Source: Luminiphilus syltensis NOR5-1B (GTDB lineage: Bacteria; Pseudomonadota; Gammaproteobacteria; Pseudomonadales; Halieaceae). From it: a stretch of DNA of 57,722 nucleotides. Shown here piece by piece: positions 1 through 57,722 of this stretch. The stretch is from the NCBI RefSeq assembly GCF_000158175.1, contig NZ_DS999411.1, positions 1,426,919-1,484,640 on the forward strand, written 5' to 3'. Each line of letters starts with the position of its first letter. The first letter of the stretch is position 1. The notes under the pieces were generated by a model that was given only the letters and a program-made list of their open reading frames with translations, searched no databases and had not been told where the DNA came from. The position numbers and the translations under genes are program-made.

Positions 1-2
1 TG

Positions 3-299
3 TTCCCTGCGCTGACATACAAGGCCGATGGCACTCCGCTTCCCGATTGGGCGGCGCGAGCCAAAAAAGCCCACACCAATGCGGTGGAGAATCTGGTTGC
101 CTTTGCGGCCTTGGTTCTTGTTGCACAGCAGCTGGACATCTCGAATGCCGCGACAACAACAGCGGCCGCTGCTTACTTCTGGCTGCGGGTTGCGCATTTT
201 GTTGTCTACGTTGCCAACATCCCCTTTGGCCGGACCCTGACCTTCGCCGGGTCCTGGGCTGCTCAGCTATGTATCCTGTTTCAAATACTCAGCGTATGA
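3..299 (+). CDS. MAPEG family membrane protein, C-terminal part (cut by window edge)
   Basis: The reading frame is open from the left edge and ends at TGA 297-299, so the 5' end lies outside the window. The visible ~98 residues contain the features of the MAPEG family (membrane-associated proteins in eicosanoid and glutathione metabolism): a segment AKKAHTNAVENLVAFAALV, then helices ending in VYVANIPFGRTLTFAGSW and a short C-terminal helix. MAPEG proteins are about 130 residues with four helices, so roughly the last three helices are seen. Bacterial members are mostly of unknown substrate. The family call is fairly secure from the NAVENL...R..FV...N.P..RTL.F pattern; the function is not known. 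Confidence 0.75.
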   Translation, partial: FPALTYKADGTPLPDWAARAKKAHTNAVENLVAFAALVLVAQQLDISNAATTTAAAAYFWLRVAHFVVYVANIPFGRTLTFAGSWAAQLCILFQILSV

Positions 300-369
300 A
301 GCGTCTGTTAAAACTGACTGAGCTCGAACCCGATAGGCTCGTCCAATACCACTCGAGACGCAAAACGCT

Positions 370-1782
370 TCAGTTTTGAAAAAGCGGAAAAGTCACGCCC
401 AGCGACCAGGCCAGTACCATTCCCAGCGCAAGACCTGATGCAAGTGGACCGGTCTGCTGCGTGACGGCCCGGCCCATGGTGCCAAATACAAGATAGAACA
501 GGATCAGGACCGGCGCGATCAGGAGCAGAAAGAACAACGCTTCAAAATCCAGTGCAACGGCAATCCCAAGGGAAGCGAGAAAGCTGGCGCGGGTAAATAG
601 CCGTCTCAGTATGGATTGATTCGCCGTCAAGACGGAGTCGGCCACCATGTAAGGGAGGGCCCCGATCATCATCGCAGCGATAATCCAGAAGCGCTCTCCC
701 GTCGGCCAGAAATTTGCCGCATAGCGATCCATTGCGAGCCCGAAAATAGCGCAGGCCAACAACAGCAGGGCAAGGCCTGGTACTGCCAGAGGCCCAAAAG
801 AGATCTTCCAGATCCGCAAGAGGACCAGTTGCAGGCCACCAAATACCAATAGGTGTAGAGCCAGGTAATCAGCCACAAGAACGGGCAGCAGATCGGTATT
901 CAGTGCGGTTGCACACACCGGAGCAACCACCATAGGTGCCATCAAAACAAGAGCGGTTTGCCGGAGACTTAATGAGCAATCGGGTGCTTCACGTTTCGGG
1001 AGCAGGGCGCATGCCGGACCCAATAGGAGCACTAAACCAGCTAACAACCCAAGAATGGCCAATCCTGTAGGCAAAATTGTAAGGTGTGAGGTGCGCCCAT
1101 AAGCGCGGTCCAGCCATGCCAGCGCTTCGCTGCGTGCAACCGTGCTTTGCAAGATCGAAACGTGCTCTACGAAGGGTGCGGCGACCGCGCGCCGTGACAC
1201 CGAGCCGCGCACTGTGGTGTCACCTTCGCTTGCCTCGGGATCAACCAATTGCAGGCTTGTTCGCGCAAACTGACGCAATCCGGGCTCCCATGCGCCGGTC
1301 ACCAGTAATAGGTTGTCGGGTTCCCGGGCATCGATCAATTGTGAAAAAGCCGAAATCAGCACTACCGGACCAACATCGTCACGGGCAGCCGCAACGCGCA
1401 CAAGAATATCGGTGGCCATCGAGTGACCTATCAGTGCGATCGCAGGCTCCCCCTGCACGACTGCATCGATCACCTGGGCGGTTTGTTCCATTAAAAGCCG
1501 CGTGGTGCCATCGACCGAGGACACGTCACCCGACATCGGCAGGGGGTGACGCCCGTGGCCAAGGAAGTCGAACGCATAGACACGATAGCCAGCACGCGCA
1601 AGCGGCAACGCATACCCTTGCATCATTTGCTGGGAGCCGGCGAAGCCGTGTGCAACGACCACAACGGGGCCATCAGCCCCCGACTTAATGTAGCTCACCA
1701 CGGGTGTCTGCCCAACATGGCTGCGGCTGATGTCGACTTCGCGGCGCGCCACTTCCAGGACCGCGAGCGATACAAGACTCAA
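370..1782 (-). CDS. Alpha/beta hydrolase fused to a polytopic membrane domain
   Basis: The first ~230 of 470 residues form an alpha/beta hydrolase domain: an oxyanion motif HGFAG near residue 45, FDFLGHGRH near 71 and a nucleophile elbow GHSMA with Ser121. From about residue 235 to the end there are roughly seven or eight hydrophobic helices, so the catalytic domain is tethered to the membrane. The coordinates use a TTG start. However, the best Shine-Dalgarno (AGGAG, 1814-1818) lies 7 nt upstream of an in-frame CTG at 1804-1806, which would add eight residues (xRLYLALA) and make a better N-terminal hydrophobic segment, so the real start may be CTG. The substrate is unknown. The combination of a lipase/esterase-like head with a large membrane tail is unusual. 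Confidence 0.75.
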   Translation of the reverse strand: MSLVSLAVLEVARREVDISRSHVGQTPVVSYIKSGADGPVVVVAHGFAGSQQMMQGYALPLARAGYRVYAFDFLGHGRHPLPMSGDVSSVDGTTRLLMEQTAQVIDAVVQGEPAIALIGHSMATDILVRVAAARDDVGPVVLISAFSQLIDAREPDNLLLVTGAWEPGLRQFARTSLQLVDPEASEGDTTVRGSVSRRAVAAPFVEHVSILQSTVARSEALAWLDRAYGRTSHLTILPTGLAILGLLAGLVLLLGPACALLPKREAPDCSLSLRQTALVLMAPMVVAPVCATALNTDLLPVLVADYLALHLLVFGGLQLVLLRIWKISFGPLAVPGLALLLLACAIFGLAMDRYAANFWPTGERFWIIAAMMIGALPYMVADSVLTANQSILRRLFTRASFLASLGIAVALDFEALFFLLLIAPVLILFYLVFGTMGRAVTQQTGPLASGLALGMVLAWSLGVTFPLFQN

Positions 1783-2054
1783 TGCCAGAGCAAGATAAAG
1801 TCTCAGGGTTTATCTCCTGTTGGCCACCCAGTACTGATATTAAATTATCGCCACAGGAATAAACGTGGCGAATACACCGCCTGAACCGACTTTTGGGCCG
1901 TGACGACAAATGCTGACAACGTTCAAATCGAAGTATATGGCAAATAAAAGAGCCACACATTCACAGCCGCGGGTTTCATCGTCGTAGCAGTACCCGGCAT
2001 CCGATGGCTATCCCGCTGAGCTTGTGATTGTGCAGTTATAGCCCTAGGTTTATG

Positions 2055-2083
2055 TTGACTCCAGCCCAGGTGGGCTGTACTGT
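2055..2083 (+). promoter_or_regulatory. Candidate promoter of the cold-shock gene with a dyad in the spacer
   Basis: A -35 hexamer TTGACT (2055-2060), a 17-bp spacer and a -10-like TACTGT (2078-2083) lie about 150 nt before the cold-shock start. That would give a long untranslated leader, as is typical of cspA-type genes. The spacer holds a 7-bp inverted repeat CAGCCCA-GG-TGGGCTG (2062-2077) that could be an operator. No transcription data support this; the -10 is imperfect. Confidence 0.4.
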
Positions 2084-2237
2084 TGCCTCAGCTAAAAGTA
2101 AGTCTTATGTTTAAGCGCTTCATCACGTGCACTCTTCGTAGTTCTCCGTCCTGTAAGTTTTAAATTTCAGTCTTTTCTGCGGCTAAGCACGCCTTCTGTG
2201 AGGCTGTATTTATAATTTTTTACAGGAATATGACGTT

Positions 2238-2447
2238 ATGTCCGAAACAAGCACCGGTACCGTGAAGTGGTTCAACGAATCTAAAGGCTTCGGCTTTATT
2301 GAGCAGAAGAGTGGCCCAGATGTCTTTGCACACTTCAGCGCCATCACTGGATCTGGATTCAAAACGCTGGCCGAGGGTCAAGCCGTTGAGTTCACTATTA
2401 CGCAGGGCCAAAAAGGTCCTCAAGCCGAGAACATCGTCGCTGTTTAA
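2238..2447 (+). CDS. Cold-shock protein, CspA family
   Basis: This 69-residue protein is a single cold-shock domain that binds single-stranded nucleic acid and acts as an RNA chaperone. It starts with [15 protein letters not shown], which contains the RNP1-type motif KGFGFI, followed by the RNP2-type VFAHF and the terminal G.QA.N(I/V) pattern seen in the family. Length is normal. It stands alone, with a ~150-nt leader downstream of a candidate promoter and a strong intrinsic terminator just after the stop, so it is a monocistronic unit. Which of the CspA/C/D/E paralogues it matches, and whether it is cold-inducible, cannot be told from one copy. Confidence 0.95.
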
Positions 2448-2465
2448 AGCGTAAGATCTTCTTGG

Positions 2466-2497
2466 AAAGGCAGGCCGGCAATGGTCTGCCTTTTTTT
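2466..2497 (+). terminator. Intrinsic terminator of the cold-shock gene
   Basis: About 20 nt after the cold-shock stop is a hairpin with arms AAGGCAGGCC and GGTCTGCCTT (one G-T wobble) around a GGCAAT loop, followed by a run of seven T. This is a textbook rho-independent terminator. Confidence 0.9.
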
Positions 2498-2707
2498 ATG
2501 CCTACGAGAAATGTTTAGCCTGACAATTGAACCTTATTCAGGCTTGGGCGCCATCGGGGTGACGCTACTACCGTGGTGTTGGAACCGGTGTGTTCCGTGA
2601 GTGGAGCAGGGCGTTCACGGTCAAATCAAGATCCGATTGGGGTGTTTTTCTAGACACTAAATTGCCGACACACGTCGATAATATGCGCTGCCATATTCCT
2701 GCGACTC

Positions 2708-4174
2708 TCACGTTCTGGCGCCCTCCCAGAACCCGTGAAAACCATAGGGTTGAAGAGGTAGCGGCACTGCCGCGATGGGCCCCTTGGCAAGATTTTTCGG
2801 ATCGAACACGCAGAGCGTGGTCGTCATCAAAGCACCGTCATAGACAGCGGCAAGAACCCACCCGTCTTCAAGGTCGCTGGCGCCGGGCCGGGGTGCGAAG
2901 ATCGGCTCGCCGACGAACTGGCCCTCGCTTGCACTCCAGATTTCGGTGGGGCGGGACCGATCTACGGTATCCACCCGGGCAATTGCATCGAAGGGGTCTG
3001 ACTTCACGCCATCGCTGCGGGTCGACGCGTAGATGGCAGGCGCGGTTTGACCTTCCCGGGCGGGGTGGACGCGGGGAAAGTCCATGCCGTAGTCCGATAG
3101 CTGCTCCCATTGCGCGTAGTCTGAGTCGTCCCGAACGGTGGCTCTATAAAGCTTTTGGAACGATGGACGGTTGTCGGGTAACTCGATATCCAGCGGCCTA
3201 TGGGGCCCCTGGAAGCCGAATTCACCGCCGAAATCAAAGGATTCGAACGCGCACAATTCTATCGAGCAGGTGCTCTCGTCGACGTCCTGCGCGTTCGCGA
3301 AATGAACGACGAAGGCGCGCTGGGGAAGTCGGATGGTGCGCACGGGACCAGGGCGCCCGCGGGGTATCAGGTATAGCTCACCGCCCTTCGAACTATCCGT
3401 ACGCAGCGCCTCGAGCAGCGAGCCGAAGCCGAGCATCGCCTTGGCGAACTTCGGCAAGCTCACTTTCATCGGATTACCTGCCAGCACATACCAGCGCGGG
3501 GTCGCCACAAAATCGTGCTCGAACTGTATGCCGGGAATAGATGCCTCGCGTTCGGCGACTTGCTTACCCGAGGCGTCGAACTCGCGAAATACAAAGCGGG
3601 CGGGACTCTCCCGGAACAGGTTGCAGCCGATCAGGCGATTGGCCGCGGTATCGATACGCATGTGCGCGAGGAAGGCGGCATCGGGAAGGGCGCCGTTAAA
3701 GGTCTCTTCGCCAATCGTCTCCAGGCTGTCGGAGTCCAGCGCATAGGGCCGGCCTCCTTCCCAACCGGATATCAGGCGCCCCGCCCAGGGCTGAATGGTG
3801 GTATTTGACACATTGCGCGGGCCCGGGGCGCGAATGTTGCGCAGCGGTGACTCACTGACGTTGGTGCCGAGGCCTTTATGGACAAGGTGTCCGGCCGCGT
3901 GCTCGTCGACGTAGGCCGGGGTCTTGACGAACCGCGCCCGGTAGCTGGCCCCTCCGTCGTGTGTAAAGGTGAGCGACCGCACCAGACCGTGCCCATCGAA
4001 GGGGTGTGCGAGTCGATCGCCGATCTTTGTCCAACCGGGACCGTTCTGAAGATGGCGCCCACCGGCAAGCTCGGGTGGCAGTGCCCCTTCGATTGCAGAC
4101 GCCGGAATCTCGAAGGTCTGCTCTCCCGGATTCGCCGTCATCACCGTGTTCCACGCGCCTGCCCGTACGCTCAT
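2708..4174 (-). CDS. Carotenoid oxygenase (RPE65/CCD family)
   Basis: This 488-residue protein is of the family that cleaves carotenoid or related polyene and stilbene double bonds with a non-haem Fe(II) held by four histidines. Four well spaced candidates are visible: His171 (AFLAHMRID), His220 (FEHDFVATP), His291 (FVVHFANAQ) and His480 (YGFHGFWE). The N-terminal GRHLQNGPGW and HPFDGHG motifs are also typical. Length is usual for bacterial members. The ATG at 4172-4174 is preceded by an AGGA at good distance. No carotenoid or retinal biosynthesis genes are nearby, so the substrate (carotenoid, apocarotenoid or lignostilbene-like) cannot be fixed. It appears to be a single-gene unit. Confidence 0.9.
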   Translation of the reverse strand: MSVRAGAWNTVMTANPGEQTFEIPASAIEGALPPELAGGRHLQNGPGWTKIGDRLAHPFDGHGLVRSLTFTHDGGASYRARFVKTPAYVDEHAAGHLVHKGLGTNVSESPLRNIRAPGPRNVSNTTIQPWAGRLISGWEGGRPYALDSDSLETIGEETFNGALPDAAFLAHMRIDTAANRLIGCNLFRESPARFVFREFDASGKQVAEREASIPGIQFEHDFVATPRWYVLAGNPMKVSLPKFAKAMLGFGSLLEALRTDSSKGGELYLIPRGRPGPVRTIRLPQRAFVVHFANAQDVDESTCSIELCAFESFDFGGEFGFQGPHRPLDIELPDNRPSFQKLYRATVRDDSDYAQWEQLSDYGMDFPRVHPAREGQTAPAIYASTRSDGVKSDPFDAIARVDTVDRSRPTEIWSASEGQFVGEPIFAPRPGASDLEDGWVLAAVYDGALMTTTLCVFDPKNLAKGPIAAVPLPLQPYGFHGFWEGART

Positions 4175-4427
4175 ATTATTTTTCCTCGGTTATAGCCGTG
4201 CCGGTCTACTCTTCTACATCGCAGGCCGAGTTCCCGGTCGGTCGTCGCAGCACCGGGACGAGGCTGTTCAAGCACACTATACGCGAGACGCGTTGTAGCT
4301 GGCGGCTCAGCGCGTCTCGGGATACAGGGTTCCGCGCCGGACTATTCCATCACCCTCCGCAAAGCCTCTCGGGTACTAAAATCCAGCCGAAGGTCACGCA
4401 ACGGGCTCGTACTAATCGGGTTCGCTG

Positions 4428-4661
4428 CTACACCTTCCCTCTGCGCTTGGCCTTTTCATCGCGACGACCCCTCGCGGTCAGCGGGACGCCATCTGCATCA
4501 ACGGTACTCCTGGGTTTCTCGCCCCTGGCCAGCTTGGCGGAGCGGCTGCGCGTGATCAGCTCCAGCGTTTCTGAATCGCGCAACCGGGTCGCATTCTTTT
4601 CCAGGGTATCCAGCTCTTCAAAGCTGTACACGTTGTTCTTCAGCTTCTCTATTCGATTCAT
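4428..4661 (-). CDS. Small charged protein of unknown function
   Basis: A 77-residue basic, highly charged protein starting MNRIEKLKNNVYSFEELDTL, with a predicted helical N-terminal half and a Lys/Arg-rich tail ending AKRRGKV. I do not recognise the family. The case for a real gene is a Shine-Dalgarno AGGAG seven bases before the ATG and a helical, coding-like composition. It lies between the propeller gene and the carotenoid oxygenase, both on the same strand, with gaps of about 90 and 250 bp, so it may be expressed alone. Confidence 0.55.
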   Translation of the reverse strand: MNRIEKLKNNVYSFEELDTLEKNATRLRDSETLELITRSRSAKLARGEKPRSTVDADGVPLTARGRRDEKAKRRGKV

Positions 4662-4748
4662 GGTTCGCTCCTATACCAGAGAGTGCCGTTTCAGAGGTTC
4701 TTCCGACCGTAAACGCGTAATCGTCCGCGGCGGCGAAAAGCACTGCGT

Positions 4749-5933
4749 CTAGGGCTCAAGACCTTGAAAAATAAACCGCTGCACGCGCCGACCGGTTTCG
4801 ACCTCAGCGGTGTAGAGGTTTCCGTCCGCATCGACATCAATACTGTGCAACCACGTGAACTGACCGGGATAGCGACCAATGCGGCCGAAGCTGCCCAGAA
4901 TTTCATGGGTCTCACGCAGCAGTATCCAGACCTTTCCATTCATCATGTCGGCGATGTAAAGGTAGGTGCCGTCCGGCGAGATAGCGACATCTGTCGCGGT
5001 GCCTGTGCCGCCTGAATTGGGGGCAATCACAATAGTCTCAATAAATTCGAACTTGCCGCCTGCTTCGCGGAAAACCTGAACACGGTTGTTGCGTCGGTCA
5101 CAGACATAGACGGTGTCTCCCGGACCCCGGACCACGCAATGCACCACACCTCCGAAAGTAGGAGAATGGGGTTCGGCGCTATAGTCGGCGCTGCTCTCCG
5201 AGAACAGGGCGCCGCCGTCTTCGCGTTGCCTGGTCTCGGGTTCTGTGGCGTGGGCACCCAGGTTCTGGATGTGGGTGAGATCGGTCTCGTCAAGTTGCAC
5301 GATACGATTGTTGGTGTAGCCATCGGCCACGAGTATGGACTCCCCGTTGTCGGAAACATCGGCGGGCTTGCCCAGGGTGCTGGTGCTGATATTTCCCTCG
5401 GTGGCGCCGCGACGACCGAACTGGCGAATGAATTCCCCTGTTGCTGTAAAATTCAGGATCACGTGGTCGTCATCGCCGTTTCCGCCAAGCCACACCGTAT
5501 CGTCGGCGTCGACAAACAAACCGTGAACGGTGCCCGGCCACTGATTGATACCGTTAATCTCGGGCGCCAGGCCAGGACCGCCCCAGGCTGTCAGCAGGTT
5601 ACCGTCCTGGTCAAAGCGCAGCACATGGGGCGCCGCGTGGCAGCAGCTCTGGGCGATCGGCGGATTCTTATCCAGCCCGATTTCAGAGGCGCTGAGCGAG
5701 TTCGGGCGGTGCAGAACCCAGATGGTGTTCGCTGCGTCAACGGCCACACCTGAGGCCTGCCCGATGATCAGGTCAGAGGGCAGCCTTGGCCATGCACCGT
5801 CGACGCTGAAGGTAGGAATGGGTGCGCGGTCACTGAGCCGTTCGCTGAAAACGCCGATGGGTGTGTCCGCCTGAACGAGGCCAGGTAGCAGTGCCAGAGT
5901 GGCGATAAAAACAGAACCGAAGCGATTGATCAT
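4749..5933 (-). CDS. Secreted NHL-repeat six-bladed beta-propeller protein
   Basis: The 394-residue product begins with a signal peptide (MINRFGSVFIATLALLPGLVQA) and would be periplasmic or secreted. The mature part has propeller blades of the NHL type, for example GVAVDAANTIWVLHRPNS, GLFVDADDTVWLGGNGDDD, DVAISPDGTYLYIADMMNG and SIDVDADGNLYTAEVETG. This resembles the propeller proteins related to peptidyl-alpha-hydroxyglycine alpha-amidating lyase, but the sequence alone does not establish that activity. A CCHAAPHVLRFDQDGNLL stretch is typical of these bacterial homologues. It is monocistronic or followed by the small 4428-4661 gene. Confidence 0.75.
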   Translation of the reverse strand: MINRFGSVFIATLALLPGLVQADTPIGVFSERLSDRAPIPTFSVDGAWPRLPSDLIIGQASGVAVDAANTIWVLHRPNSLSASEIGLDKNPPIAQSCCHAAPHVLRFDQDGNLLTAWGGPGLAPEINGINQWPGTVHGLFVDADDTVWLGGNGDDDHVILNFTATGEFIRQFGRRGATEGNISTSTLGKPADVSDNGESILVADGYTNNRIVQLDETDLTHIQNLGAHATEPETRQREDGGALFSESSADYSAEPHSPTFGGVVHCVVRGPGDTVYVCDRRNNRVQVFREAGGKFEFIETIVIAPNSGGTGTATDVAISPDGTYLYIADMMNGKVWILLRETHEILGSFGRIGRYPGQFTWLHSIDVDADGNLYTAEVETGRRVQRFIFQGLEP

Positions 5934-6352
5934 CAGAAGCTGCCTATATGTATTGACGGGTTATTGCGATCAAGAGAGATAGCCAGGGGTCAAGGCTGGA
6001 TGCTCCATGGTGACATCAACGCCGACAAGATACACCCGGAATGACGATTGATTCATAGTGCGCCACGCCGCAGCGTCGTGCCGAATCCCAATCAACAGCA
6101 GCCAGCGGTGTAACGAAAATCGGGTCCGTCGGTGCAGTGTTCCTGTGTACCACTGCAACAGCGAAGAGATTCTCTCGCTGAACGGAGATCAGGGTAAGTC
6201 GCAATTACCCTACCTCTGAATTGGGCCGATGAATCACTGGCCCACGCCAGCTGAAGGGCGTTTCATCGTAGACGGGAGTGGTATCGACACCCCCGGCATC
6301 GGAAACCAGTGGAGGCCACATACAGCACTCCACTTTCAAGGAACCATCGTAA
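5934..6352. other. Non-coding gap downstream of mcr, with a hairpin
   Basis: No gene is supported here. A perfect 7-bp hairpin AGGGTAA-N7-TTACCCT sits at 6191-6211, about 140 bp past the mcr stop. It lacks a T tract on the minus strand, so it is not a convincing intrinsic terminator. The stretch 6205-6352 is open on the minus strand in a frame different from mcr and reads like coding sequence, but it has no start of its own. It may be a decayed cistron. Confidence 0.3.
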
Positions 6353-9300
6353 TCAAACGGTAACGGCATTACCCCTGAAGATGCGGGCCAGATAACGGCT
6401 CTCTGAGGGACTGGGTGCAGGGACCGCGCACTGCAGTACCGCCGAAACCAGGCGTTCCATTTCTTCCTGCAATTCGCTCTCGGTGGCCGGCTCCTCAGCG
6501 CGAGCACGCCGGGTTAACTGCACCTGATTGACCGCGGGTACGGTGGGCAAGCGCTCGGTTTCAACCCCCAGGGTTACCGTAAAGGCATGCAGCGAGTTCT
6601 TGACGAACAGCGCAAGGGCGAATTCCTCCCGTGACGATACGAATGAAGTATCCGGAGTGAGCAAAACGATCTGGCAGTTGGGTACCAGCGCGGCGCGCCT
6701 TGCCACGCGGAAGTGATGGGTGAGCTGCTCATCGATCAGGCGCGCAAAGTCCGTGTGTGACAACACCCGATTCCAGGAACCTTCCCGTTCCGCGGCGAGC
6801 GGGTTGTAGGGCAGTCGGGAGAAGGGCGCGCTGACCACTACATCAAAGCCACCCTGGTTTTGCAACAGATCATCGAGAGCGTCTTCAATATTATCCTCGA
6901 TGCATCGAACATCCAAAGTGACCGAATTGCTCTTCTGAAGGCTGTGCTGCACTTCCTCACACGCCTCCGGGCTGCGAGTGAGAACCGTCAGTGAAGCAAC
7001 GCCCTGATTGATGAAGCCATTGCCAATCGCCGACAGTTCTTCGCGCATCGAATCACCGATGAGCACAACCCGCTTGCCCTTGAGTTTGGCGAGGCTGTCC
7101 CGGTCCGGTGGTAGCAGCAATTCCCCCTCGGTTACCGAGCGGTCAAACTTGAGGCCGCCGGAGGGGTGAAAGGTCTCGCCGCTGGCAATATCGTCGGCAA
7201 GGTGAAACACCGTTGACAGGCCAATCTGTTCATCGGTGGGCATTTTGTGGAGATGCAGTCGATTGAGAATACCCGCTTCGATTCCTGCGGCGGCTTTGTT
7301 TACCGATTTCTCGTCAAAGAAAATAGCGGGGGCATCAACAAAGCCCTCCATGAATTGAGTAGCACTTTCTGGTGTAAAGAGCCCGCCGGTGACCAGACGG
7401 TTCATCAGCTTTTCTGCGAGATCTCGGTTGAGGAGGAATGCGGTGGAATTACCGCCCTCAGGACTGTCCTCAACCTGCGCAAAAAGCTTGTCCAATGCCT
7501 TACTCTGTCCCGCGGTGGGCTTTGCGTCGCCCAGCGCGTTCCTCGACAGGGCCATAATGACTTCTGGGGTTGCGCCTTCACGCAAGGCGGCCAACACGGC
7601 CTTGTGCACGCTGTTCAATCGCTTGTTTTCAAGGACCAGTCGACCGCGTCGCTCAAAGAGTCCGGGTGCGCCGCCAAGGCCGCGCAGGCGCGCGCCATCC
7701 ACCGGCCCCGGTGCCAATGCGTTAATTCGAATTTCCGGGCCAAGATGACGTGAAAGAATTTCTGCCAGTACTCGCTGACCTGCTTTTGAAACGGCGTAGT
7801 CCGCCCGATTGGGATAAGCCACCGCGACGTACTTTTCGCCGCCGAAGTAACTGGAGACATTAAGTACGACGCCATAGCCATTGGCCTTCATTTTTGGGGC
7901 GTACTTGCGAATCAATGAGTAGTTGGAAATGAGGTTGGCGTACATGGTGCGATTCCATGCCTCAAGCGACATATCGACAACCATTTCCTCAGCGCCGGAA
8001 ATGCCGGCGTTGTTGATGAGGAAGTCCACATTTCCGAAGAGCTCTATTGAATGATTATACAAACGCTCAAGCGCTTCCTCATCGCCGACATCGATGTCCG
8101 GGAGGATGTGGACCCGCTGATGGGCGTTGGGATAGCCAACGCCGCGGAGTTCTTCGACAATTTCATGGCGTGCCTCCTCGAGCTTTTCCTTACTGCGAGC
8201 CGAGAGCAATACACGGGCACCCGCGATAGCCAGGAAACGGCCCAATTGCAGGCCAATGCCAAGACTGCCACCGGTAATCACCGCGGTACGGCCCTTGTGC
8301 AGGCCCGGCAACACGCGCTGAATGGATTGCGGCATACCGCTCTTGCCGGTTGCGCGCATGATGCTTTCAGGCACCCAGAGGTTTATCGGATCCATGCGTC
8401 GGACCCGGTTGGTTAGCGTCGCGGCCCAGTCTGCGGTAAATGTGAGATTGTCTTCTTCGTTGTTGTCGTAGCGAACCAGCTGGTTAGGCAGCATTGCCCA
8501 CTCGCGCTCGCCTTTTTTGCGCATCTGGCGGTCTTCGTGACGCCAAATGCGGATCAGCGCTTCGATAGCTGCCCGTTTTACTTCGTTGAGATAGTCCCCA
8601 TGGCCATCGGTGGGATTGGTAACGTAGGTCAGGGCCGGTGCTTCTTCGAGGATGCCCCAGCGATCAAGGTTGATCGCCAATGCTGCAGCAAATGCTACGG
8701 GAGATATAATTTCATCGCGAACAAAGGCTTCAACATCGTCATCACCGGCGGTACTGAGCGAGTAGCCGTGCTCTCCGTTGCCCGAGCGCGGTAACACAAC
8801 AATGCCGTCTAATCGGCCGAAGTGATCGCGGATATAATCGAAACAACGGTCTGCCGATTCCCGTCGCAGCGGTTCCAGATGCAGTAGATGAATGCTTTCG
8901 AGATCGCGCGAGGCGCAGAGTGAGCGAGCGAGCCCGAGCGATTCCAGACTGCGGAAGGCAAGAACAACCTTGGCACCACTGACCATATGGCGTTCAGCAA
9001 ATGCCAGTGCGTCTTCATAGTCGCTGCCAGCGAGCAAAAATACAACCTGCCCACTCAGGTCTTCCAGTCGCTTGTCGGGCCAGGATACGAGTTTAGAGCG
9101 GCTTTGCGCGGGCACCTGCATGCCATTGGTGACCTCGATGTGGTGTCCGGATAGCGCGGCGGATTCCTCCGATGCCAGCCAGGTCACCGTAGAGGCCACA
9201 TCGTTTGGCGTCGGATAGCGATATTCGTACTCACCATCGGGGTTCTCTCGCCGGGTAATCATCAGGTCCCGGAATTCCTGCGATGTCGCACCTGCCGGTG

Positions 9301-9985
9301 CGCTTTGCAGCGCATCCATATTGCCAAAGACGGTGTCGATGCGCTCCGATTCAATGGGGCCGGGAAACAGCGTATTGACGCGAATCCCGTGCTCCTCACC
9401 AAGCTCCTTGGCGAGGCCTATGGACAGCGCATTCAATCCGGACTTTGGCACCACATAGGGTATGCGTCCGTAATAGTGGGTGCGGGAAAAAATGGTGGAG
9501 ACATTGACGATGGAGCCGCCTTCGCTCATATGCGGGACCGCCGCACGGGTCATGTTCCAGGCGCCAGCGAGTAGATTCATCGCCGCATCGAGCATGGTTT
9601 CATCGTCGCCGCGCGCGAGGCGCTCGGATTCTGAAAAGGGGATGTCACGCAGCGTGCGCCGAGGCCCGGCGCCTCCCGCGTTATTGACCAGAACATCGAT
9701 GTTGCCGAAGTGATTGACTGTGGCTTTGACAATCTCGCGACATATATCGGCTTTGGCACTGTCACCAATCGCGATGAGTATATTGTCCCGATCAAAACCT
9801 TCTTCGACGAGACCCTCCACAAAGGCCTGGAGCTTGGGCTCATTACGCCCGGTCATTACCAAATTGGCCCCCTCGCGCAGCAAACTACGGCTGATATAGC
9901 TGCCGATGTTTCCCGCGGCGCCGGTCAAAATGACCACTTTGTCGTGCAAACGTCCGCCGCTGGTGGTGCGTGTCTCAGTATTCAT
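6353..9985 (-). CDS. mcr: Bifunctional malonyl-CoA reductase (NADPH), 3-hydroxypropionate-forming
   Basis: This protein reduces malonyl-CoA to malonic semialdehyde and then to 3-hydroxypropionate, the first committed step of the 3-hydroxypropionate bi-cycle. At 1210 residues it matches the length and layout of the Chloroflexus aurantiacus enzyme (1219 aa), which has two tandem short-chain dehydrogenase units. Unit one has the nucleotide motif TGAAGNIG (21-28) and an active-site YVVPK after YYGRIP. Unit two has TGGSLGIG near 567-574 and YAVSKAG after YPNRAD. From memory of the Chloroflexus protein, NVSSYFGGEK, LTHHFRVAR, LHAFT and LTRRARAEEP are also shared. In Chloroflexus the C-terminal unit reduces malonyl-CoA and the N-terminal unit reduces the semialdehyde. 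The ATG overlaps the pcs stop (ATGA), so translation is coupled. Cytoplasmic. Confidence 0.93.
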   Translation of the reverse strand: MNTETRTTSGGRLHDKVVILTGAAGNIGSYISRSLLREGANLVMTGRNEPKLQAFVEGLVEEGFDRDNILIAIGDSAKADICREIVKATVNHFGNIDVLVNNAGGAGPRRTLRDIPFSESERLARGDDETMLDAAMNLLAGAWNMTRAAVPHMSEGGSIVNVSTIFSRTHYYGRIPYVVPKSGLNALSIGLAKELGEEHGIRVNTLFPGPIESERIDTVFGNMDALQSAPAGATSQEFRDLMITRRENPDGEYEYRYPTPNDVASTVTWLASEESAALSGHHIEVTNGMQVPAQSRSKLVSWPDKRLEDLSGQVVFLLAGSDYEDALAFAERHMVSGAKVVLAFRSLESLGLARSLCASRDLESIHLLHLEPLRRESADRCFDYIRDHFGRLDGIVVLPRSGNGEHGYSLSTAGDDDVEAFVRDEIISPVAFAAALAINLDRWGILEEAPALTYVTNPTDGHGDYLNEVKRAAIEALIRIWRHEDRQMRKKGEREWAMLPNQLVRYDNNEEDNLTFTADWAATLTNRVRRMDPINLWVPESIMRATGKSGMPQSIQRVLPGLHKGRTAVITGGSLGIGLQLGRFLAIAGARVLLSARSKEKLEEARHEIVEELRGVGYPNAHQRVHILPDIDVGDEEALERLYNHSIELFGNVDFLINNAGISGAEEMVVDMSLEAWNRTMYANLISNYSLIRKYAPKMKANGYGVVLNVSSYFGGEKYVAVAYPNRADYAVSKAGQRVLAEILSRHLGPEIRINALAPGPVDGARLRGLGGAPGLFERRGRLVLENKRLNSVHKAVLAALREGATPEVIMALSRNALGDAKPTAGQSKALDKLFAQVEDSPEGGNSTAFLLNRDLAEKLMNRLVTGGLFTPESATQFMEGFVDAPAIFFDEKSVNKAAAGIEAGILNRLHLHKMPTDEQIGLSTVFHLADDIASGETFHPSGGLKFDRSVTEGELLLPPDRDSLAKLKGKRVVLIGDSMREELSAIGNGFINQGVASLTVLTRSPEACEEVQHSLQKSNSVTLDVRCIEDNIEDALDDLLQNQGGFDVVVSAPFSRLPYNPLAAEREGSWNRVLSHTDFARLIDEQLTHHFRVARRAALVPNCQIVLLTPDTSFVSSREEFALALFVKNSLHAFTVTLGVETERLPTVPAVNQVQLTRRARAEEPATESELQEEMERLVSAVLQCAVPAPSPSESRYLARIFRGNAVTV

Positions 9986-12900
9986 CGCAGTGCTCCTGCA
10001 GATCCGGTGTCAATGTTTGCGAGGGTTTCCCCCCGCTGTTCGGCTTCGCGAATGGCCCAGGCGCGGTAAAGTTCATCCCGCGTTTTGAGCCCCGGGCGGG
10101 GAAGGTCATGGGTGGCGACGTAATTCGCCCCCGCATGACGGTTTTCCCACATGGCCTGGTGGGCCTCGGCAATATCGGTCAGGGGCACGGCGACCGGTGG
10201 CATGACATCGATCAGGCCACCGGCAATCCGTTCCTGCATTTCTGCAAATTCCCGTGCCGTATTGAGGTGGGTACCCCGGATCTCTGCACTGGGCATAATG
10301 ATTCGCCGCTGTCGCATCCAGACCTGCGGCGCATAAAAGCTGAAGCGACAACCGCTGAGGTCTTCGGAGTAAACCACTTTCCCGATATTGGGTTTAACCA
10401 GTGATGTCGCCAAGCCCAGGCCGTCGCGGCGGGCGCGTTCGAACACCACGTCGGGCAATCCGCGCTTATCCAGCGTATTGCGCAGGAACGGCGCAATCGC
10501 TGATCCAATGGGCTTGAGCGTTCGGTCGGAGAACCGGCGTACCGCCTCTTTAAAGGCCTCCGACTCCGTGAAGGGATCCGGTAGTTCGGGAAACGCCCCC
10601 GGTGGATCAAAGTCGTCGCCCAATTTGCGGGCGATGGCATCGACGCTGACCACACCGGTGAGTCGCGTGCCGAAGCCCAGCGAGGTAACGAATTCGCGCT
10701 GTGCGGCGTTATCGGCAAGTACTGCTACCTGAGCCCCAAGACTGCATCCGACTTCGATGGCCTCGATCGCAACCGGATCGACCACGCCATCCTCAGCGCC
10801 CGGTCCATAAATAACCAGAAGTGACTTTCCGGCTCGCATCTCGGCGCGGTCAAACATTTCAGCCGGCGACGAGCGTCCGGTTTTACCCATAAATGAAAAA
10901 CGGTATCCGGACGAGGCGCCGTAAAAGGCCAGCACGCCGCCGTTGCCCAATAATTGGAATGAGCGCGGGAAGGCCAGTTCCCCCGCGTGAGAAACCACGT
11001 AGTCGATGTCGCCGCCGGCCTGCGCCCGGGCCTCCGCGACGAAAGCTTCGCCGGCTTGCTCCCAGGCATCCCACGCAGCCGGATCCTCGGGTACCGGGGT
11101 AAAGATATCTTTCCAAAGCGGATTTTTTCGATTTACCGCCGCACCGCCAAACTCACGAACGCGTTCGCCGCGATCATCGGAGGACACCATTCCAACGACC
11201 GACAGACCGCTCTGCCGCGCCGTGCGCAGACAGTCCAGTCCAGTGCCCGTCGCTGCGCCTTCCACAAACAATCGCCGCCCGGGCTTGATGTTTAGCGTCG
11301 TAAACAGTGCACGGTGAATGGTACCGAGGGTCAGCCCGTAGGAGCCCGCTTCCTCAATAGTGAGACTGGGAAGCTTGGGATGTAACTGCGGACCCTGCAC
11401 CGCAAGGAACTGCCCATGACTACCATCGTTCTGTTCATAGCCCTGGATACGGAAATCGGCGGCCATTGGGTCCAGACCCTGATCCGGCGAGAGCAGTTCG
11501 CTTTGGCCGGAGTAAATTGTGACCAACTGTCCAACGGATAATCTTCCCTCGCGCAGCAGTTCGGAACCAAGCTGGGCGACGATCGCGACGCCGCCGGAGC
11601 CGGTGACCTGTACATCAGAGTCCCGGGCATCGAAGGGGGAGACCGGAATACCCGTGATGGCCCAGATGTCATTGAAGTTCATTTCGGAGGCGAGTATGAA
11701 AACGAGGGCCTCGTTGGGACCGGGGGTGGGCGTTGGAAATACCAGCAGTTTTTCCGCATCTTTGGGATCGGCGTGCGCGGGCGCACCGGTGTGCGGATTC
11801 TTGCAGACCCCCATTCCGTACTGGTAGCGCGGTACTGGTGTGACACCGGCGAAAAAGGGTGCGCCCAGGGGGATAAGATCGCCCGCCGCTTCCAACGCCT
11901 GGCGCTGTTCCATAGGTGCATCGGCGGGCACCGGCGTGTACTTGATGGGCAGCGGCGCACTACGTCGTTCGAGGAAAGCGCTGATACCCACGGGGCCGGC
12001 TGCCGGGTCGCAGACCGCTGCGGCAAAGAGCTCTGCTTCATGCTTCAGACCCGCGGACTGGCCCTGCTCTGCACCAAAGCGAATGGCGTCGATGACCCGC
12101 TCAAGGCAGTGACCGCGGCCGCTGCCCTTGAGCTGCGTAAAGGTGCTGGCCAGTGCCGCGTCATGGAGCAGTTCATCGTCGATGGTCAATTTTTCTTCGC
12201 GACTGGCAAGGTAGGCCTGCTGGCGCGAAAGGGCGTCTGCTATCGGGCCAGTACCAGCAAAGTGCTCCCTAAGCATTGCCATGGCGGTTTCAACCGCACT
12301 CACTCCGGGCTGTGGGACGATGCTGTCGACAAGTCCGATCTCGAGGGCTTCATCGGCGTCGATGTTACGGCCGGACGCGATCATGCGAATGGCGTCAATC
12401 AAACCTTCGCGCCCGCGGCGTTGTTGCAGCCGCCGCACAAGACGCTGTGTGCCGCCGTAGCCCGGTAATAGATTGAGGTTGATCTCGGGTTGTCCGAAGC
12501 GCGCCTGCGGATCGGCAACGATACAGCCGCAGGCCAGGGCGAGCTCACAGCCTCCACCCAGCGCTGGACCGTTGACTGCGGCGATCACTGGTTTGCCCAG
12601 ATTTTCCAGCACCGAAAACGCGGTGTGGGCTGCATTGGGCGGTGTACGCGCGGACTCCATGTCACCCGCTTCGCCGATCTCAAGCAGTTCCTTAACGTCG
12701 GCCCCCGCGACGAAGGCATTGCGCGCGCCCGTGACAACGAGCGCCTCAATACGGTCCTGCTGGGCGATGTGCTGCAGAACGGTATTGAGTTCATCCAGGG
12801 AGCGTTCGTTGAGTGAATTCACCGGGGGAGAGTCGATCACCAGCAGTGCAACAAAATGTCCTCGCACAATTTCATGGGTTTCGAGGCGCAGGAAACGATA

Positions 12901-15411
12901 GCTCTGTACGATTTCCCGTGCCTGAGTGAGCTGGCCAAAGGACTTCCAGTTGGCTACGATTTGCTGAATATCCCCAACGACTTCAGGGTTGCGCAAGGTC
13001 GATAGATCACCCAGGGGATCATCCAGAAGAATAGCGCGCAGGGTGCGACGCATGTATTTGCCCGAGCGTGTTTCCGGGAAAGCGGGGACAACCAGAAAGT
13101 CCGAGGGCACCGCGGTCACGCCTTTTTCGCTGCGAACCAGGCCCTGAAGTCGGCTGAAGTCATCGTCACCCAGTCGCGAACCCGGCGCGGCTATCAGAAA
13201 GGCTACCGGTGTCTCGCCTTTTTCATCGTGGGGTGCGCCAACGACCACGACATTGCCGATCGGGGAGTCAGTACGCAACGTCTTGTCACGCAGGATGGCA
13301 CCCTCGATCTCTTCAGTACCAATGCGGTGCCCGGAGACGTTGATGACGTCATCGGAACGTCCGTGCAGCGTAAAGGCACCGTCGTCGTGGGTTCGCGCAT
13401 AGTCGCCCTGAGTGTAGGCCAGGCCATCACTCCAGCGATTGAAGTAAACGTTGGTGAAACGTTCGATATCGCCGCGCCAATCCTCGCTTTCGAGGTTCTG
13501 TGCATCTCCCCAGATGGTGCGTGCGAGATAGGGGTAGGGCTGGGTGATGACCAGTTCGCCTTTCTCCCCGGGCTCCGCGAGGCGCCATGCACTGGCACTG
13601 CCATCAGCGGCGTTTTCTGTGGCAATACGAACTTCCGCCTGAATCCAGGGCAGGGGCCAGGTCTTGGCGTCGGGTTGCAGATCCTTTAAGTCTCCCCACG
13701 GGCAGGAAAACACCATTCCGCCGTGTTCTGTTGCCCAATAGGAGTTGATGTAATGGTCGCAGATCTTTTCCATGCCGAACTGCTGTACTGCCGGTGAGAC
13801 GGGCTCCGCACAGAAGGTCGCCACTTTCACACCGCTCATATCGTAAGCCGACATGTCCTCGACACTGGCCGGGTCAGTCATAACGGCTTTCAGGAAGGTG
13901 GAGCCTGCTTTGAAAATGGTCGCGCCCTGGCGCTCGATAATCGATGAAAAACGCCCCGCATGGGGAAACAGTGGCGAGCCCTCGGCGATGATGGTGGCAA
14001 TACCAAGGCACAGCGGTGCGGCAATGAGGTAGGCCTGCCCGGTAATCCAGCCTGGATCCCCGACAACATAGATCCGGTCATCTTCCGTTGCGTCAAACAC
14101 CATGCGCATGCTGTGGGCGATGCCTGCGAGCCAGCCACCATGGGTGTGTACGACGCCCTTGGGCTTACCGGTAGAGCCCGAGGTGTAAATGATAAACAGG
14201 GGCCAGTCTGCAGCGACCGGAAGCGCTGGGTGGGAAGCATTGAGCGCTTTGTACAGATCAGAATCAGAGAGTTCGAGAAGCCCCTCGATTGTGTCTGCGG
14301 TAAAGCCTGCTCCGACGGCAGCGGCGAGTACCTTCTCGGTTGCCTCACCAATGAGCTCGTGAGACCAGCGATCCCGCGATTGGCGAACAATATCCTGACC
14401 GGTATAGCGCACGACCACGACCTGTTTGACCGTGTGCTCCACAGCAGCGAGCTCGCGCGCAACGGTAGTGCGCAGTTCAGCGGATAGATCCGCAGGAATA
14501 TCGGTTTCGTCGGTTAGAGCGGCACCCAGCTCACGCATGAGATCGCTGCGTTCAATGGTGATCTCACCGGTAAGCCCCTGCGTTACGCGTTGACCGATGC
14601 GATCTTTGGCTTCTCCGAGCTCAAATCCGGCCAGAACGTCATTCAGGCAAGCCAGCGCCGAGGGTAGCGGGATGAAGTTGTCCAGCGCCTGGTCCGTGTA
14701 GGCTTCTTTGTAGGGAACGACCTCGGCGTTGCGGTAGCCCCCGTCAGCGGTGATAACGACTTTTGCGCCGGCATCATAAATACGATCTGAGAGCGTTTTC
14801 GCCGAAAAACCGCCAAAAACCGGCGTGTAGATAATGCCCAGTCGTTTCGCCGCCTGTGTGTAATAAATCTGCTCAAGAATATTAGGCAGGTTGAGCGCGA
14901 TGCGGTCTCCGCGCTCAAGGCCGAGGGATTTAAGAACTTCGGCGGCAACAACGGTGGATGCGAGCAGCTGACGGAAGCTAACCGTCGTTTCCTGTACCGG
15001 ACCGCCTTTACCTTCATTACGTGATGGATCCCAGCGGTCACCTTCAAATAGAATTGCAGGCGCGTTGCCGCGACCGGCGAGAACGTGGCGGTCAACTTCA
15101 TTGAAGCAGGCGTTGGTTAATGCGCCGCTGTACCAGCGATAAAAAGGCGCAGCGCTGTCGTCAAAGGCCGAGCGCCAGGGGCGCCAGTCATCGGGGTGTG
15201 CTGGCGCTGGATCTTGCGTGCCCGCAGTGCCGAGTCCATGCCAATGTCCGTCGCTTTCAATGCGGACCCAGTCACTGCCGTCGAACCAGTGCAGTTCTCG
15301 TGCAGCAATGTCCCCATGGTAGCGCCCTGGATCTTGAGAGACCTGCGCGCGCTGCGCCTGCTCGTCGGACGCATTGCGCAGGCGTCCCCAGCGATTTGTA
15401 TCTGAATCCAC
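9982..15411 (-). CDS. pcs: Trifunctional propionyl-CoA synthase
   Basis: The product turns 3-hydroxypropionate into propionyl-CoA in one polypeptide (1809 aa; Chloroflexus Pcs about 1822 aa). Domains in order: an acetyl-CoA-synthetase-like domain (about 1-810) with the AMP-binding motif YTSGSTGKPKG near 405, DPGWITGQAY and the C-terminal catalytic lysine in SGKYMRR near 784; a crotonase-type dehydratase (about 850-1110) with FVAGADVKELLEIG and GPALGGGCELALACG; and a medium-chain NAD(P)H-dependent acryloyl-CoA reductase (about 1250-1809) with VEGAATGTGLDCLRTARQSG. Start is GTG at 15409-15411 with GAGGT just upstream. The stop overlaps the mcr start by 4 bp, so pcs-mcr is one operon. The fusion retains reactive acryloyl-CoA inside the enzyme, as known for the family. 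Confidence 0.95.
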   Translation of the reverse strand: MDSDTNRWGRLRNASDEQAQRAQVSQDPGRYHGDIAARELHWFDGSDWVRIESDGHWHGLGTAGTQDPAPAHPDDWRPWRSAFDDSAAPFYRWYSGALTNACFNEVDRHVLAGRGNAPAILFEGDRWDPSRNEGKGGPVQETTVSFRQLLASTVVAAEVLKSLGLERGDRIALNLPNILEQIYYTQAAKRLGIIYTPVFGGFSAKTLSDRIYDAGAKVVITADGGYRNAEVVPYKEAYTDQALDNFIPLPSALACLNDVLAGFELGEAKDRIGQRVTQGLTGEITIERSDLMRELGAALTDETDIPADLSAELRTTVARELAAVEHTVKQVVVVRYTGQDIVRQSRDRWSHELIGEATEKVLAAAVGAGFTADTIEGLLELSDSDLYKALNASHPALPVAADWPLFIIYTSGSTGKPKGVVHTHGGWLAGIAHSMRMVFDATEDDRIYVVGDPGWITGQAYLIAAPLCLGIATIIAEGSPLFPHAGRFSSIIERQGATIFKAGSTFLKAVMTDPASVEDMSAYDMSGVKVATFCAEPVSPAVQQFGMEKICDHYINSYWATEHGGMVFSCPWGDLKDLQPDAKTWPLPWIQAEVRIATENAADGSASAWRLAEPGEKGELVITQPYPYLARTIWGDAQNLESEDWRGDIERFTNVYFNRWSDGLAYTQGDYARTHDDGAFTLHGRSDDVINVSGHRIGTEEIEGAILRDKTLRTDSPIGNVVVVGAPHDEKGETPVAFLIAAPGSRLGDDDFSRLQGLVRSEKGVTAVPSDFLVVPAFPETRSGKYMRRTLRAILLDDPLGDLSTLRNPEVVGDIQQIVANWKSFGQLTQAREIVQSYRFLRLETHEIVRGHFVALLVIDSPPVNSLNERSLDELNTVLQHIAQQDRIEALVVTGARNAFVAGADVKELLEIGEAGDMESARTPPNAAHTAFSVLENLGKPVIAAVNGPALGGGCELALACGCIVADPQARFGQPEINLNLLPGYGGTQRLVRRLQQRRGREGLIDAIRMIASGRNIDADEALEIGLVDSIVPQPGVSAVETAMAMLREHFAGTGPIADALSRQQAYLASREEKLTIDDELLHDAALASTFTQLKGSGRGHCLERVIDAIRFGAEQGQSAGLKHEAELFAAAVCDPAAGPVGISAFLERRSAPLPIKYTPVPADAPMEQRQALEAAGDLIPLGAPFFAGVTPVPRYQYGMGVCKNPHTGAPAHADPKDAEKLLVFPTPTPGPNEALVFILASEMNFNDIWAITGIPVSPFDARDSDVQVTGSGGVAIVAQLGSELLREGRLSVGQLVTIYSGQSELLSPDQGLDPMAADFRIQGYEQNDGSHGQFLAVQGPQLHPKLPSLTIEEAGSYGLTLGTIHRALFTTLNIKPGRRLFVEGAATGTGLDCLRTARQSGLSVVGMVSSDDRGERVREFGGAAVNRKNPLWKDIFTPVPEDPAAWDAWEQAGEAFVAEARAQAGGDIDYVVSHAGELAFPRSFQLLGNGGVLAFYGASSGYRFSFMGKTGRSSPAEMFDRAEMRAGKSLLVIYGPGAEDGVVDPVAIEAIEVGCSLGAQVAVLADNAAQREFVTSLGFGTRLTGVVSVDAIARKLGDDFDPPGAFPELPDPFTESEAFKEAVRRFSDRTLKPIGSAIAPFLRNTLDKRGLPDVVFERARRDGLGLATSLVKPNIGKVVYSEDLSGCRFSFYAPQVWMRQRRIIMPSAEIRGTHLNTAREFAEMQERIAGGLIDVMPPVAVPLTDIAEAHQAMWENRHAGANYVATHDLPRPGLKTRDELYRAWAIREAEQRGETLANIDTGSAGALR

Positions 15412-15461
15412 GCTGACCTCGTTCTTATCTTGTTATCTGTATTGACGCGCTTGCGCTATTC

Positions 15462-15479
15462 TTTGTTTACCGTAACAAA
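15462..15479. promoter_or_regulatory. Perfect dyad upstream of pcs, possible operator
   Basis: The 18-bp sequence TTTGTT-TACCGT-AACAAA is a perfect 6-bp inverted repeat about 50 bp before the pcs start and within the divergent pcs/ABC-transporter spacer. Its size and symmetry suit a dimeric repressor such as a TetR- or MarR-type protein. No such regulator is encoded in the window. The remaining spacer (15412-15840) holds no clear gene; a 21-codon reading frame with a good ribosome-binding site is listed separately. Confidence 0.4.
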
Positions 15480-15663
15480 AATTTTCGGCAACTTAAAAGT
15501 TACGCGCCGGAAAGTGACGCAGATCAACGAGGGTTTCTCATGGGTTGGCCCTACCTCGGGAATAAGTGCTCCAACAGAGTTAATGACTACACACCCTTGC
15601 CCCGCTCTCGGCGGGTAGAACCTGTAGAAAAGCTATAGAAAACAACGACGTGGGGGTGGAGTT

Positions 15664-15726
15664 ATGCGCTGGAAATTCGAGAAACCAGAGTTGGAGCCGG
15701 AGCACGCCGTACCGGCACGCATTTAG
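15664..15726 (+). CDS. Possible 20-residue peptide upstream of the ABC transporter
   Basis: An ATG at 15664 preceded by a purine-rich GGGGTGGAG two bases upstream opens a 20-codon frame (MRWKFEKPELEPEHAVPARI) ending at TAG 15724-15726. It sits ~115 bp before the ABC exporter on the same strand. It could be a leader peptide, a small cargo peptide or the start of a decayed gene. No conserved precursor motif is recognised, so this is only a candidate. Confidence 0.2.
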   Translation: MRWKFEKPELEPEHAVPARI

Positions 15727-15840
15727 CCGGTATTGGCCGTGCTAGTATTCCTTAACCTCAGGGCACGCCGGCCATGGTGCTTGCCCCAGTCGTCGAATCC
15801 CGCCAGACAATCCCATTAAGCGCACCGGACAGAGTTAGGT

Positions 15841-17670
15841 TTGAGCAAGCAGAGTGCATCGAATTCCTTCCAGAAATTCTTTTCTGTATTCAAGTACAGC
15901 CGTATTGCTGTGGAAATTGTCTGGAGTACCAGTGCACCCCTGACCGTGGTCATGGCGCTCACCACGCTGGTAGCGGGTGTATTGCCGGCGTCGATCGCCT
16001 CCATTGGTGGCCTGTTTGTGGACGCAGTAGCCACGGCAATCCAGCAAACCGATGGGATCGCGGAAGCGGCAAGGGCCGATGCTCTGCGCTACGTGCTCAT
16101 CGAGGCCGGCCTGGTGGTACTGATGACTGGCGCCCAGAAATTAAATTCCATCTGCCAATCGATCCTGCGGATATTACTGGGTAACAAGATCAATGTAATG
16201 ATCCTGGAAAAGGCGCTGACGCTCGAGTTGGCGCATTTTGAGGACGCCGAGTACTACGACAAACTCGTCCGGGCCCGTCGTGAGGCATCAAGCCGGCCAT
16301 TGAGTCTGGTTATCAAGACCTTTGATTTGCTTCGGGACATCATTGCCCTGATTACCATTGCCCTGTTCCTGCTGCAGTTCTCCCCTTGGGCCGTATTATT
16401 GCTGGTTATCGCCGGCATACCGGCGTTTATTGCCGAGGCCAAATTCTCTGGCGAGGCATTTCGTATTCAACGCCGTCGGTCTGCGGAGCGCCGTATGCAG
16501 ATTTACCTGGAAATGGTGTTGACCCGGGAAGACGGGGTCAAGGAAGTCAAGCTGTTGCAATTGGGTAAAGTGTTTCTGCAGCGCTACGTGGATATCTTCC
16601 GCAACATCTATAAGGAAGATCGCAGTCTGGTGTTGCGCCGAGCTCTCTGGGGTTATGTTCTCGGTCTGCTGGCCAGTGTCGGATTCTATTTTGCCTATGG
16701 CTGGGTCGGTTTCGCCGCCATCGCCGGAGCGATCACCATTGGCCAGATGACGATGTATATCGCTCAGTTTCGCCTGGGACAGAATGCGGTTACCAACAGT
16801 CTTACCTCGATCAATGGCATGTACGAAGACAATCTTTACTTGTCCAATCTGACCGAGTATCTGGAACACAAGGTGCCGGAACAAACCGGAGCGCAGACCG
16901 AGGGTCCAAATCCCAAGGATGGCATTCGGTTTGAACGGGTCTGTTTTTACTACCCCGGTAGCGAAACGCCTGCACTGCACGATGTCAATTTACATATCAG
17001 GGCCGGCGAGAGCATGGCCATTGTGGGTGAGAATGGCAGCGGCAAAACGACGCTGATCAAGTTGTTAACCCGGCTGTATCAACCGAGTTCTGGCAGCATC
17101 ACTTTTCAGGGCTTGCCGCTGGAAGATTGGGATATTAACGCTCTCCGTCAAAAGGTCGGCGTTATCTTTCAGGATTTTGCGCGTTACCAGCTAATGGTGG
17201 GCGAAAACATCGGCATTGGCGATGTGGCGGATATGGAGGATGAGTCCAAAGTAGTGACTGCCGCAGGCAAGGGCATGGCCGATGCCTTCATCAGGGATTT
17301 ACCGGAGCGCTACAACACGCAATTGGGTACCTGGTTCAAGGATGGCAAGGAATTGTCCGGCGGCCAGTGGCAGAAGATTGCCCTGTCACGGGCATTCATG
17401 CGCAGCAAGGCGGAGGTGCTGATTCTGGATGAACCTACCGCGGCCATTGACGCCCGCGCCGAGGCGGAGCTTTTTGCCCATTTCCGCGACCTGACAGCCA
17501 ACCGGATATCCATCATTATTTCGCACCGCTTCTCAACGGTACGTATGGCTGATCACATTATTGTCTTGGAAAAATCCAGGATAACGGAGGAGGGTAGCCA
17601 TGAGGAATTACTTGCTGCCGACGGCCAATACGCCACCCTGTTTCATCTACAGGCGCAGGGCTATCAGTGA
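15841..17670 (+). CDS. ABC transporter, fused permease and ATPase (exporter type)
   Basis: This 609-residue half-transporter has an N-terminal membrane domain (to about residue 340) with several hydrophobic helices and a C-terminal nucleotide-binding domain. Walker A is GENGSGKTTLIKLL near 394-407, the Q-loop is VGVIFQDFARYQ, the signature is LSGGQ near 505, Walker B is VLILDEPTAAID near 526 and the H-loop is IIISHRFST. It would act as a homodimer in the inner membrane. An in-frame TAA at 15817-15819 limits the start, leaving TTG at 15841 as the first usable codon. The cargo is unknown. It is divergent from pcs and convergent with korB, whose stop is only 26 bp away. Confidence 0.9.
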   Translation: MSKQSASNSFQKFFSVFKYSRIAVEIVWSTSAPLTVVMALTTLVAGVLPASIASIGGLFVDAVATAIQQTDGIAEAARADALRYVLIEAGLVVLMTGAQKLNSICQSILRILLGNKINVMILEKALTLELAHFEDAEYYDKLVRARREASSRPLSLVIKTFDLLRDIIALITIALFLLQFSPWAVLLLVIAGIPAFIAEAKFSGEAFRIQRRRSAERRMQIYLEMVLTREDGVKEVKLLQLGKVFLQRYVDIFRNIYKEDRSLVLRRALWGYVLGLLASVGFYFAYGWVGFAAIAGAITIGQMTMYIAQFRLGQNAVTNSLTSINGMYEDNLYLSNLTEYLEHKVPEQTGAQTEGPNPKDGIRFERVCFYYPGSETPALHDVNLHIRAGESMAIVGENGSGKTTLIKLLTRLYQPSSGSITFQGLPLEDWDINALRQKVGVIFQDFARYQLMVGENIGIGDVADMEDESKVVTAAGKGMADAFIRDLPERYNTQLGTWFKDGKELSGGQWQKIALSRAFMRSKAEVLILDEPTAAIDARAEAELFAHFRDLTANRISIIISHRFSTVRMADHIIVLEKSRITEEGSHEELLAADGQYATLFHLQAQGYQ

Positions 17671-17696
17671 GTCCGCACAACCCGCGCCGCTGCGGT

Positions 17697-18746
17697 TCAC
17701 CGCAATCCGGCGTTGATGGAATCGAGCAGTCTCGAACCGGGACATAATTGTTTTTCATCCATTGAGTTCAATGGCCGCCTCGAGGTATCGAGTACATCGT
17801 GCAGTTCTTCGCTGTCGCGCTCAATATATAAAAGACCGGTCAGTATCTTGCCTTCGCTTGCGTAGTGATGTGCTGCCTGTAGCGCGGATTGTCGATCCTC
17901 AATATCGTAGTCGTTATCGTGCTTGTACAGGCGTACCACCGAGCCATCGTGCATGCAGACTTCGCAGGTATTGCCGGCATCGTAACTCGCGGTTATTTCT
18001 TCTCGCATCGGTACAAAATCTACGGGCATGGGCGCATTGACCTGCCGCATATGTTCATAGCTTTTGGTCGAGTCGGCGTGGTTATTGAACGTTACGCAGG
18101 GGGAGACGACATCGAGAAGGGCAAACCCGCGGTGGCTGATCGCCGCTTTGATCAGCGGTATCAGCTGCTGCTTATCGCCGGAAAAACTGCGCCCAACAAA
18201 AGTAGCGCCAATCTCAATGGCGAGCCGCGCGAGGTCGATAGGTGAGTACTGGTTCAAGTCACCCTTCTTGTTTCGTGAGCCGCTATCCATGGTGGCTGAA
18301 TCCTGACCCTTGGTCAGGCCGTAGCAGCCGTTGTTTTCAACCAGATAGGTCATATTAAGATTGCGTCGGACCACATGGGAAAACTGACCCAGGCCGATGG
18401 ATGCGGTATCGCCATCGCCCGATACGCCGATGTAAATAAGATCGCGGTTGGCCAGATTGGCGCCAGTCGCGACCGAAGGCATCCTGCCGTGGACACTGTT
18501 AAAGCTATGAGAACCGGAGAGAAAATACGCGGGGGTTTTTGAGGAACAGCCGATCCCCGACAGCTTGGCGACGCGATGGGGTTCGATACTCAATTCGAAA
18601 CAGGCATCAATGATCGCGGCACTGATCGAGTCGTGACCACAACCAGCACATAGGGTCGATAGCCCGCCCTCATACACCTGGCGCGTATGACCCAGCCCAT
18701 TGACAGGTGCATCGGGGTGCCGAAACATCGGTTTTACATAGGTCAT
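17697..18746 (-). CDS. 2-oxoacid:ferredoxin oxidoreductase, beta subunit
   Basis: The 349-residue beta subunit carries the thiamine-diphosphate site: the GDGD motif at 110-113 followed by VENNGCYGLTKGQDSAT (Asn138/139), plus the N-terminal TLCAGCGH and GIGCSSK motifs common to 2-oxoacid:acceptor oxidoreductase beta chains. With the alpha subunit it interconverts a 2-oxoacid plus CoA and an acyl-CoA plus CO2, using ferredoxin. Substrate choice (2-oxoglutarate, pyruvate or a branched 2-oxoacid) is not certain; the length and TKGQ(D)SAT motif fit the 2-oxoglutarate group. The ATG overlaps the alpha-subunit stop by 4 bp (ATGA), so it is the third gene of the operon. Confidence 0.88.
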   Translation of the reverse strand: MTYVKPMFRHPDAPVNGLGHTRQVYEGGLSTLCAGCGHDSISAAIIDACFELSIEPHRVAKLSGIGCSSKTPAYFLSGSHSFNSVHGRMPSVATGANLANRDLIYIGVSGDGDTASIGLGQFSHVVRRNLNMTYLVENNGCYGLTKGQDSATMDSGSRNKKGDLNQYSPIDLARLAIEIGATFVGRSFSGDKQQLIPLIKAAISHRGFALLDVVSPCVTFNNHADSTKSYEHMRQVNAPMPVDFVPMREEITASYDAGNTCEVCMHDGSVVRLYKHDNDYDIEDRQSALQAAHHYASEGKILTGLLYIERDSEELHDVLDTSRRPLNSMDEKQLCPGSRLLDSINAGLR

Positions 18747-20623
18747 GACGCAACGTCCTCAGTGGTTTCCAGCCCATGGATAGGCGTGATATTGCCGCCC
18801 AGCACATAGTTGCGGATCATGCTGGCGATCTTCAGGGCGGTAATCGGTAAACCATCGTATTCGAGAATGGCGACCAGCTTGTCTTTCATATGTACCTTGG
18901 TTTCATTGAGCATCAGCCGACGCATTTGGCCGTCGCGATTCTGCTCGATGATGAATACGCGGTCGTGGGTCTCAATAAATTCCTCGACATCCTCATTAAA
19001 GGGGAAAGAGCGGATGCGCATGGTATCGAGGTGAATCCCCTCCTTCGCGAGAATTTCGGTTGCCTCATAAGCCGGGGAAGCAGTGGTACCGAAAAATACC
19101 GCACCCATCGTGGTTTCAGCGTCAGCCTGTTTTATTTTTGGCGGGGGAACGAGGGACTTGGCAGTCTCGAACTTCTTCAATAGCCGGTCCATATTGCGAA
19201 CGTAGGCGGCGCCGTCTTCGGTATAGGCCGCATATTCGTCTTTTGAACTACCCCGTGTGAAATAGGAGCCCTTGCTGGGATGAGCGCCCGGATAAGTACG
19301 GTAGGGAATACCATCGCCATCGACATCAAGGTAACGACCCCAACGCTCGGTCATATCGTCAAGTGCGTCGGCGTCCAATACCTTGCCCCGGTCGTAGCGT
19401 CGTTCATCGTCAAATTCCAATGGCGGCGACATGCATTCGTTCATACCCAGCTCGAGGTCGCTCATAATAATGACCGGGGTTTGCAGACGTTCCGCGAGAT
19501 CGAATGCATCCAGCGTCATGCTGAAACATTCTGCTGGCGTGCCCGGAAACAACATGACGTGCTTGGTATCACCGTGAGAGGCGTAGGCGGCCATGAGTAC
19601 ATCGGACTGCTGGGTGCGCGTGGGCATTCCCGTTGATGGCCCGGCACGCTGCACGTCGACCAGAACGGCGGGCACTTCGGCAAAGTACGCCAGTCCCAAA
19701 AATTCACTCATCAGCGAGACCCCTGGTCCACTGGTTGCCGTGAACGCCCGGGCACCGTTCCAGCAGGCGCCAATGACCATGCCCATGGCCGAAAGTTCAT
19801 CTTCAGCCTGGACAATGGCATAGTTTTTCTTGCCGGTACCCGGGTCAATACGCAGTCGGCGGCAATACTTGTCGAAGGCGTCGATCACCGAGGTGGAAGG
19901 CGTGATCGGGTACCACGCAGCAACCGTCGCTCCCGCATACACGGCGCCCAGCGCGATGGCCGTATTGCCATCCATAAGAATATTTTCGAAATCGCCAATA
20001 TGCTTGCCCACGGAATGCCCCGGCTCCAGATGCATGGGAACGGGGCAGTCAAAATTACTACTGGCATATTGATAGCCCAGCTCAAGAGCATAGACATTCG
20101 GAGTGATCAGCTTTTCCTTGCCCTTGAACTGCTCGGAGACCAGGTCCTTCAGGATGCCGAAGTCGATATTGAGCAGTGCCGCCAGTGCGCCCACATAAAT
20201 AACATTTTTGAATAACAGCCGTTGTCGTGCGTCGGTATATTCCCTCAGGCAAATTTCGGTAAATGGGATGCCGATATAGTGAATATCCTTGCGAACCAGA
20301 CGCAAATCGAGGGGTTTGGTGGAGTCGTAAATAAAGTAGCCGCCAGCATCGACCTCTGCGACGTCGCGCTGCATGCTTTGCGGGTTGACGCAAACCATGA
20401 TGTCGGTGCCACCACGCCGACCCAGATAGCCGTATTCGCTAACCCGTACCTCATACCAGGTCGGCATACCCTGAATATTTGACGGGAAGATATTTCGGGG
20501 ACTGACAGGAATTCCCATTCGAAAGATCGCCTTGGCGAACATGCCGTTGGCGCTGGCAGAGCCCGTGCCATTCACATTGGCAAACTTTATGACGAAGTCA
20601 TTTACGGACGCTTTTGGTTGCAT
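18743..20623 (-). CDS. 2-oxoacid:ferredoxin oxidoreductase, fused gamma-alpha subunit
   Basis: In this 626-residue chain the first ~190 residues are the gamma domain (FANVNGTGSASANGMFAKA, YGYLGRRGGTD) fused to the alpha domain (about 215-626) with the typical GNTAIALGAVYAGA, WYPITPST, QAEDELSAMGMVIGA and TSGPGVSLMSEFLG motifs. The gamma-alpha fusion is the KorA-like arrangement of two-subunit oxidoreductases that need no dedicated delta ferredoxin chain. The neighbouring FAD/Fe-S protein may act as the electron partner. The start codon lies 22 bp inside the end of the upstream gene, and the stop overlaps korB, so all three genes are translationally coupled. Confidence 0.88.
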   Translation of the reverse strand: MQPKASVNDFVIKFANVNGTGSASANGMFAKAIFRMGIPVSPRNIFPSNIQGMPTWYEVRVSEYGYLGRRGGTDIMVCVNPQSMQRDVAEVDAGGYFIYDSTKPLDLRLVRKDIHYIGIPFTEICLREYTDARQRLLFKNVIYVGALAALLNIDFGILKDLVSEQFKGKEKLITPNVYALELGYQYASSNFDCPVPMHLEPGHSVGKHIGDFENILMDGNTAIALGAVYAGATVAAWYPITPSTSVIDAFDKYCRRLRIDPGTGKKNYAIVQAEDELSAMGMVIGACWNGARAFTATSGPGVSLMSEFLGLAYFAEVPAVLVDVQRAGPSTGMPTRTQQSDVLMAAYASHGDTKHVMLFPGTPAECFSMTLDAFDLAERLQTPVIIMSDLELGMNECMSPPLEFDDERRYDRGKVLDADALDDMTERWGRYLDVDGDGIPYRTYPGAHPSKGSYFTRGSSKDEYAAYTEDGAAYVRNMDRLLKKFETAKSLVPPPKIKQADAETTMGAVFFGTTASPAYEATEILAKEGIHLDTMRIRSFPFNEDVEEFIETHDRVFIIEQNRDGQMRRLMLNETKVHMKDKLVAILEYDGLPITALKIASMIRNYVLGGNITPIHGLETTEDVAS

Positions 20624-22395
20624 GGGCTTCCCGCCTTGGTAACGCTGTAGAGGAATTGTTGCATGTCCCAGGCGCCGGTCGGGCAGCGCTCAGCGCACAG
20701 TCCACAGTGCAGACAAACGTTTTCATCTTTCACCATCACCCGCCCGGTTTGCTGGAGGGTGGTGGAAACATAGAGATCCTGACTTGTGTTCCTCGCGGGC
20801 ACCCGCAGGGAATTGCGCAGGGCCGGCTCATCATCGTTGACTACGAAGTTGATGCAATCGGTAGGACAAATATCGACACAGGCATCACACTCGATGCACT
20901 TGGGCGGGGAGAAAACGGTCTGTATATCGCAATTCAGGCAGCGCTCAGCTTCCTGATAGGCAACCTCACGATCAAAGCCCAGCTCGACCTCGACCCGGCG
21001 ATCTTTCAGTGCTGCATCCTTGGCGGCATGGGGCACAGCGAAGCGATCATCAATCGATACGGTGCTGTCATAACTCCACTCGTGGACACCCATTTTCTGA
21101 CTTAACAGGGTGACCCCGGGTGCGGGGCGCGCCTGCACATCGCCACCATTCAGGAATAAATCGATCGAGGTCGCGGCCTCATGCCCCTGCGCCACCGCAG
21201 TAATAATGTTTTCCGGACCCAGGGCGGCATCGCCACCGAAGAAGACCTTGTCGAGGGTGCTCTGAAAAGTGGTTTGGTCGAGAACCGGCATGTCCCATTT
21301 GCCGAACTCGATGCCGATATCCCGCTCTATCCAGGGAAAGGCATTGTCCTGACCAATGGCGATGAGCACCTCGTCAGCTTCGAAAAAAACCTCTTCCCCG
21401 GTGGGTTCCAGTCGTCTCGTACCGTCATCGTCATAGAGCACGTCAACCACCGTAAAAACCATGCCCTTTAAGACGCCGTCCTCGTGCACGAATTCCTTGG
21501 GTACATGGTTATTGATGATGGGAATATCCTCGGCAGCCGCATCTTCGATTTCCCAGGGCGAGGCCTTCATCCGCGCAAACTCCGAGCGCACAACGACCTT
21601 GACATCATCGCCTCCGATACGCCGCGCGGTGCGGCAGCAGTCCATCGCGGTATTACCACCGCCGAGGACCAGCACTCGTTTGCCGATTTTGTCGATATGG
21701 TCAAACGCCACCGACCCCAGCCAGTCGATACCGACGTGGATGTACTTATCGCATTCGGCGCGGCCCGGCAGATCCAGGTCGCTGCCACGGGGAGCTCCTG
21801 TACCCACGAATACCGCATCGTAACCCTGATCCAGAATACGTTTCAGGCTGTCGACATAGGTATTGAAGTGCTGGTTAACACCCATATCCAGAATGAAATC
21901 CACCTCCTCGTTCAGGACTTCTGGCGGCAGGCGAAAAACGGGTATCTGGCTGCGCATGAAACCACCGCCCAGCGGCTGGTCGTCATAAAGATCAATGTCG
22001 TAGCCCAGGGGTGCAAGATCTCGCGCCACGGTCAGCGATGCGGGCCCACCCCCTATCAGCGCAATCCGCTTGCCATTGCGCGACAGGGGCGCTTTTGGAA
22101 TCAGATGCGCCACATCGTCCTTGTTGTCCGCGGCGACCCGCTTCAAGCGACAGATGGCCACCGGCTCCTCGTCTACACGCCCCCGTCGGCAGACGGGCTC
22201 GCAGGGACGATCACAGGTGCGGCCCAGCACACCGGGAAATACATTGGATTCCCAGTTGACCATGTAGGCATCGGTGTAACGCCCCGCAGCGATCAGGCGA
22301 ATGTATTCAGGCACTGGCGTATGCGCAGGACAGCCGTACTGGCAATCTACCACCTTATGAAAATATTCGGGTTCGGTGGTATCGGTTGGTTTCAC
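20602..22395 (-). CDS. FAD/Fe-S NAD(P)H oxidoreductase with C-terminal ferredoxin domain (GltD-like)
   Basis: This 597-residue protein has an N-terminal cysteine-rich region of the glutamate-synthase-small-chain type (CQYGCPAHTPVPEYI; CDRPCEPVCRRG), an FAD site (ALIGGGPASLTVARDLAPLG), a second dinucleotide site for NAD(P)H (LVLGGGNTAMDCCRTARRIG) and a C-terminal 2x[4Fe-4S] ferredoxin domain (CIECDACVDICPTDC and CLHCGLCAERCPTG). It likely passes electrons between NAD(P)H and the 2-oxoacid oxidoreductase encoded directly downstream, either as a dedicated ferredoxin-NAD(P) reductase or as a complex subunit. The start is GTG at 22393-22395 with AAGGTG just upstream. It is the first gene of the three-gene operon and is divergent from the polysaccharide deacetylase. 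Confidence 0.85.
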   Translation of the reverse strand: MKPTDTTEPEYFHKVVDCQYGCPAHTPVPEYIRLIAAGRYTDAYMVNWESNVFPGVLGRTCDRPCEPVCRRGRVDEEPVAICRLKRVAADNKDDVAHLIPKAPLSRNGKRIALIGGGPASLTVARDLAPLGYDIDLYDDQPLGGGFMRSQIPVFRLPPEVLNEEVDFILDMGVNQHFNTYVDSLKRILDQGYDAVFVGTGAPRGSDLDLPGRAECDKYIHVGIDWLGSVAFDHIDKIGKRVLVLGGGNTAMDCCRTARRIGGDDVKVVVRSEFARMKASPWEIEDAAAEDIPIINNHVPKEFVHEDGVLKGMVFTVVDVLYDDDGTRRLEPTGEEVFFEADEVLIAIGQDNAFPWIERDIGIEFGKWDMPVLDQTTFQSTLDKVFFGGDAALGPENIITAVAQGHEAATSIDLFLNGGDVQARPAPGVTLLSQKMGVHEWSYDSTVSIDDRFAVPHAAKDAALKDRRVEVELGFDREVAYQEAERCLNCDIQTVFSPPKCIECDACVDICPTDCINFVVNDDEPALRNSLRVPARNTSQDLYVSTTLQQTGRVMVKDENVCLHCGLCAERCPTGAWDMQQFLYSVTKAGSPCNQKRP

Positions 22396-22520
22396 AACGC
22401 ACCTTCTTTTTTTTATGGTCTGCGGGCATGATTACACATCCCCGGAAGGGTGTGCAAAGCTCGATTGGGCCTTAATTGCGGCCGGGCTAAAACCGATATT
22501 CAGCCACGCAGAGTCGCCCC

Positions 22521-23576
22521 ATGACAAAACCGTATGCTTTCATCTTTCTGGCAGTGGCTATGCTAACCAGCTCTCCCGCCTGGACAACAAACGCCGACAA
22601 TGCGGTTATCCTGCTTTACCACCATGTCAGTACCACGACCCCCGCTTCAACCTCGGTCAGCCCGTCCGTTTTCGAGGAGCACCTGCAGTATCTTGCCGAG
22701 GGTTACAACGTCATTTCACTGGAACAGGCGGTAACGGCCCTTAAGGCCAAGCAGCTATTGCCGGAACGCGCTGTGGTTATTACCTTTGATGACGGCTACC
22801 GCAATATTTATGACAACGCACATCCTAGGCTGCGCAAGTATGGGATGCCTTACACCGTCTTCATCAATCCCCAGATGATCGGCAAGCAAATGTCTCAACT
22901 CAACTGGCAACAGGTCGCTGAGATGAAAAGCGATGGGGCCCAATTTGCTAATCACACCTCGCAGCACCGGCATCTGCTGGAACGCGCGGCAGGGGAAAGT
23001 CTCGCTGAATGGCTTGATGGTATTGAAAAGGATATTGCGCACGCGAACGCGTTACTGGATCGCAAGCTCGCTTCTAACCCGGCCTATGTAGCTTATCCTT
23101 ATGGCGAATTTAATACCGATATCCAGAGTCTGGTCGCCACCCTGGGTATGGTCGGCTTTGGCCAGCACTCGGGTGGGATTTACAGCGGAAGTGACTTCAC
23201 GGCGCTGCCTCGGTTTCCCGCCTCGGGCCTCTACGGCAACCTGCGTACCCTGAAGACTAAAATCAATAGCCTGGCAATGCCTGTAAACTCCTCATCGGTA
23301 TTGGACCCGGTGGCGCAGCAGAATTCTGTGGGCGATTTCTCCTTCACCGTTGCCGGTGGGGATGTCATTGCACAGCAGATGGGGTGCTTTTACGCCAATG
23401 AAGCGTTACCCGTTTCGGTTGACGGTTATACGGTTACGGTAACCTTGGAAAAAACACTACCGATTGGTCGCTCTCGCGTAAACTGTACCGCGCCGAGCCA
23501 GTCTCAGCCGGGACGCTACTACTGGTACTCCCAGCCTTGGTTCGTTGCCGATCAAAACGGCAAATATCCAGACTGA
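22521..23576 (+). CDS. Secreted polysaccharide deacetylase family protein
   Basis: This 351-residue protein has a signal peptide (MTKPYAFIFLAVAMLTSSPAW) and a NodB-type deacetylase core: LLYHHV near 31, the metal-ligand motif TFDDGY at 88-93, the zinc-histidine pair His145/His149 (NHTSQHRHL) and AYPYGEFN. Such enzymes remove N-acetyl groups from peptidoglycan, chitin or exopolysaccharide. The C-terminal ~80 residues form an added beta-rich domain with a Cys pair and no catalytic motif. The next gene, a lytic transglycosylase, begins 37 bp after this stop on the same strand, so both may act on the cell wall. Confidence 0.85.
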   Translation: MTKPYAFIFLAVAMLTSSPAWTTNADNAVILLYHHVSTTTPASTSVSPSVFEEHLQYLAEGYNVISLEQAVTALKAKQLLPERAVVITFDDGYRNIYDNAHPRLRKYGMPYTVFINPQMIGKQMSQLNWQQVAEMKSDGAQFANHTSQHRHLLERAAGESLAEWLDGIEKDIAHANALLDRKLASNPAYVAYPYGEFNTDIQSLVATLGMVGFGQHSGGIYSGSDFTALPRFPASGLYGNLRTLKTKINSLAMPVNSSSVLDPVAQQNSVGDFSFTVAGGDVIAQQMGCFYANEALPVSVDGYTVTVTLEKTLPIGRSRVNCTAPSQSQPGRYYWYSQPWFVADQNGKYPD

Positions 23577-23613
23577 TCGGCCAGTACTCATTTTATTCCA
23601 GACAGGACCTACC

Positions 23614-24801
23614 ATGCGGCTTCAGTTTTATGGTGTGATTCTTCTCAGCCTTTTCGGCACCGCAGCAAGCGCCGACCCCGCGGAATTTGAACAGTGCAAA
23701 ACACAGATGCAATTGCAGGCGTCTGCGCAAGGGGTCTCAGAGGCTACGGTTAAAGAAGTGATTCCGACGCTGGAATACCAGGCTCGGGTTATTGAACTGG
23801 ATCGTTCGCAACCCGAGTTTACCCAGTCATTCGCCGACTATTTTGGCAAACGGGTCTCCCAGAGCCGTATTGATAAGGGTCGGGAACTCTATGCCCAATA
23901 CCGTGACTTTTTGGCGGAGTTAACCCGAAAGTATGGGGTACCCGGGCAATATCTGGTGGCATTTTGGGGTCTGGAAACTAATTTTGGTAGCTATCTGGGC
24001 GGTATGCCCACCCTGGATTCTTTGGCAACACTGGCCTGTGATCCGCGCCGTAGTGAGTTTTTTACCACGGAGTTTCTGCTGGCGCTCAAATTGCTCGAGC
24101 GGGAGAATTTACGTGTCGATGACATGAAAGGGTCGTGGGCCGGTGCCGTCGGACACACCCAGTTCATGCCCTCCAGCTATTTGCGTTATGCAATAGATGG
24201 TGACGACGACGGTAGCATTGATCTGTGGAGCAGTCGCCGGGATGCCCTGGCATCGGCAGCTCACTTTTTATCTCAATTGGGATGGCAGCGGCAACAGCGC
24301 TGGGGGAGAGAAGTCAAACTGCCCGCGGACTATGACTTTACCCAGGCGGTACAACAGCGTCCCCTGCAGGATTGGCGATCACTGGGGCTACGTAACGCTG
24401 ATGGTGGGCCATTACCGGTGGTCATCGGTATGGATGCGGACCTGATAATCCCATCGGGCCACAAGGGTCCGGTGTTTCTGGTGTACGACAATTTCGACGT
24501 CATAATGCAATGGAATCGCTCTACCAGCTATGCGTTGTCAGTAGGACATCTGGCAGACCGAATAGCGGGTGCGGGTGCGTTGAAGCAATCAATTCCCAAA
24601 GACCAGGTCCGCCTGCGCCGTGCTGATGTCGTTCAGATGCAGGAACTGCTAATAGACAAAGGCTTCGATGCCGGCGTGCCCGATGGGTTACTGGGCCCTA
24701 CTACCCGTTCCGCACTGCGCGAGTTCCAGATTAGCGCGGGCCTGGTAGGTGATGGATTTCCCGACCGCAAGACCTTGACGCAGTTGGGTGTTGATTACTA
24801 A
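23614..24801 (+). CDS. Lytic murein transglycosylase, MltB family
   Basis: The product (395 aa from the ATG at 23614) cleaves the MurNAc-GlcNAc bond of peptidoglycan with 1,6-anhydro formation. A signal peptide precedes ADPAEFEQCK. The catalytic glutamate is Glu121 in AFWGLETNFGSYLGG, and the MltB-type VGHTQFMPSSYL and DGDDDGSIDLW motifs follow. The last ~60 residues are a PG-binding-1 domain (LRRADVVQMQELLIDKGFD...LREFQ). An upstream in-frame codon at 23545 is possible but lies inside the preceding gene and would bury the signal peptide; the ATG at 23614 has AGGA upstream. A hairpin TGGCCG-CAC-CGGCCA (24822-24836) follows but lacks a T run. Confidence 0.92.
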   Translation: MRLQFYGVILLSLFGTAASADPAEFEQCKTQMQLQASAQGVSEATVKEVIPTLEYQARVIELDRSQPEFTQSFADYFGKRVSQSRIDKGRELYAQYRDFLAELTRKYGVPGQYLVAFWGLETNFGSYLGGMPTLDSLATLACDPRRSEFFTTEFLLALKLLERENLRVDDMKGSWAGAVGHTQFMPSSYLRYAIDGDDDGSIDLWSSRRDALASAAHFLSQLGWQRQQRWGREVKLPADYDFTQAVQQRPLQDWRSLGLRNADGGPLPVVIGMDADLIIPSGHKGPVFLVYDNFDVIMQWNRSTSYALSVGHLADRIAGAGALKQSIPKDQVRLRRADVVQMQELLIDKGFDAGVPDGLLGPTTRSALREFQISAGLVGDGFPDRKTLTQLGVDY

Positions 24802-25050
24802 CCCGCTTACTGTCTGTGGTTTGGCCGCACCGGCCAGCTTGATTTACTTCCGGCACATTCGCCTTGTCTTCGATCCGCTGGCGGAGGGACTGGACGCGCT
24901 TACCCGCGCCCCCTTTGTGGAACTGGATTAATTCCATACCATCAGAATCAGGAGACCTCTCCGGCGGCTTGGGGCCTGCCACTTCTGCAATAAAGAACGG
25001 CTGGACGGCTCCCGGTAAATCGCCGTGGTCTGATTGAGGGTGACGTGACT

Positions 25051-25830
25051 CTACTCTTCCAGTGACACCTTAACCGTTTGTTGTTGTAGCATAATGGGCT
25101 CAAAGCTCGCCAGGAACGCCACCTCGGCCGCATCCAGCCCCACGCCGATTCGGGCGATTTGGTTTGAGGCTGCCATTCCCGTCGCATCGACAAGGTGCCA
25201 GGCGTGATCGAGGTACACCTCTGCAACGGCATGAAAATCGGGGGGCGAAACATAGGGAGCGTAGCCGCTGACAAAACGCGCGGGGATAGACGACGCCCGC
25301 GTCAATGCGATGAGGACATGGGCGAAGTCACGGCACACGCCTTGACCATGTACGAGTGAATCTACCGCCGTGGTGTGTTGGTTGCTGCTGTCCGCCGAAT
25401 ATCGGAAGCGTTCAAAGATCCAGTCCCGGATGCCCGCGATACGCTCGCCACCGGTACTACCGCCAAATTCTGCTTCGACAAAGTTTTGCAATTCATCAGA
25501 TTGGCAGTAGCGAGAGGGCATCAGGTAGCGCAACGCATCATCGGGAAGTCGGTGGGGAGGCAGGGCCGTGAGAGACGCGATATCGATGAGCGGCCGGTCG
25601 ATTGCCACCTGCGCCGTATAGTGGCACTCGAAGTCTTTCTCAACATAAAGAAGTCGACGCGTACCAAATCCTGACTCAGCAAGCGCTGAAGCGCTGTGCA
25701 GCGATTCGCTCAGAACCAACTGTTCGCTGATGACGCGTTGATCTGCAAAGTCTGGCACCGCGATCTGCAGAATTATGTCTGTCTGCGATTGCACCGCATA
25801 GTGCATTTGGACGTCGATTTTGAGTATCAC
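25051..25830 (-). CDS. Transglutaminase-like cysteine hydrolase family protein
   Basis: This 259-residue cytoplasmic protein has a beta-rich N-terminal domain (about 1-125) and a transglutaminase-like core with a papain-type triad: Cys166 in GQGVCRDFAHV, His200 in DFHAVAEVYL and Asp215 in WHLVDATGMA. Bacterial members of this fold are generally proteases or amidases rather than true cross-linking enzymes. No partner ATP-grasp or alpha-E genes, often linked to one subfamily, are found next to it. No signal peptide is apparent. It is probably a single-gene unit. Confidence 0.85.
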   Translation of the reverse strand: MILKIDVQMHYAVQSQTDIILQIAVPDFADQRVISEQLVLSESLHSASALAESGFGTRRLLYVEKDFECHYTAQVAIDRPLIDIASLTALPPHRLPDDALRYLMPSRYCQSDELQNFVEAEFGGSTGGERIAGIRDWIFERFRYSADSSNQHTTAVDSLVHGQGVCRDFAHVLIALTRASSIPARFVSGYAPYVSPPDFHAVAEVYLDHAWHLVDATGMAASNQIARIGVGLDAAEVAFLASFEPIMLQQQTVKVSLEE

Positions 25831-26331
25831 GCTGTGCTGCTCCTCGAGCGATATTGACGAGCATACGTCGGACTGCTCGCCGCAGCCACTGCCGGAAAAT
25901 GACCAGGTTAAACGCTCTGGCTCGGCACAATTGGCCAGACTCGAACATCCGAGGAGAAACCCTTTGAAATCACGCTATCTTGTGAGGCCGTTCGACGCCT
26001 GTCTCCGCTGTCAGCAGCCGCCTCGGGTCTTCTTTTCACGTGCGTGGACTCCGCGCCCTTTGGCGGCAGCCTTAACGTGGAATAAATCCCGCGCGTGACC
26101 TTTGGAGCTGTCACCCCTGTTTCGTACTGGCGCGAATAACCGCAGGTCACATTGGCTTCCGGCAGGGTGAGCAGGCCAAGCTCCCGCCATCTGGTCCATG
26201 GCTGCCACTGTGGTGAAATTGCCCACTTCGACGCCGATATGGCTGATCTGATCTTTTTGCAGCGTTTTATCAGCCAGATTAAGAGCCGCGTCTGTCTACG
26301 GAGGTTTCTCCCCGCTTGGCTATATCACCCC
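25831..26331. other. 500-bp gap without a supported gene
   Basis: Only short overlapping frames are present, none with a convincing start and recognised family. On the minus strand two frames each show stretches with plausible protein composition (25908-26150 and 26011-26226), as expected of a frameshifted relic, but I could not identify a parent family. Confidence 0.3.
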
Positions 26332-27018
26332 TTAATGGGCGGGCGTCGCTTTGAATTCCTGGCCCTTGACCAGCGAGTTCAGTAATTGTGATGACGCCGT
26401 GATTGCAATCGTCCGCGACAGTTCGTCTACCTCAGACTTATTGATGCTTGCTGCTTCCCAGATCAGGCCAGCGGCGTCTGTAAACGGCCCCGACTTCAGT
26501 TCATCGCCGTAAAGCCGGTGTACCATACTGCTGTCATTTAGCCCATACGCGAGTAAGCGCATTAACCACGCGCTGTTGCCTGGATCGATGGACGCCATAA
26601 TTTCAGGGGTCGGGGCGTGGATCCTGACAGTCAACCGTGTGGCATCAGGCGTGCCGTAATGGGTCGGGAAGGCTTTATGGAGCAGGCAGACAGCAATAAA
26701 AATACCGCGCTGTTGGCTGATCTCGGCGAAGTCATCCCAAGGCTGGTCTTCCTGCAAATCATCTACCAGATTCTGGCGGACACCAGGGCGCATCTTATCG
26801 CCGAACACCGCCTCAAGAACAATTTCTACTGCTTTACGGTTGCCAATATCCTGAAGCGACATCAGACAAAACTCCTCCAGGGCGTCGTCGGCGATCTCCC
26901 CTATGTCGTCGGCATCAGCAAGTTCTAGAATTTTGGAGAGAGAGCGAGGATCCCACGCGTTGGTCAGTGTGTGGACTTCGCCCTGCGAGAGAACTGATAC
27001 GTGGTATGCGATAGCCAA
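26332..27018 (-). CDS. Conserved-looking cytoplasmic protein of unknown function
   Basis: A 228-residue acidic, mostly helical protein without signal peptide or membrane segment. It starts MAIAYHVSVLSQGEVHTLTN and contains acidic runs (ELADADDIGEIADDALEEFC, DDLQEDQPWDDFAE). I do not recognise the family. Length and open frame across the whole stretch, with coding-like composition, support a real gene. A possible 60-residue frame lies 14 bp upstream on the same strand. Confidence 0.65.
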   Translation of the reverse strand: MAIAYHVSVLSQGEVHTLTNAWDPRSLSKILELADADDIGEIADDALEEFCLMSLQDIGNRKAVEIVLEAVFGDKMRPGVRQNLVDDLQEDQPWDDFAEISQQRGIFIAVCLLHKAFPTHYGTPDATRLTVRIHAPTPEIMASIDPGNSAWLMRLLAYGLNDSSMVHRLYGDELKSGPFTDAAGLIWEAASINKSEVDELSRTIAITASSQLLNSLVKGQEFKATPAH

Positions 27019-27399
27019 AGAATGTCCCCTGATTACAAATGCAAGACGCGCGGCGGCGCGACGTTAGTGGAGTGTAGCCGTCGGGACGCTTTAAGAAAAA
27101 GCATAGCCACCACCGACGGGTCGGAAAGCTCACCGTCGATGTTGAATCCGTTGAGAATTGGACGGTAGCTATCTAATTCGGGATCAGCATTACCGAAATC
27201 ATCGGGTAAGCGCATTTGCGGAGTGGAGCAGGGCAGTAGTCAGAGTGACACCGTTCGGATTCTGGTGCGCTCCGATATTTAAGGTGCCACGTCCTTTTTA
27301 GATTTGCAGGCCCAATCAAAGATAGTTCCCTAATTGACAAGTCGTTGTTCCCTTCAGTACGTGGGTGAGATCCTTACGCTGCGGTAGGGTTGCCTGGCA
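27019..27399. other. Spacer before the TonB receptor gene
   Basis: Apart from the doubtful small frame at 27033-27215, the spacer holds a possible IS6-type transposase C-terminal scrap at 27217-27250 (reads AFAEWSRAVVRV, compare SAFNEWGRAVA in the clearer copies) and a -35-like TTGACA at 27334-27339 with no good -10. No Fur box was seen before the receptor gene. Confidence 0.25.
27033..27215 (-). CDS. Possible small unknown protein upstream of the 228-aa gene
   Basis: A 60-codon frame (MRLPDDFGNADPELDSYRPI at the N-terminus) with protein-like composition in its first 45 residues, on the same strand and directly upstream of the unknown 228-residue gene. There is no good Shine-Dalgarno before the ATG and no recognised family, so it could be a chance frame or a fragment. 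Confidence 0.25.
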   Translation of the reverse strand: MRLPDDFGNADPELDSYRPILNGFNIDGELSDPSVVAMLFLKASRRLHSTNVAPPRVLHL

Positions 27400-29889
27400 A
27401 TGGAAAGAAAGCCATCTGAGCAATCTGAAAACGGGGTCATGATGCATTATTCACGAAGAACGACGCAGGGACCAAAGTTCCTTCCTAGGGCACCCATTGC
27501 GGTGGCCATTCTGAGCTCCGTTTCTCTATGCAGTAGCGCATTGAGCGTTCGGGCCGCGGTACTGGAAGAAATTGTAGTTACCGCACAAAAACGCGCGGCA
27601 TCCTTACAGGACACGCCAATTGCGATCACCGCTTTTACGGCCAGTGCTTTGCAGGATAAAGGCGTCAACGATATCTCGGAAATCGCTTATTTCACGCCTA
27701 ATCTGGTTTTTGATACCACATCACCCATCGGCGGTGTTTCTTCCGGTGCGGCCGTATTTATTCGAGGCGTGGGTAACACCGACTTCAGTTTAACAACCGA
27801 TCCGGGTGTCGGAACTTACGTTGATGGTGTCTATGTTTCACGCTCAGTTGGTGGCGTACTGGACGTGCTCGATGTAGAACGTATTGAGGTACTTCGAGGC
27901 CCACAAGGGACACTGTTTGGTCGTAATACCATTGGAGGCGCGATTAACATCATCTCGCGCAAACCCGCGGACGACTTTCAGGCATTTCTTGAAGCAACCG
28001 CCGGCATCGATGGGCGAGTAAATGTTCGCGCGTCGGTTGATGTTCCTATAAGTGAAACATTGAAAACGGCATGGTCAGTTTCAAGCAAAAACCGCGATGG
28101 CTTTGTTAAGCGCCCACTGGCTGGTGATGAACTAGGTGATGAAGATCGGCTGTCATTCCGCGGTGCGGCATTGTTTAAGCCCAATGAAAACTGGGATTTC
28201 CAAGCGTCGGTCGATTATACCGACATTGATGAGAGTTCCTCACCATCGGTCGGCGTCGGTTTTACCGCAGCATTTCCCGATGGTACGCCAGGCGGGGCTG
28301 GTGTTGTTGGTGCTTCCTTGGTGGAGAACTTCTCTTTCCCGCTTCCCACTGGAAACCGGTTGGGGCCGCTTGCTCCAGGATCCCTGTCGCCCACAGGTGA
28401 TTTTTTCGAAATTGTTGGCGGCGGTCTAAACATCTTTAATCAATTTGTGGTTGATGACATCGACGCCGATGTGTCATTTGGTGACCAAGTAGCATTCTCA
28501 AAAATCGAAGTCTTGGGAACTACGTTTATCGCCAACTATCACGGAGATACCTTCGACTTAAAATACACTGGTTCATATCGCAATACTGAAAGTAAATTCG
28601 CCAATGATTCCGACAACGCGCCCTTTCAAATTACTGAAATCGTCAATGACAATTACGACGTAGATCAAACAACCCACGAACTGCAACTGACCGGAACAGC
28701 GTTTGAAAACCACTTCAAATACGCGGCCGGTATCTTTTTCTTCAATGAGAAAGGTACTGACGATGTTCGCGTGCCGGTCACTATTCCTGCGCCTGGCACA
28801 GGCCCTGGCGGGGGCGCTGGATTTGAAGCCGCCATCAGGAATGATGCTGACGTCGATAACAGCAGTGAAGCGGCGTACCTGCAAGCCACCTATGACCTGA
28901 CTGACACATGGGCTGTAACCGGTGGTATTCGTTACACCGAAGACGAGAAAAAATACGCCTATACGCAAAACATTGGTGCCAATCTGGCTTTCGACCCGCT
29001 GCTTTTTCTGATCGATGACGTGGCGGCGCAGCTCGAACCGGGCGGGCCACTGGTGCCTGGCTACATACCTATAATAGGAGACGGTACAGGCAGTGTCAGC
29101 GAAACCTTCGACGAAACCCAATATTACTTTGGTGTGGATACGAAGCTCAATGACAACACATTGCTGTATTACAGTTTTTCTCAGGGCTTCAAAAGTGGAG
29201 GCTTTGTACTGCGGTATGTAGCATCCGTGCCAGAAGTGCTGTCATTTGATCCGGAGACCCTGGATTCCCATGAAGTTGGTCTTAAATGGGAAAGTGCCGA
29301 TAGCCGTTACCGCGTCAATGCCGCACTGTTCGCATCAGAGTATGACGATATCCAGGTTACTTTCTTCGATACCTTGGGTGGCCCACTTACAGCCAACGCC
29401 GGCAGTGCCGACATCAACGGTTTTGAATTAGAAGCTACAGCGTTTTTGACCAGCAGCCTGAGACTTGATTTGGGCTATGGGTATGTTGATGCAGAATACA
29501 CCGAGATAAATCCGATTCCCGGTCTGTCCGCTGCGATTACAAAAGATTCCAAATTGGTTAACACGCCGGAAAATACGCTTAGTTTGGGGCTTGAGTACGC
29601 AACAACGATTGCCAGCAAGGATGCGACGTTCCGAATTGATTATTCATACACTGATGAGGTGTATAACGATTCGCAGAACTCGCCATTCTTGTACCAGGAG
29701 TCCGTTAGTTTCGTTAACGCGTCAGCTCGCCTAGATCTCACTGAAAATAGTGAGGTGGTGTTATGGGTAGAAAATCTTGGTGATGAACGGGTGATTGTAA
29801 GTGGCAACTCGAATTTTGGTTTGGGCTTTCATTCGGCCGTACCCAATCGTCCCCGTGAATATGGCGTTACTTATCGCCACCGTTTTTGA
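27400..29889 (+). CDS. TonB-dependent outer-membrane receptor
   Basis: The 829-residue protein has a signal sequence ending near ALSVRA, then a TonB box/plug start LEEIVVTAQKRAASLQDTPI and a plug with FIRGVGNTDFSLTTDPGV, YVDGVYVSRS and RIEVLRGPQGTLFGRNTIGG. The beta-barrel follows to the terminal RPREYGVTYRHRF, ending in Phe as expected of outer-membrane barrels. This group of receptors usually imports organic nutrients rather than iron. The start may instead be one of the two ATGs at 27439/27442, after a GGGG. It begins a same-strand set with the nitrilase (87 bp on), a PPOX-fold protein and an AraC regulator, which suggests uptake of the nitrilase substrate. Confidence 0.93.
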   Translation: MERKPSEQSENGVMMHYSRRTTQGPKFLPRAPIAVAILSSVSLCSSALSVRAAVLEEIVVTAQKRAASLQDTPIAITAFTASALQDKGVNDISEIAYFTPNLVFDTTSPIGGVSSGAAVFIRGVGNTDFSLTTDPGVGTYVDGVYVSRSVGGVLDVLDVERIEVLRGPQGTLFGRNTIGGAINIISRKPADDFQAFLEATAGIDGRVNVRASVDVPISETLKTAWSVSSKNRDGFVKRPLAGDELGDEDRLSFRGAALFKPNENWDFQASVDYTDIDESSSPSVGVGFTAAFPDGTPGGAGVVGASLVENFSFPLPTGNRLGPLAPGSLSPTGDFFEIVGGGLNIFNQFVVDDIDADVSFGDQVAFSKIEVLGTTFIANYHGDTFDLKYTGSYRNTESKFANDSDNAPFQITEIVNDNYDVDQTTHELQLTGTAFENHFKYAAGIFFFNEKGTDDVRVPVTIPAPGTGPGGGAGFEAAIRNDADVDNSSEAAYLQATYDLTDTWAVTGGIRYTEDEKKYAYTQNIGANLAFDPLLFLIDDVAAQLEPGGPLVPGYIPIIGDGTGSVSETFDETQYYFGVDTKLNDNTLLYYSFSQGFKSGGFVLRYVASVPEVLSFDPETLDSHEVGLKWESADSRYRVNAALFASEYDDIQVTFFDTLGGPLTANAGSADINGFELEATAFLTSSLRLDLGYGYVDAEYTEINPIPGLSAAITKDSKLVNTPENTLSLGLEYATTIASKDATFRIDYSYTDEVYNDSQNSPFLYQESVSFVNASARLDLTENSEVVLWVENLGDERVIVSGNSNFGLGFHSAVPNRPREYGVTYRHRF

Positions 29890-29976
29890 GGCGCTGTACC
29901 GATCTTAATAAAGCGTGAACTACCGCGTACCTATAGCCCGCTTAGGCGTGTGAAGAGAAAAGGCACATAAATAATT

Positions 29977-30978
29977 ATGGATACAAAGCAAAACGTTAGA
30001 GTTGCTGCCGTGCAGGCAGCCCCGGTATTTATGGACCTGAAGGGTACCGTGGCAAAAACAGTAAAACTGATTGAAGAAGCCGCGGAGAAAGGCTGCGATT
30101 TGGTTGTTTTTCCAGAGACCTGGGTGCCTGGCTATCCCTGGTTTATCTGGCTAAATACCACAATGGCCAACATGAAATATTTTGGTCGATATAACGAAAA
30201 CTCCCTGGTGGTTGGCAGTGATGAATTCGATACCATCGCGCAGGCAGCGAAAGACAACAATATCCATGTTTCTGTCGGCGCCAGTGAGAGGGATCATGGA
30301 TCGCTTTACATCTCCCAGTTTCTATTCGGTCGCGACGGCTCATTGCTATCTGGTCGTCGAAAGTTAAAACCAACCCACCAGGAACGTACCGTGTTCGGTG
30401 ATGGTGATGGTTCCGATTTGTGTGTGTCAGAGACGGACATTGGCCGCGTTGGACAGCTCGCCTGTTGGGAGCATTTACAGCCCCTCAGTAAGTACGCCAT
30501 GTACAGCATGCATGAGCAAATTCACTGCGGCGCCTGGCCTTCATTTTCAGCGATGCCACAAGCGTATGCACTTGGCCCTGAAGTTAATAACGCCGCTTCG
30601 CAAATGTATGCCGCCGAGGGTCAATGTTTTGTGATTGGTGCCTGTGGCATGGTGTCCGATGAAATGATCGACATGTTGGTCGAAAACGACGAACATAAGG
30701 AACTCATCAGTGCGGGCGGCGGTCATGCGGTTATTTACGGCCCGGATGGCAAGCTACTGGTCGATAAGATTCCCCACGATCAAGAGGGACTGCTTATCGC
30801 GGACCTTGCTATAAACGCTATTACCATCGCTAAGGTGTTTGCGGACCCCGTAGGCCATTACTCACGGCCGGACGTTACTCGTTTGCTGTTTAATAGGCTG
30901 CCGCAGCCCTGTACCGAAAGCCATACTCCCGAAGCGGCCACTTTTGATCTCGATCAGGTAGAGGATGTGCTTGAGTAA
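29977..30978 (+). CDS. Nitrilase (carbon-nitrogen hydrolase, branch 1 type)
   Basis: This 333-residue enzyme would hydrolyse an organic nitrile to a carboxylic acid and ammonia. The Glu-Lys-Cys triad is visible: Glu47 in VVFPETWVPGYP, Lys129 in GRRKLKPTHQERTVFGDGDG and Cys163 in GQLACWEHLQPL. The CWEHLQPL and PTHQER motifs are those of true nitrilases and cyanide hydratases rather than amidases or ureidopropionases. Length and motifs are normal. It is the second gene after the TonB receptor on the same strand, followed by PPOX and AraC genes. The exact nitrile is unknown. Confidence 0.92.
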   Translation: MDTKQNVRVAAVQAAPVFMDLKGTVAKTVKLIEEAAEKGCDLVVFPETWVPGYPWFIWLNTTMANMKYFGRYNENSLVVGSDEFDTIAQAAKDNNIHVSVGASERDHGSLYISQFLFGRDGSLLSGRRKLKPTHQERTVFGDGDGSDLCVSETDIGRVGQLACWEHLQPLSKYAMYSMHEQIHCGAWPSFSAMPQAYALGPEVNNAASQMYAAEGQCFVIGACGMVSDEMIDMLVENDEHKELISAGGGHAVIYGPDGKLLVDKIPHDQEGLLIADLAINAITIAKVFADPVGHYSRPDVTRLLFNRLPQPCTESHTPEAATFDLDQVEDVLE

Positions 30979-31060
30979 TGTTTTCCTCAGGCCACATCTC
31001 CTGCTGCTGTTGTCGTCAGTTGAGCTAATGGCATTCAGCTAGAACCAGAGGGTCCCGCCC

Positions 31061-31714
31061 GTGGCGTTTTACACCCAATCGCAAAAGTCGATGCAGGCTC
31101 AGTTTGAGAGCGAGCCTCTTGCCGCATCCGTCGAAGCGGCGATAGTGCGCGACGAACTGGACGATATGCACCGCTCTTTTATCGAGACCCGGGATTTCTT
31201 TTTTCTATCTACGGTGGACTCGGAGGGCTGTCCCACGGTCTCGCACAAAGGCGGTGCTCCCGGGATAGTCACGGTGCTGGATTCCTCGACAATAGCGTTC
31301 CCGAATTACGACGGTAATGGCATGTTCCTGTCCATGGGTAATATCTCTGATACCGGGAAAATCGGCCTTTTGTTCATTGACTTCGAAACCCCGAACCGTA
31401 TCCGGATTCAGGCGACGGCGTCTGTGTGTGGTGACGACGATCTGTTGGAGCGCTACCCCGGTGCGAATCTGATCGTCAGAGCCCGTATTGATAAGGTGTT
31501 TCTCAACTGCGCACGTTATATTCACCGGCATCAGCGGGTGGAAAGTTCGCCCTATGTACCAGCCAGCGACGGCACCCAACCCTTTCCGGCATGGAAACGC
31601 ATCGATGTTCTTCAAGACTCGTTGCGTCCCCAGGATAAAGGTAGAGCAGAAATTGAAGGCGGAACGATTACACAGGACGAGTACGGCGAAAAGCTCGAGG
31701 CGGGGGAATCATGA
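31061..31714 (+). CDS. Pyridoxamine-phosphate-oxidase-fold flavoprotein
   Basis: This 217-residue protein has the split-barrel FMN-binding fold: FFFLSTVDSEGCPTVSHKGGAPGIVTVLD, then FPNYDGNGMFLSMGNI, IGLLFIDFETPNRIRIQATA and a terminal RYIHRHQRV. This pattern is typical of the pyridoxamine 5'-phosphate oxidase-like family, including the AraC-linked PPOX proteins of unknown reaction. It is not PdxH itself. Start is GTG at 31061 with AGAGGG upstream. It lies 82 bp after the nitrilase stop and 60 bp before the AraC gene. Confidence 0.82.
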   Translation: MAFYTQSQKSMQAQFESEPLAASVEAAIVRDELDDMHRSFIETRDFFFLSTVDSEGCPTVSHKGGAPGIVTVLDSSTIAFPNYDGNGMFLSMGNISDTGKIGLLFIDFETPNRIRIQATASVCGDDDLLERYPGANLIVRARIDKVFLNCARYIHRHQRVESSPYVPASDGTQPFPAWKRIDVLQDSLRPQDKGRAEIEGGTITQDEYGEKLEAGES

Positions 31715-31774
31715 GAATGCCGACCACTTATGGGGCGTCACGTGAAAGGGTCCTAGACCAATTCGGGTATTGAG

Positions 31775-32761
31775 ATGAGCTTTTTAATTTCAGGCGGCTA
31801 CGCAAAAAATGCGACCGAACTTGGGGGCGAGGAACGCTTCGATTTTTGGCGGGAAATCATCTGTGATGAATTCGTCAAACTGGATTGCGAAAAAATCGCG
31901 GATGACGATTTTAATGGTGAGTTACGTGGGGGGGTCGCGGTTGGTAATTTGCAATTTGCAGAAGTGATGTCAAGCCCGCAATTGGTGGAGCGCTCTAAGA
32001 AGCAAATTTCAAAATCCACAGAAGCGGATTTTCTGATTAGCTTTCAAATCGAAAAACAGGGTCTGGTGCGACAAAATGGTCGGGAAGCACTCCTGACACC
32101 CGGAAGTTTCGCACTGTACGACAGCACTCAGCCCTATACGCTTGCCTTCAATGAGCAGTTTCACCAGCTCATAGTGCAAATGCCTAAAGACGTACTGTCG
32201 CGGCACCTGATGAATCCAGAGCAGTACACCGCTATCCCAATTTCCGGGCAGGCCGGACTCGGCGCCGTACTAAGAAACTTTGTTTTCTCCCTCGCCAAAG
32301 AACTTCGCAATGTGCAACAGGCTCCTGCCGAACTGTCTGAAAATTTGGTCAACATGATCGCCATGGCGTTCAGTTCTTCGATAATGTTGGAGCAGATTGG
32401 CGACCACTCCGTTGTCCGTGACTCACTAAAACGGCGAATAGTGCAGTATATTGATAACAATTTGTGTAACTCAGAGCTATCAAATCAACAGGTGGCCGAG
32501 GCGCAGAATATATCGACCCGTTACCTACATAAATTGTTTCAGGGAGAGACAGAAACAATCCATTCGTTGATTTTAACCAAGCGTCTTGAAAAGAGTGCGA
32601 TGCTGCTAAAAGACTCTGCTTACGCAGGACACAGTATCGAAAAAGTGGCATACAGCGTGGGTTTCTCTAGCCCTGCGCATTTTTCTAAAGCCTTCAAGAA
32701 GTATTTTGGTCAAAGCCCCAGCGAATGTCGGTATGACGCGCGATGGGGCGCTGGCAAGTAA
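31775..32761 (+). CDS. AraC-family transcriptional regulator
   Basis: The 328-residue protein has an N-terminal AraC-binding-like sensing domain (about 1-200, with LISFQIEKQGLVRQNGR and TPGSFALYDSTQPY) and a C-terminal double helix-turn-helix domain (about 225-320) ending in the family signature SIEKVAYSVGFSSPAHFSKAFKKYFGQSPSECR. It closes the TonB receptor-nitrilase-PPOX set and is the natural candidate to control it, probably as an activator responding to the nitrile or its product. That role is inferred from position only. Confidence 0.9.
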   Translation: MSFLISGGYAKNATELGGEERFDFWREIICDEFVKLDCEKIADDDFNGELRGGVAVGNLQFAEVMSSPQLVERSKKQISKSTEADFLISFQIEKQGLVRQNGREALLTPGSFALYDSTQPYTLAFNEQFHQLIVQMPKDVLSRHLMNPEQYTAIPISGQAGLGAVLRNFVFSLAKELRNVQQAPAELSENLVNMIAMAFSSSIMLEQIGDHSVVRDSLKRRIVQYIDNNLCNSELSNQQVAEAQNISTRYLHKLFQGETETIHSLILTKRLEKSAMLLKDSAYAGHSIEKVAYSVGFSSPAHFSKAFKKYFGQSPSECRYDARWGAGK

Positions 32762-32903
32762 GCCGGATTGATTTGATAGAGGCTTCGGGTGAATAGGTGT
32801 TTTCGGGCTACAGTACGTAGTGCATTTTGACGGAACCAATTGCAGCCAAAAAGATATTGAAGGTTTCTTTGAAGTGGCATCACAGCAGGCCAATATCGCG
32901 TCG

Positions 32904-33356
32904 TCAAGGTACGGCTTTCGCGAGTTGAATCTCCATTTTGACGGGGGCATCAGTCAAGAGAAAACGCGCGTCATTCCACTTGGACGGGCCAAAACGGCCC
33001 TTGGCATTATTCGAGACGCCGATCTCTTCCTTGGGAATACCAAACCACCCAGTATCCAGTTCGCCGTTTTTATTGATGTCGTAAACGACTGCGATAGCGT
33101 AATAGCCGGGTGGATGGCTGCCCAGCGAGGAAGATACATTCCCTTGTTCGTCAACAGGCACGATTGTTTGTACCAGCGGCGTCACGAGAAAATCTTCAGA
33201 AGCGTTGAACAGACTGATTAGCATCTGCCCATTTTCTGGTTCGGCCCCGGTAACATTGACCTCAATTGCATACTCAACCTCACTCAGCGCTGCATTTGCC
33301 ATAACAGCGGTGCACAGCGTCAGGACAGTCAATCCTCTTTTGATTAGGCTTCTCAT
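32904..33356 (-). CDS. Secreted DUF2141 family protein
   Basis: The product (150 aa from the ATG at 33354-33356) has a signal peptide MRSLIKRGLTVLTLCTAVMA and a beta-sandwich-like domain of the DUF2141 type: IEVNVTGAEPENGQMLISLF, PPGYYAIAVVYDINKNGELD and GWFGIPKEEIGVSNNAKGR. The frame can be extended upstream to 33443, but that adds 29 residues before a clear signal peptide. A GAGGT precedes the chosen ATG. DUF2141 function is unknown; it is found in periplasmic proteins of many marine bacteria. It is convergent with the AraC gene. Confidence 0.8.
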   Translation of the reverse strand: MRSLIKRGLTVLTLCTAVMANAALSEVEYAIEVNVTGAEPENGQMLISLFNASEDFLVTPLVQTIVPVDEQGNVSSSLGSHPPGYYAIAVVYDINKNGELDTGWFGIPKEEIGVSNNAKGRFGPSKWNDARFLLTDAPVKMEIQLAKAVP

Positions 33357-33620
33357 TCTTTTTTTACCTCGCGGAAAGTGTCGATGTTTTATTGAGCCTG
33401 CTATCGGATTTGAATGCCGGTCCTGCTGATTGCATGGCATCACATCTGTGGGTGCGCGCTGCTGTGTGCAGTCCGCTCGGCTCGCTATTAGCAGTCGTAG
33501 GATTTGGGATTTCTGAATGACCTCGTTGCAGGCGCGGGGAGCTCCACCCCATGATTCGATCGTCTACAAACGTCTGGGTAAAAAAAATATCGCCCTGAGC
33601 AAGGACGCCAAAAGAATTGG

Positions 33621-34505
33621 TTAATCACCCATAAACCCAATAATGTCCTCTACGACCCGCGTGCTTTCCGGAATGGGAAACATGGGCCAGTCGTGCTGCA
33701 TACCCGGGTAAAACTTGAATACGAAATTACCGTTTTCAGACACCATTCTTTCCAATTTTTGGCAATCGTTATAGAAGAGCTCCTCCGAACCATAGAAAAT
33801 AATAGTCGGTGGGAAGTCATCGAGGCGGCCATTGATCGGCGATAACCAGTAATGCTCCTGGTCTCCACCGTTGGCGTATCTCTCCGCGGCATTTTGCAAC
33901 ATGCGCAGGGTCAAAATGTGGTCGCTCGACTCGAGGCTTTTGTTGTCCGGATGTGACAGGGTCAGGTCCAGCCATGGCGACAGTAAAATAAGTTGCGTCG
34001 GGATTTGGGGGTGTTGTTGGTCGACCAGCTTTTGATACAGCCCCATGGCCAGTCCGGCGCCGGCCGAATCGCCGATAAAAACAAACTCGTCATTGGGATA
34101 CTGTGTTAGTAGCGCAGTGTAGGTATCGGTCACCATTCCATAGGTGGCTCGATAATCGTGTTCGGGCGCCAATGGATAGTCGATCATCGTCAGTCGGCAG
34201 TTACTCTTATCGACTAACTTTTGGGCGAAATTCCAGTGTATGGCGGCCGCTTCAAAGAGATAAGCTCCCCCGTGAAAGAACAGTAAATGCTTCTTGCTCA
34301 CCGTGTCTTTTTTCTCAAACGTGGTGACTGCCTTATTGTGAATAATCTGCTCATTCACTGAATACTGGTTATGCAGTTTTTTCGGCGTGAAACCCTTTTT
34401 TGACCGCCTGATAATTGGCTTTGCCGATTGCCTTTCGACTGTTTTCTTAACGTTTAACAGCCGCAACAAAAAAGATATGGATTTTGACTGTAGGCTTGTC
34501 TTCAT
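33621..34505 (-). CDS. Alpha/beta hydrolase, hormone-sensitive-lipase-like esterase
   Basis: This 294-residue esterase has the HSL-family oxyanion motif FFHGGAYLFEA (HGG at 78-80), DYPLAPEHDYRA, a nucleophile elbow GDSAGAG with Ser147 and a late histidine in GMQHDWPMF near 275. PLAPEH plus GDSAGAG is diagnostic of the bacterial HSL (family IV) esterases, which cleave short acyl esters. No signal peptide is evident. The start region has no strong Shine-Dalgarno. It is divergent from the Fur-box gene with a 284-bp spacer. Confidence 0.88.
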   Translation of the reverse strand: MKTSLQSKSISFLLRLLNVKKTVERQSAKPIIRRSKKGFTPKKLHNQYSVNEQIIHNKAVTTFEKKDTVSKKHLLFFHGGAYLFEAAAIHWNFAQKLVDKSNCRLTMIDYPLAPEHDYRATYGMVTDTYTALLTQYPNDEFVFIGDSAGAGLAMGLYQKLVDQQHPQIPTQLILLSPWLDLTLSHPDNKSLESSDHILTLRMLQNAAERYANGGDQEHYWLSPINGRLDDFPPTIIFYGSEELFYNDCQKLERMVSENGNFVFKFYPGMQHDWPMFPIPESTRVVEDIIGFMGD

Positions 34506-34732
34506 AATAGTTTGCAGTGATCAGCGACTGCCTTGATCATAGCTCGAATGACGGCGGAGTGTTGAACGACTGGAGGCTGTTGGCGCATTCTTTTCACCGA
34601 CGCTGGTGGTTGAAGAAAAATTGGATGCGAGCCCTCGCATCCCATCGCGTTTCTCCTCCAACCCTTCATGGAACAGTGCTGAGCCGTCGCTCTGCGTGCA
34701 GCCGTTCACTCGCCATAAACATTCGCTACCCC

Positions 34733-34766
34733 TTGACTTATATCGTAATGATAATCATTATCATTA
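34733..34766 (+). promoter_or_regulatory. Promoter overlapped by a Fur box
   Basis: A -35 TTGACT (34733-34738), a 17-bp spacer and a -10 CATTAT (34756-34761) form a good sigma-70 promoter. The sequence CGTAATGATAATCATTATC at 34744-34762 matches the 19-bp Fur consensus GATAATGATAATCATTATC at 17 of 19 positions and covers the spacer and -10, the usual place for repression. It lies 24 bp before the ribosome-binding site of the next gene, so that gene should be derepressed under iron limitation. Confidence 0.85.
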
Positions 34767-34789
34767 CTGTGTGTTGTCAGGAGGTGAAT

Positions 34790-35254
34790 ATGGAACTCAA
34801 GTTCTTGGAGTCTGCGAAAAAAGACTGGGTATTGAATGATGCTGAGGCTGCCGCGTCTGTAGCCTTTTTGTCCACGGTTGATGCATTACGCTACATGCGT
34901 GAAGGTGAGTTACCACATGCCTTGCATTTCGCTGGAGAGGCACTTGAAGCGGCGCGTTCGGTCTTATTTGACCATAATGTTGCACGACCCACTGATGTGG
35001 ACCGGTACGCCCGAGCTGCCGCGCTACTCTGTAAAATCTTGACGGCGCGCGGCATGGATGAACTCGTGGAGCCCTTTGCGGGTAACTTCGCTGCCGATTG
35101 TGAGGCACTAATTCAAAGTGGGGTAAGTCCCCGTCTGGTGGTGCCATTCATAGAGCGTATTGTTGAGAGCGACAGCGGATCGTTTGATGACACCCCCACG
35201 AGCCATAACTACGGCTTCACATTGACGCTGCGCGATAACGCGCAGGTACATTGA
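34790..35254 (+). CDS. Fur-box-controlled protein of unknown function
   Basis: A 154-residue cytoplasmic, mainly helical, acidic protein (MELKFLESAKKDWVLNDAEA at the N-terminus) that I cannot assign to a family. Helical stretches such as LPHALHFAGEALEAARSVLF and AALLCKILTARGMDELVEPF suggest a TPR-like or four-helix arrangement. No metal-binding cysteine cluster or signal peptide is seen. The frame is open back to 34517, but a perfect AGGAGGT eight bases before the ATG at 34790, together with the Fur-box promoter just upstream, fixes this start. It stands alone, so it is a dedicated iron-starvation gene of unknown role. Confidence 0.75.
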   Translation: MELKFLESAKKDWVLNDAEAAASVAFLSTVDALRYMREGELPHALHFAGEALEAARSVLFDHNVARPTDVDRYARAAALLCKILTARGMDELVEPFAGNFAADCEALIQSGVSPRLVVPFIERIVESDSGSFDDTPTSHNYGFTLTLRDNAQVH

Positions 35255-35332
35255 GCAACCAGCACCCTCGCGAGTTCTTGAAAACGATGCCTGTAAAGCC
35301 CGCTAGTTGCTTATCAACGCTTCGATGATCTG

Positions 35333-35430
35333 AGGGGTATCGCCAGGTAAGCGGTTGTAATGGGTAAACCTTGTTCAGGAGTACCTGTAAACGCCAGCGG
35401 TTCTTGCGGCGATTTGTGTCAAAAAAGGGT
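35333..35430 (+). mobile_element. IS6-family remnant, left end and transposase N-terminus
   Basis: GGGTATCGCCAGGTAAGCGG (35335 on) resembles the left end of the other copies (GGGTATCGCCAAGTTAAGTG at 56603). It is followed about 45 bp later by ACCTGTAAACGCCAGCGGTT, which reads like the start of the transposase (T-x-KRxRF). The copy is degraded and no right end was found. It lies in the 310-bp spacer before the methyltransferase gene, which otherwise holds nothing recognisable. Confidence 0.5.
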
Positions 35431-35564
35431 ATTGAGCTCAGGGGTAAATGATTTTTTCGTTCTCATTAGAACACTTCTCAATCGGTGGCAGATTACTGGC
35501 CTGCTGTTAATCCGGTAGCGCCGCTCAATACGTAGGCTTTGTACGTTTCGCTAAGGCTTATGTC

Positions 35565-36266
35565 ATGCCCCGATTTTTGCTCACCGTGCTGCTACTGTTG
35601 CCCCTGCTTACCCGTGCGGACGATTCCCACTACGGTTATCAGCCACCCAGCCGCGACGGCATTGGCAAGACCTACATGACTCGCGAGATATCCCACGTGA
35701 TGGGCCACCGGGGAGCGGCGTGGCTGGAACGCCCGAGCCGTGAGCGCGAGGAACGGACCGACTTGCTGCTGGACGCACTACCCATTCGCGACGGCGACGT
35801 TGTCGCCGATCTCGGGGCCGGATCAGGCTACTTCAGCCTGCCCATTGCAAAGCGGGTCGGCAGCGGACGTGTGTTAGCCATCGACATACAGCCAGAAATG
35901 CTCGACCTAATCCGCCAGCGCAGCAGCGCGGACAATATCCAAAACATCGATACCGTACTGGCTACGGTGTCAGATCCCAAAATTCCATCGAGCAGCGTGG
36001 ACTTACTCCTGCTAGTCGATGCTTATCATGAGTTCTCACATCCCAGAGAGGTCATGCAGGGCGTAATGGAAGGACTCGTACCGGGTGGCAAAGTCATTCT
36101 GGTTGAGTACCGGGCAGAGGATCCACGGGTCCCCATCAAGCCCCTGCATAAAATGACCGAACAGCAGGCAAAACGCGAGTTGGAAGCGGTGGGCTTTAAC
36201 TTTGTGGAGAATCTACGCAGCCTGCCTCAGCAACATATTCTGGTTTTCAGAAAGCCGCTCACCTAG
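35565..36266 (+). CDS. Exported class I SAM-dependent methyltransferase
   Basis: The 233-residue protein has a short signal peptide (MPRFLLTVLLLLPLLTRADD) and a Rossmann methyltransferase domain with motif I VVADLGAGSGYF at 79-90, the acidic loop VLAIDIQPEML and the later motif LLLVDAYHEF. An N-terminal conserved segment TYMTREISHVMGHRGAAWLE is typical of a group of periplasmic-targeted bacterial methyltransferases of unknown substrate. Periplasmic use of SAM is puzzling, so the signal may instead be an anchor. It is followed by an IS6 remnant and then the aminotransferase gene. Confidence 0.85.
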   Translation: MPRFLLTVLLLLPLLTRADDSHYGYQPPSRDGIGKTYMTREISHVMGHRGAAWLERPSREREERTDLLLDALPIRDGDVVADLGAGSGYFSLPIAKRVGSGRVLAIDIQPEMLDLIRQRSSADNIQNIDTVLATVSDPKIPSSSVDLLLLVDAYHEFSHPREVMQGVMEGLVPGGKVILVEYRAEDPRVPIKPLHKMTEQQAKRELEAVGFNFVENLRSLPQQHILVFRKPLT

Positions 36267-36330
36267 ACGGCAGGTTGTGGCCCCAGCCGTTTTCAGCTTC
36301 TGCATCTAAAAAACAGGCCAGCGGTATTTT

Positions 36331-36440
36331 TGGGTATCGTCAAGTTAGATGAATCGAATGGGTAGAGCGGCCCCCTGAATACCCATAAACGCCATCGATT
36401 ACCGCCTCGGGATTTCTATCGGATCAATCAATTGATTTGT
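36331..36440 (+). mobile_element. IS6-family remnant, left end and transposase N-terminus
   Basis: A left end GGGTATCGTCAAGTTAGA (36332 on) is followed by a frame reading NTHKRHRLPPR (start codon changed from ATG to CTG at 36379), clearly related to MNTYKRHRFPPD in the other copies. The rest of the element is lost. It fills part of the 331-bp spacer before the aminotransferase. Confidence 0.6.
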
Positions 36441-36597
36441 CACCACCCTTGATAGTGCAGTTCAGCACCTTATTTCAGGGCAAACCGGCGCTTAGGCCTC
36501 GTACAGTAAGATCGATTGACTTGAAAGCGGCGCCTGCTAGGCTGATCTTCAAGTCGCCATTACCTGTATTCCAAGCAACTGGAGAATCTTCCTTCCA

Positions 36598-38010
36598 ATG
36601 AATGCCCCAGAAAATCAGAATATTTCCGACACCCGGGAACACCATCAGCTGCGCGCCGCCGATGCCGCAAACCTGCTTCATCCATGGGCGGACCTCAGTG
36701 CGCTGGGTGATGAAAGCGCCATGGTCATCAAAAGTGCCAAAGGGGTGCACGTCTACGACAGCAACGGCAAACAATACCTCGATGCCATTGGCGGCATGTG
36801 GTGCATCACATTGGGTTATGGCAATGAAGAACTGATCGAAGCCATGGCGCAGCAGGCACGGGAGATGGTCTACTACACGCCGTTCGGCGACATGTCGAGC
36901 AGCCCCGCGGCCCGGCTGGCAAAAAAGCTGGCGGAACTTGCTCCGGGTGATCTGAACCGCGCACATTTTACGACCTGCGGCTCAACAGCTATCGACTCGG
37001 CGGTGCGGACGGCGCACTACTACTTTGCGGCCCAGGGGCGTCCCGAAAAGCGCCATGTGTTATCGCGTCGCAATGCCTATCACGGAAGTACTTATTTGGC
37101 CGCATCACTGTGCGGCAAACTCGCTGACCGTACGCTGTTTCATTACGAGGCTGATTTCGTCCATCACCTGGCGAGCCCTGAGTACGATCCGGACATTGCC
37201 ACGGAGAGCGCAGATGAGCGCCTCAGCGCCTTGCTGGAGGATATGGAATCCGAGATCAACCGAATCGGCGCAGAGAATATTGCCTGCTTCGTCGCCGAAC
37301 CCATACTCGCGTCCGGCGGTGTGCTGGTGCCTCCCGAGGGATACCACAAGGCCACTCTGGATCTATGCCACAAGTACGACATCCTCTATATCTCCGATGA
37401 AGTCGTCACCGCCTTTGGCCGCCTGGGCCACTTCTTTGCGTCCGAGGTGCACTTCGACATTCTGCCGGACATGATTGTCGCCGCGAAGGGGATCTCCTCT
37501 GGCTATCAGCCTCTGGGCGTGGTGATGATTTCAGATCGCATCATCGACTCGATCAAGGCTAATGCCCCCGAGGACAATCCCGTGTTCTCAAACGGCTATA
37601 CCTATTCCGGTCACCCGGTCGCCTGTGCAACCGCGATTGCCAACATCAACATTATGGAGCGCGATAACATCTGCGCCCACGTCCAGGAGCTTGGTCCTTA
37701 CTTCCTGTCAGAATTGCGCAAGCTGTCCAGTTCACCCATCGTCTACACCGTCCGCGGCCACCATCTTATGGCCTGTGTCGAATGCTGGACAGGTGAAGAG
37801 GCGGGCCCGACAGAACGCAACATAGCGCTTGCCCAGCGGGTCGATCAGTACTGTGAGGAGGCGGGGGTGCTGGTCCGTCCCTATGAAAATCTTTGCATCA
37901 TGTCACCGCCGCTGATTGTTGACCGCGACGACGTTGATCGTATCGTCACCGTCATGGGCGATGCCATAAAGCGCGCCCAGCGGGATTTGGACATGGGTGA
38001 GTTGGATTGA
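36598..38010 (+). CDS. Class III PLP-dependent aminotransferase (omega-amine/polyamine type)
   Basis: This 470-residue enzyme transfers a terminal amino group to pyruvate or 2-oxoglutarate. Class III features include GGMWCITLGYGNEELIEAMAQQ, the phosphate-binding TTCGSTAIDSAVRTAHYY, ISDEVVTAFGRLG with the PLP-contact Asp and the Schiff-base lysine in DMIVAAKGISSGYQPLG (about Lys297). The sequence resembles the SpuC-like putrescine/diamine-pyruvate group, and the neighbouring SpdH-like and aldehyde dehydrogenase genes fit a polyamine pathway. Other omega-amino substrates (beta-alanine, taurine) are not excluded. The ATG at 36598 follows CTTCC and lacks a strong Shine-Dalgarno. Confidence 0.88.
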   Translation: MNAPENQNISDTREHHQLRAADAANLLHPWADLSALGDESAMVIKSAKGVHVYDSNGKQYLDAIGGMWCITLGYGNEELIEAMAQQAREMVYYTPFGDMSSSPAARLAKKLAELAPGDLNRAHFTTCGSTAIDSAVRTAHYYFAAQGRPEKRHVLSRRNAYHGSTYLAASLCGKLADRTLFHYEADFVHHLASPEYDPDIATESADERLSALLEDMESEINRIGAENIACFVAEPILASGGVLVPPEGYHKATLDLCHKYDILYISDEVVTAFGRLGHFFASEVHFDILPDMIVAAKGISSGYQPLGVVMISDRIIDSIKANAPEDNPVFSNGYTYSGHPVACATAIANINIMERDNICAHVQELGPYFLSELRKLSSSPIVYTVRGHHLMACVECWTGEEAGPTERNIALAQRVDQYCEEAGVLVRPYENLCIMSPPLIVDRDDVDRIVTVMGDAIKRAQRDLDMGELD

Positions 38011-38211
38011 CCGGCGCGAGCTGGAGCAGCACTGCGGCCTGGTAGGCAACCTGAAAGCGGCCTGTGGTCGTCTCCGACCCGAAACCGCTCTTTAATCTTC
38101 TGACAGCCCTCAGATGTATTGATTGGTAAGCTCGACGAACCACTACAAGCTCCTTCGGGGCCCTGAAGCGCATTGCCTTTCACCATCCGGTAGTATGCAA
38201 TAGGGGCACCC

Positions 38212-39228
38212 ATGCCAAGGCGAAATGATATGACCAAGTCGGCACCCTATACGCCACCCGCCGATATTCTGGCGCATTTCCCCGAAATCTCTGGCAACGA
38301 CGTTAACGGCGTTGGCGAAAAACACTATCGCCGGGCCTCGCGCTTTTTCTGGCATAAACCTGAACTGCAGTCCCACGGTGGACTACAAAAAAAAGTGCTT
38401 CAATACATCATGGGCGAGCCCTCTGTGGGTGCGGAATTTATTCACGCGGGCCCGGGTGACCCTAAACGCGGCCCGCTAGCTACAGAACAGTCTGCGACAG
38501 TGGCCGAGGGCACAGCCGAACAGTGGAGCGAACGTGTGAAGGCCTTCGCGTTGGCCAACGAAGCCGACGTAGTGGGCGTTGCAAAAATGCGTGACGAATT
38601 CATCTTCGAAGGCTACGAGGTGTCGCATAAATACATCATCATGATCGGCGTTGCCCACGACCATGAATTGATGAAAACAGCGCCTTCTACAGCCGACAAC
38701 ACTGCGGCCGCAGTCGAGGTCGCTCGCCAATACAACCGCGGCTCGAGAGTGGTCAGCAATCTGCGCAACTATATTCGAGAGCAGGGTTATCCCGCCGCTG
38801 ACTATCCAGGGCCGCTGGCCGATGCCATTGTTATGATCCCCGCAGCAATCGATTGCGGCTTGGGAGAACTGGGTAAACATGGCTCACTCATTAATCGAAC
38901 GCTGGGCTCATCGTTCAGGCTTGCCGCCGTCACAACCGATATGCCATTGGCCGTCGATTCCCCTGATACGTTCGGCGTAGACGATGTCTGCTACGGCTGC
39001 CGTGCGTGTGAAAACGCCTGCCCGCCCGACGCAATATTCCAGGAGAAAAAAACCGTGCGAGGCACGGAGAAATGGTACGTAGATTTCGACAAATGCATAC
39101 CGTTCTTTGCTGAATCCTACGGCTGTGGTGCCTGTATCGCTGTATGCCCCTGGAGCCTTCCCGGCGTAGCCGATAACCTGTTGCTCAAGATGGCGAGGCG
39201 AAAAGACAGGGAGGCGTCGTCAAGTTAA
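38212..39228 (+). CDS. Cytosolic RdhA/QueG-like 2x[4Fe-4S] protein
   Basis: The 338-residue protein resembles the catalytic part of reductive dehalogenases and epoxyqueuosine reductase. It has a central domain with VVSNLRNYIREQGYPA, PAAIDCGLGELGKHGSLIN and FRLAAVTTDMPL. A ferredoxin-like part follows with CYGCRACENACPPDAIF (about 260-275) and a second set near 295-312 (KCIPF, then CGACIAVCPW). The LGE.G..G.LI motif is shared with corrinoid-binding members. There is no Tat signal, so it is cytoplasmic. An alternative ATG at 38230 has AAGG upstream. The TAA stop at 39226-39228 lies inside the left end of an IS6-type mini-element, so the original C-terminus may be changed. Confidence 0.65.
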   Translation: MPRRNDMTKSAPYTPPADILAHFPEISGNDVNGVGEKHYRRASRFFWHKPELQSHGGLQKKVLQYIMGEPSVGAEFIHAGPGDPKRGPLATEQSATVAEGTAEQWSERVKAFALANEADVVGVAKMRDEFIFEGYEVSHKYIIMIGVAHDHELMKTAPSTADNTAAAVEVARQYNRGSRVVSNLRNYIREQGYPAADYPGPLADAIVMIPAAIDCGLGELGKHGSLINRTLGSSFRLAAVTTDMPLAVDSPDTFGVDDVCYGCRACENACPPDAIFQEKKTVRGTEKWYVDFDKCIPFFAESYGCGACIAVCPWSLPGVADNLLLKMARRKDREASSS

Positions 39229-39422
39229 CGGGCTCGGATGGGCAGACTCGGTCGATGAATACCGATAAAAGCCACCCATTCCCGCCTGGCACCATCAGCC
39301 ACGCTGCCGGGCTCTGCTATCGCAATCTCAGGATCAGTGCGTTCGATGAATCGAGCAGGGCGGTTGCTTGAGCCTTGATGGTGGATTTCTACGATGGGGA
39401 TGACTTAATTCGCCAATACCCC
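39212..39422 (+). mobile_element. Internally deleted IS6-family mini-element with both ends
   Basis: Both ends can be seen: the left CGTCAAGTTAA (39218-39228) and the right GACTTAATTCGCCAATACCC, whose complement GGGTATTGGCGAATTAAGTC pairs with the left end GGGTATCGYCAAGTTAAGT of the other copies. Between them an ATG at 39255 opens an uninterrupted 38-codon frame to TGA 39369-39371 that joins the transposase start (MNTDKSHPFPPGTISHA) directly to its C-terminus (LCYRNLRISAFDESSRAVA). About 200 of the usual ~235 transposase codons are missing. The result is a ~211-bp MITE-like derivative. Confidence 0.7.
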
Positions 39423-39508
39423 TCCCGGCAATCACAGCACGCCGGTTATACTGTCCGCCACTTTTAAACTCGCCTTACGCCTTCTTTCTGATGCAAGGAA
39501 AAGCCACC

Positions 39509-40099
39509 ATGCTTCGAGCCCGATCCCACGTGGGTAACATCATCATCGCGACTCTATTTTTTCTGGCGGGCTGCAGCAGTCAACCCGAATTCACGCTCGA
39601 CTACGACGCCAGCTACAATTTTGCAGGGTTGGAAACCTATCGATGGTACGACGACGTGTATCCCTCCCAGCTCGCCGATTATCGTCAGTACAATGCTTCA
39701 GACAAGCGGGTCCGCTTTTTCGTCGATCGTGAACTGCAGAAAAAGAGCTTCAAAGAGGTTGCCACGGGGAAGGCTGACTTCTTAATCAACTACCACATAG
39801 CAAAAGAAGAGCGCGTTAAGATCGATAACTTTGCGCGCTATCCTTCTGCCGGTATGCATGGCGGTGTCGGCGTCGGTACCTACGGCACAGCGGTCAGCGT
39901 CGGCTACAGCAGCGGACCCAGTGTCAAAACCTACAAAGAAGGAACCGTTGTCCTTGATGTCATCGATAGTGCCAGCGGTAACGTCGTTTGGAGGAATATC
40001 GTTGAAGGAAGATTGCCGAAGTCGCTATCCAGCAACGAAAAAGATGCGATGGCAGCAAAATTGTCCAAAGAAATGATGCTCGATTTCCCTCCAGGCTAG
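39509..40099 (+). CDS. DUF4136 lipoprotein
   Basis: The product (196 aa from the ATG at 39509) has a lipoprotein signal with lipobox LAGC (IIIATLFFLAGCSSQPEF) and a DUF4136 domain: FTLDYDASYNFAGLETYRWY, VRFFVDRELQKKSFKEV, ADFLINYHIAKEER and the terminal GTVVLDVIDSASGNVVWR. Such proteins sit in the outer-membrane inner leaflet or periplasm; the function is unknown. An in-frame ATG at 39491 is weaker than 39509, which has AAGGA nine to ten bases upstream. The next 100 bp contain an aldehyde dehydrogenase fragment. Confidence 0.85.
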   Translation: MLRARSHVGNIIIATLFFLAGCSSQPEFTLDYDASYNFAGLETYRWYDDVYPSQLADYRQYNASDKRVRFFVDRELQKKSFKEVATGKADFLINYHIAKEERVKIDNFARYPSAGMHGGVGVGTYGTAVSVGYSSGPSVKTYKEGTVVLDVIDSASGNVVWRNIVEGRLPKSLSSNEKDAMAAKLSKEMMLDFPPG

Positions 40100-40110
40100 T
40101 GGCTCAACGC

Positions 40111-40212
40111 GTCAGTAGCGCTTTCTTTGGAGGCTGCAAACCGTCCGGTAACGGCCGCGAGGGCGGTCGTCAGGGGCTGGAGGATTACCAGGAAATCAAG
40201 ACGCTGCACCTG
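40111..40212 (+). pseudogene. C-terminal fragment of an aldehyde dehydrogenase gene
   Basis: Directly after the lipoprotein stop, the frame reads FFGGCKPSGNGREGGRQGLE then DYQEIKTLHL, which is the characteristic C-terminal signature of NAD-dependent aldehyde dehydrogenases (PFGG.KQSGNGREGG). No upstream part of an ALDH is present, so this is a fragment of ~35 codons. It overlaps the 3' end of the convergent SpdH-like gene. The intact ALDH at 42790-44241 has a different C-terminus, so it is not a simple copy of that gene. Confidence 0.7.
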
Positions 40213-42073
40213 GGCCGAGCGCGTGCACGGCGCGATGTGCTTCTTCTATCGCCGATTCTGTCATGCCATTGGATGATGCATCGGTGCCGGCAAAGGTGAT
40301 ATTGCCCAGGGGCTGACGTGCCGCTTCCCAGGGCCGGTTTGCATGCTGCCAATACTCCGGATACCAGGACACCTCACCGCTTGCCGCGTCAGTGGTAAAG
40401 GCATAGCCATGTGACCAGCGGTTCACCGTGATGCCTGCTATATCGCGAGCGGCATCGAATCCCCCCGGCGCCAGCATACGATCAAGCTGTTCGCGTATTG
40501 CTCTTTCGAAAGAGTCGAAGGACGTGGTGAGTAAGGTCTGGCGTCCGGCGCGGAACTGTTCGGCGGCGGGTAGCCCTGGCGCCAGCGGTATATGCTGCAG
40601 GTTGAGTACCATTGGCTCGTCGGGTGACTGGGGGAATTGATAGCCGCCCATGCTCACCGGGCGAGACAGTCGCACCGACTGAAAGAAACTGCCCGGGCAA
40701 TACGCCCGCGCCAGCCCCAGCTTCTCAAAACTTTTCCAGTTGCGCAGCAGTACATTGGTGTAGACCAGGGGCGCGCGTACCGACTGCCCCTGGGCGGCTT
40801 TTTGCGCAGCGGGTGTGTCGGGGCAGATGTGGGGCAGCATGGCATTGTAGCCCGCCCATATCACCTGCGCTGCGCTGACACTATGCGCCTCATTTCCAGA
40901 CACATAGCTTATGTCGACCTCGGCATTCAGGTCGCCACCGCGGTGGCGCAGGTCAACCACAGTGCTGCTTAGTCGAATCCGGGTGTCGCTTCCGGGGCGG
41001 TCGAGTTGTGAATAGTCAAACCGCGCGGTGACAATATCTTCCATTGAGTTGCCCGGTGCAACTTCAGGAATCATGTTGCGAACCAGCAGACGGGCGACCG
41101 AGGCATTGCCATCCGGGAAATGAAAAATGCCGCCACCGTCACCGGTGGGCACACCTTCAGCAACTTCAAAAGCAGCACCGCCGAAGCCCGGGTAGCCGCC
41201 CTCCCATGCGAGCCAGGCGGGAAAGGCATCGGCACCGATCGCCCACTCGCCCTCGGTCCACTTCTGCATGAAGCGCAGCGCTTCTTCACCCAGGCCCGCG
41301 TATTTCCGCAGGTATTCGCGCCAGCTTATCGATTGCACTACCTGGCGGCGCTGAGCCTGGCTCATGCCTGCCAGGTAATCCTGTTTGTCTTCGAACAACC
41401 GCTTGAGCTCGGTCACAGTGGATGCGGCGAGGGGTGATTCGCGCAGTGCATCGCTATAGCCATAACTGCCCAGGGCAAGATGGTCTGAACCAAAGCTGTC
41501 CCTGTCGAGGAAGCATGCTTCCTGCAGCCCCAGCGACGGATACAGTGAGCCGTGGTGGTAATCACTGAAACGTGAGGCATCGATACCCAGTTCCCTGAGA
41601 AGGTCGGCGGCTACTGCCGGGTAATGGTTAGGCGCTTCAATATACTGTGTACCGCCAAAGCCGATGAGCGTGCGGCCGCCAATACAGAACTCGTTGCGCT
41701 TGGCGTGGCCGCCAAAGTCATCGTGATTATCGAGCAGCAGGATGCGGGCGTCTGGCTTCACGTCGCGGCGATAGATATAGGCAGCCGCCAGGCCACTAAT
41801 CCCCGCACCCACCACAACAAGGTCGTAGTTCTCGAAAGTATTGGCGGCACGCCAGCGTTGGCCCTGTACGGTGGCGTGGGCTACTTCAAAGGAGCCGGGA
41901 TGAGCGCCGCGCATTCCACTTGCCGCCGGAGGATAATAGGCGTCTGCTCCGGCCGCGCCGTGTAGCAGCTGCAAAGGCAGTAGAGTGGTTCCCAGGGCGA
42001 TTCCTGCGCCGTTCAAAAAGTCGCGGCGGGAGATCCGCCGATGCATACCCAGGCGTTTATCTTCGGGGTTCAC
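40196..42073 (-). CDS. Tat-exported FAD-dependent oxidoreductase, spermidine dehydrogenase (SpdH)-like
   Basis: The 625-residue protein starts with a twin-arginine signal (HRRISRRDFLNGAGIALGTT) and has an FAD/NAD-binding motif LVVVGAGISGLAAAYIYRR near 77, then HDDFGGHAKRNEF and IGFGGTQYIEAPNHYP, typical of the SpdH-like amine oxidoreductases. The late NRWSHGYAF motif and a flavin-contacting GNITFAGTDAS are present. SpdH cleaves spermidine to 1,3-diaminopropane and 4-aminobutyraldehyde in the periplasm; that substrate is inferred. The frame is open to 42151, but those codons lie in an IS6 remnant; GTG at 42071-42073 with AGAGG six bases upstream is the best start. The divergent ALDH would oxidise the product aldehyde. 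Confidence 0.75.
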   Translation of the reverse strand: MNPEDKRLGMHRRISRRDFLNGAGIALGTTLLPLQLLHGAAGADAYYPPAASGMRGAHPGSFEVAHATVQGQRWRAANTFENYDLVVVGAGISGLAAAYIYRRDVKPDARILLLDNHDDFGGHAKRNEFCIGGRTLIGFGGTQYIEAPNHYPAVAADLLRELGIDASRFSDYHHGSLYPSLGLQEACFLDRDSFGSDHLALGSYGYSDALRESPLAASTVTELKRLFEDKQDYLAGMSQAQRRQVVQSISWREYLRKYAGLGEEALRFMQKWTEGEWAIGADAFPAWLAWEGGYPGFGGAAFEVAEGVPTGDGGGIFHFPDGNASVARLLVRNMIPEVAPGNSMEDIVTARFDYSQLDRPGSDTRIRLSSTVVDLRHRGGDLNAEVDISYVSGNEAHSVSAAQVIWAGYNAMLPHICPDTPAAQKAAQGQSVRAPLVYTNVLLRNWKSFEKLGLARAYCPGSFFQSVRLSRPVSMGGYQFPQSPDEPMVLNLQHIPLAPGLPAAEQFRAGRQTLLTTSFDSFERAIREQLDRMLAPGGFDAARDIAGITVNRWSHGYAFTTDAASGEVSWYPEYWQHANRPWEAARQPLGNITFAGTDASSNGMTESAIEEAHRAVHALGPGAAS

Positions 42074-42087
42074 TGAATGCCTCTTTC

Positions 42088-42567
42088 TGGTATTGCCAGT
42101 CTGAGTCACTGTACTCGATAGCATCGGTTGATCAACACCTACAAACGGCACCGATTCCTGCGAGATATCTTCAGCTACGCTGTACCTACAGAGCGGGTTA
42201 GGCTCTCTGGCTCTGCTGTCGTTTCAATCTCAACCATCGAGATATCGAAGATCTTCTGCCTGAGCGGGGCAACTTGGTCAGTCGGGAGTCGATTCGACGT
42301 TGGCGCCCAAAGTCCTCGCTACGCTGAAGGGTACGAGGCCACCAGAATCGGGGAGCGGGGCATGAGGCGCTTCAAATCAGTGACGTAGGTTCATCACTCT
42401 CCGGAAGCTCATGCAGCAGGCGCCATTTTTTTCAACCCTGGCAGGCATCTGATCAGAGAAACACGACCGCAATCCAAGGGCCAGTGCGTTCAATGAATGG
42501 GGCAGGGCGGTTGCTTGAGCGTTGATACCGGATTTCTGCGATCTGGGTGACTTAATTGGCCAATGCC
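42088..42567 (+). mobile_element. Degenerate IS6-family copy with both ends, internally deleted and frameshifted
   Basis: The left end GGTATTGCCAGTCTGAGTC (42089 on) and right end GACTTAATTGGCCAATGCC (to 42567) match the ends of the 39.2-kb element. Inside, transposase pieces are in order but in different frames: NTYKRHRFLRDIFSYAV (from 42131), HRDIEDLLPERGN, SRESIRRW, GERGMRRFKSV (to 42388), then GRHLIRE, and KHDRNPRASAFNEWGRAVA ending at the TGA near 42511. The central catalytic DDE region is missing. The element abuts the start of the SpdH-like gene. The remaining spacer to 42789 shows nothing clear. Confidence 0.7.
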
Positions 42568-42789
42568 ATAACGCTGAATCTGAAGGCAAGCTACTGAAAA
42601 TCTCATGGCGCGGACTATTTTTGGCACTCCCTTAAGATTAAAAAATAGGATGTGCAGCGCCATTGGTCATACAGCGAATGACACTTTACGCCGTGTCCAA
42701 TAACGCTTTATGGTAGTTGCAGCGCTGTGCCAGATCGATGCGTAATTTACCGAGGAACATTCCCCGCGGCTGTAGTTATAAGGATTCCT

Positions 42790-44241
42790 ATGAACCCCTC
42801 TCTCGACAGTGCCAAGCTTACTGCCCATAACCTGATCGACGGGACAAGAGCGGACGCCGAAACCCGTGAACCACTTCTGTCCCCCGCGACCGGGCAGATC
42901 ATTGGCTCAACTCCCCGCTCGAGTGCGGAGGAAGTGAACGAAGCCGTCGAGGCGGCGCGGCGGGCTTTCGAAGAGGGCTGGCGGATTACCACACCCGGCG
43001 AACGTTCCGAACGGATGCTCGCACTCGCCGACCTTATCCACGACAACGTCGAAGAGCTCTCAAATCTTGAGGCAATCGACGCGGGTAAGCCCTTGCATCA
43101 CGCGCGCAAATACGAGATTGAGCAGGCGGTCGACGAGTTGCGGTTCTTTGCTGGTGCGGCCAGAACGATGGAAGGAAGGGCGGCCGGAGAGTACGCGTCT
43201 GGGCACACCTCGATGGTAAGGCGCGACCCGATCGGCGTCGCGGGCCAGGTCACGCCCTGGAACTATCCGTTCCTCATGGCGATCTGGAAAATTGGCCCGG
43301 CTCTGGCAACCGGAAACACGATTGTTCTGAAGCCTGCTGAGACAACGCCGCTCTCGACATGCCGCCTCGCGGAGCTGGCGGCGACGGTTTTGCCCAAAGG
43401 TGTCTTCAACGTTGTGTGCGGAGCCGGTGACACGGGAGAGGCGCTTGTACGTCACGACGAGGTCGGGATCGTTTCCGTTACGGGGTCGCCGCTGACCGGA
43501 AAGCGAGTCGGCGCGATCGCGTCTGAACAGTTGAAGCGGGTCCACCTCGAATTGGGTGGTAACGCTCCGGTTATCGTCTTCGACGACGCCGATCTCGCAC
43601 AAACCCTCGAGGCGCTCGGAGGTAACAGCTTTTACAACGCCGGACAGGACTGTACGGCAGCAACCCGCATTTTGGCTGCTCCGAAGGTCTACGACGAGCT
43701 TGTCAACGGACTCAGCGAAGTGGCTCGCTCCTTCACTATGGGCGACATCTTCAACGACACCATGGAATTGGGCCCTGTGAACTCTGACCGCCAGCGCGAC
43801 CGCATTGAGGGCTACCTCGAACGCCTTCCCGCGCACGCGGAGATAGTCACGGGGGGTGGACGCCCGGCGCTCGAGGGCTCGTGGCTGGAACCGACCGTCA
43901 TCGCCAACCTTGGCCAGCACGACGAGATCGTACGTCACGAGGTGTTCGGCCCGGTAGTAACTGTGCAGAAATTCAATGATGACGCTGAGGCGTTGGCCAT
44001 GGCCAACGATTCGCCTTATGGCCTCACCGCATCGGTCTGGACCTCGGACGTCGGTCGAGCCATGCGGTTTTCCCGCGATCTGCGGTACGGCTGCGTGTGG
44101 GTGAACGCCCACTCGCTTCACACAGTGGAGATGCCCCACGGCGGGTTCAAGCAGTCGGGATACGGCCGCGACCTCTCGGTGTATTCGCTCGAGGACTACA
44201 CCGAGCTCAAGCACGTGATGATCAATCTCGGCGAGCAGTAG
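42790..44241 (+). CDS. NAD-dependent aldehyde dehydrogenase, 4-aminobutyraldehyde/betaine-aldehyde type
   Basis: This 483-residue enzyme has the ALDH fold with [20 protein letters not shown], the general base Glu254 in [18 protein letters not shown] and the nucleophile Cys288 in [11 protein letters not shown], followed by [12 protein letters not shown] and the C-terminal [13 protein letters not shown]. The ...CTAATR and [19 protein letters not shown] patterns are those of gamma-aminobutyraldehyde dehydrogenases. It would convert 4-aminobutyraldehyde, made by SpdH or putrescine aminotransferase, to GABA. The frame extends to 42727, but the ATG at 42790 has AAGGA upstream and matches the family start. 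Many CTC, GAC and GTC codons give it a slightly more GC-rich look than its neighbours, which hints at transfer but is not decisive. Confidence 0.9.
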
Positions 44242-44329
44242 CCCTCACTCGGAAGTCGTTTTTACACCTTGCGTATCGGGCGCTGACAAAATAACCCGGC
44301 ACATCGACAGGCGCTGTCGATGACTAGTT

Positions 44330-44560
44330 GTGAAGTTCACCGATTCCCTCCTGACAGCACCTCCGACGCAGCACCCATGAAAGCGGGATAGGCTCTTTGG
44401 CTGTACTACCGCTTTAACCTTAGCCATCGGGATATTGAAGGTCTTTTGGCGGAGCGGGGCATCATCGGGGTAGAACCCCTTTGCCCAATTATGCAATCTC
44501 GCTGGTGGCCGGGCGCCCCTTGTGGGGTTCAGATCAACGCGCGCAGGCCTGCAGTGGGTC
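44330..44560 (+). mobile_element. IS6-family remnant, N-terminal transposase part
   Basis: The frame broken by stops reads HRFPPD, then LWLYYRFNLSHRDIEGLLAE followed by RGIIG (44399-44471), a clear match to the start of IS6-family transposases (WLY.RF.LS.RD.E.LLAERG), then decays (PNYAISL where F.P.YA..L is expected). No ends or catalytic residues are seen. The rest of the 44242-44974 spacer contains the direct repeat at 44696 and no gene. Confidence 0.7.
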
Positions 44561-44695
44561 ATGAAGGGCGAGTAGGTGCTAATGCCCGGCTCCTACTTGG
44601 CCTAGCGCAGGGGGAGGCCGGATGGCAAAATGCCCAGTCGCCACAGTAAATCGACTGGCGGCGACAACTTTCGAGGCAAACCCAATGCATTCAGG

Positions 44696-44788
44696 GTGTT
44701 GTCAGCTTTACCCGCAATAATCCCGCCTCTTCCATCTCGGGTACGAGGTCGGATTGGCTAAGACCCCAGAGAATTAAGTGCGCATGAG
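44696..44788 (+). repeat. Direct repeat copy 1, left flank of the large-protein region
   Basis: The sequence from GTGTTGTCAGCTTTACCCGC to AAGTGCGCATGAG is repeated at 56525-56602 in the same orientation. The first ~40 bp differ at only a few positions; an inner 10-15 bp is missing from copy 2. On the minus strand both copies read EEA(G/E)LLRVKLTT, so they could derive from the end of a coding sequence. Together they bracket the three IPTL-CTERM-like genes. Confidence 0.75.
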
Positions 44789-44974
44789 CAATGGAATAGG
44801 GTGGTGGCTTGAGGTCAGGTCGCAGATTTCCGCTGGCCAAGGGTATTAACTTGCCAAAACCTCTCTGACATCTTCCGTCAATTTCGGTAAAATGGTAGGC
44901 TACTCTGTTGAACCGATCTCGGCGGGACCTCCTTCGGACGGGCAACTAATCTTTAGTTTTCGCAGGACTCATAC

Positions 44975-47900
44975 ATGTTTTTTAGGATTTTCGTTGCTGT
45001 CACGCTGTTGCTCCTGTCCTTTAGCGCCAGCGCACAGTTGACGCTCACTTTTGAGCAGGCAACGCCAACCGAGTACAGACTAGAGACCGTTGGAGGCACG
45101 CTTGATATCGCTGGTCTACCCCCTACAGGGAACCAGACTTTTACGCCGCAAATCGATTACGCCAGTCCCACAAATTACGACTACATACTGGGAGCGCCGT
45201 CAACCGGCGCACAGTTTGAGTCTTACCAGGTCGCATGGACTCCAGAGAATAATTTTCAAAGCGGTCCTGTTGTAACCCCTCCTGCGCTGAATAGCGGAGG
45301 CGGCATATTTGGCTTTGCGAGCCTGACAGACACCGTAGGGCTTCTCCTCGTGCCCCCGGGGTCCGGCGGAACCATCGGTCTGGGCTTTTCCACTTTCCCG
45401 GGAACGCTTAGCGATCTGAATCTCAGCGTAGACCCCGTGGTTTTTTCTTATGCAGGAGGCGGGTCCACTGGAACAGTCGAGTTGGCTGTAGCTGACAATT
45501 CAAAGGACTTCGTGGGCGGCACTGCCACAGGATTAACCGGCACGCTGGGATTACAAAATAATGGGGGCGACGATGTACCCGTGCCGCCGGGCGTCGGTGG
45601 TTCCAGCACGTTCCGATTCCCCACACAGCTGGTCTACGGCGACCCCTACGCCGTCACAGTCGCCAGCCAGCCTCCCGGCCAGTCCTGTTCAGTCGCCAAC
45701 GGCAGCGGAACCATGGCTGACGCCGAAATCACCAGCGTTCAGATCACCTGCGTGGACGATCCGACACCGAATAGGGCGCCGACTGTGCTGGACGACCTCA
45801 TCAAAATACCGGTAGGCACGCCATCGTTGACCATCGCCGCTCCCGGTGCTCTGAGCGGTGCTATCGATCCGGACGGCGACGCACTGACGGCTGCTTTGGT
45901 GGTTGACGCAGCTGACGGAACAGTGTTCCTGGATCCGGACGGGTCCTTCACTTATACCCGGGCAAACCCCAATACTCCGGGGTCTGATAGCTTTCAATAC
46001 CGCGCTAACGATGGCACGACAGACAGCAATACGGCCGAAATCACCATTTTTGTGACGGACGTCAATGTGGCGCCTGTGGCAAATCCAGACGCTTATTCAA
46101 TGGCGCAGGACACACTGTTGGTTGTGCCAGTCCTACAAAGCGTATTGGCAAATGACCGTGATCCTGAGGGACATGCCCTTACGGCGGCGAAAGCGAGTGA
46201 TCCATCGAATGGAACGCTTCAATCCTTCGCCGATACTGGCGTATTTTTGTACCGGCCCAATCCCGGTTTTACGGGCAGCGATTCCTTCACCTATACGGCA
46301 AGCGACGGCTCCCTGAGCAGCCCCCCCGCCACGGTCTCCATCACGGTCAATCCGAATCAGAATCGGCCGCCAATAATAGCCAACGATGATGCGTATACCA
46401 TGTCTCAGGGCGATACCCTGAACGTATTCTTGCCTGGATTGCTGGGCAACGACAGTGACCTGCAGGGTCACCCATTGACCGCTGCTATATCGTCGGTGCC
46501 CACGGTTGGCGGCGTCACTGTCAATCCCGATGGGTCGTTCACCTACACACCCCCGCCTACCTTCTCAGGCGTGGATACCTTTACCTATGTGGCCAGCGAC
46601 GGCGCGACCACAAGCGCCGCAGCGACAGTACAGATCACGGTAACCGCCGTGGCGAACCAGCCGCCCGTGGCCAATAACGACACCTATGCCACACCACTGG
46701 ATACGGACCTGGTCGTGGCGTCTCCCGGCGTTCTGGGCAATGACATTGACCCGGAGGGCAGTGCACTGAGGATTTCCAGCATCGTGACCCAGCCGGCCAA
46801 CGGCGTGCTGGCGCCCCGCCTGCTGGGCGGGTTCAAGTACACGCCGACTACGGGGTTCACCGGAACGGTCAGCTTCCAATACCGGGCCTCGGACAACCAG
46901 TCGGACAGCAATATTGCGACGGCGCAGATCACGGTCAGCCCGACCAATCAGCCGCCCGTCGCTAACAACAATACATACACGGTCATCGAGGATAAAGTGC
47001 TGTTTGCTGATGATTTCCTGGCCAACGACACGGATCCGGAAGGACATGTTCTGACGGCCATCAAAGTGTCGGATCCGGCAAATGGCACCATCTTTGGTTT
47101 CGACAAGAATGGGTCGTTCACTTATAAGCCAAACGCAGGTTTTGTCGGCACAGACTCTTTCACCTACACGGCTAGCGACGGCGCGGGGTCCAGCAATACG
47201 GCAACCATAACTATCAGGGTCACCGCTGCAGCCGCTAACGGGCCGCCGGTCACAAGCAACGACGCCTACTCAGTAGTGCAGGGCACGGTGCTGAACGTGA
47301 CGGGTCCGGGCATTCTGGGCAATGACAGCGACCCGGAGGGCCACGCGTTAACCGCAGCGGTCTCTTTTGGCGGACAGCCGACCAATGGCCATTTGTCGCT
47401 AAGCCCTGATGGTAGCTTCAGTTACACGCCAGATTCCGGTTTTGTGGGAGTGGATTCTTTCGCCTACGTGGCTCGCGATGACGCCGCACAGAGCACCGCG
47501 GCCAGCGTGCAGATCACTGTGACGGCTGCGACAGCGAACCTGCCGCCAGTGGTCAATAATGACGCATACGCTACGCCGCAGGGCACGGTGCTGAACGTGG
47601 CGGCGCCGGGCGTCCTGGCCAATGACGCGGACCCGGAGGGCCACGCCTTGACGGTCACCGTGACCAGTCAGCCGACAAATGGCACGCTGGCCAAGAATCC
47701 GAATGGCGGCTTCAGCTACACGCCGACCCTCCTCGGCTTCAGCGGCACGGATTCCTATACGTATACGGCAAGCGACGGCGCCCTCGACAGCAATGTGGCA
47801 ACGGTGCAGCTCACCGTTACAGCCGCGGCCTCTAACTTGCCGCCTGTAGCTAATGGTGATATCTACACCACCCTTCAGGACACGGTGCTGACCGTGGCGG

Positions 47901-48226
47901 CCCCTGGCGTTCTGAGCAATGACTCTGACCCCGAGGGCCATGCGCTGACGGTGACGGTCACCAGCCAGCCGACAAATGGCACCCTGGCCAAGAACCCCAA
48001 TGGCGGCTTCAGCTACGTGCCGAATGCGGGATTCATTGGCACGGATACGTATACCTACACGGTCAGCGATGGCGCGCTCGACAGCAATGAGACAAGCGTC
48101 AGCATTACCGTTACCCGTGCCCCGGCTGTGCCTGTGCCGGCGCTCGGGTGGCCAGCGTTGCTGCTTCTGTTACTGATGACCGCGATCTTGGGTCTGCATG
48201 TAGTACCGAGTCGTGTTCGGATGTAG
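44975..48226 (+). CDS. Large secreted cadherin/Ig-like repeat protein with IPTL-CTERM-like tail
   Basis: This 1083-residue protein has a signal peptide (MFFRIFVAVTLLLLSFSASA), a unique N-terminal domain (~20-200), a YAVTVASQPPGQSCSVANGS module (~225-260) and eight tandem ~95-residue cadherin/VCBS-like repeats (~268-1045), each with (N)xPPVANNDxY, (L/A)NDxDPEGHALT, NGTL..NPDGSFTYTP and TDSFTYTASDG. Acidic loops suggest Ca2+ binding. The tail PALGWPALLLLLLMTAILGL followed by HVVPSRVRM is a transmembrane-plus-basic sorting signal like IPTL-CTERM. The likely role is a surface adhesin or matrix component. AGGA lies 7 nt before the ATG. Confidence 0.85.
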   Translation: MFFRIFVAVTLLLLSFSASAQLTLTFEQATPTEYRLETVGGTLDIAGLPPTGNQTFTPQIDYASPTNYDYILGAPSTGAQFESYQVAWTPENNFQSGPVVTPPALNSGGGIFGFASLTDTVGLLLVPPGSGGTIGLGFSTFPGTLSDLNLSVDPVVFSYAGGGSTGTVELAVADNSKDFVGGTATGLTGTLGLQNNGGDDVPVPPGVGGSSTFRFPTQLVYGDPYAVTVASQPPGQSCSVANGSGTMADAEITSVQITCVDDPTPNRAPTVLDDLIKIPVGTPSLTIAAPGALSGAIDPDGDALTAALVVDAADGTVFLDPDGSFTYTRANPNTPGSDSFQYRANDGTTDSNTAEITIFVTDVNVAPVANPDAYSMAQDTLLVVPVLQSVLANDRDPEGHALTAAKASDPSNGTLQSFADTGVFLYRPNPGFTGSDSFTYTASDGSLSSPPATVSITVNPNQNRPPIIANDDAYTMSQGDTLNVFLPGLLGNDSDLQGHPLTAAISSVPTVGGVTVNPDGSFTYTPPPTFSGVDTFTYVASDGATTSAAATVQITVTAVANQPPVANNDTYATPLDTDLVVASPGVLGNDIDPEGSALRISSIVTQPANGVLAPRLLGGFKYTPTTGFTGTVSFQYRASDNQSDSNIATAQITVSPTNQPPVANNNTYTVIEDKVLFADDFLANDTDPEGHVLTAIKVSDPANGTIFGFDKNGSFTYKPNAGFVGTDSFTYTASDGAGSSNTATITIRVTAAAANGPPVTSNDAYSVVQGTVLNVTGPGILGNDSDPEGHALTAAVSFGGQPTNGHLSLSPDGSFSYTPDSGFVGVDSFAYVARDDAAQSTAASVQITVTAATANLPPVVNNDAYATPQGTVLNVAAPGVLANDADPEGHALTVTVTSQPTNGTLAKNPNGGFSYTPTLLGFSGTDSYTYTASDGALDSNVATVQLTVTAAASNLPPVANGDIYTTLQDTVLTVAAPGVLSNDSDPEGHALTVTVTSQPTNGTLAKNPNGGFSYVPNAGFIGTDTYTYTVSDGALDSNETSVSITVTRAPAVPVPALGWPALLLLLLMTAILGLHVVPSRVRM
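45766..48108 (+). repeat. Eight tandem ~290-bp units encoding Ig/cadherin-like repeats
   Basis: The units start near each NxPPV codon set (about 45766, 46066, 46360, 46657, 46945, 47236, 47536 and 47836). Most have diverged at the DNA level, but the last two share a ~60-bp block that is almost identical (47655-47720 and 47953-48015, encoding TVTSQPTNGTLAKNPNGGFS), which points to a recent duplication or gene conversion. Confidence 0.8.
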
Positions 48227-48520
48227 AGCACTTTATCGTCAACGGGCGGCTGGCTGTTCATCATTCACGGGGGACACCGGTCCCAGCAAGCGGGACTGAC
48301 ACGTTACTTGGTTTCGCTGCAAAAGTGGAAGTGGAGTTCATATATCAGCCCTAAAACTGGGCTGCAGTGGTGCTGTCGGACCCGTCGCGGGACGCCAGGG
48401 CCAGCTTTGTTGCGCCCCAATTCCTGACCTCGAGTCCCTCGTCAGTACTCGGTGAACGCAGAAGCGGATTTACGTCAAATTTCCCAAACTTGACCCTTGA
48501 CTCTGAACGGGCCCGTCTAG

Positions 48521-51500
48521 ATGATTTGCCCCTGGTCACTGAGTACCGGAGCAGTTTCTTTGCAGTACCCAAAAGCTCGCCGCATTCTCGCTGTCGCCTT
48601 TGCCACAGCGGTGGGTTTCATGACTCTGCCCGCTCACGCTGTCGACTGCCCGGGAAACAATTACACACTCGAAAGCCAAACGGACGTCAACAACTTTCCC
48701 GCAGGCTGCGACCGGGTGCCACGCCAGCTCAGCATCAACGAGAACCCCACCCTCGGGGACCCGATAACCTCGCTGGCTCCTCTAAGCGAGCTCACCAGCG
48801 TCGGCCGCGACCTGCTACTGCGCGACACCACGTCGCTCGCCAGTGCCGAGGGCCTGCACAACATCGGCAGCATCGGTCGCAACCTGCTCGTTCGCAATAA
48901 CGCGGTCCTTGCAGACCTCGACGATTTACTTTCGATAGCTACCATCGGCGGTTACCTCGATATCCGAGACAACGCAGCGCTGGTCGACGTCGACGGGCTC
49001 GCGTCTCTCACCTCGCTGACCTCTTACCTGCGCATCGAGGACAACGCGGTACTGCAGAACCTCGACGGTCTTGCCGGTCTCACGGCCCTCCCGGGGGGCT
49101 ATTTGCGAATCCGCGACAACCCGGCGCTGACCTCGATTGCCGGCCTCAAAAACATCACGGCCATCGACCGCTACGCCTACATCTTTAACAACGACGCGCT
49201 GACTGATCTGACTGGCCTTGACGCGGTGACGTCGATCGGCGGTAACGTCACCATTCAGAACAACAATGCGCTGACGTCAATCGCGGCCCTGGGCAACCTG
49301 ACCACGGTTACCCGCACCGTGTTGATACGCAACAACAACCGGCTCCTGACCCTGGCAGGGCTGGAGGGGCTGAGCGCCATTCCCCGCGCGCTGGTGGTGC
49401 GCGACAATAACCGGCTGACGGACATCTCGGCGCTCGGCGGCATCGCCACGGTGGGCCAGAATCTGCAGCTCATCAACAACCGGGCGCTGCCGGACCTCAC
49501 GGGCCTGGACGCCATCACCAGCATTGGCGGCAGTCTCGAGCTGGTGAACGGCGCGGCCCTCACCGATGTGTCGGCGCTGGCGCAGCTGGTCTCTGTGGGC
49601 GGCAGACTGCGCATCCAGAACAACGATCTGCTACAGCGCCTGGACGGCTTCGGCGGACTGGTGCAGGTCGACGGGGATGTACTGGTACTCTTCAACGACC
49701 AGCTCGACACCTGCGATGCCCTGGTCCCGCTCCTCGATGCGATCGATGATGATCCTGCAGGGCCCGGCGTTGCGCCCACGCCCGATGTCGGCGGCACTAC
49801 CATCGACATTCGCCGTAACGGCGATACCACCTGCAACAGCATTGGCGGCATTCTCGGCAGCGTGACGCCGCCGGCCTTTGCCCTTGACTTTGCCCCATCG
49901 ACGATCCGCATTGGCAGTGGCGTCACCACCAGCACCCTCACCTACCGCATCGAGAATGGTGCGGCGCGCGCGCTGGGCGTAGGCTTCGACAATACGCTGC
50001 CCACGGGCCTGCGCATCGCCACACCGTCCAATGCCACCACCGACTGCCCCGTCGCTGTCCTGACTGCACCCGATGGCGGCCTGCAGGTAACGTTGTCGGG
50101 CGTGCGTCTGGCGGCCTCTGCCAGTTGCAGGGTCATGGTGGACATCATCGGTGATGCCGCGGGCGTGTACAACACCACCACCGGCGCGATCGCATTCACG
50201 CTCCCCAATGGCAGCGTCGGCAGTGGCGCGAATGCGACGGGCACGCTGACGGTGGTCGCCCCCGCGCTGACCCTGTCCCCGGCCACACTCAATTTCGGCA
50301 ACGTGCTCGTGGGTCAGGTTGCCGGTCCTCAGGCGGTGACCGTCAGCAACAGCGGTACGGGCGCCCTGAACGTCGCGGACATCGACTCCGCCGTCGCACC
50401 GATGGCGCGAAGCGGCGGCAGCTGCGCGGCGTCGCCTTTTACCCTGAACCCCGGGGCCAACTGTACCCTCGAGTACACGTTCAGCCCCGGCATTGCCGGC
50501 CTCGCGACCCAGTCCATCGCCATCGCCAGTGACGCGCCGAGCAGCCCGGACAGCATCGCCCTCGCGGGCACCGGCATTCAGCCCGCGCTGACCATCGTCC
50601 CCGGCAGCACCATAGATTTCGGAGAGGTACTGCTGGGACAGACCGGCGCACTGGAGACGGTGACCCTCCGCAACAGCGGTACGGCGGTGTTGACCGTGTC
50701 GGCCATCGATGCGGCGACCGCACCGCTGGCGCGCACTGGCGGTAGCTGTGCGACGTCGTCCTTTACCCTGAACCCCGGTGAGAGCTGCACACTGGTGTAC
50801 AGCTTCAGCCCCACTGCAGAGAGCGTCGTGAACCAGTCCATCGGTGTCGTCAGCGATGCTCCAGGCAGTCCGGACAGTATCGACTTCACGGGAGAGGGCA
50901 TTGTGTCGGGTCTGTCCGTCTCGCCCGAGGGCATCGACTTTGACAAGGTGCTGGTAGGCGATAGCAGCGCCGCACAGACCGTGACCCTCACCAGCAGCGG
51001 CAAGGCGTCGGTAACGGTGTCGTCAATCGATACGCCGACCGCACCAATGAGTCTCAGCGGTGGTAGCTGCGTCGCACCTCCCTTTACCCTAAAGCCGGAC
51101 GAGAGCTGCACTCTGGAATTCAGTTTCAGCCCCTCCGCCACCGGCGTCGTAAACCAGGACATCGAGATCGCCAGCGACGCGCCGAACTCTCCAGAAATCA
51201 TTACTCTGGCCGGCGAAGGCGTGGAGCCCAGTCTGCTGCTGACGCCTGGCGCCATCGACTTCGGCGATGTCCGTGTCGGAGAGTCTGCCGGTCCGCTTGC
51301 CGTCACCGTGGGCAACAACGGCACAGCGCCGCTGACGGTGTCGGCGGTCGATGACGCGGCCGCACCGCTGGCGCAGACCGGGGGCAGCTGCACCGCGCCG
51401 CCATACACATTGCAACCCGGTGACGACTGCACCCTGGAGTACAGCTTCAGCCCCGGTTCTACCGGCATCATCAACCAGTCCATCAAGGTCAGCAGCGACA

Positions 51501-52390
51501 CGGCGAGCAGTCCGGACAGCTTCGACCTTGTCGGTAACGGCGTGGAAGCGGGTATTTTCCTCACACCCGACAGCATCGACTTCGGCCAGGTGCTCGTGGG
51601 CGAGACCCCTGCCGCCCAGACCGTGACCGTTAATGCGAGCGGCACCGCGGCGCTCAATGTCTCTGCAATCACGGCGGTGGCCGCGCCGCTGTCGCAGACT
51701 GGAGGCAGCTGCCCCGAGCCGCCCTTTACCCTGGATACCGGCGACAGCTGCACCCTGCAGTACAGCTTCAGTCCCACCGTCACCGGCGCCGTTAACCAGA
51801 ACATCGAGATCGACAGCGACGCGCCGAGTAGCCCGGACAGCATTGCGCTCGCCGGGGTCGGTTCCAGACTGTTCCGCAGCTTCGACGGCCCTCTACCGAG
51901 CGGCTCCATCGGCACCATTGCCTTCACCACTGCGGATGCAGGCTGCGAGTTCGCCCGCGATCCGGACTTTTTGAGCGTGGCAACGCCTGCACCGCCGTCC
52001 AATATCGAACTCATCGATGGCGTAGTCGGTTTTGAGATTACCGGTTGTCAGCCAGGCGCCACCGTAGATGTCACGGTGGACTACGGCACGCCGCTGCCGC
52101 CGGGCACCCAATACTGGAAAGCGGGCAACCCCTGGCGTCAGGTCGCTGCCTCCGTAACCGGCAGCACCGTTAGCTATTCCATGACGGACGGCGGTCCCCT
52201 GGACGAGGATGGCGCGGTCAATGGCGTGATCGTCGACCCCAGCGGAGCCGCGCAGTCCGCTGGGGGCGGATCTGGAACTCCACGGGCAATACCATCATTG
52301 CAGCCGAGGCAGCTCATAGTACTCGGACTGCTGCTTATGGCGATCGGGTTGCGAGTCCAGCGGCGTTCGACCGCCCGAAAATGTGGCTGA
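48521..52390 (+). CDS. Large secreted LRR plus ASH-repeat protein with IPTL-CTERM-like tail
   Basis: This 1289-residue protein has a signal peptide (ILAVAFATAVGFMTLPAHA), a leucine-rich receptor-L-like region (~60-420: LTSVGRDLLLRD, ITSIGGSLELVNG and similar), a linker domain (~440-580), five ~107-residue ASH/HYDIN 'choice-of-anchor D' repeats (~583-1115; IDFGxVLVGExxxxQTVTVxNSGTA and GSCxxxPFTLxPGxSCTLEYSFSP), a 'choice-of-anchor U'-type domain (~1117-1243; YWKAGNPWRQVAASVTGSTV) and the tail AIPSLQPRQLIVLGLLLMAI with basic residues after it. The ATG at 48521 is used; TTG at 48560 with GGAG upstream is an alternative. Surface or matrix protein. Confidence 0.85.
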   Translation: MICPWSLSTGAVSLQYPKARRILAVAFATAVGFMTLPAHAVDCPGNNYTLESQTDVNNFPAGCDRVPRQLSINENPTLGDPITSLAPLSELTSVGRDLLLRDTTSLASAEGLHNIGSIGRNLLVRNNAVLADLDDLLSIATIGGYLDIRDNAALVDVDGLASLTSLTSYLRIEDNAVLQNLDGLAGLTALPGGYLRIRDNPALTSIAGLKNITAIDRYAYIFNNDALTDLTGLDAVTSIGGNVTIQNNNALTSIAALGNLTTVTRTVLIRNNNRLLTLAGLEGLSAIPRALVVRDNNRLTDISALGGIATVGQNLQLINNRALPDLTGLDAITSIGGSLELVNGAALTDVSALAQLVSVGGRLRIQNNDLLQRLDGFGGLVQVDGDVLVLFNDQLDTCDALVPLLDAIDDDPAGPGVAPTPDVGGTTIDIRRNGDTTCNSIGGILGSVTPPAFALDFAPSTIRIGSGVTTSTLTYRIENGAARALGVGFDNTLPTGLRIATPSNATTDCPVAVLTAPDGGLQVTLSGVRLAASASCRVMVDIIGDAAGVYNTTTGAIAFTLPNGSVGSGANATGTLTVVAPALTLSPATLNFGNVLVGQVAGPQAVTVSNSGTGALNVADIDSAVAPMARSGGSCAASPFTLNPGANCTLEYTFSPGIAGLATQSIAIASDAPSSPDSIALAGTGIQPALTIVPGSTIDFGEVLLGQTGALETVTLRNSGTAVLTVSAIDAATAPLARTGGSCATSSFTLNPGESCTLVYSFSPTAESVVNQSIGVVSDAPGSPDSIDFTGEGIVSGLSVSPEGIDFDKVLVGDSSAAQTVTLTSSGKASVTVSSIDTPTAPMSLSGGSCVAPPFTLKPDESCTLEFSFSPSATGVVNQDIEIASDAPNSPEIITLAGEGVEPSLLLTPGAIDFGDVRVGESAGPLAVTVGNNGTAPLTVSAVDDAAAPLAQTGGSCTAPPYTLQPGDDCTLEYSFSPGSTGIINQSIKVSSDTASSPDSFDLVGNGVEAGIFLTPDSIDFGQVLVGETPAAQTVTVNASGTAALNVSAITAVAAPLSQTGGSCPEPPFTLDTGDSCTLQYSFSPTVTGAVNQNIEIDSDAPSSPDSIALAGVGSRLFRSFDGPLPSGSIGTIAFTTADAGCEFARDPDFLSVATPAPPSNIELIDGVVGFEITGCQPGATVDVTVDYGTPLPPGTQYWKAGNPWRQVAASVTGSTVSYSMTDGGPLDEDGAVNGVIVDPSGAAQSAGGGSGTPRAIPSLQPRQLIVLGLLLMAIGLRVQRRSTARKCG
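50269..51870 (+). repeat. Five tandem ~321-bp units encoding ASH-type repeats
   Basis: Units begin near 50269, 50587, 50914, 51235 and 51553, each encoding an L.L.P..IDFG.VLVG start and an ASSPDSI.L.G.G end. Unit length is constant at about 107 codons. Confidence 0.8.
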
Positions 52391-52488
52391 CTATCTAAGC
52401 GACACCACTTTTCCGACGTAGCCGGTCACGAAGGCTTCGCACCGGCATCGATACCCGCAGCCCCGCCTCCTCGGATCCGTTCGGCTCA

Positions 52489-52758
52489 TCCGGATTCAAC
52501 CCCGAGCGCGCTGTCTCAGGTGTCATCCTGAATCGCTGGGGCCATGCTTACTCGGTGCCTTACCCGGGTTTTTATGGTGGCAACGGTGGCAGTGCACCTC
52601 GTGATGTTATCCGCAAGGACTATGGCCCTATCGCACTTGATGCCAAGTTCGTGGAAACGCAGGCTTTTGACTGCACCTTCTGTTGCGTCGGCGACGCCTG
52701 TAATTATTCGGCCAGTGGCTGTTTCGTGCAGCCGGGTACCATGTGGACAATCCCGTAG
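52489..52758 (+). pseudogene. C-terminal fragment of an SpdH-like FAD oxidoreductase gene
   Basis: The frame reads SSGFNPERAVSGVILNRWGH and then AYSVPYPGFY, which aligns with APGGFDAARDIAGITVNRWS and HGYAF of the SpdH-like protein at 40196-42073. After DYGPIA the sequence diverges from what the family would show. No N-terminal part exists, so it is a fragment. The rest of the 52391-53045 gap between the two convergent large genes shows no gene and no convincing terminator. Confidence 0.6.
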
Positions 52759-53045
52759 GTCCTGCGAAAACCGGGGTGATAGAGATACACCGTTGACAGT
52801 GTGGCCGGGTAAAGGGCCTGATCAGGGAGCAGGGTTATCGACGCCGGTCCGTTGCGGCCCGGCGTGCGGTTGCCGCTGACAGCAGCCGAACGATTGTCTA
52901 GTTAGGGGTGGTACCCTTGCGGTCAGCACCTTAGCCTCATCCGCTTGCTACTGTTCCTACTGTTGGGCGCGCCTGCGCAAGGCGTACTTGCCGATCAATA
53001 CCAGCAATGCCGCCCACCCACCGGGCGGCAAAACGCCAGGCACAT

Positions 53046-56000
53046 TTATCGCAATCTTGCATGCCTCGGAAGCAGGCAGAGCACACCCAGCAGGACTATC
53101 AAAATCATCAACAGCCTACTCATATTCCCCAGGGTCGGAATGGCCTGCGGAGGTGCAGCGACGGCGCCGGTTCCCGTCAGTGTGATCGTCGGATTGATAT
53201 CAAGCGTGGCGCTGACATCTCCGAGGCCGGAAGGACTGAACGCAACGGTGATTGCACAGTTATCGCCTTTATTGACCAGCGTTTGGCCACTGCAGGCATC
53301 CGACGGCACCGAAAACGCCGAATCACCGGACAGCGCCAAAGTTCCAAGGGGCAGAGGCTGATCCCCAATGTTTGTTATCGTGGCAACCTTCTGGACGTTC
53401 TGCCCCGGCGCCACGTCGCCGAAGGCGATGTTCAGCCCGGGGGCGACCTGCGCCTCGCCCGGTGCGAGTCCACGGCCATCCACGGCTACCTGGTCCGGCG
53501 AGCTGGCGCTGTTTGAAATCACGTCAACGGTGCTCACTATATGGCCGCGGGTGACAGCGGTGAAGACGACCTCGAAGGTGCAACTGGTGTTTGGGGCCAC
53601 CCTGGTGCCGGAACAGCTGTCGTTCTGAACCGAGAACGCCGAGTCGTTGGAAAATACGTTGGCGATGTCCAGCGCGATGCCGCTGTTGTCGGTGACCGTC
53701 ACCGTCTGCGGCGCTGAGCTGCTGCCGATCTCGATGTCTCCGAAGGAAAGGCTCGGAGGGGTGATGTAATCCACCGGGTCCCCGCCCCTTCCGGACAGGG
53801 CGACGTTCAAGGTTTGGCCGCCGTTGTAGGGAATGTCGAGCGAGCCGGTGTCCACGCCTTCTACTTCCGGATCGAAGGTTACTGAGATCTGGCAGGACGC
53901 CTGACTGGCCAGCGTGGTCCCGGAACAGGTGTCGGTGCCAACGCCGATGCCGAACTGCTGCGGGGTGACGGTGCCGGTGACGCTGGCGGTGCCGATCTGC
54001 GCATCCTGGCCCGGGCCGCCGATGTTGGTGATGGTCACATCCAGCGTTGCCGGTTGTGTCTGGGTGCCGAAGGCTAGAATCGTGGGGTTTGCGGTAAGGC
54101 TAGCCGGCTGCAGGCCGTTACCGGCCAGTGCCACGTTGGCTGACGGAAAGCCGCTGGCACCGGGGATGGTAAGTGTGCCGGTGGCCGGGCCGGTCGTGGT
54201 GGGGTTGAAGGTAACGAAGACTAAACAGAGTGAGCCGTTTTGTGGAACTGGCGTGAGGGTCGCGCCGGAGCAGGTGTCGGACTGCAGCGCGAAGTCGCCG
54301 CTGGCGCTGAGCTGCCCGAGCGGCAGGCTGCTTATCGGACTCGCGTTCTTGACAACCACGAGCTGCCGCGGACTGACGGTGCCGACGGGAACATCGCCGA
54401 AGTCGAGGCTGGTCTTGCTGGGCAGCGGCGCAGGTGGCTCGACGCCACTGCCGAGCAGGGTGACGCTGTCCGGGGAGGTGGCGCCATCGGAATCCATGGT
54501 GAACAGCCCGGAGCGGGCACCGAGCGCGCTTGGGGCGAAGCGGATGGTGATCGCGCACTGGCTGCCGGCGGCTACGGACTGCGGGTAGGTATTACCGCAG
54601 CTGTTGTCGCTGAGCGTGAAGTCGGCGCCGGTGACGGTGAGCGCGCTGACGGTGAGCGGGCCGGAGCCGCCCGTGTTGTCGATGGTGATGGTGTCGGTCT
54701 TGCTGGCGCCGAGTTTGACCTGATCGAAGTCGAGTTTGTCTTTGGGGATGAGCTGGTCGCCCGTCACCCCGGTGCCGGCGGCGGTCAACGTTACCGGGAA
54801 ACTCTGCGGCGTGCTGTTATCCGAGGTGGTGTAGGTCAGGTCGAGCTGGGCGTTATCTACGCCCTGCTGGATGACGGTGAAGCGCACGTTGACGGTGCAG
54901 GCGTTGCGGGTGCTGCCGCCGGTGAGCGGCCCGCTGCTGCAGTCCTCGCTGAGCACACTGTACTCACCCAAGGAATCGCCACTGATCGACACCGCGCTGA
55001 TGTCCACCGTGGTGGAGATGGAGCCGGTGCTGTTCTGGAAGGTGACGGGGAGGTCGATGGTGCTGCCGATCGGCGCGGAGCCGAAGTCGAGTGCCGTCGC
55101 GCTGCTGGTCAGCGTCGGCGCGGCGTAGACGCACGGGGGGTCAACGTAGTAGAACTTTTTAGGCTGCGGGTTGAGGCGGCTCTTCACCAGCACGTCGCAC
55201 TCCGTGACCGCATTTTGGTAGACGACGACGCTATTACTCACCCCGGTGATGCCGGCGAGCCCGGTGATATCGGTGAGCGTGTTGTTGCTGGTGACGTCCA
55301 CATCTTCAAGCGTGCCAGTCACAAGATTCCGCAGCCCGTTCAGGTTCTTCAGTTTCGCGTTGCTTTGCAGCCGGAGTGTCTGGCTGATTGTCATCAGATT
55401 CTGCAATCCGTCGAGGTCGGTGAGCGCGTCGAGGTCTTTTATGGTGAGCCCTTCGAGGCTGGTCACCGTCGACAAGTCTGCCAGCGTGCCTACACCGGTG
55501 AGACTGTTGAGCACCAGTGCGTTGAAGGTGCCGCCCGTGAGCCCCGCCAGCGGGTTCGGGCCAGTGAGCCCGGGCAGTGTGTTGAAGGTGATGCTCTCGA
55601 TGTCCCGAATCGGCGCCAGTTCCGCCGGGTCGATTCCGGCGAGATTTGTCACGACGACACCCGTGAGTGCAGGAAACGCGGCCGCTGTGATGTCGCTCAG
55701 GTCGGGGAGCCCGAGTTCATCCACTTGAAGGATCGCTGTTTGCGGCATCGCTGGCAGTGCCTTGACGCCCGCCATCTTCGCGAGCTTGACCGACTCCTGC
55801 GCTGCCGAGGCGATCCGTGCCAGGGCTGGCAACTGGCCGGTCTGATCGGTGTCCAGGGGCAAGCCCCCCAGGGTGAGTTCTTTGGTCGGCACGGGAAGGT
55901 CGCCCAGCTGGGCCGGATCGGCCAGCGGCAAACCGTCAAGACTCAGTTTCTCCAGCGCCGTTCCGCCTGCGATGTTCCAGGCAGGAAGCTGGGTGATGGT

Positions 56001-56474
56001 CGAAGAGACGATGGCGAGCTCCGCAAGACAATCGCCTGATGAGACCCCAGGCTGGCACTTCCTCGGACCGAGACTGGTGAGCCCGTCGAGCGCGCTGATG
56101 TCTGTGAGTTGATTGGATTTGGTACCGTTGTTGATGCTCAGCGAGCCTACGTGAGTGACGTTATCGAGCCCATCGAGCGAGGTTATTACGCTGAGCAAGA
56201 TCCTGAGTTGGCCATCTACCCGTGTCAGATTGTTCAGGGGCGACAACGAGACAATGGGGCTTGTGCTTGAGTCGGAAAGGGTGAGGGCGCCCGCGACGGT
56301 GGTGCACGGGAAGCTGTCGACGTCGGCTTGCGAGCCCACTATTAGGTTCAGCGTCGGGTCGGCACAGTCCGCCTGCGTGAACGGCGGCGTTTTGTCGACA
56401 GCCTGCGCGCCGGATGAAAACAGCAACGCCAAAAGTATAAAGACGGACGCTGTCAGGTTGGTTTTCGCTTTCAT
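53046..56474 (-). CDS. Large secreted LRR plus ASH-repeat protein with IPTL-CTERM tail
   Basis: The product (1142 aa from the ATG at 56472-56474) has a signal peptide (NLTASVFILLALLFSSGAQA), a leucine-rich region (to ~440: LDGLTSLG, LTDLDGLQNLMTISQTLRLQ), then about six ASH/HYDIN-like repeats (~450-1105; TALDFGSAPIGSTIDLPVTF, LSFGDIEIGSSSAPQTVTVT, IAFGDVAPGQNVQKVATITN) and a C-terminal QAIPTLGNMSRLLMILIVLL plus basic LPRHARLR. The IPTL motif is exact here. The frame is open to 56546 via a TTG inside the direct repeat, but M25 starts a proper signal peptide. The layout matches the convergent 48.5-kb gene, so the two are likely paralogues with different repeat content. Confidence 0.85.
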   Translation of the reverse strand: MKAKTNLTASVFILLALLFSSGAQAVDKTPPFTQADCADPTLNLIVGSQADVDSFPCTTVAGALTLSDSSTSPIVSLSPLNNLTRVDGQLRILLSVITSLDGLDNVTHVGSLSINNGTKSNQLTDISALDGLTSLGPRKCQPGVSSGDCLAELAIVSSTITQLPAWNIAGGTALEKLSLDGLPLADPAQLGDLPVPTKELTLGGLPLDTDQTGQLPALARIASAAQESVKLAKMAGVKALPAMPQTAILQVDELGLPDLSDITAAAFPALTGVVVTNLAGIDPAELAPIRDIESITFNTLPGLTGPNPLAGLTGGTFNALVLNSLTGVGTLADLSTVTSLEGLTIKDLDALTDLDGLQNLMTISQTLRLQSNAKLKNLNGLRNLVTGTLEDVDVTSNNTLTDITGLAGITGVSNSVVVYQNAVTECDVLVKSRLNPQPKKFYYVDPPCVYAAPTLTSSATALDFGSAPIGSTIDLPVTFQNSTGSISTTVDISAVSISGDSLGEYSVLSEDCSSGPLTGGSTRNACTVNVRFTVIQQGVDNAQLDLTYTTSDNSTPQSFPVTLTAAGTGVTGDQLIPKDKLDFDQVKLGASKTDTITIDNTGGSGPLTVSALTVTGADFTLSDNSCGNTYPQSVAAGSQCAITIRFAPSALGARSGLFTMDSDGATSPDSVTLLGSGVEPPAPLPSKTSLDFGDVPVGTVSPRQLVVVKNASPISSLPLGQLSASGDFALQSDTCSGATLTPVPQNGSLCLVFVTFNPTTTGPATGTLTIPGASGFPSANVALAGNGLQPASLTANPTILAFGTQTQPATLDVTITNIGGPGQDAQIGTASVTGTVTPQQFGIGVGTDTCSGTTLASQASCQISVTFDPEVEGVDTGSLDIPYNGGQTLNVALSGRGGDPVDYITPPSLSFGDIEIGSSSAPQTVTVTDNSGIALDIANVFSNDSAFSVQNDSCSGTRVAPNTSCTFEVVFTAVTRGHIVSTVDVISNSASSPDQVAVDGRGLAPGEAQVAPGLNIAFGDVAPGQNVQKVATITNIGDQPLPLGTLALSGDSAFSVPSDACSGQTLVNKGDNCAITVAFSPSGLGDVSATLDINPTITLTGTGAVAAPPQAIPTLGNMSRLLMILIVLLGVLCLLPRHARLR

Positions 56475-56524
56475 GAGATTAGGCCGGGCTCTGCAGGATT
56501 TGTTCTCGATTAGTCTAGCAAACA

Positions 56525-56602
56525 GTGTTGTCAACTTAACCCGCAATAATTCCGCCTCTTCGATCTCGGTTTTGCTAAGCCCCCCGACTAAGTGCGCATG
56601 AG
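56525..56602 (+). repeat. Direct repeat copy 2, right flank of the large-protein region
   Basis: GTGTTGTCAACTTAACCCGC to AAGTGCGCATGAG corresponds to 44696-44788. The repeat ends exactly where the IS6 remnant at 56603 begins, while copy 1 continues into unrelated sequence after CGCATGAG. Confidence 0.75.
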
Positions 56603-56790
56603 GGTATCGCCAAGTTAAGTGGCTCGGATTGGTAGACTCAGCCGATGAATACCTATAAACGCCACCGATTCCCGCCCGACTGGACTTCCCTCGGTCTGTG
56701 CAATCGCGGGGTACGGGAACAGGGCATGAGGCAATTCAAATCAGTGAAGCAAGCTCAGCGATTCGTGTGACCGCATGGGTGCAGGCCGGA
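56603..56790 (+). mobile_element. IS6-family remnant, N- and C-terminal transposase parts joined
   Basis: The left end GGTATCGCCAAGTTAAGTGG (56604 on) is well preserved. An ATG at 56645 opens MNTYKRHRFPPDW, followed within ~15 codons by GMRQFKSVKQAQRF, which belongs to the C-terminal third of IS6-type transposases. The middle with the DDE residues is deleted. The frame ends at a TGA shortly after; no right end is seen. Confidence 0.7.
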
Positions 56791-56813
56791 TTTATGTGTG
56801 GGGCGGAGGAACG

Positions 56814-57722
56814 TCAGGTAAGCAGCGGAAACAACAAGATAATGAGAAAATTAGCGATGACGTAACCCAAAACACCGCAAAGCGTACCGAGCGCCACTAA
56901 ATGCGACCAACCGCGGCTCGAAGCCACCGCCGCAGCGGTAGCAGGACCAAGAATGCAGGCATTGGAAACGGTGATTAAGGTGGCAAAGTCTTTCTTCAGA
57001 ATACGCCCGATAATAAAGAACAGCAGTGCGTGAACAATGACGATAAACGCTGCCAGGCCCGTCGCGGGTAGGAACATGGTGCTAATGGCCGAGAGTTGAG
57101 TGCTACCGCCGATCACTGCAAAAAAGAGATACATGCCCGACACGCCCAGTTTAGGGGCAATCGTTAAACGGCCGAGAAACGCAGGAAACGCGTTGGCGAT
57201 CAATACAGACAGGGTAATGATAAAAAGATAGAACAAGCTGTCCAGTTCGGTCCACCACACCAGCGCCTGTGCCACGGCCACAATAAACGCAGCTGCTGCT
57301 AATGAAATTGGCAGAGAAGCGAACACTGGCAACGTCGAATCATCACTATTGTCTACAACGATCTCACTATTAGTATCAGGGTTGTAGTTTAAGGCGGCCA
57401 GGCCGGATGCGGCCGCTAGAACAACCAAATAACTGATACCCACAACAGCATCTGCCGCCAGCGCGGCCGCTACCAGTTCCGGCTGTTCGACCGCTAAAGA
57501 TTGAGAGGCGGCAACAAAATTGACCGAGCCGCCTATGTAGGTAGCCACTAATACGGGTACCAATTGTGACAGTTCGTTATCTTTGGTGAAGGTCAGTAGC
57601 GCCAAAACGCCTGCGAACATGGTCACGGCGACAGCCAACATGAACAGCAGAATCAAAGGGCCGCCATCGCGCCATAAATGATGCAAGTTGGCCTGTACCA
57701 AAAGCAGAGCTACTGAAGCTGG
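56814..57722 (-). CDS. DUF819 family inner-membrane protein, 5' end cut by window edge
   Basis: The frame is open from the right edge to a stop at 56814, giving at least 302 residues. It is rich in hydrophobic helices (about eight) and carries family motifs VLVATYIGGSVNFVAASQSL, SGMYLFFAVIGGSTQLSAIS and SNACILGPATAAAVASSRGW. DUF819 proteins are predicted transporters of unknown substrate related to sodium-dependent carriers. A TTG at 57699-57701 is not needed as a start because codons upstream continue the family sequence (PASVALLLVQANL). The transcription unit cannot be seen fully. Confidence 0.88.
   Translation of the reverse strand, partial: PASVALLLVQANLHHLWRDGGPLILLFMLAVAVTMFAGVLALLTFTKDNELSQLVPVLVATYIGGSVNFVAASQSLAVEQPELVAAALAADAVVGISYLVVLAAASGLAALNYNPDTNSEIVVDNSDDSTLPVFASLPISLAAAAFIVAVAQALVWWTELDSLFYLFIITLSVLIANAFPAFLGRLTIAPKLGVSGMYLFFAVIGGSTQLSAISTMFLPATGLAAFIVIVHALLFFIIGRILKKDFATLITVSNACILGPATAAAVASSRGWSHLVALGTLCGVLGYVIANFLIILLFPLLT

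Follow-up and report, generated by a model that had tools for sequence, protein, structure and literature searches.

The pcs-mcr gene pair of Luminiphilus syltensis NOR5-1B, a predicted malonyl-CoA to propionyl-CoA module, and its co-occurrence with phototrophy genes

What would a marine bacterium do with half of an autotrophic pathway? Judging by its predicted proteins, the pcs-mcr pair of L. syltensis NOR5-1B should represent the known half-pathway from malonyl-CoA to propionyl-CoA with NADPH as reductant. It is located in a stretch of 57,722 nucleotides that was analysed as a whole and is called the window here. The enzymes and the partial pathway are already known, and what seems to be new is the counted link to phototrophy together with a contradiction of the HP/HB cycle in this genome.

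Two genes and their predicted products

Two ORFs coding for 1809 and 1210 aa were found on the minus strand exactly where the initial annotation had placed them, with pcs upstream and mcr downstream. The gene pcs (9982..15411, start GTG) is predicted to code for a trifunctional propionyl-CoA synthase (3-hydroxypropionyl-CoA ligase, 3-hydroxypropionyl-CoA dehydratase and acryloyl-CoA reductase) and mcr (6353..9985, start ATG) for a bifunctional malonyl-CoA reductase that would convert malonyl-CoA via malonate semialdehyde to 3-hydroxypropionate. The pcs stop and the mcr start share the four bases ATGA (9982..9985, minus strand), an overlap that had also been annotated correctly and that suggests translational coupling. 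The region upstream of pcs (15412..15840, minus strand) presumably contains the promoter. Both genes were present in 68 of 80 loci, and in all 68 they lie on the same strand with pcs upstream of mcr, indicating that the pairing is not due to chance. At the other 12 loci the mcr start is less than 600 bases from a contig end or mcr itself is cut there. The 4-bp overlap of the window was found in 44 of the 68 two-gene loci, while in one locus (L140) pcs ends 57 bases before mcr.

Pcs is a fusion of about 1800 aa with the domain order acyl-CoA ligase, enoyl-CoA hydratase and zinc-type reductase. It gave one near full-length match, to the nearest solved Pcs (6eqo_A, 1924 bits, query 15-1796), which we take to be the Erythrobacter NAP1 protein. 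The ligase P-loop, the catalytic Lys motif and both hydratase Glu motifs were found in all 73 Pcs rows with matches longer than 1700 aa, the window's own among them; some records enter this count twice. Mcr, of about 1200 aa, has two catalytic SDR halves (matches at about residues 12-290 and 564-767) and is homologous over its full length to the structures 8hi4_A (1067 bits, query 12-1210), presumably the Roseiflexus enzyme, and 8hjw_A (983 bits, query 10-1210). The Chloroflexus-like length and domain order described in the initial annotation are borne out by these matches.

Fourteen Mcr active-site positions were invariant in all 43 aligned rows. The active-site residues of the Roseiflexus enzyme (RfxMCR) are named in a section of PMC10470521, and their numbering was carried over via the structure-match alignment. 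The equivalents of T165, Y178, K182, S731, Y743, R746, Y749, K753, R785, L795 and R799 were identical in 43/43 rows, and R1164 was also matched in Mcr, but through a C-terminal offset only. Row L162, with 17 in-frame stops, belongs to the first Mcr tree (44 rows) and not to the 43 of the residue count. Loose patterns for the nucleotide-binding and YxxxK motifs, found in 16, 43, 39 and 36 of the 44 rows, were superseded by this check of alignment columns. The two genes would encode a stand-alone module from malonyl-CoA to propionyl-CoA, with activity and direction predicted from sequence.

Co-occurrence with puf genes and horizontal exchange

The genome of NOR5-1B (one contig, 99.83% complete) contains pufL and pufM (366 and 330 bits, G000:C1:2961890-2963557), identifying a type-II reaction centre, at ca. 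1.5 Mb from pcs-mcr. Neither these genes nor a link to puf figured in the initial annotation. We counted mcr and puf per genome, ignoring kinship, in two families whose sampling was independent of mcr; Chloroflexota and Rhodobacterales were outside the searches. Given as both/mcr only/puf only/neither, the Sphingomonadaceae sample (n=258) gave 24/0/24/210 (Fisher 8e-21), that is, puf in 24/24 genomes with mcr versus 24/234 without it. High-quality Halieaceae (n=78) gave 19/0/6/53 (2.6e-13), with puf in 19/19 versus 6/59, and all 140 Halieaceae gave 40/8/13/79 (5.8e-16), the 8 genomes with mcr and without puf being all less than 90% complete. Of 38 other mcr genomes that were searched, none bearing Halieaceae in its title, 34 had puf and 4 lacked it, and the Myxococcota provided two genome bins with mcr, one of them with puf. 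Both within the two families and among mcr carriers from other classes and phyla, the occurrence of the pair follows that of phototrophy. Phototrophy does not need mcr, since the gene is absent from 24 of the 48 puf genomes of the Sphingomonadaceae sample and from 6 of the 25 high-quality puf Halieaceae.

Could the link reflect just a shared habitat or descent, both gene sets being inherited together in lineages of sunlit waters? The counts are per genome and not per independent event, and within the own genus alone (g1) the association was not significant (36/7/8/6, p = 0.064). However, the link repeats in both families and in several classes and phyla, and the Mcr gene tree crosses genus lines, making this explanation unlikely in our view. 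In a quick tree the gammaproteobacterial-type Mcr forms a clade separate from the one holding the Alphaproteobacteria (SH-aLRT 100), with 40-45% identity across the two, and the pcs-mcr tree rejects the host's genus. Furthermore, of 13 other window genes none exceeded 80 bits in 20 family loci, with the exception of a TonB receptor that recurs weakly in 3 of them; many of these loci end early on one side, and the comparison is limited to the fetched stretches. From the lack of neighbours shared with relatives and the tree rejecting the host genus we infer that pcs-mcr has probably been exchanged horizontally. As to plasmid carriage, none of the 72,556 plasmid records searched gave a match.

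A regulation by PpsR-type sites (TGTN12ACA) was rejected. None was found within 500 bases upstream of pcs in the window and there was no enrichment upstream in 39 loci (3 sites in 2 loci versus 2.5 expected). Of these 39 loci, 5 have hardly any DNA upstream or none at all, and at least 2 represent a single record entered twice.

Pcs without Mcr was found in two puf genomes. In G012 (one contig, 99% complete) Pcs is 85% identical and has other genes downstream; in G039 (74%) Pcs runs to the contig end, so the absence of mcr is known from the genome-wide search alone. Such genomes would fit an uptake of external 3-hydroxypropionate or acrylate (e.g. from DMSP) in which Pcs does the work and feeds PCC/MCM, Mcr being secondary. 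Mcr makes 3-hydroxypropionate and is useless for its uptake, yet it follows Pcs in every two-gene locus, and the tie with puf would be left unexplained. We consider this use improbable, to much the same degree as the shared habitat.

Carbon-pathway genes in the genome

Separate from pcs-mcr, one gene run contains carboxyltransferase, biotin carboxylase/carrier, epimerase (TIGR03081, 144 bits versus cut-off 115) and MCM (NF006944, 1277 bits versus cut-off 876). The propionyl-CoA carboxylase-type assignment comes from family and gene order and not from a curated cut-off, its substrate being putative. Carboxylase-type enzyme, epimerase and mutase are thus available for a partial 3-hydroxypropionate route from acetyl-CoA to succinyl-CoA, and genes for the route from propionyl-CoA that had been supposed to exist elsewhere in the genome are there. 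Propionyl-CoA or methylmalonyl-CoA could also be supplied as building block for odd-chain lipids or a storage polymer; the product is indeed propionyl-CoA and no neighbour fixes its fate. We see little probability in this, given that no neighbour is common to the window and the 20 family loci within the fetched stretches, and that the genes leading onward to succinyl-CoA exist.

The HP/HB cycle has been assigned to Luminiphilus in a 2022 paper. Many genomes of the same genus have a 4-hydroxybutyryl-CoA dehydratase/vinylacetyl-CoA isomerase-type protein (one of them, L057, matches 6vjr_A with 727 bits and 1u8v_A with 557 bits), associated with mcr over 140 genomes (33/15/20/72, p = 1.2e-7). However, the search for the dehydratase gave 0 HpaB_N matches in the genome of NOR5-1B, 6 of 19 high-quality mcr genomes had none over the cut-off, 14 high-quality genomes had the dehydratase without mcr, and the two never occurred together in a high-quality genome outside the own genus (0/4/12/45, p = 0.58). 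The cycle was rejected for this genome as very improbable, being contradicted unless the reaction is carried out by an unrelated dehydratase. Weakest of all is the full bi-cycle as in Chloroflexus, hardly credible in spite of Mcr, Pcs and a PCC/MCM route and rejected on the lyase evidence, as none of the three HpcH/HpaI proteins of the genome is recognisable as malyl-CoA lyase (L081 is CitE/RipC-like, with 82 bits for malyl-CoA lyase versus cut-off 500, L083 RipC-like and L082 HpaI aldolase-like, all three labels below their own curated cut-offs). The initial annotation had noted that the malyl-CoA genes are lacking in the neighbourhood, and over the full genome no such lyase was recognisable; its preference for a partial, mixotrophic or reductant-sink role fits a genome with the propionyl-CoA route and no recognised lyase. 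By known enzymes, NOR5-1B could run acetyl-CoA to succinyl-CoA, but both the bi-cycle and the HP/HB cycle would be out of its reach, the closing half of each lacking a recognisable key enzyme.

Isocitrate lyase is present (PF00463 was matched in 128 of 140 family genomes), so acetate anaplerosis does not require pcs-mcr, and a replacement for a missing glyoxylate shunt was rejected. In the same genome the RuBisCO large subunit had 0 matches, and crotonyl-CoA carboxylase/reductase had matches of 159 and 132 bits, below the cut-off of 378.55. The 159-bit match is inside pcs itself. Of the 80 genomes in which crotonyl-CoA carboxylase was looked for, 1 had it over the cut-off. RuBisCO had a strong match in 5 of 58 mcr genomes (any match in 8) and in none of the 22 genomes with puf but no mcr, showing no anticorrelation with mcr. 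Both being rare with and without mcr, the comparison is uninformative as to Mcr-Pcs substituting for RuBisCO or the ethylmalonyl-CoA pathway.

Proposed role and known systems

Taken as a whole, the data are probably best explained by a stand-alone module acting as a light-time carboxylating anaplerotic route and NADPH sink. Following acetyl-CoA carboxylase, Mcr would use 2 NADPH to form 3-hydroxypropionate, which Pcs would activate, dehydrate and reduce to propionyl-CoA (1 NADPH, ATP to AMP), and the separate PCC-epimerase-MCM operon would complete the route. In sum, acetyl-CoA, 2 HCO3-, 3 NADPH and about 4 ATP equivalents would give succinyl-CoA, a conversion that is established chemistry of these enzyme families. 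The route would act most likely in the light, when ATP comes from cyclic photophosphorylation and the reductant is not required for respiration, and would form an oxygen-tolerant branch beside the glyoxylate shunt. Its part would equal that of RuBisCO in the redox balance of purple non-sulfur bacteria. The co-occurrence with reaction-centre genes is what suggests that pcs-mcr may be a bicarbonate-fixing, reductant-consuming outlet in the light. In Porphyrobacter ULC335, 3HP bicycle genes are up by day, as stated in a passage of PMC10674011, and an excerpt of PMC3666943 argues from pigment data for reductant accumulation in OM60/NOR5 phototrophs.

Aerobic anoxygenic phototrophs are described, in a portion of PMC12654162, as unable to grow by CO2 fixation. 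A two-gene marker found mostly with reaction centres is a concrete and deletable candidate for the means by which coastal bacteria could take up bicarbonate in a light-dependent way and dispose of NADPH. Moreover, a complete genome without recognisable 4-hydroxybutyryl-CoA dehydratase limits the printed inference of an HP/HB cycle in Luminiphilus. More tentatively, and with slightly more doubt than conviction, we propose that pcs-mcr is a self-contained accessory of aerobic type-II phototrophy rather than an isolated fragment of the autotrophic Chloroflexus cycle: a horizontally mobile pair of genes, serving as electron sink and bicarbonate-fixing branch, that has entered phototrophs in three phyla or more, is kept only with a reaction centre and fills the redox role of RuBisCO. 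The three phyla are Pseudomonadota, Gemmatimonadota and Myxococcota, the last by the one puf bin of the two with mcr.

The likeness to known Mcr and Pcs, including the Roseiflexus Mcr, lies in length, domain order and Mcr active-site residues (the latter from part of PMC10470521), whereas in contrast to the bi-cycle enzymes the genes here form one operon with an ATGA overlap in a genome without recognisable malyl-CoA lyase. Erythrobacter NAP1 and Porphyrobacter, aerobic anoxygenic phototrophic Alphaproteobacteria, share the enzymes and are likewise aerobic phototrophs that lack a complete fixation cycle, but the gammaproteobacterial-type Mcr is a separate clade, mostly with the 4-bp overlap. 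Dinoroseobacter reportedly fixes bicarbonate by the ethylmalonyl-CoA pathway, which also gives a photoheterotroph a carboxylating route from acetyl-CoA; the enzymes differ, crotonyl-CoA carboxylase not being over the cut-off in NOR5-1B. In purple non-sulfur bacteria, CO2 fixation by RuBisCO takes up reductant during photoheterotrophy, an argument cited in the same excerpt of PMC3666943, and in a genome without RuBisCO match pcs-mcr is proposed to work alike.

The pcs-mcr pair, its neighbourhood and its descent

The window (G000:C1:1426919-1484640) belongs to a genome assembled as one contig of 3,261,541 bases (99.83% complete). The initial annotation had described two giant genes joined by an ATGA overlap, and open reading frames of 1809 and 1210 aa are indeed present: pcs (15411-9982, minus strand, GTG start) and mcr (9985-6353, minus strand, ATG start), with ATGA common to the end of the first and the start of the second. 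The nearest solved structure to Pcs was 6eqo_A (1924 bits, almost full length). Ligase and hydratase motifs were found in every one of the 73 Pcs rows whose match exceeded 1700 aa, some records being present twice. Mcr was closest to 8hi4_A (1067 bits) and 8hjw_A (983 bits), also over almost its full length. Fourteen Mcr positions were checked, namely 11 residues to which PMC10470521 assigns a catalytic or substrate-binding role in the Roseiflexus enzyme, two more of the YXXRXXY motif and the equivalent of Arg1164, mapped by alignment to the structure except for the last, placed by its C-terminal offset. All 14 were identical in the 43 rows compared, chosen from a set of 80 mcr loci plus the window, leaving out the broken row L162.

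In this set (80 loci of 108, with no Chloroflexota among them) all 68 loci holding both genes have them on one strand, with pcs upstream of mcr. In a separate genome search, 54 of 58 mcr genomes contained a frame of 1,120 aa or more that matched a Pcs-type reductase. Pcs-type frames without mcr appeared in two puf genomes: in G012 other genes follow pcs (L242, 6626-12055) and in G039 it reaches the contig end (L243, 3-5426). At locus L162, from a Gammaproteobacteria bin without puf, mcr and pcs are split into several frames, either by decay after the loss of phototrophy or by an assembly error.

In the family loci compared, the surroundings of the pair are not conserved. DNA similarity to the NOR5-3 locus covered 6351-15398 (76%), and the rest of positions 1-30000 had no match to this 19.6-kb locus. 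None of 13 neighbouring genes tested in 20 family loci recurred, except for weak TonB-receptor matches in three; subsets of the relatives' loci share neighbours among themselves, none of them shared with the window. One gene away from pcs, an operon-like run on the minus strand (17697-22395) codes for the beta and alpha subunits of a 2-oxoacid:ferredoxin oxidoreductase and a GltD-like NAD(P)/ferredoxin protein. In principle these proteins might carboxylate succinyl-CoA to 2-oxoglutarate, but the run was not found beside mcr-pcs in the relatives examined. Near mcr, also on the minus strand, are a carotenoid/lignostilbene-type cleavage oxygenase of the RPE65 family (2708-4174) and an NHL-repeat protein (4749-5933). 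On the plus strand, a stretch where GC rises up to 0.66 codes for two giant proteins (44975-48226 and 48521-52390) with tandem-95 and choice-of-anchor D repeats.

The Mcr and Pcs of the window share 89% and 86% identity with their counterparts in NOR5-3, which belongs to another genus, and 67-71% and 63-69% (full-length comparisons for Pcs) with those of the own genus. Methylmalonyl-CoA mutase (MCM) and isocitrate lyase (ICL) were nearest to the own genus, with 85-87% and 81-87% versus 83% and 79% for NOR5-3. A Mcr tree of 17 genomes grouped the window with NOR5-3 (100/100) and rejected holding the own genus together (AU p = 7.6e-7), while a tree of MCM+ICL from 20 genomes recovered the own genus as one clade (100/99) and rejected the grouping of the window with NOR5-3 (p = 1.1e-4). 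This conflict suggests that pcs-mcr was either exchanged within the family or existed in two old versions that were sorted differently. A broader Mcr tree, built from 44 rows by a quick method and with Chloroflexota not included, had two main clades. Longimicrobiales and Myxococcota fall within the gammaproteobacterial type, Burkholderiales and Gemmatimonadaceae within the alphaproteobacterial type.

Co-occurrence of mcr and reaction-centre genes

The genome carries pufL and pufM at ~1.5 Mb from mcr. Among 140 Halieaceae genomes, at least 48 have mcr (counted by hand at identity ≥55%, fragments included, among the matches listed, down to E ~4e-19) and 53 have puf. Counting per genome, here and in the two further sets below, with kinship ignored and with bins that may hold foreign contigs, both were present in 40, mcr alone in 8, puf alone in 13 and neither in 79 among the matches listed (p = 5.8e-16); in the 78 high-quality genomes (completeness ≥90%, contamination ≤5%) the same classes numbered 19, 0, 6 and 53 (p = 2.6e-13). 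All eight mcr-only genomes were less than 90% complete. Within the 57 genomes of the own genus the classes held 36, 7, 8 and 6 (p = 0.064; high quality 15, 0, 2 and 0, p = 1), and in the other genera 4, 1, 5 and 73 (p = 3e-4; high quality 4, 0, 4 and 53, p = 1.3e-4).

A second sample of 258 genomes (completeness ≥90%) was drawn evenly from the family of Novosphingobium AAP83, taken as Sphingomonadaceae. The 24 genomes with mcr (E <= 1e-40) were all among the 48 with puf over the cut-off (p = 8e-21), a 49th puf match falling under it. The third set comprised 39 mcr loci with titles naming neither Halieaceae nor Luminiphilus, once four loci on contigs matching own-genus genomes (L103, L123, L127, L133) and those of HTCC2080 (L095) and NOR5-3 (L085), counted within Halieaceae, had been set aside. 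Of the 38 searchable genomes, six of them Sphingomonadaceae overlapping the second sample, 34 had puf. By title they include Sphingomonadaceae, Acetobacteraceae, Caulobacteraceae, Parvularculaceae, Rhodospirillaceae, Woeseiaceae and Wenzhouxiangella, and puf was found in 1/2 Burkholderiales, 2/2 Gemmatimonadaceae, 2/2 Longimicrobiales and 1/2 Myxococcota. The four lacking it, of unstated completeness, were a Myxococcales, a Burkholderiaceae, the Gammaproteobacteria bin with the broken mcr and a Novosphingobium bin. A strong RuBisCO match (>430 bits) was seen in five mcr genomes (G167, G148, G162, G308, G166), four of which also have puf.

The onward route and the missing cycle enzymes

The mutase and a probable propionyl-CoA carboxylase, both supposed by the initial annotation to lie elsewhere in the genome, were found in one run (L079). 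It holds the one MCM found (NF006944, 1277 bits, cut-off 876) together with a carboxyltransferase of 580 aa, a biotin carboxylase/carrier protein of 934 aa and an epimerase (TIGR03081, 144 bits, cut-off 115), and is read as propionyl-CoA carboxylase plus epimerase and mutase. A second carboxyltransferase (L080) lies with a biotin carboxylase and genes labelled, from sequence starts only, acyl-CoA dehydrogenase-like and enoyl-CoA hydratase-like, an arrangement resembling that of the leucine route. Two other matches span the profile halves expected for AccD and AccA. By established chemistry, succinyl-CoA can be formed from acetyl-CoA, 2 HCO3-, 3 NADPH and ~4 ATP equivalents, and judging from gene content this organism could make it by pcs-mcr and the L079 genes.

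The genome has an isocitrate lyase (NF005074, 894 bits, cut-off 446). The genome search gave 0 RuBisCO matches, nothing over the cut-off for crotonyl-CoA carboxylase and no HpaB_N match, hence no recognisable 4-hydroxybutyryl-CoA dehydratase. Malyl-CoA lyase, noted by the initial annotation as lacking near the pair, was not recognised among the three HpcH/HpaI proteins of the genome, one CitE/RipC-like (82 bits for malyl-CoA lyase, cut-off 500), one RipC-like and one HpaI aldolase-like, all labels falling under curated cut-offs. With known enzymes, the genome is predicted to close neither of two cycles, the bi-cycle and the HP/HB cycle. At L083:5165-7745 of the same genome, an acyl-CoA dehydrogenase accompanies genes resembling those of the itaconate route (RipB- and RipC-like, under curated cut-offs).

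All HP/HB cycle enzymes have been reported in eight Luminiphilus MAGs (PMC9802188); against this claim, the lack of an HpaB_N match led us to reject the cycle for this genome. The genus does have proteins of the dehydratase/isomerase type, and an HpaB_N match over the cut-off was found in 53 of 140 family genomes. Such 4-hydroxybutyryl-CoA dehydratase/vinylacetyl-CoA isomerase-type proteins (L048-L067) are common in Halieaceae, whether mcr is present or not; that of L057 (1426-2955) scores 727 bits to 6vjr_A (vinylacetyl-CoA isomerase) and 557 to 1u8v_A (4-hydroxybutyrate-route dehydratase/isomerase). The stretches CFQRC and HRxSYVCK, which presumably hold iron-sulfur ligands, were read by eye in 13 of 14 HpaB_N loci. 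An HpaB-family protein in G102 (L061:775-2325) has neither by eye and for this reason is probably no dehydratase.

An HpaB_N match over the cut-off was absent in 6 of 19 high-quality mcr genomes and present without mcr in 14. Both traits, mcr only, HpaB_N only and neither were counted in 33, 15, 20 and 72 of all 140 genomes (p = 1.2e-7) and in 13, 6, 14 and 45 of the high-quality ones (p = 7e-4); in high-quality genomes outside the own genus there was no association (0, 4, 12 and 45, p = 0.58). We read the overall association as a genus effect and the two genes as separate traits.

Physiology and comparison with known systems

We infer the light dependence, flux and direction of the pcs-mcr route. 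The enzymes Mcr and Pcs are already known, and their genes were reportedly noted in Alpha- and Gammaproteobacteria in a 2009 PNAS paper on Chloroflexus. PMC9802188 notes them there as well, and PMC10100682 describes six Halieaceae strains with no complete canonical CO2 fixation pathway. Within partial literature coverage, outside which most subscription papers fall, no published count of mcr versus reaction-centre genes was found, so that this appears to be the first count of their association; the evidence of novelty being weak, we file this as known enzymes with an apparently new association.

Published work lends support to the proposed role in the light. From pigment data, reductant accumulation has been argued for phototrophic OM60/NOR5 strains including L. 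syltensis, in a paper that also cites RuBisCO mutants unable to grow photoheterotrophically for want of a CO2-fixing sink (PMC3666943). In Porphyrobacter ULC335 the 3HP bicycle genes are up by day and CO2 co-assimilation was suggested by the authors (PMC10674011). In a Microcystis-bloom study phototrophs appear to use the bicycle, yet no propionyl-CoA carboxylase was detected (PMC11089705); in contrast to them, the genome of L. syltensis has a propionyl-CoA carboxylase-type gene set.
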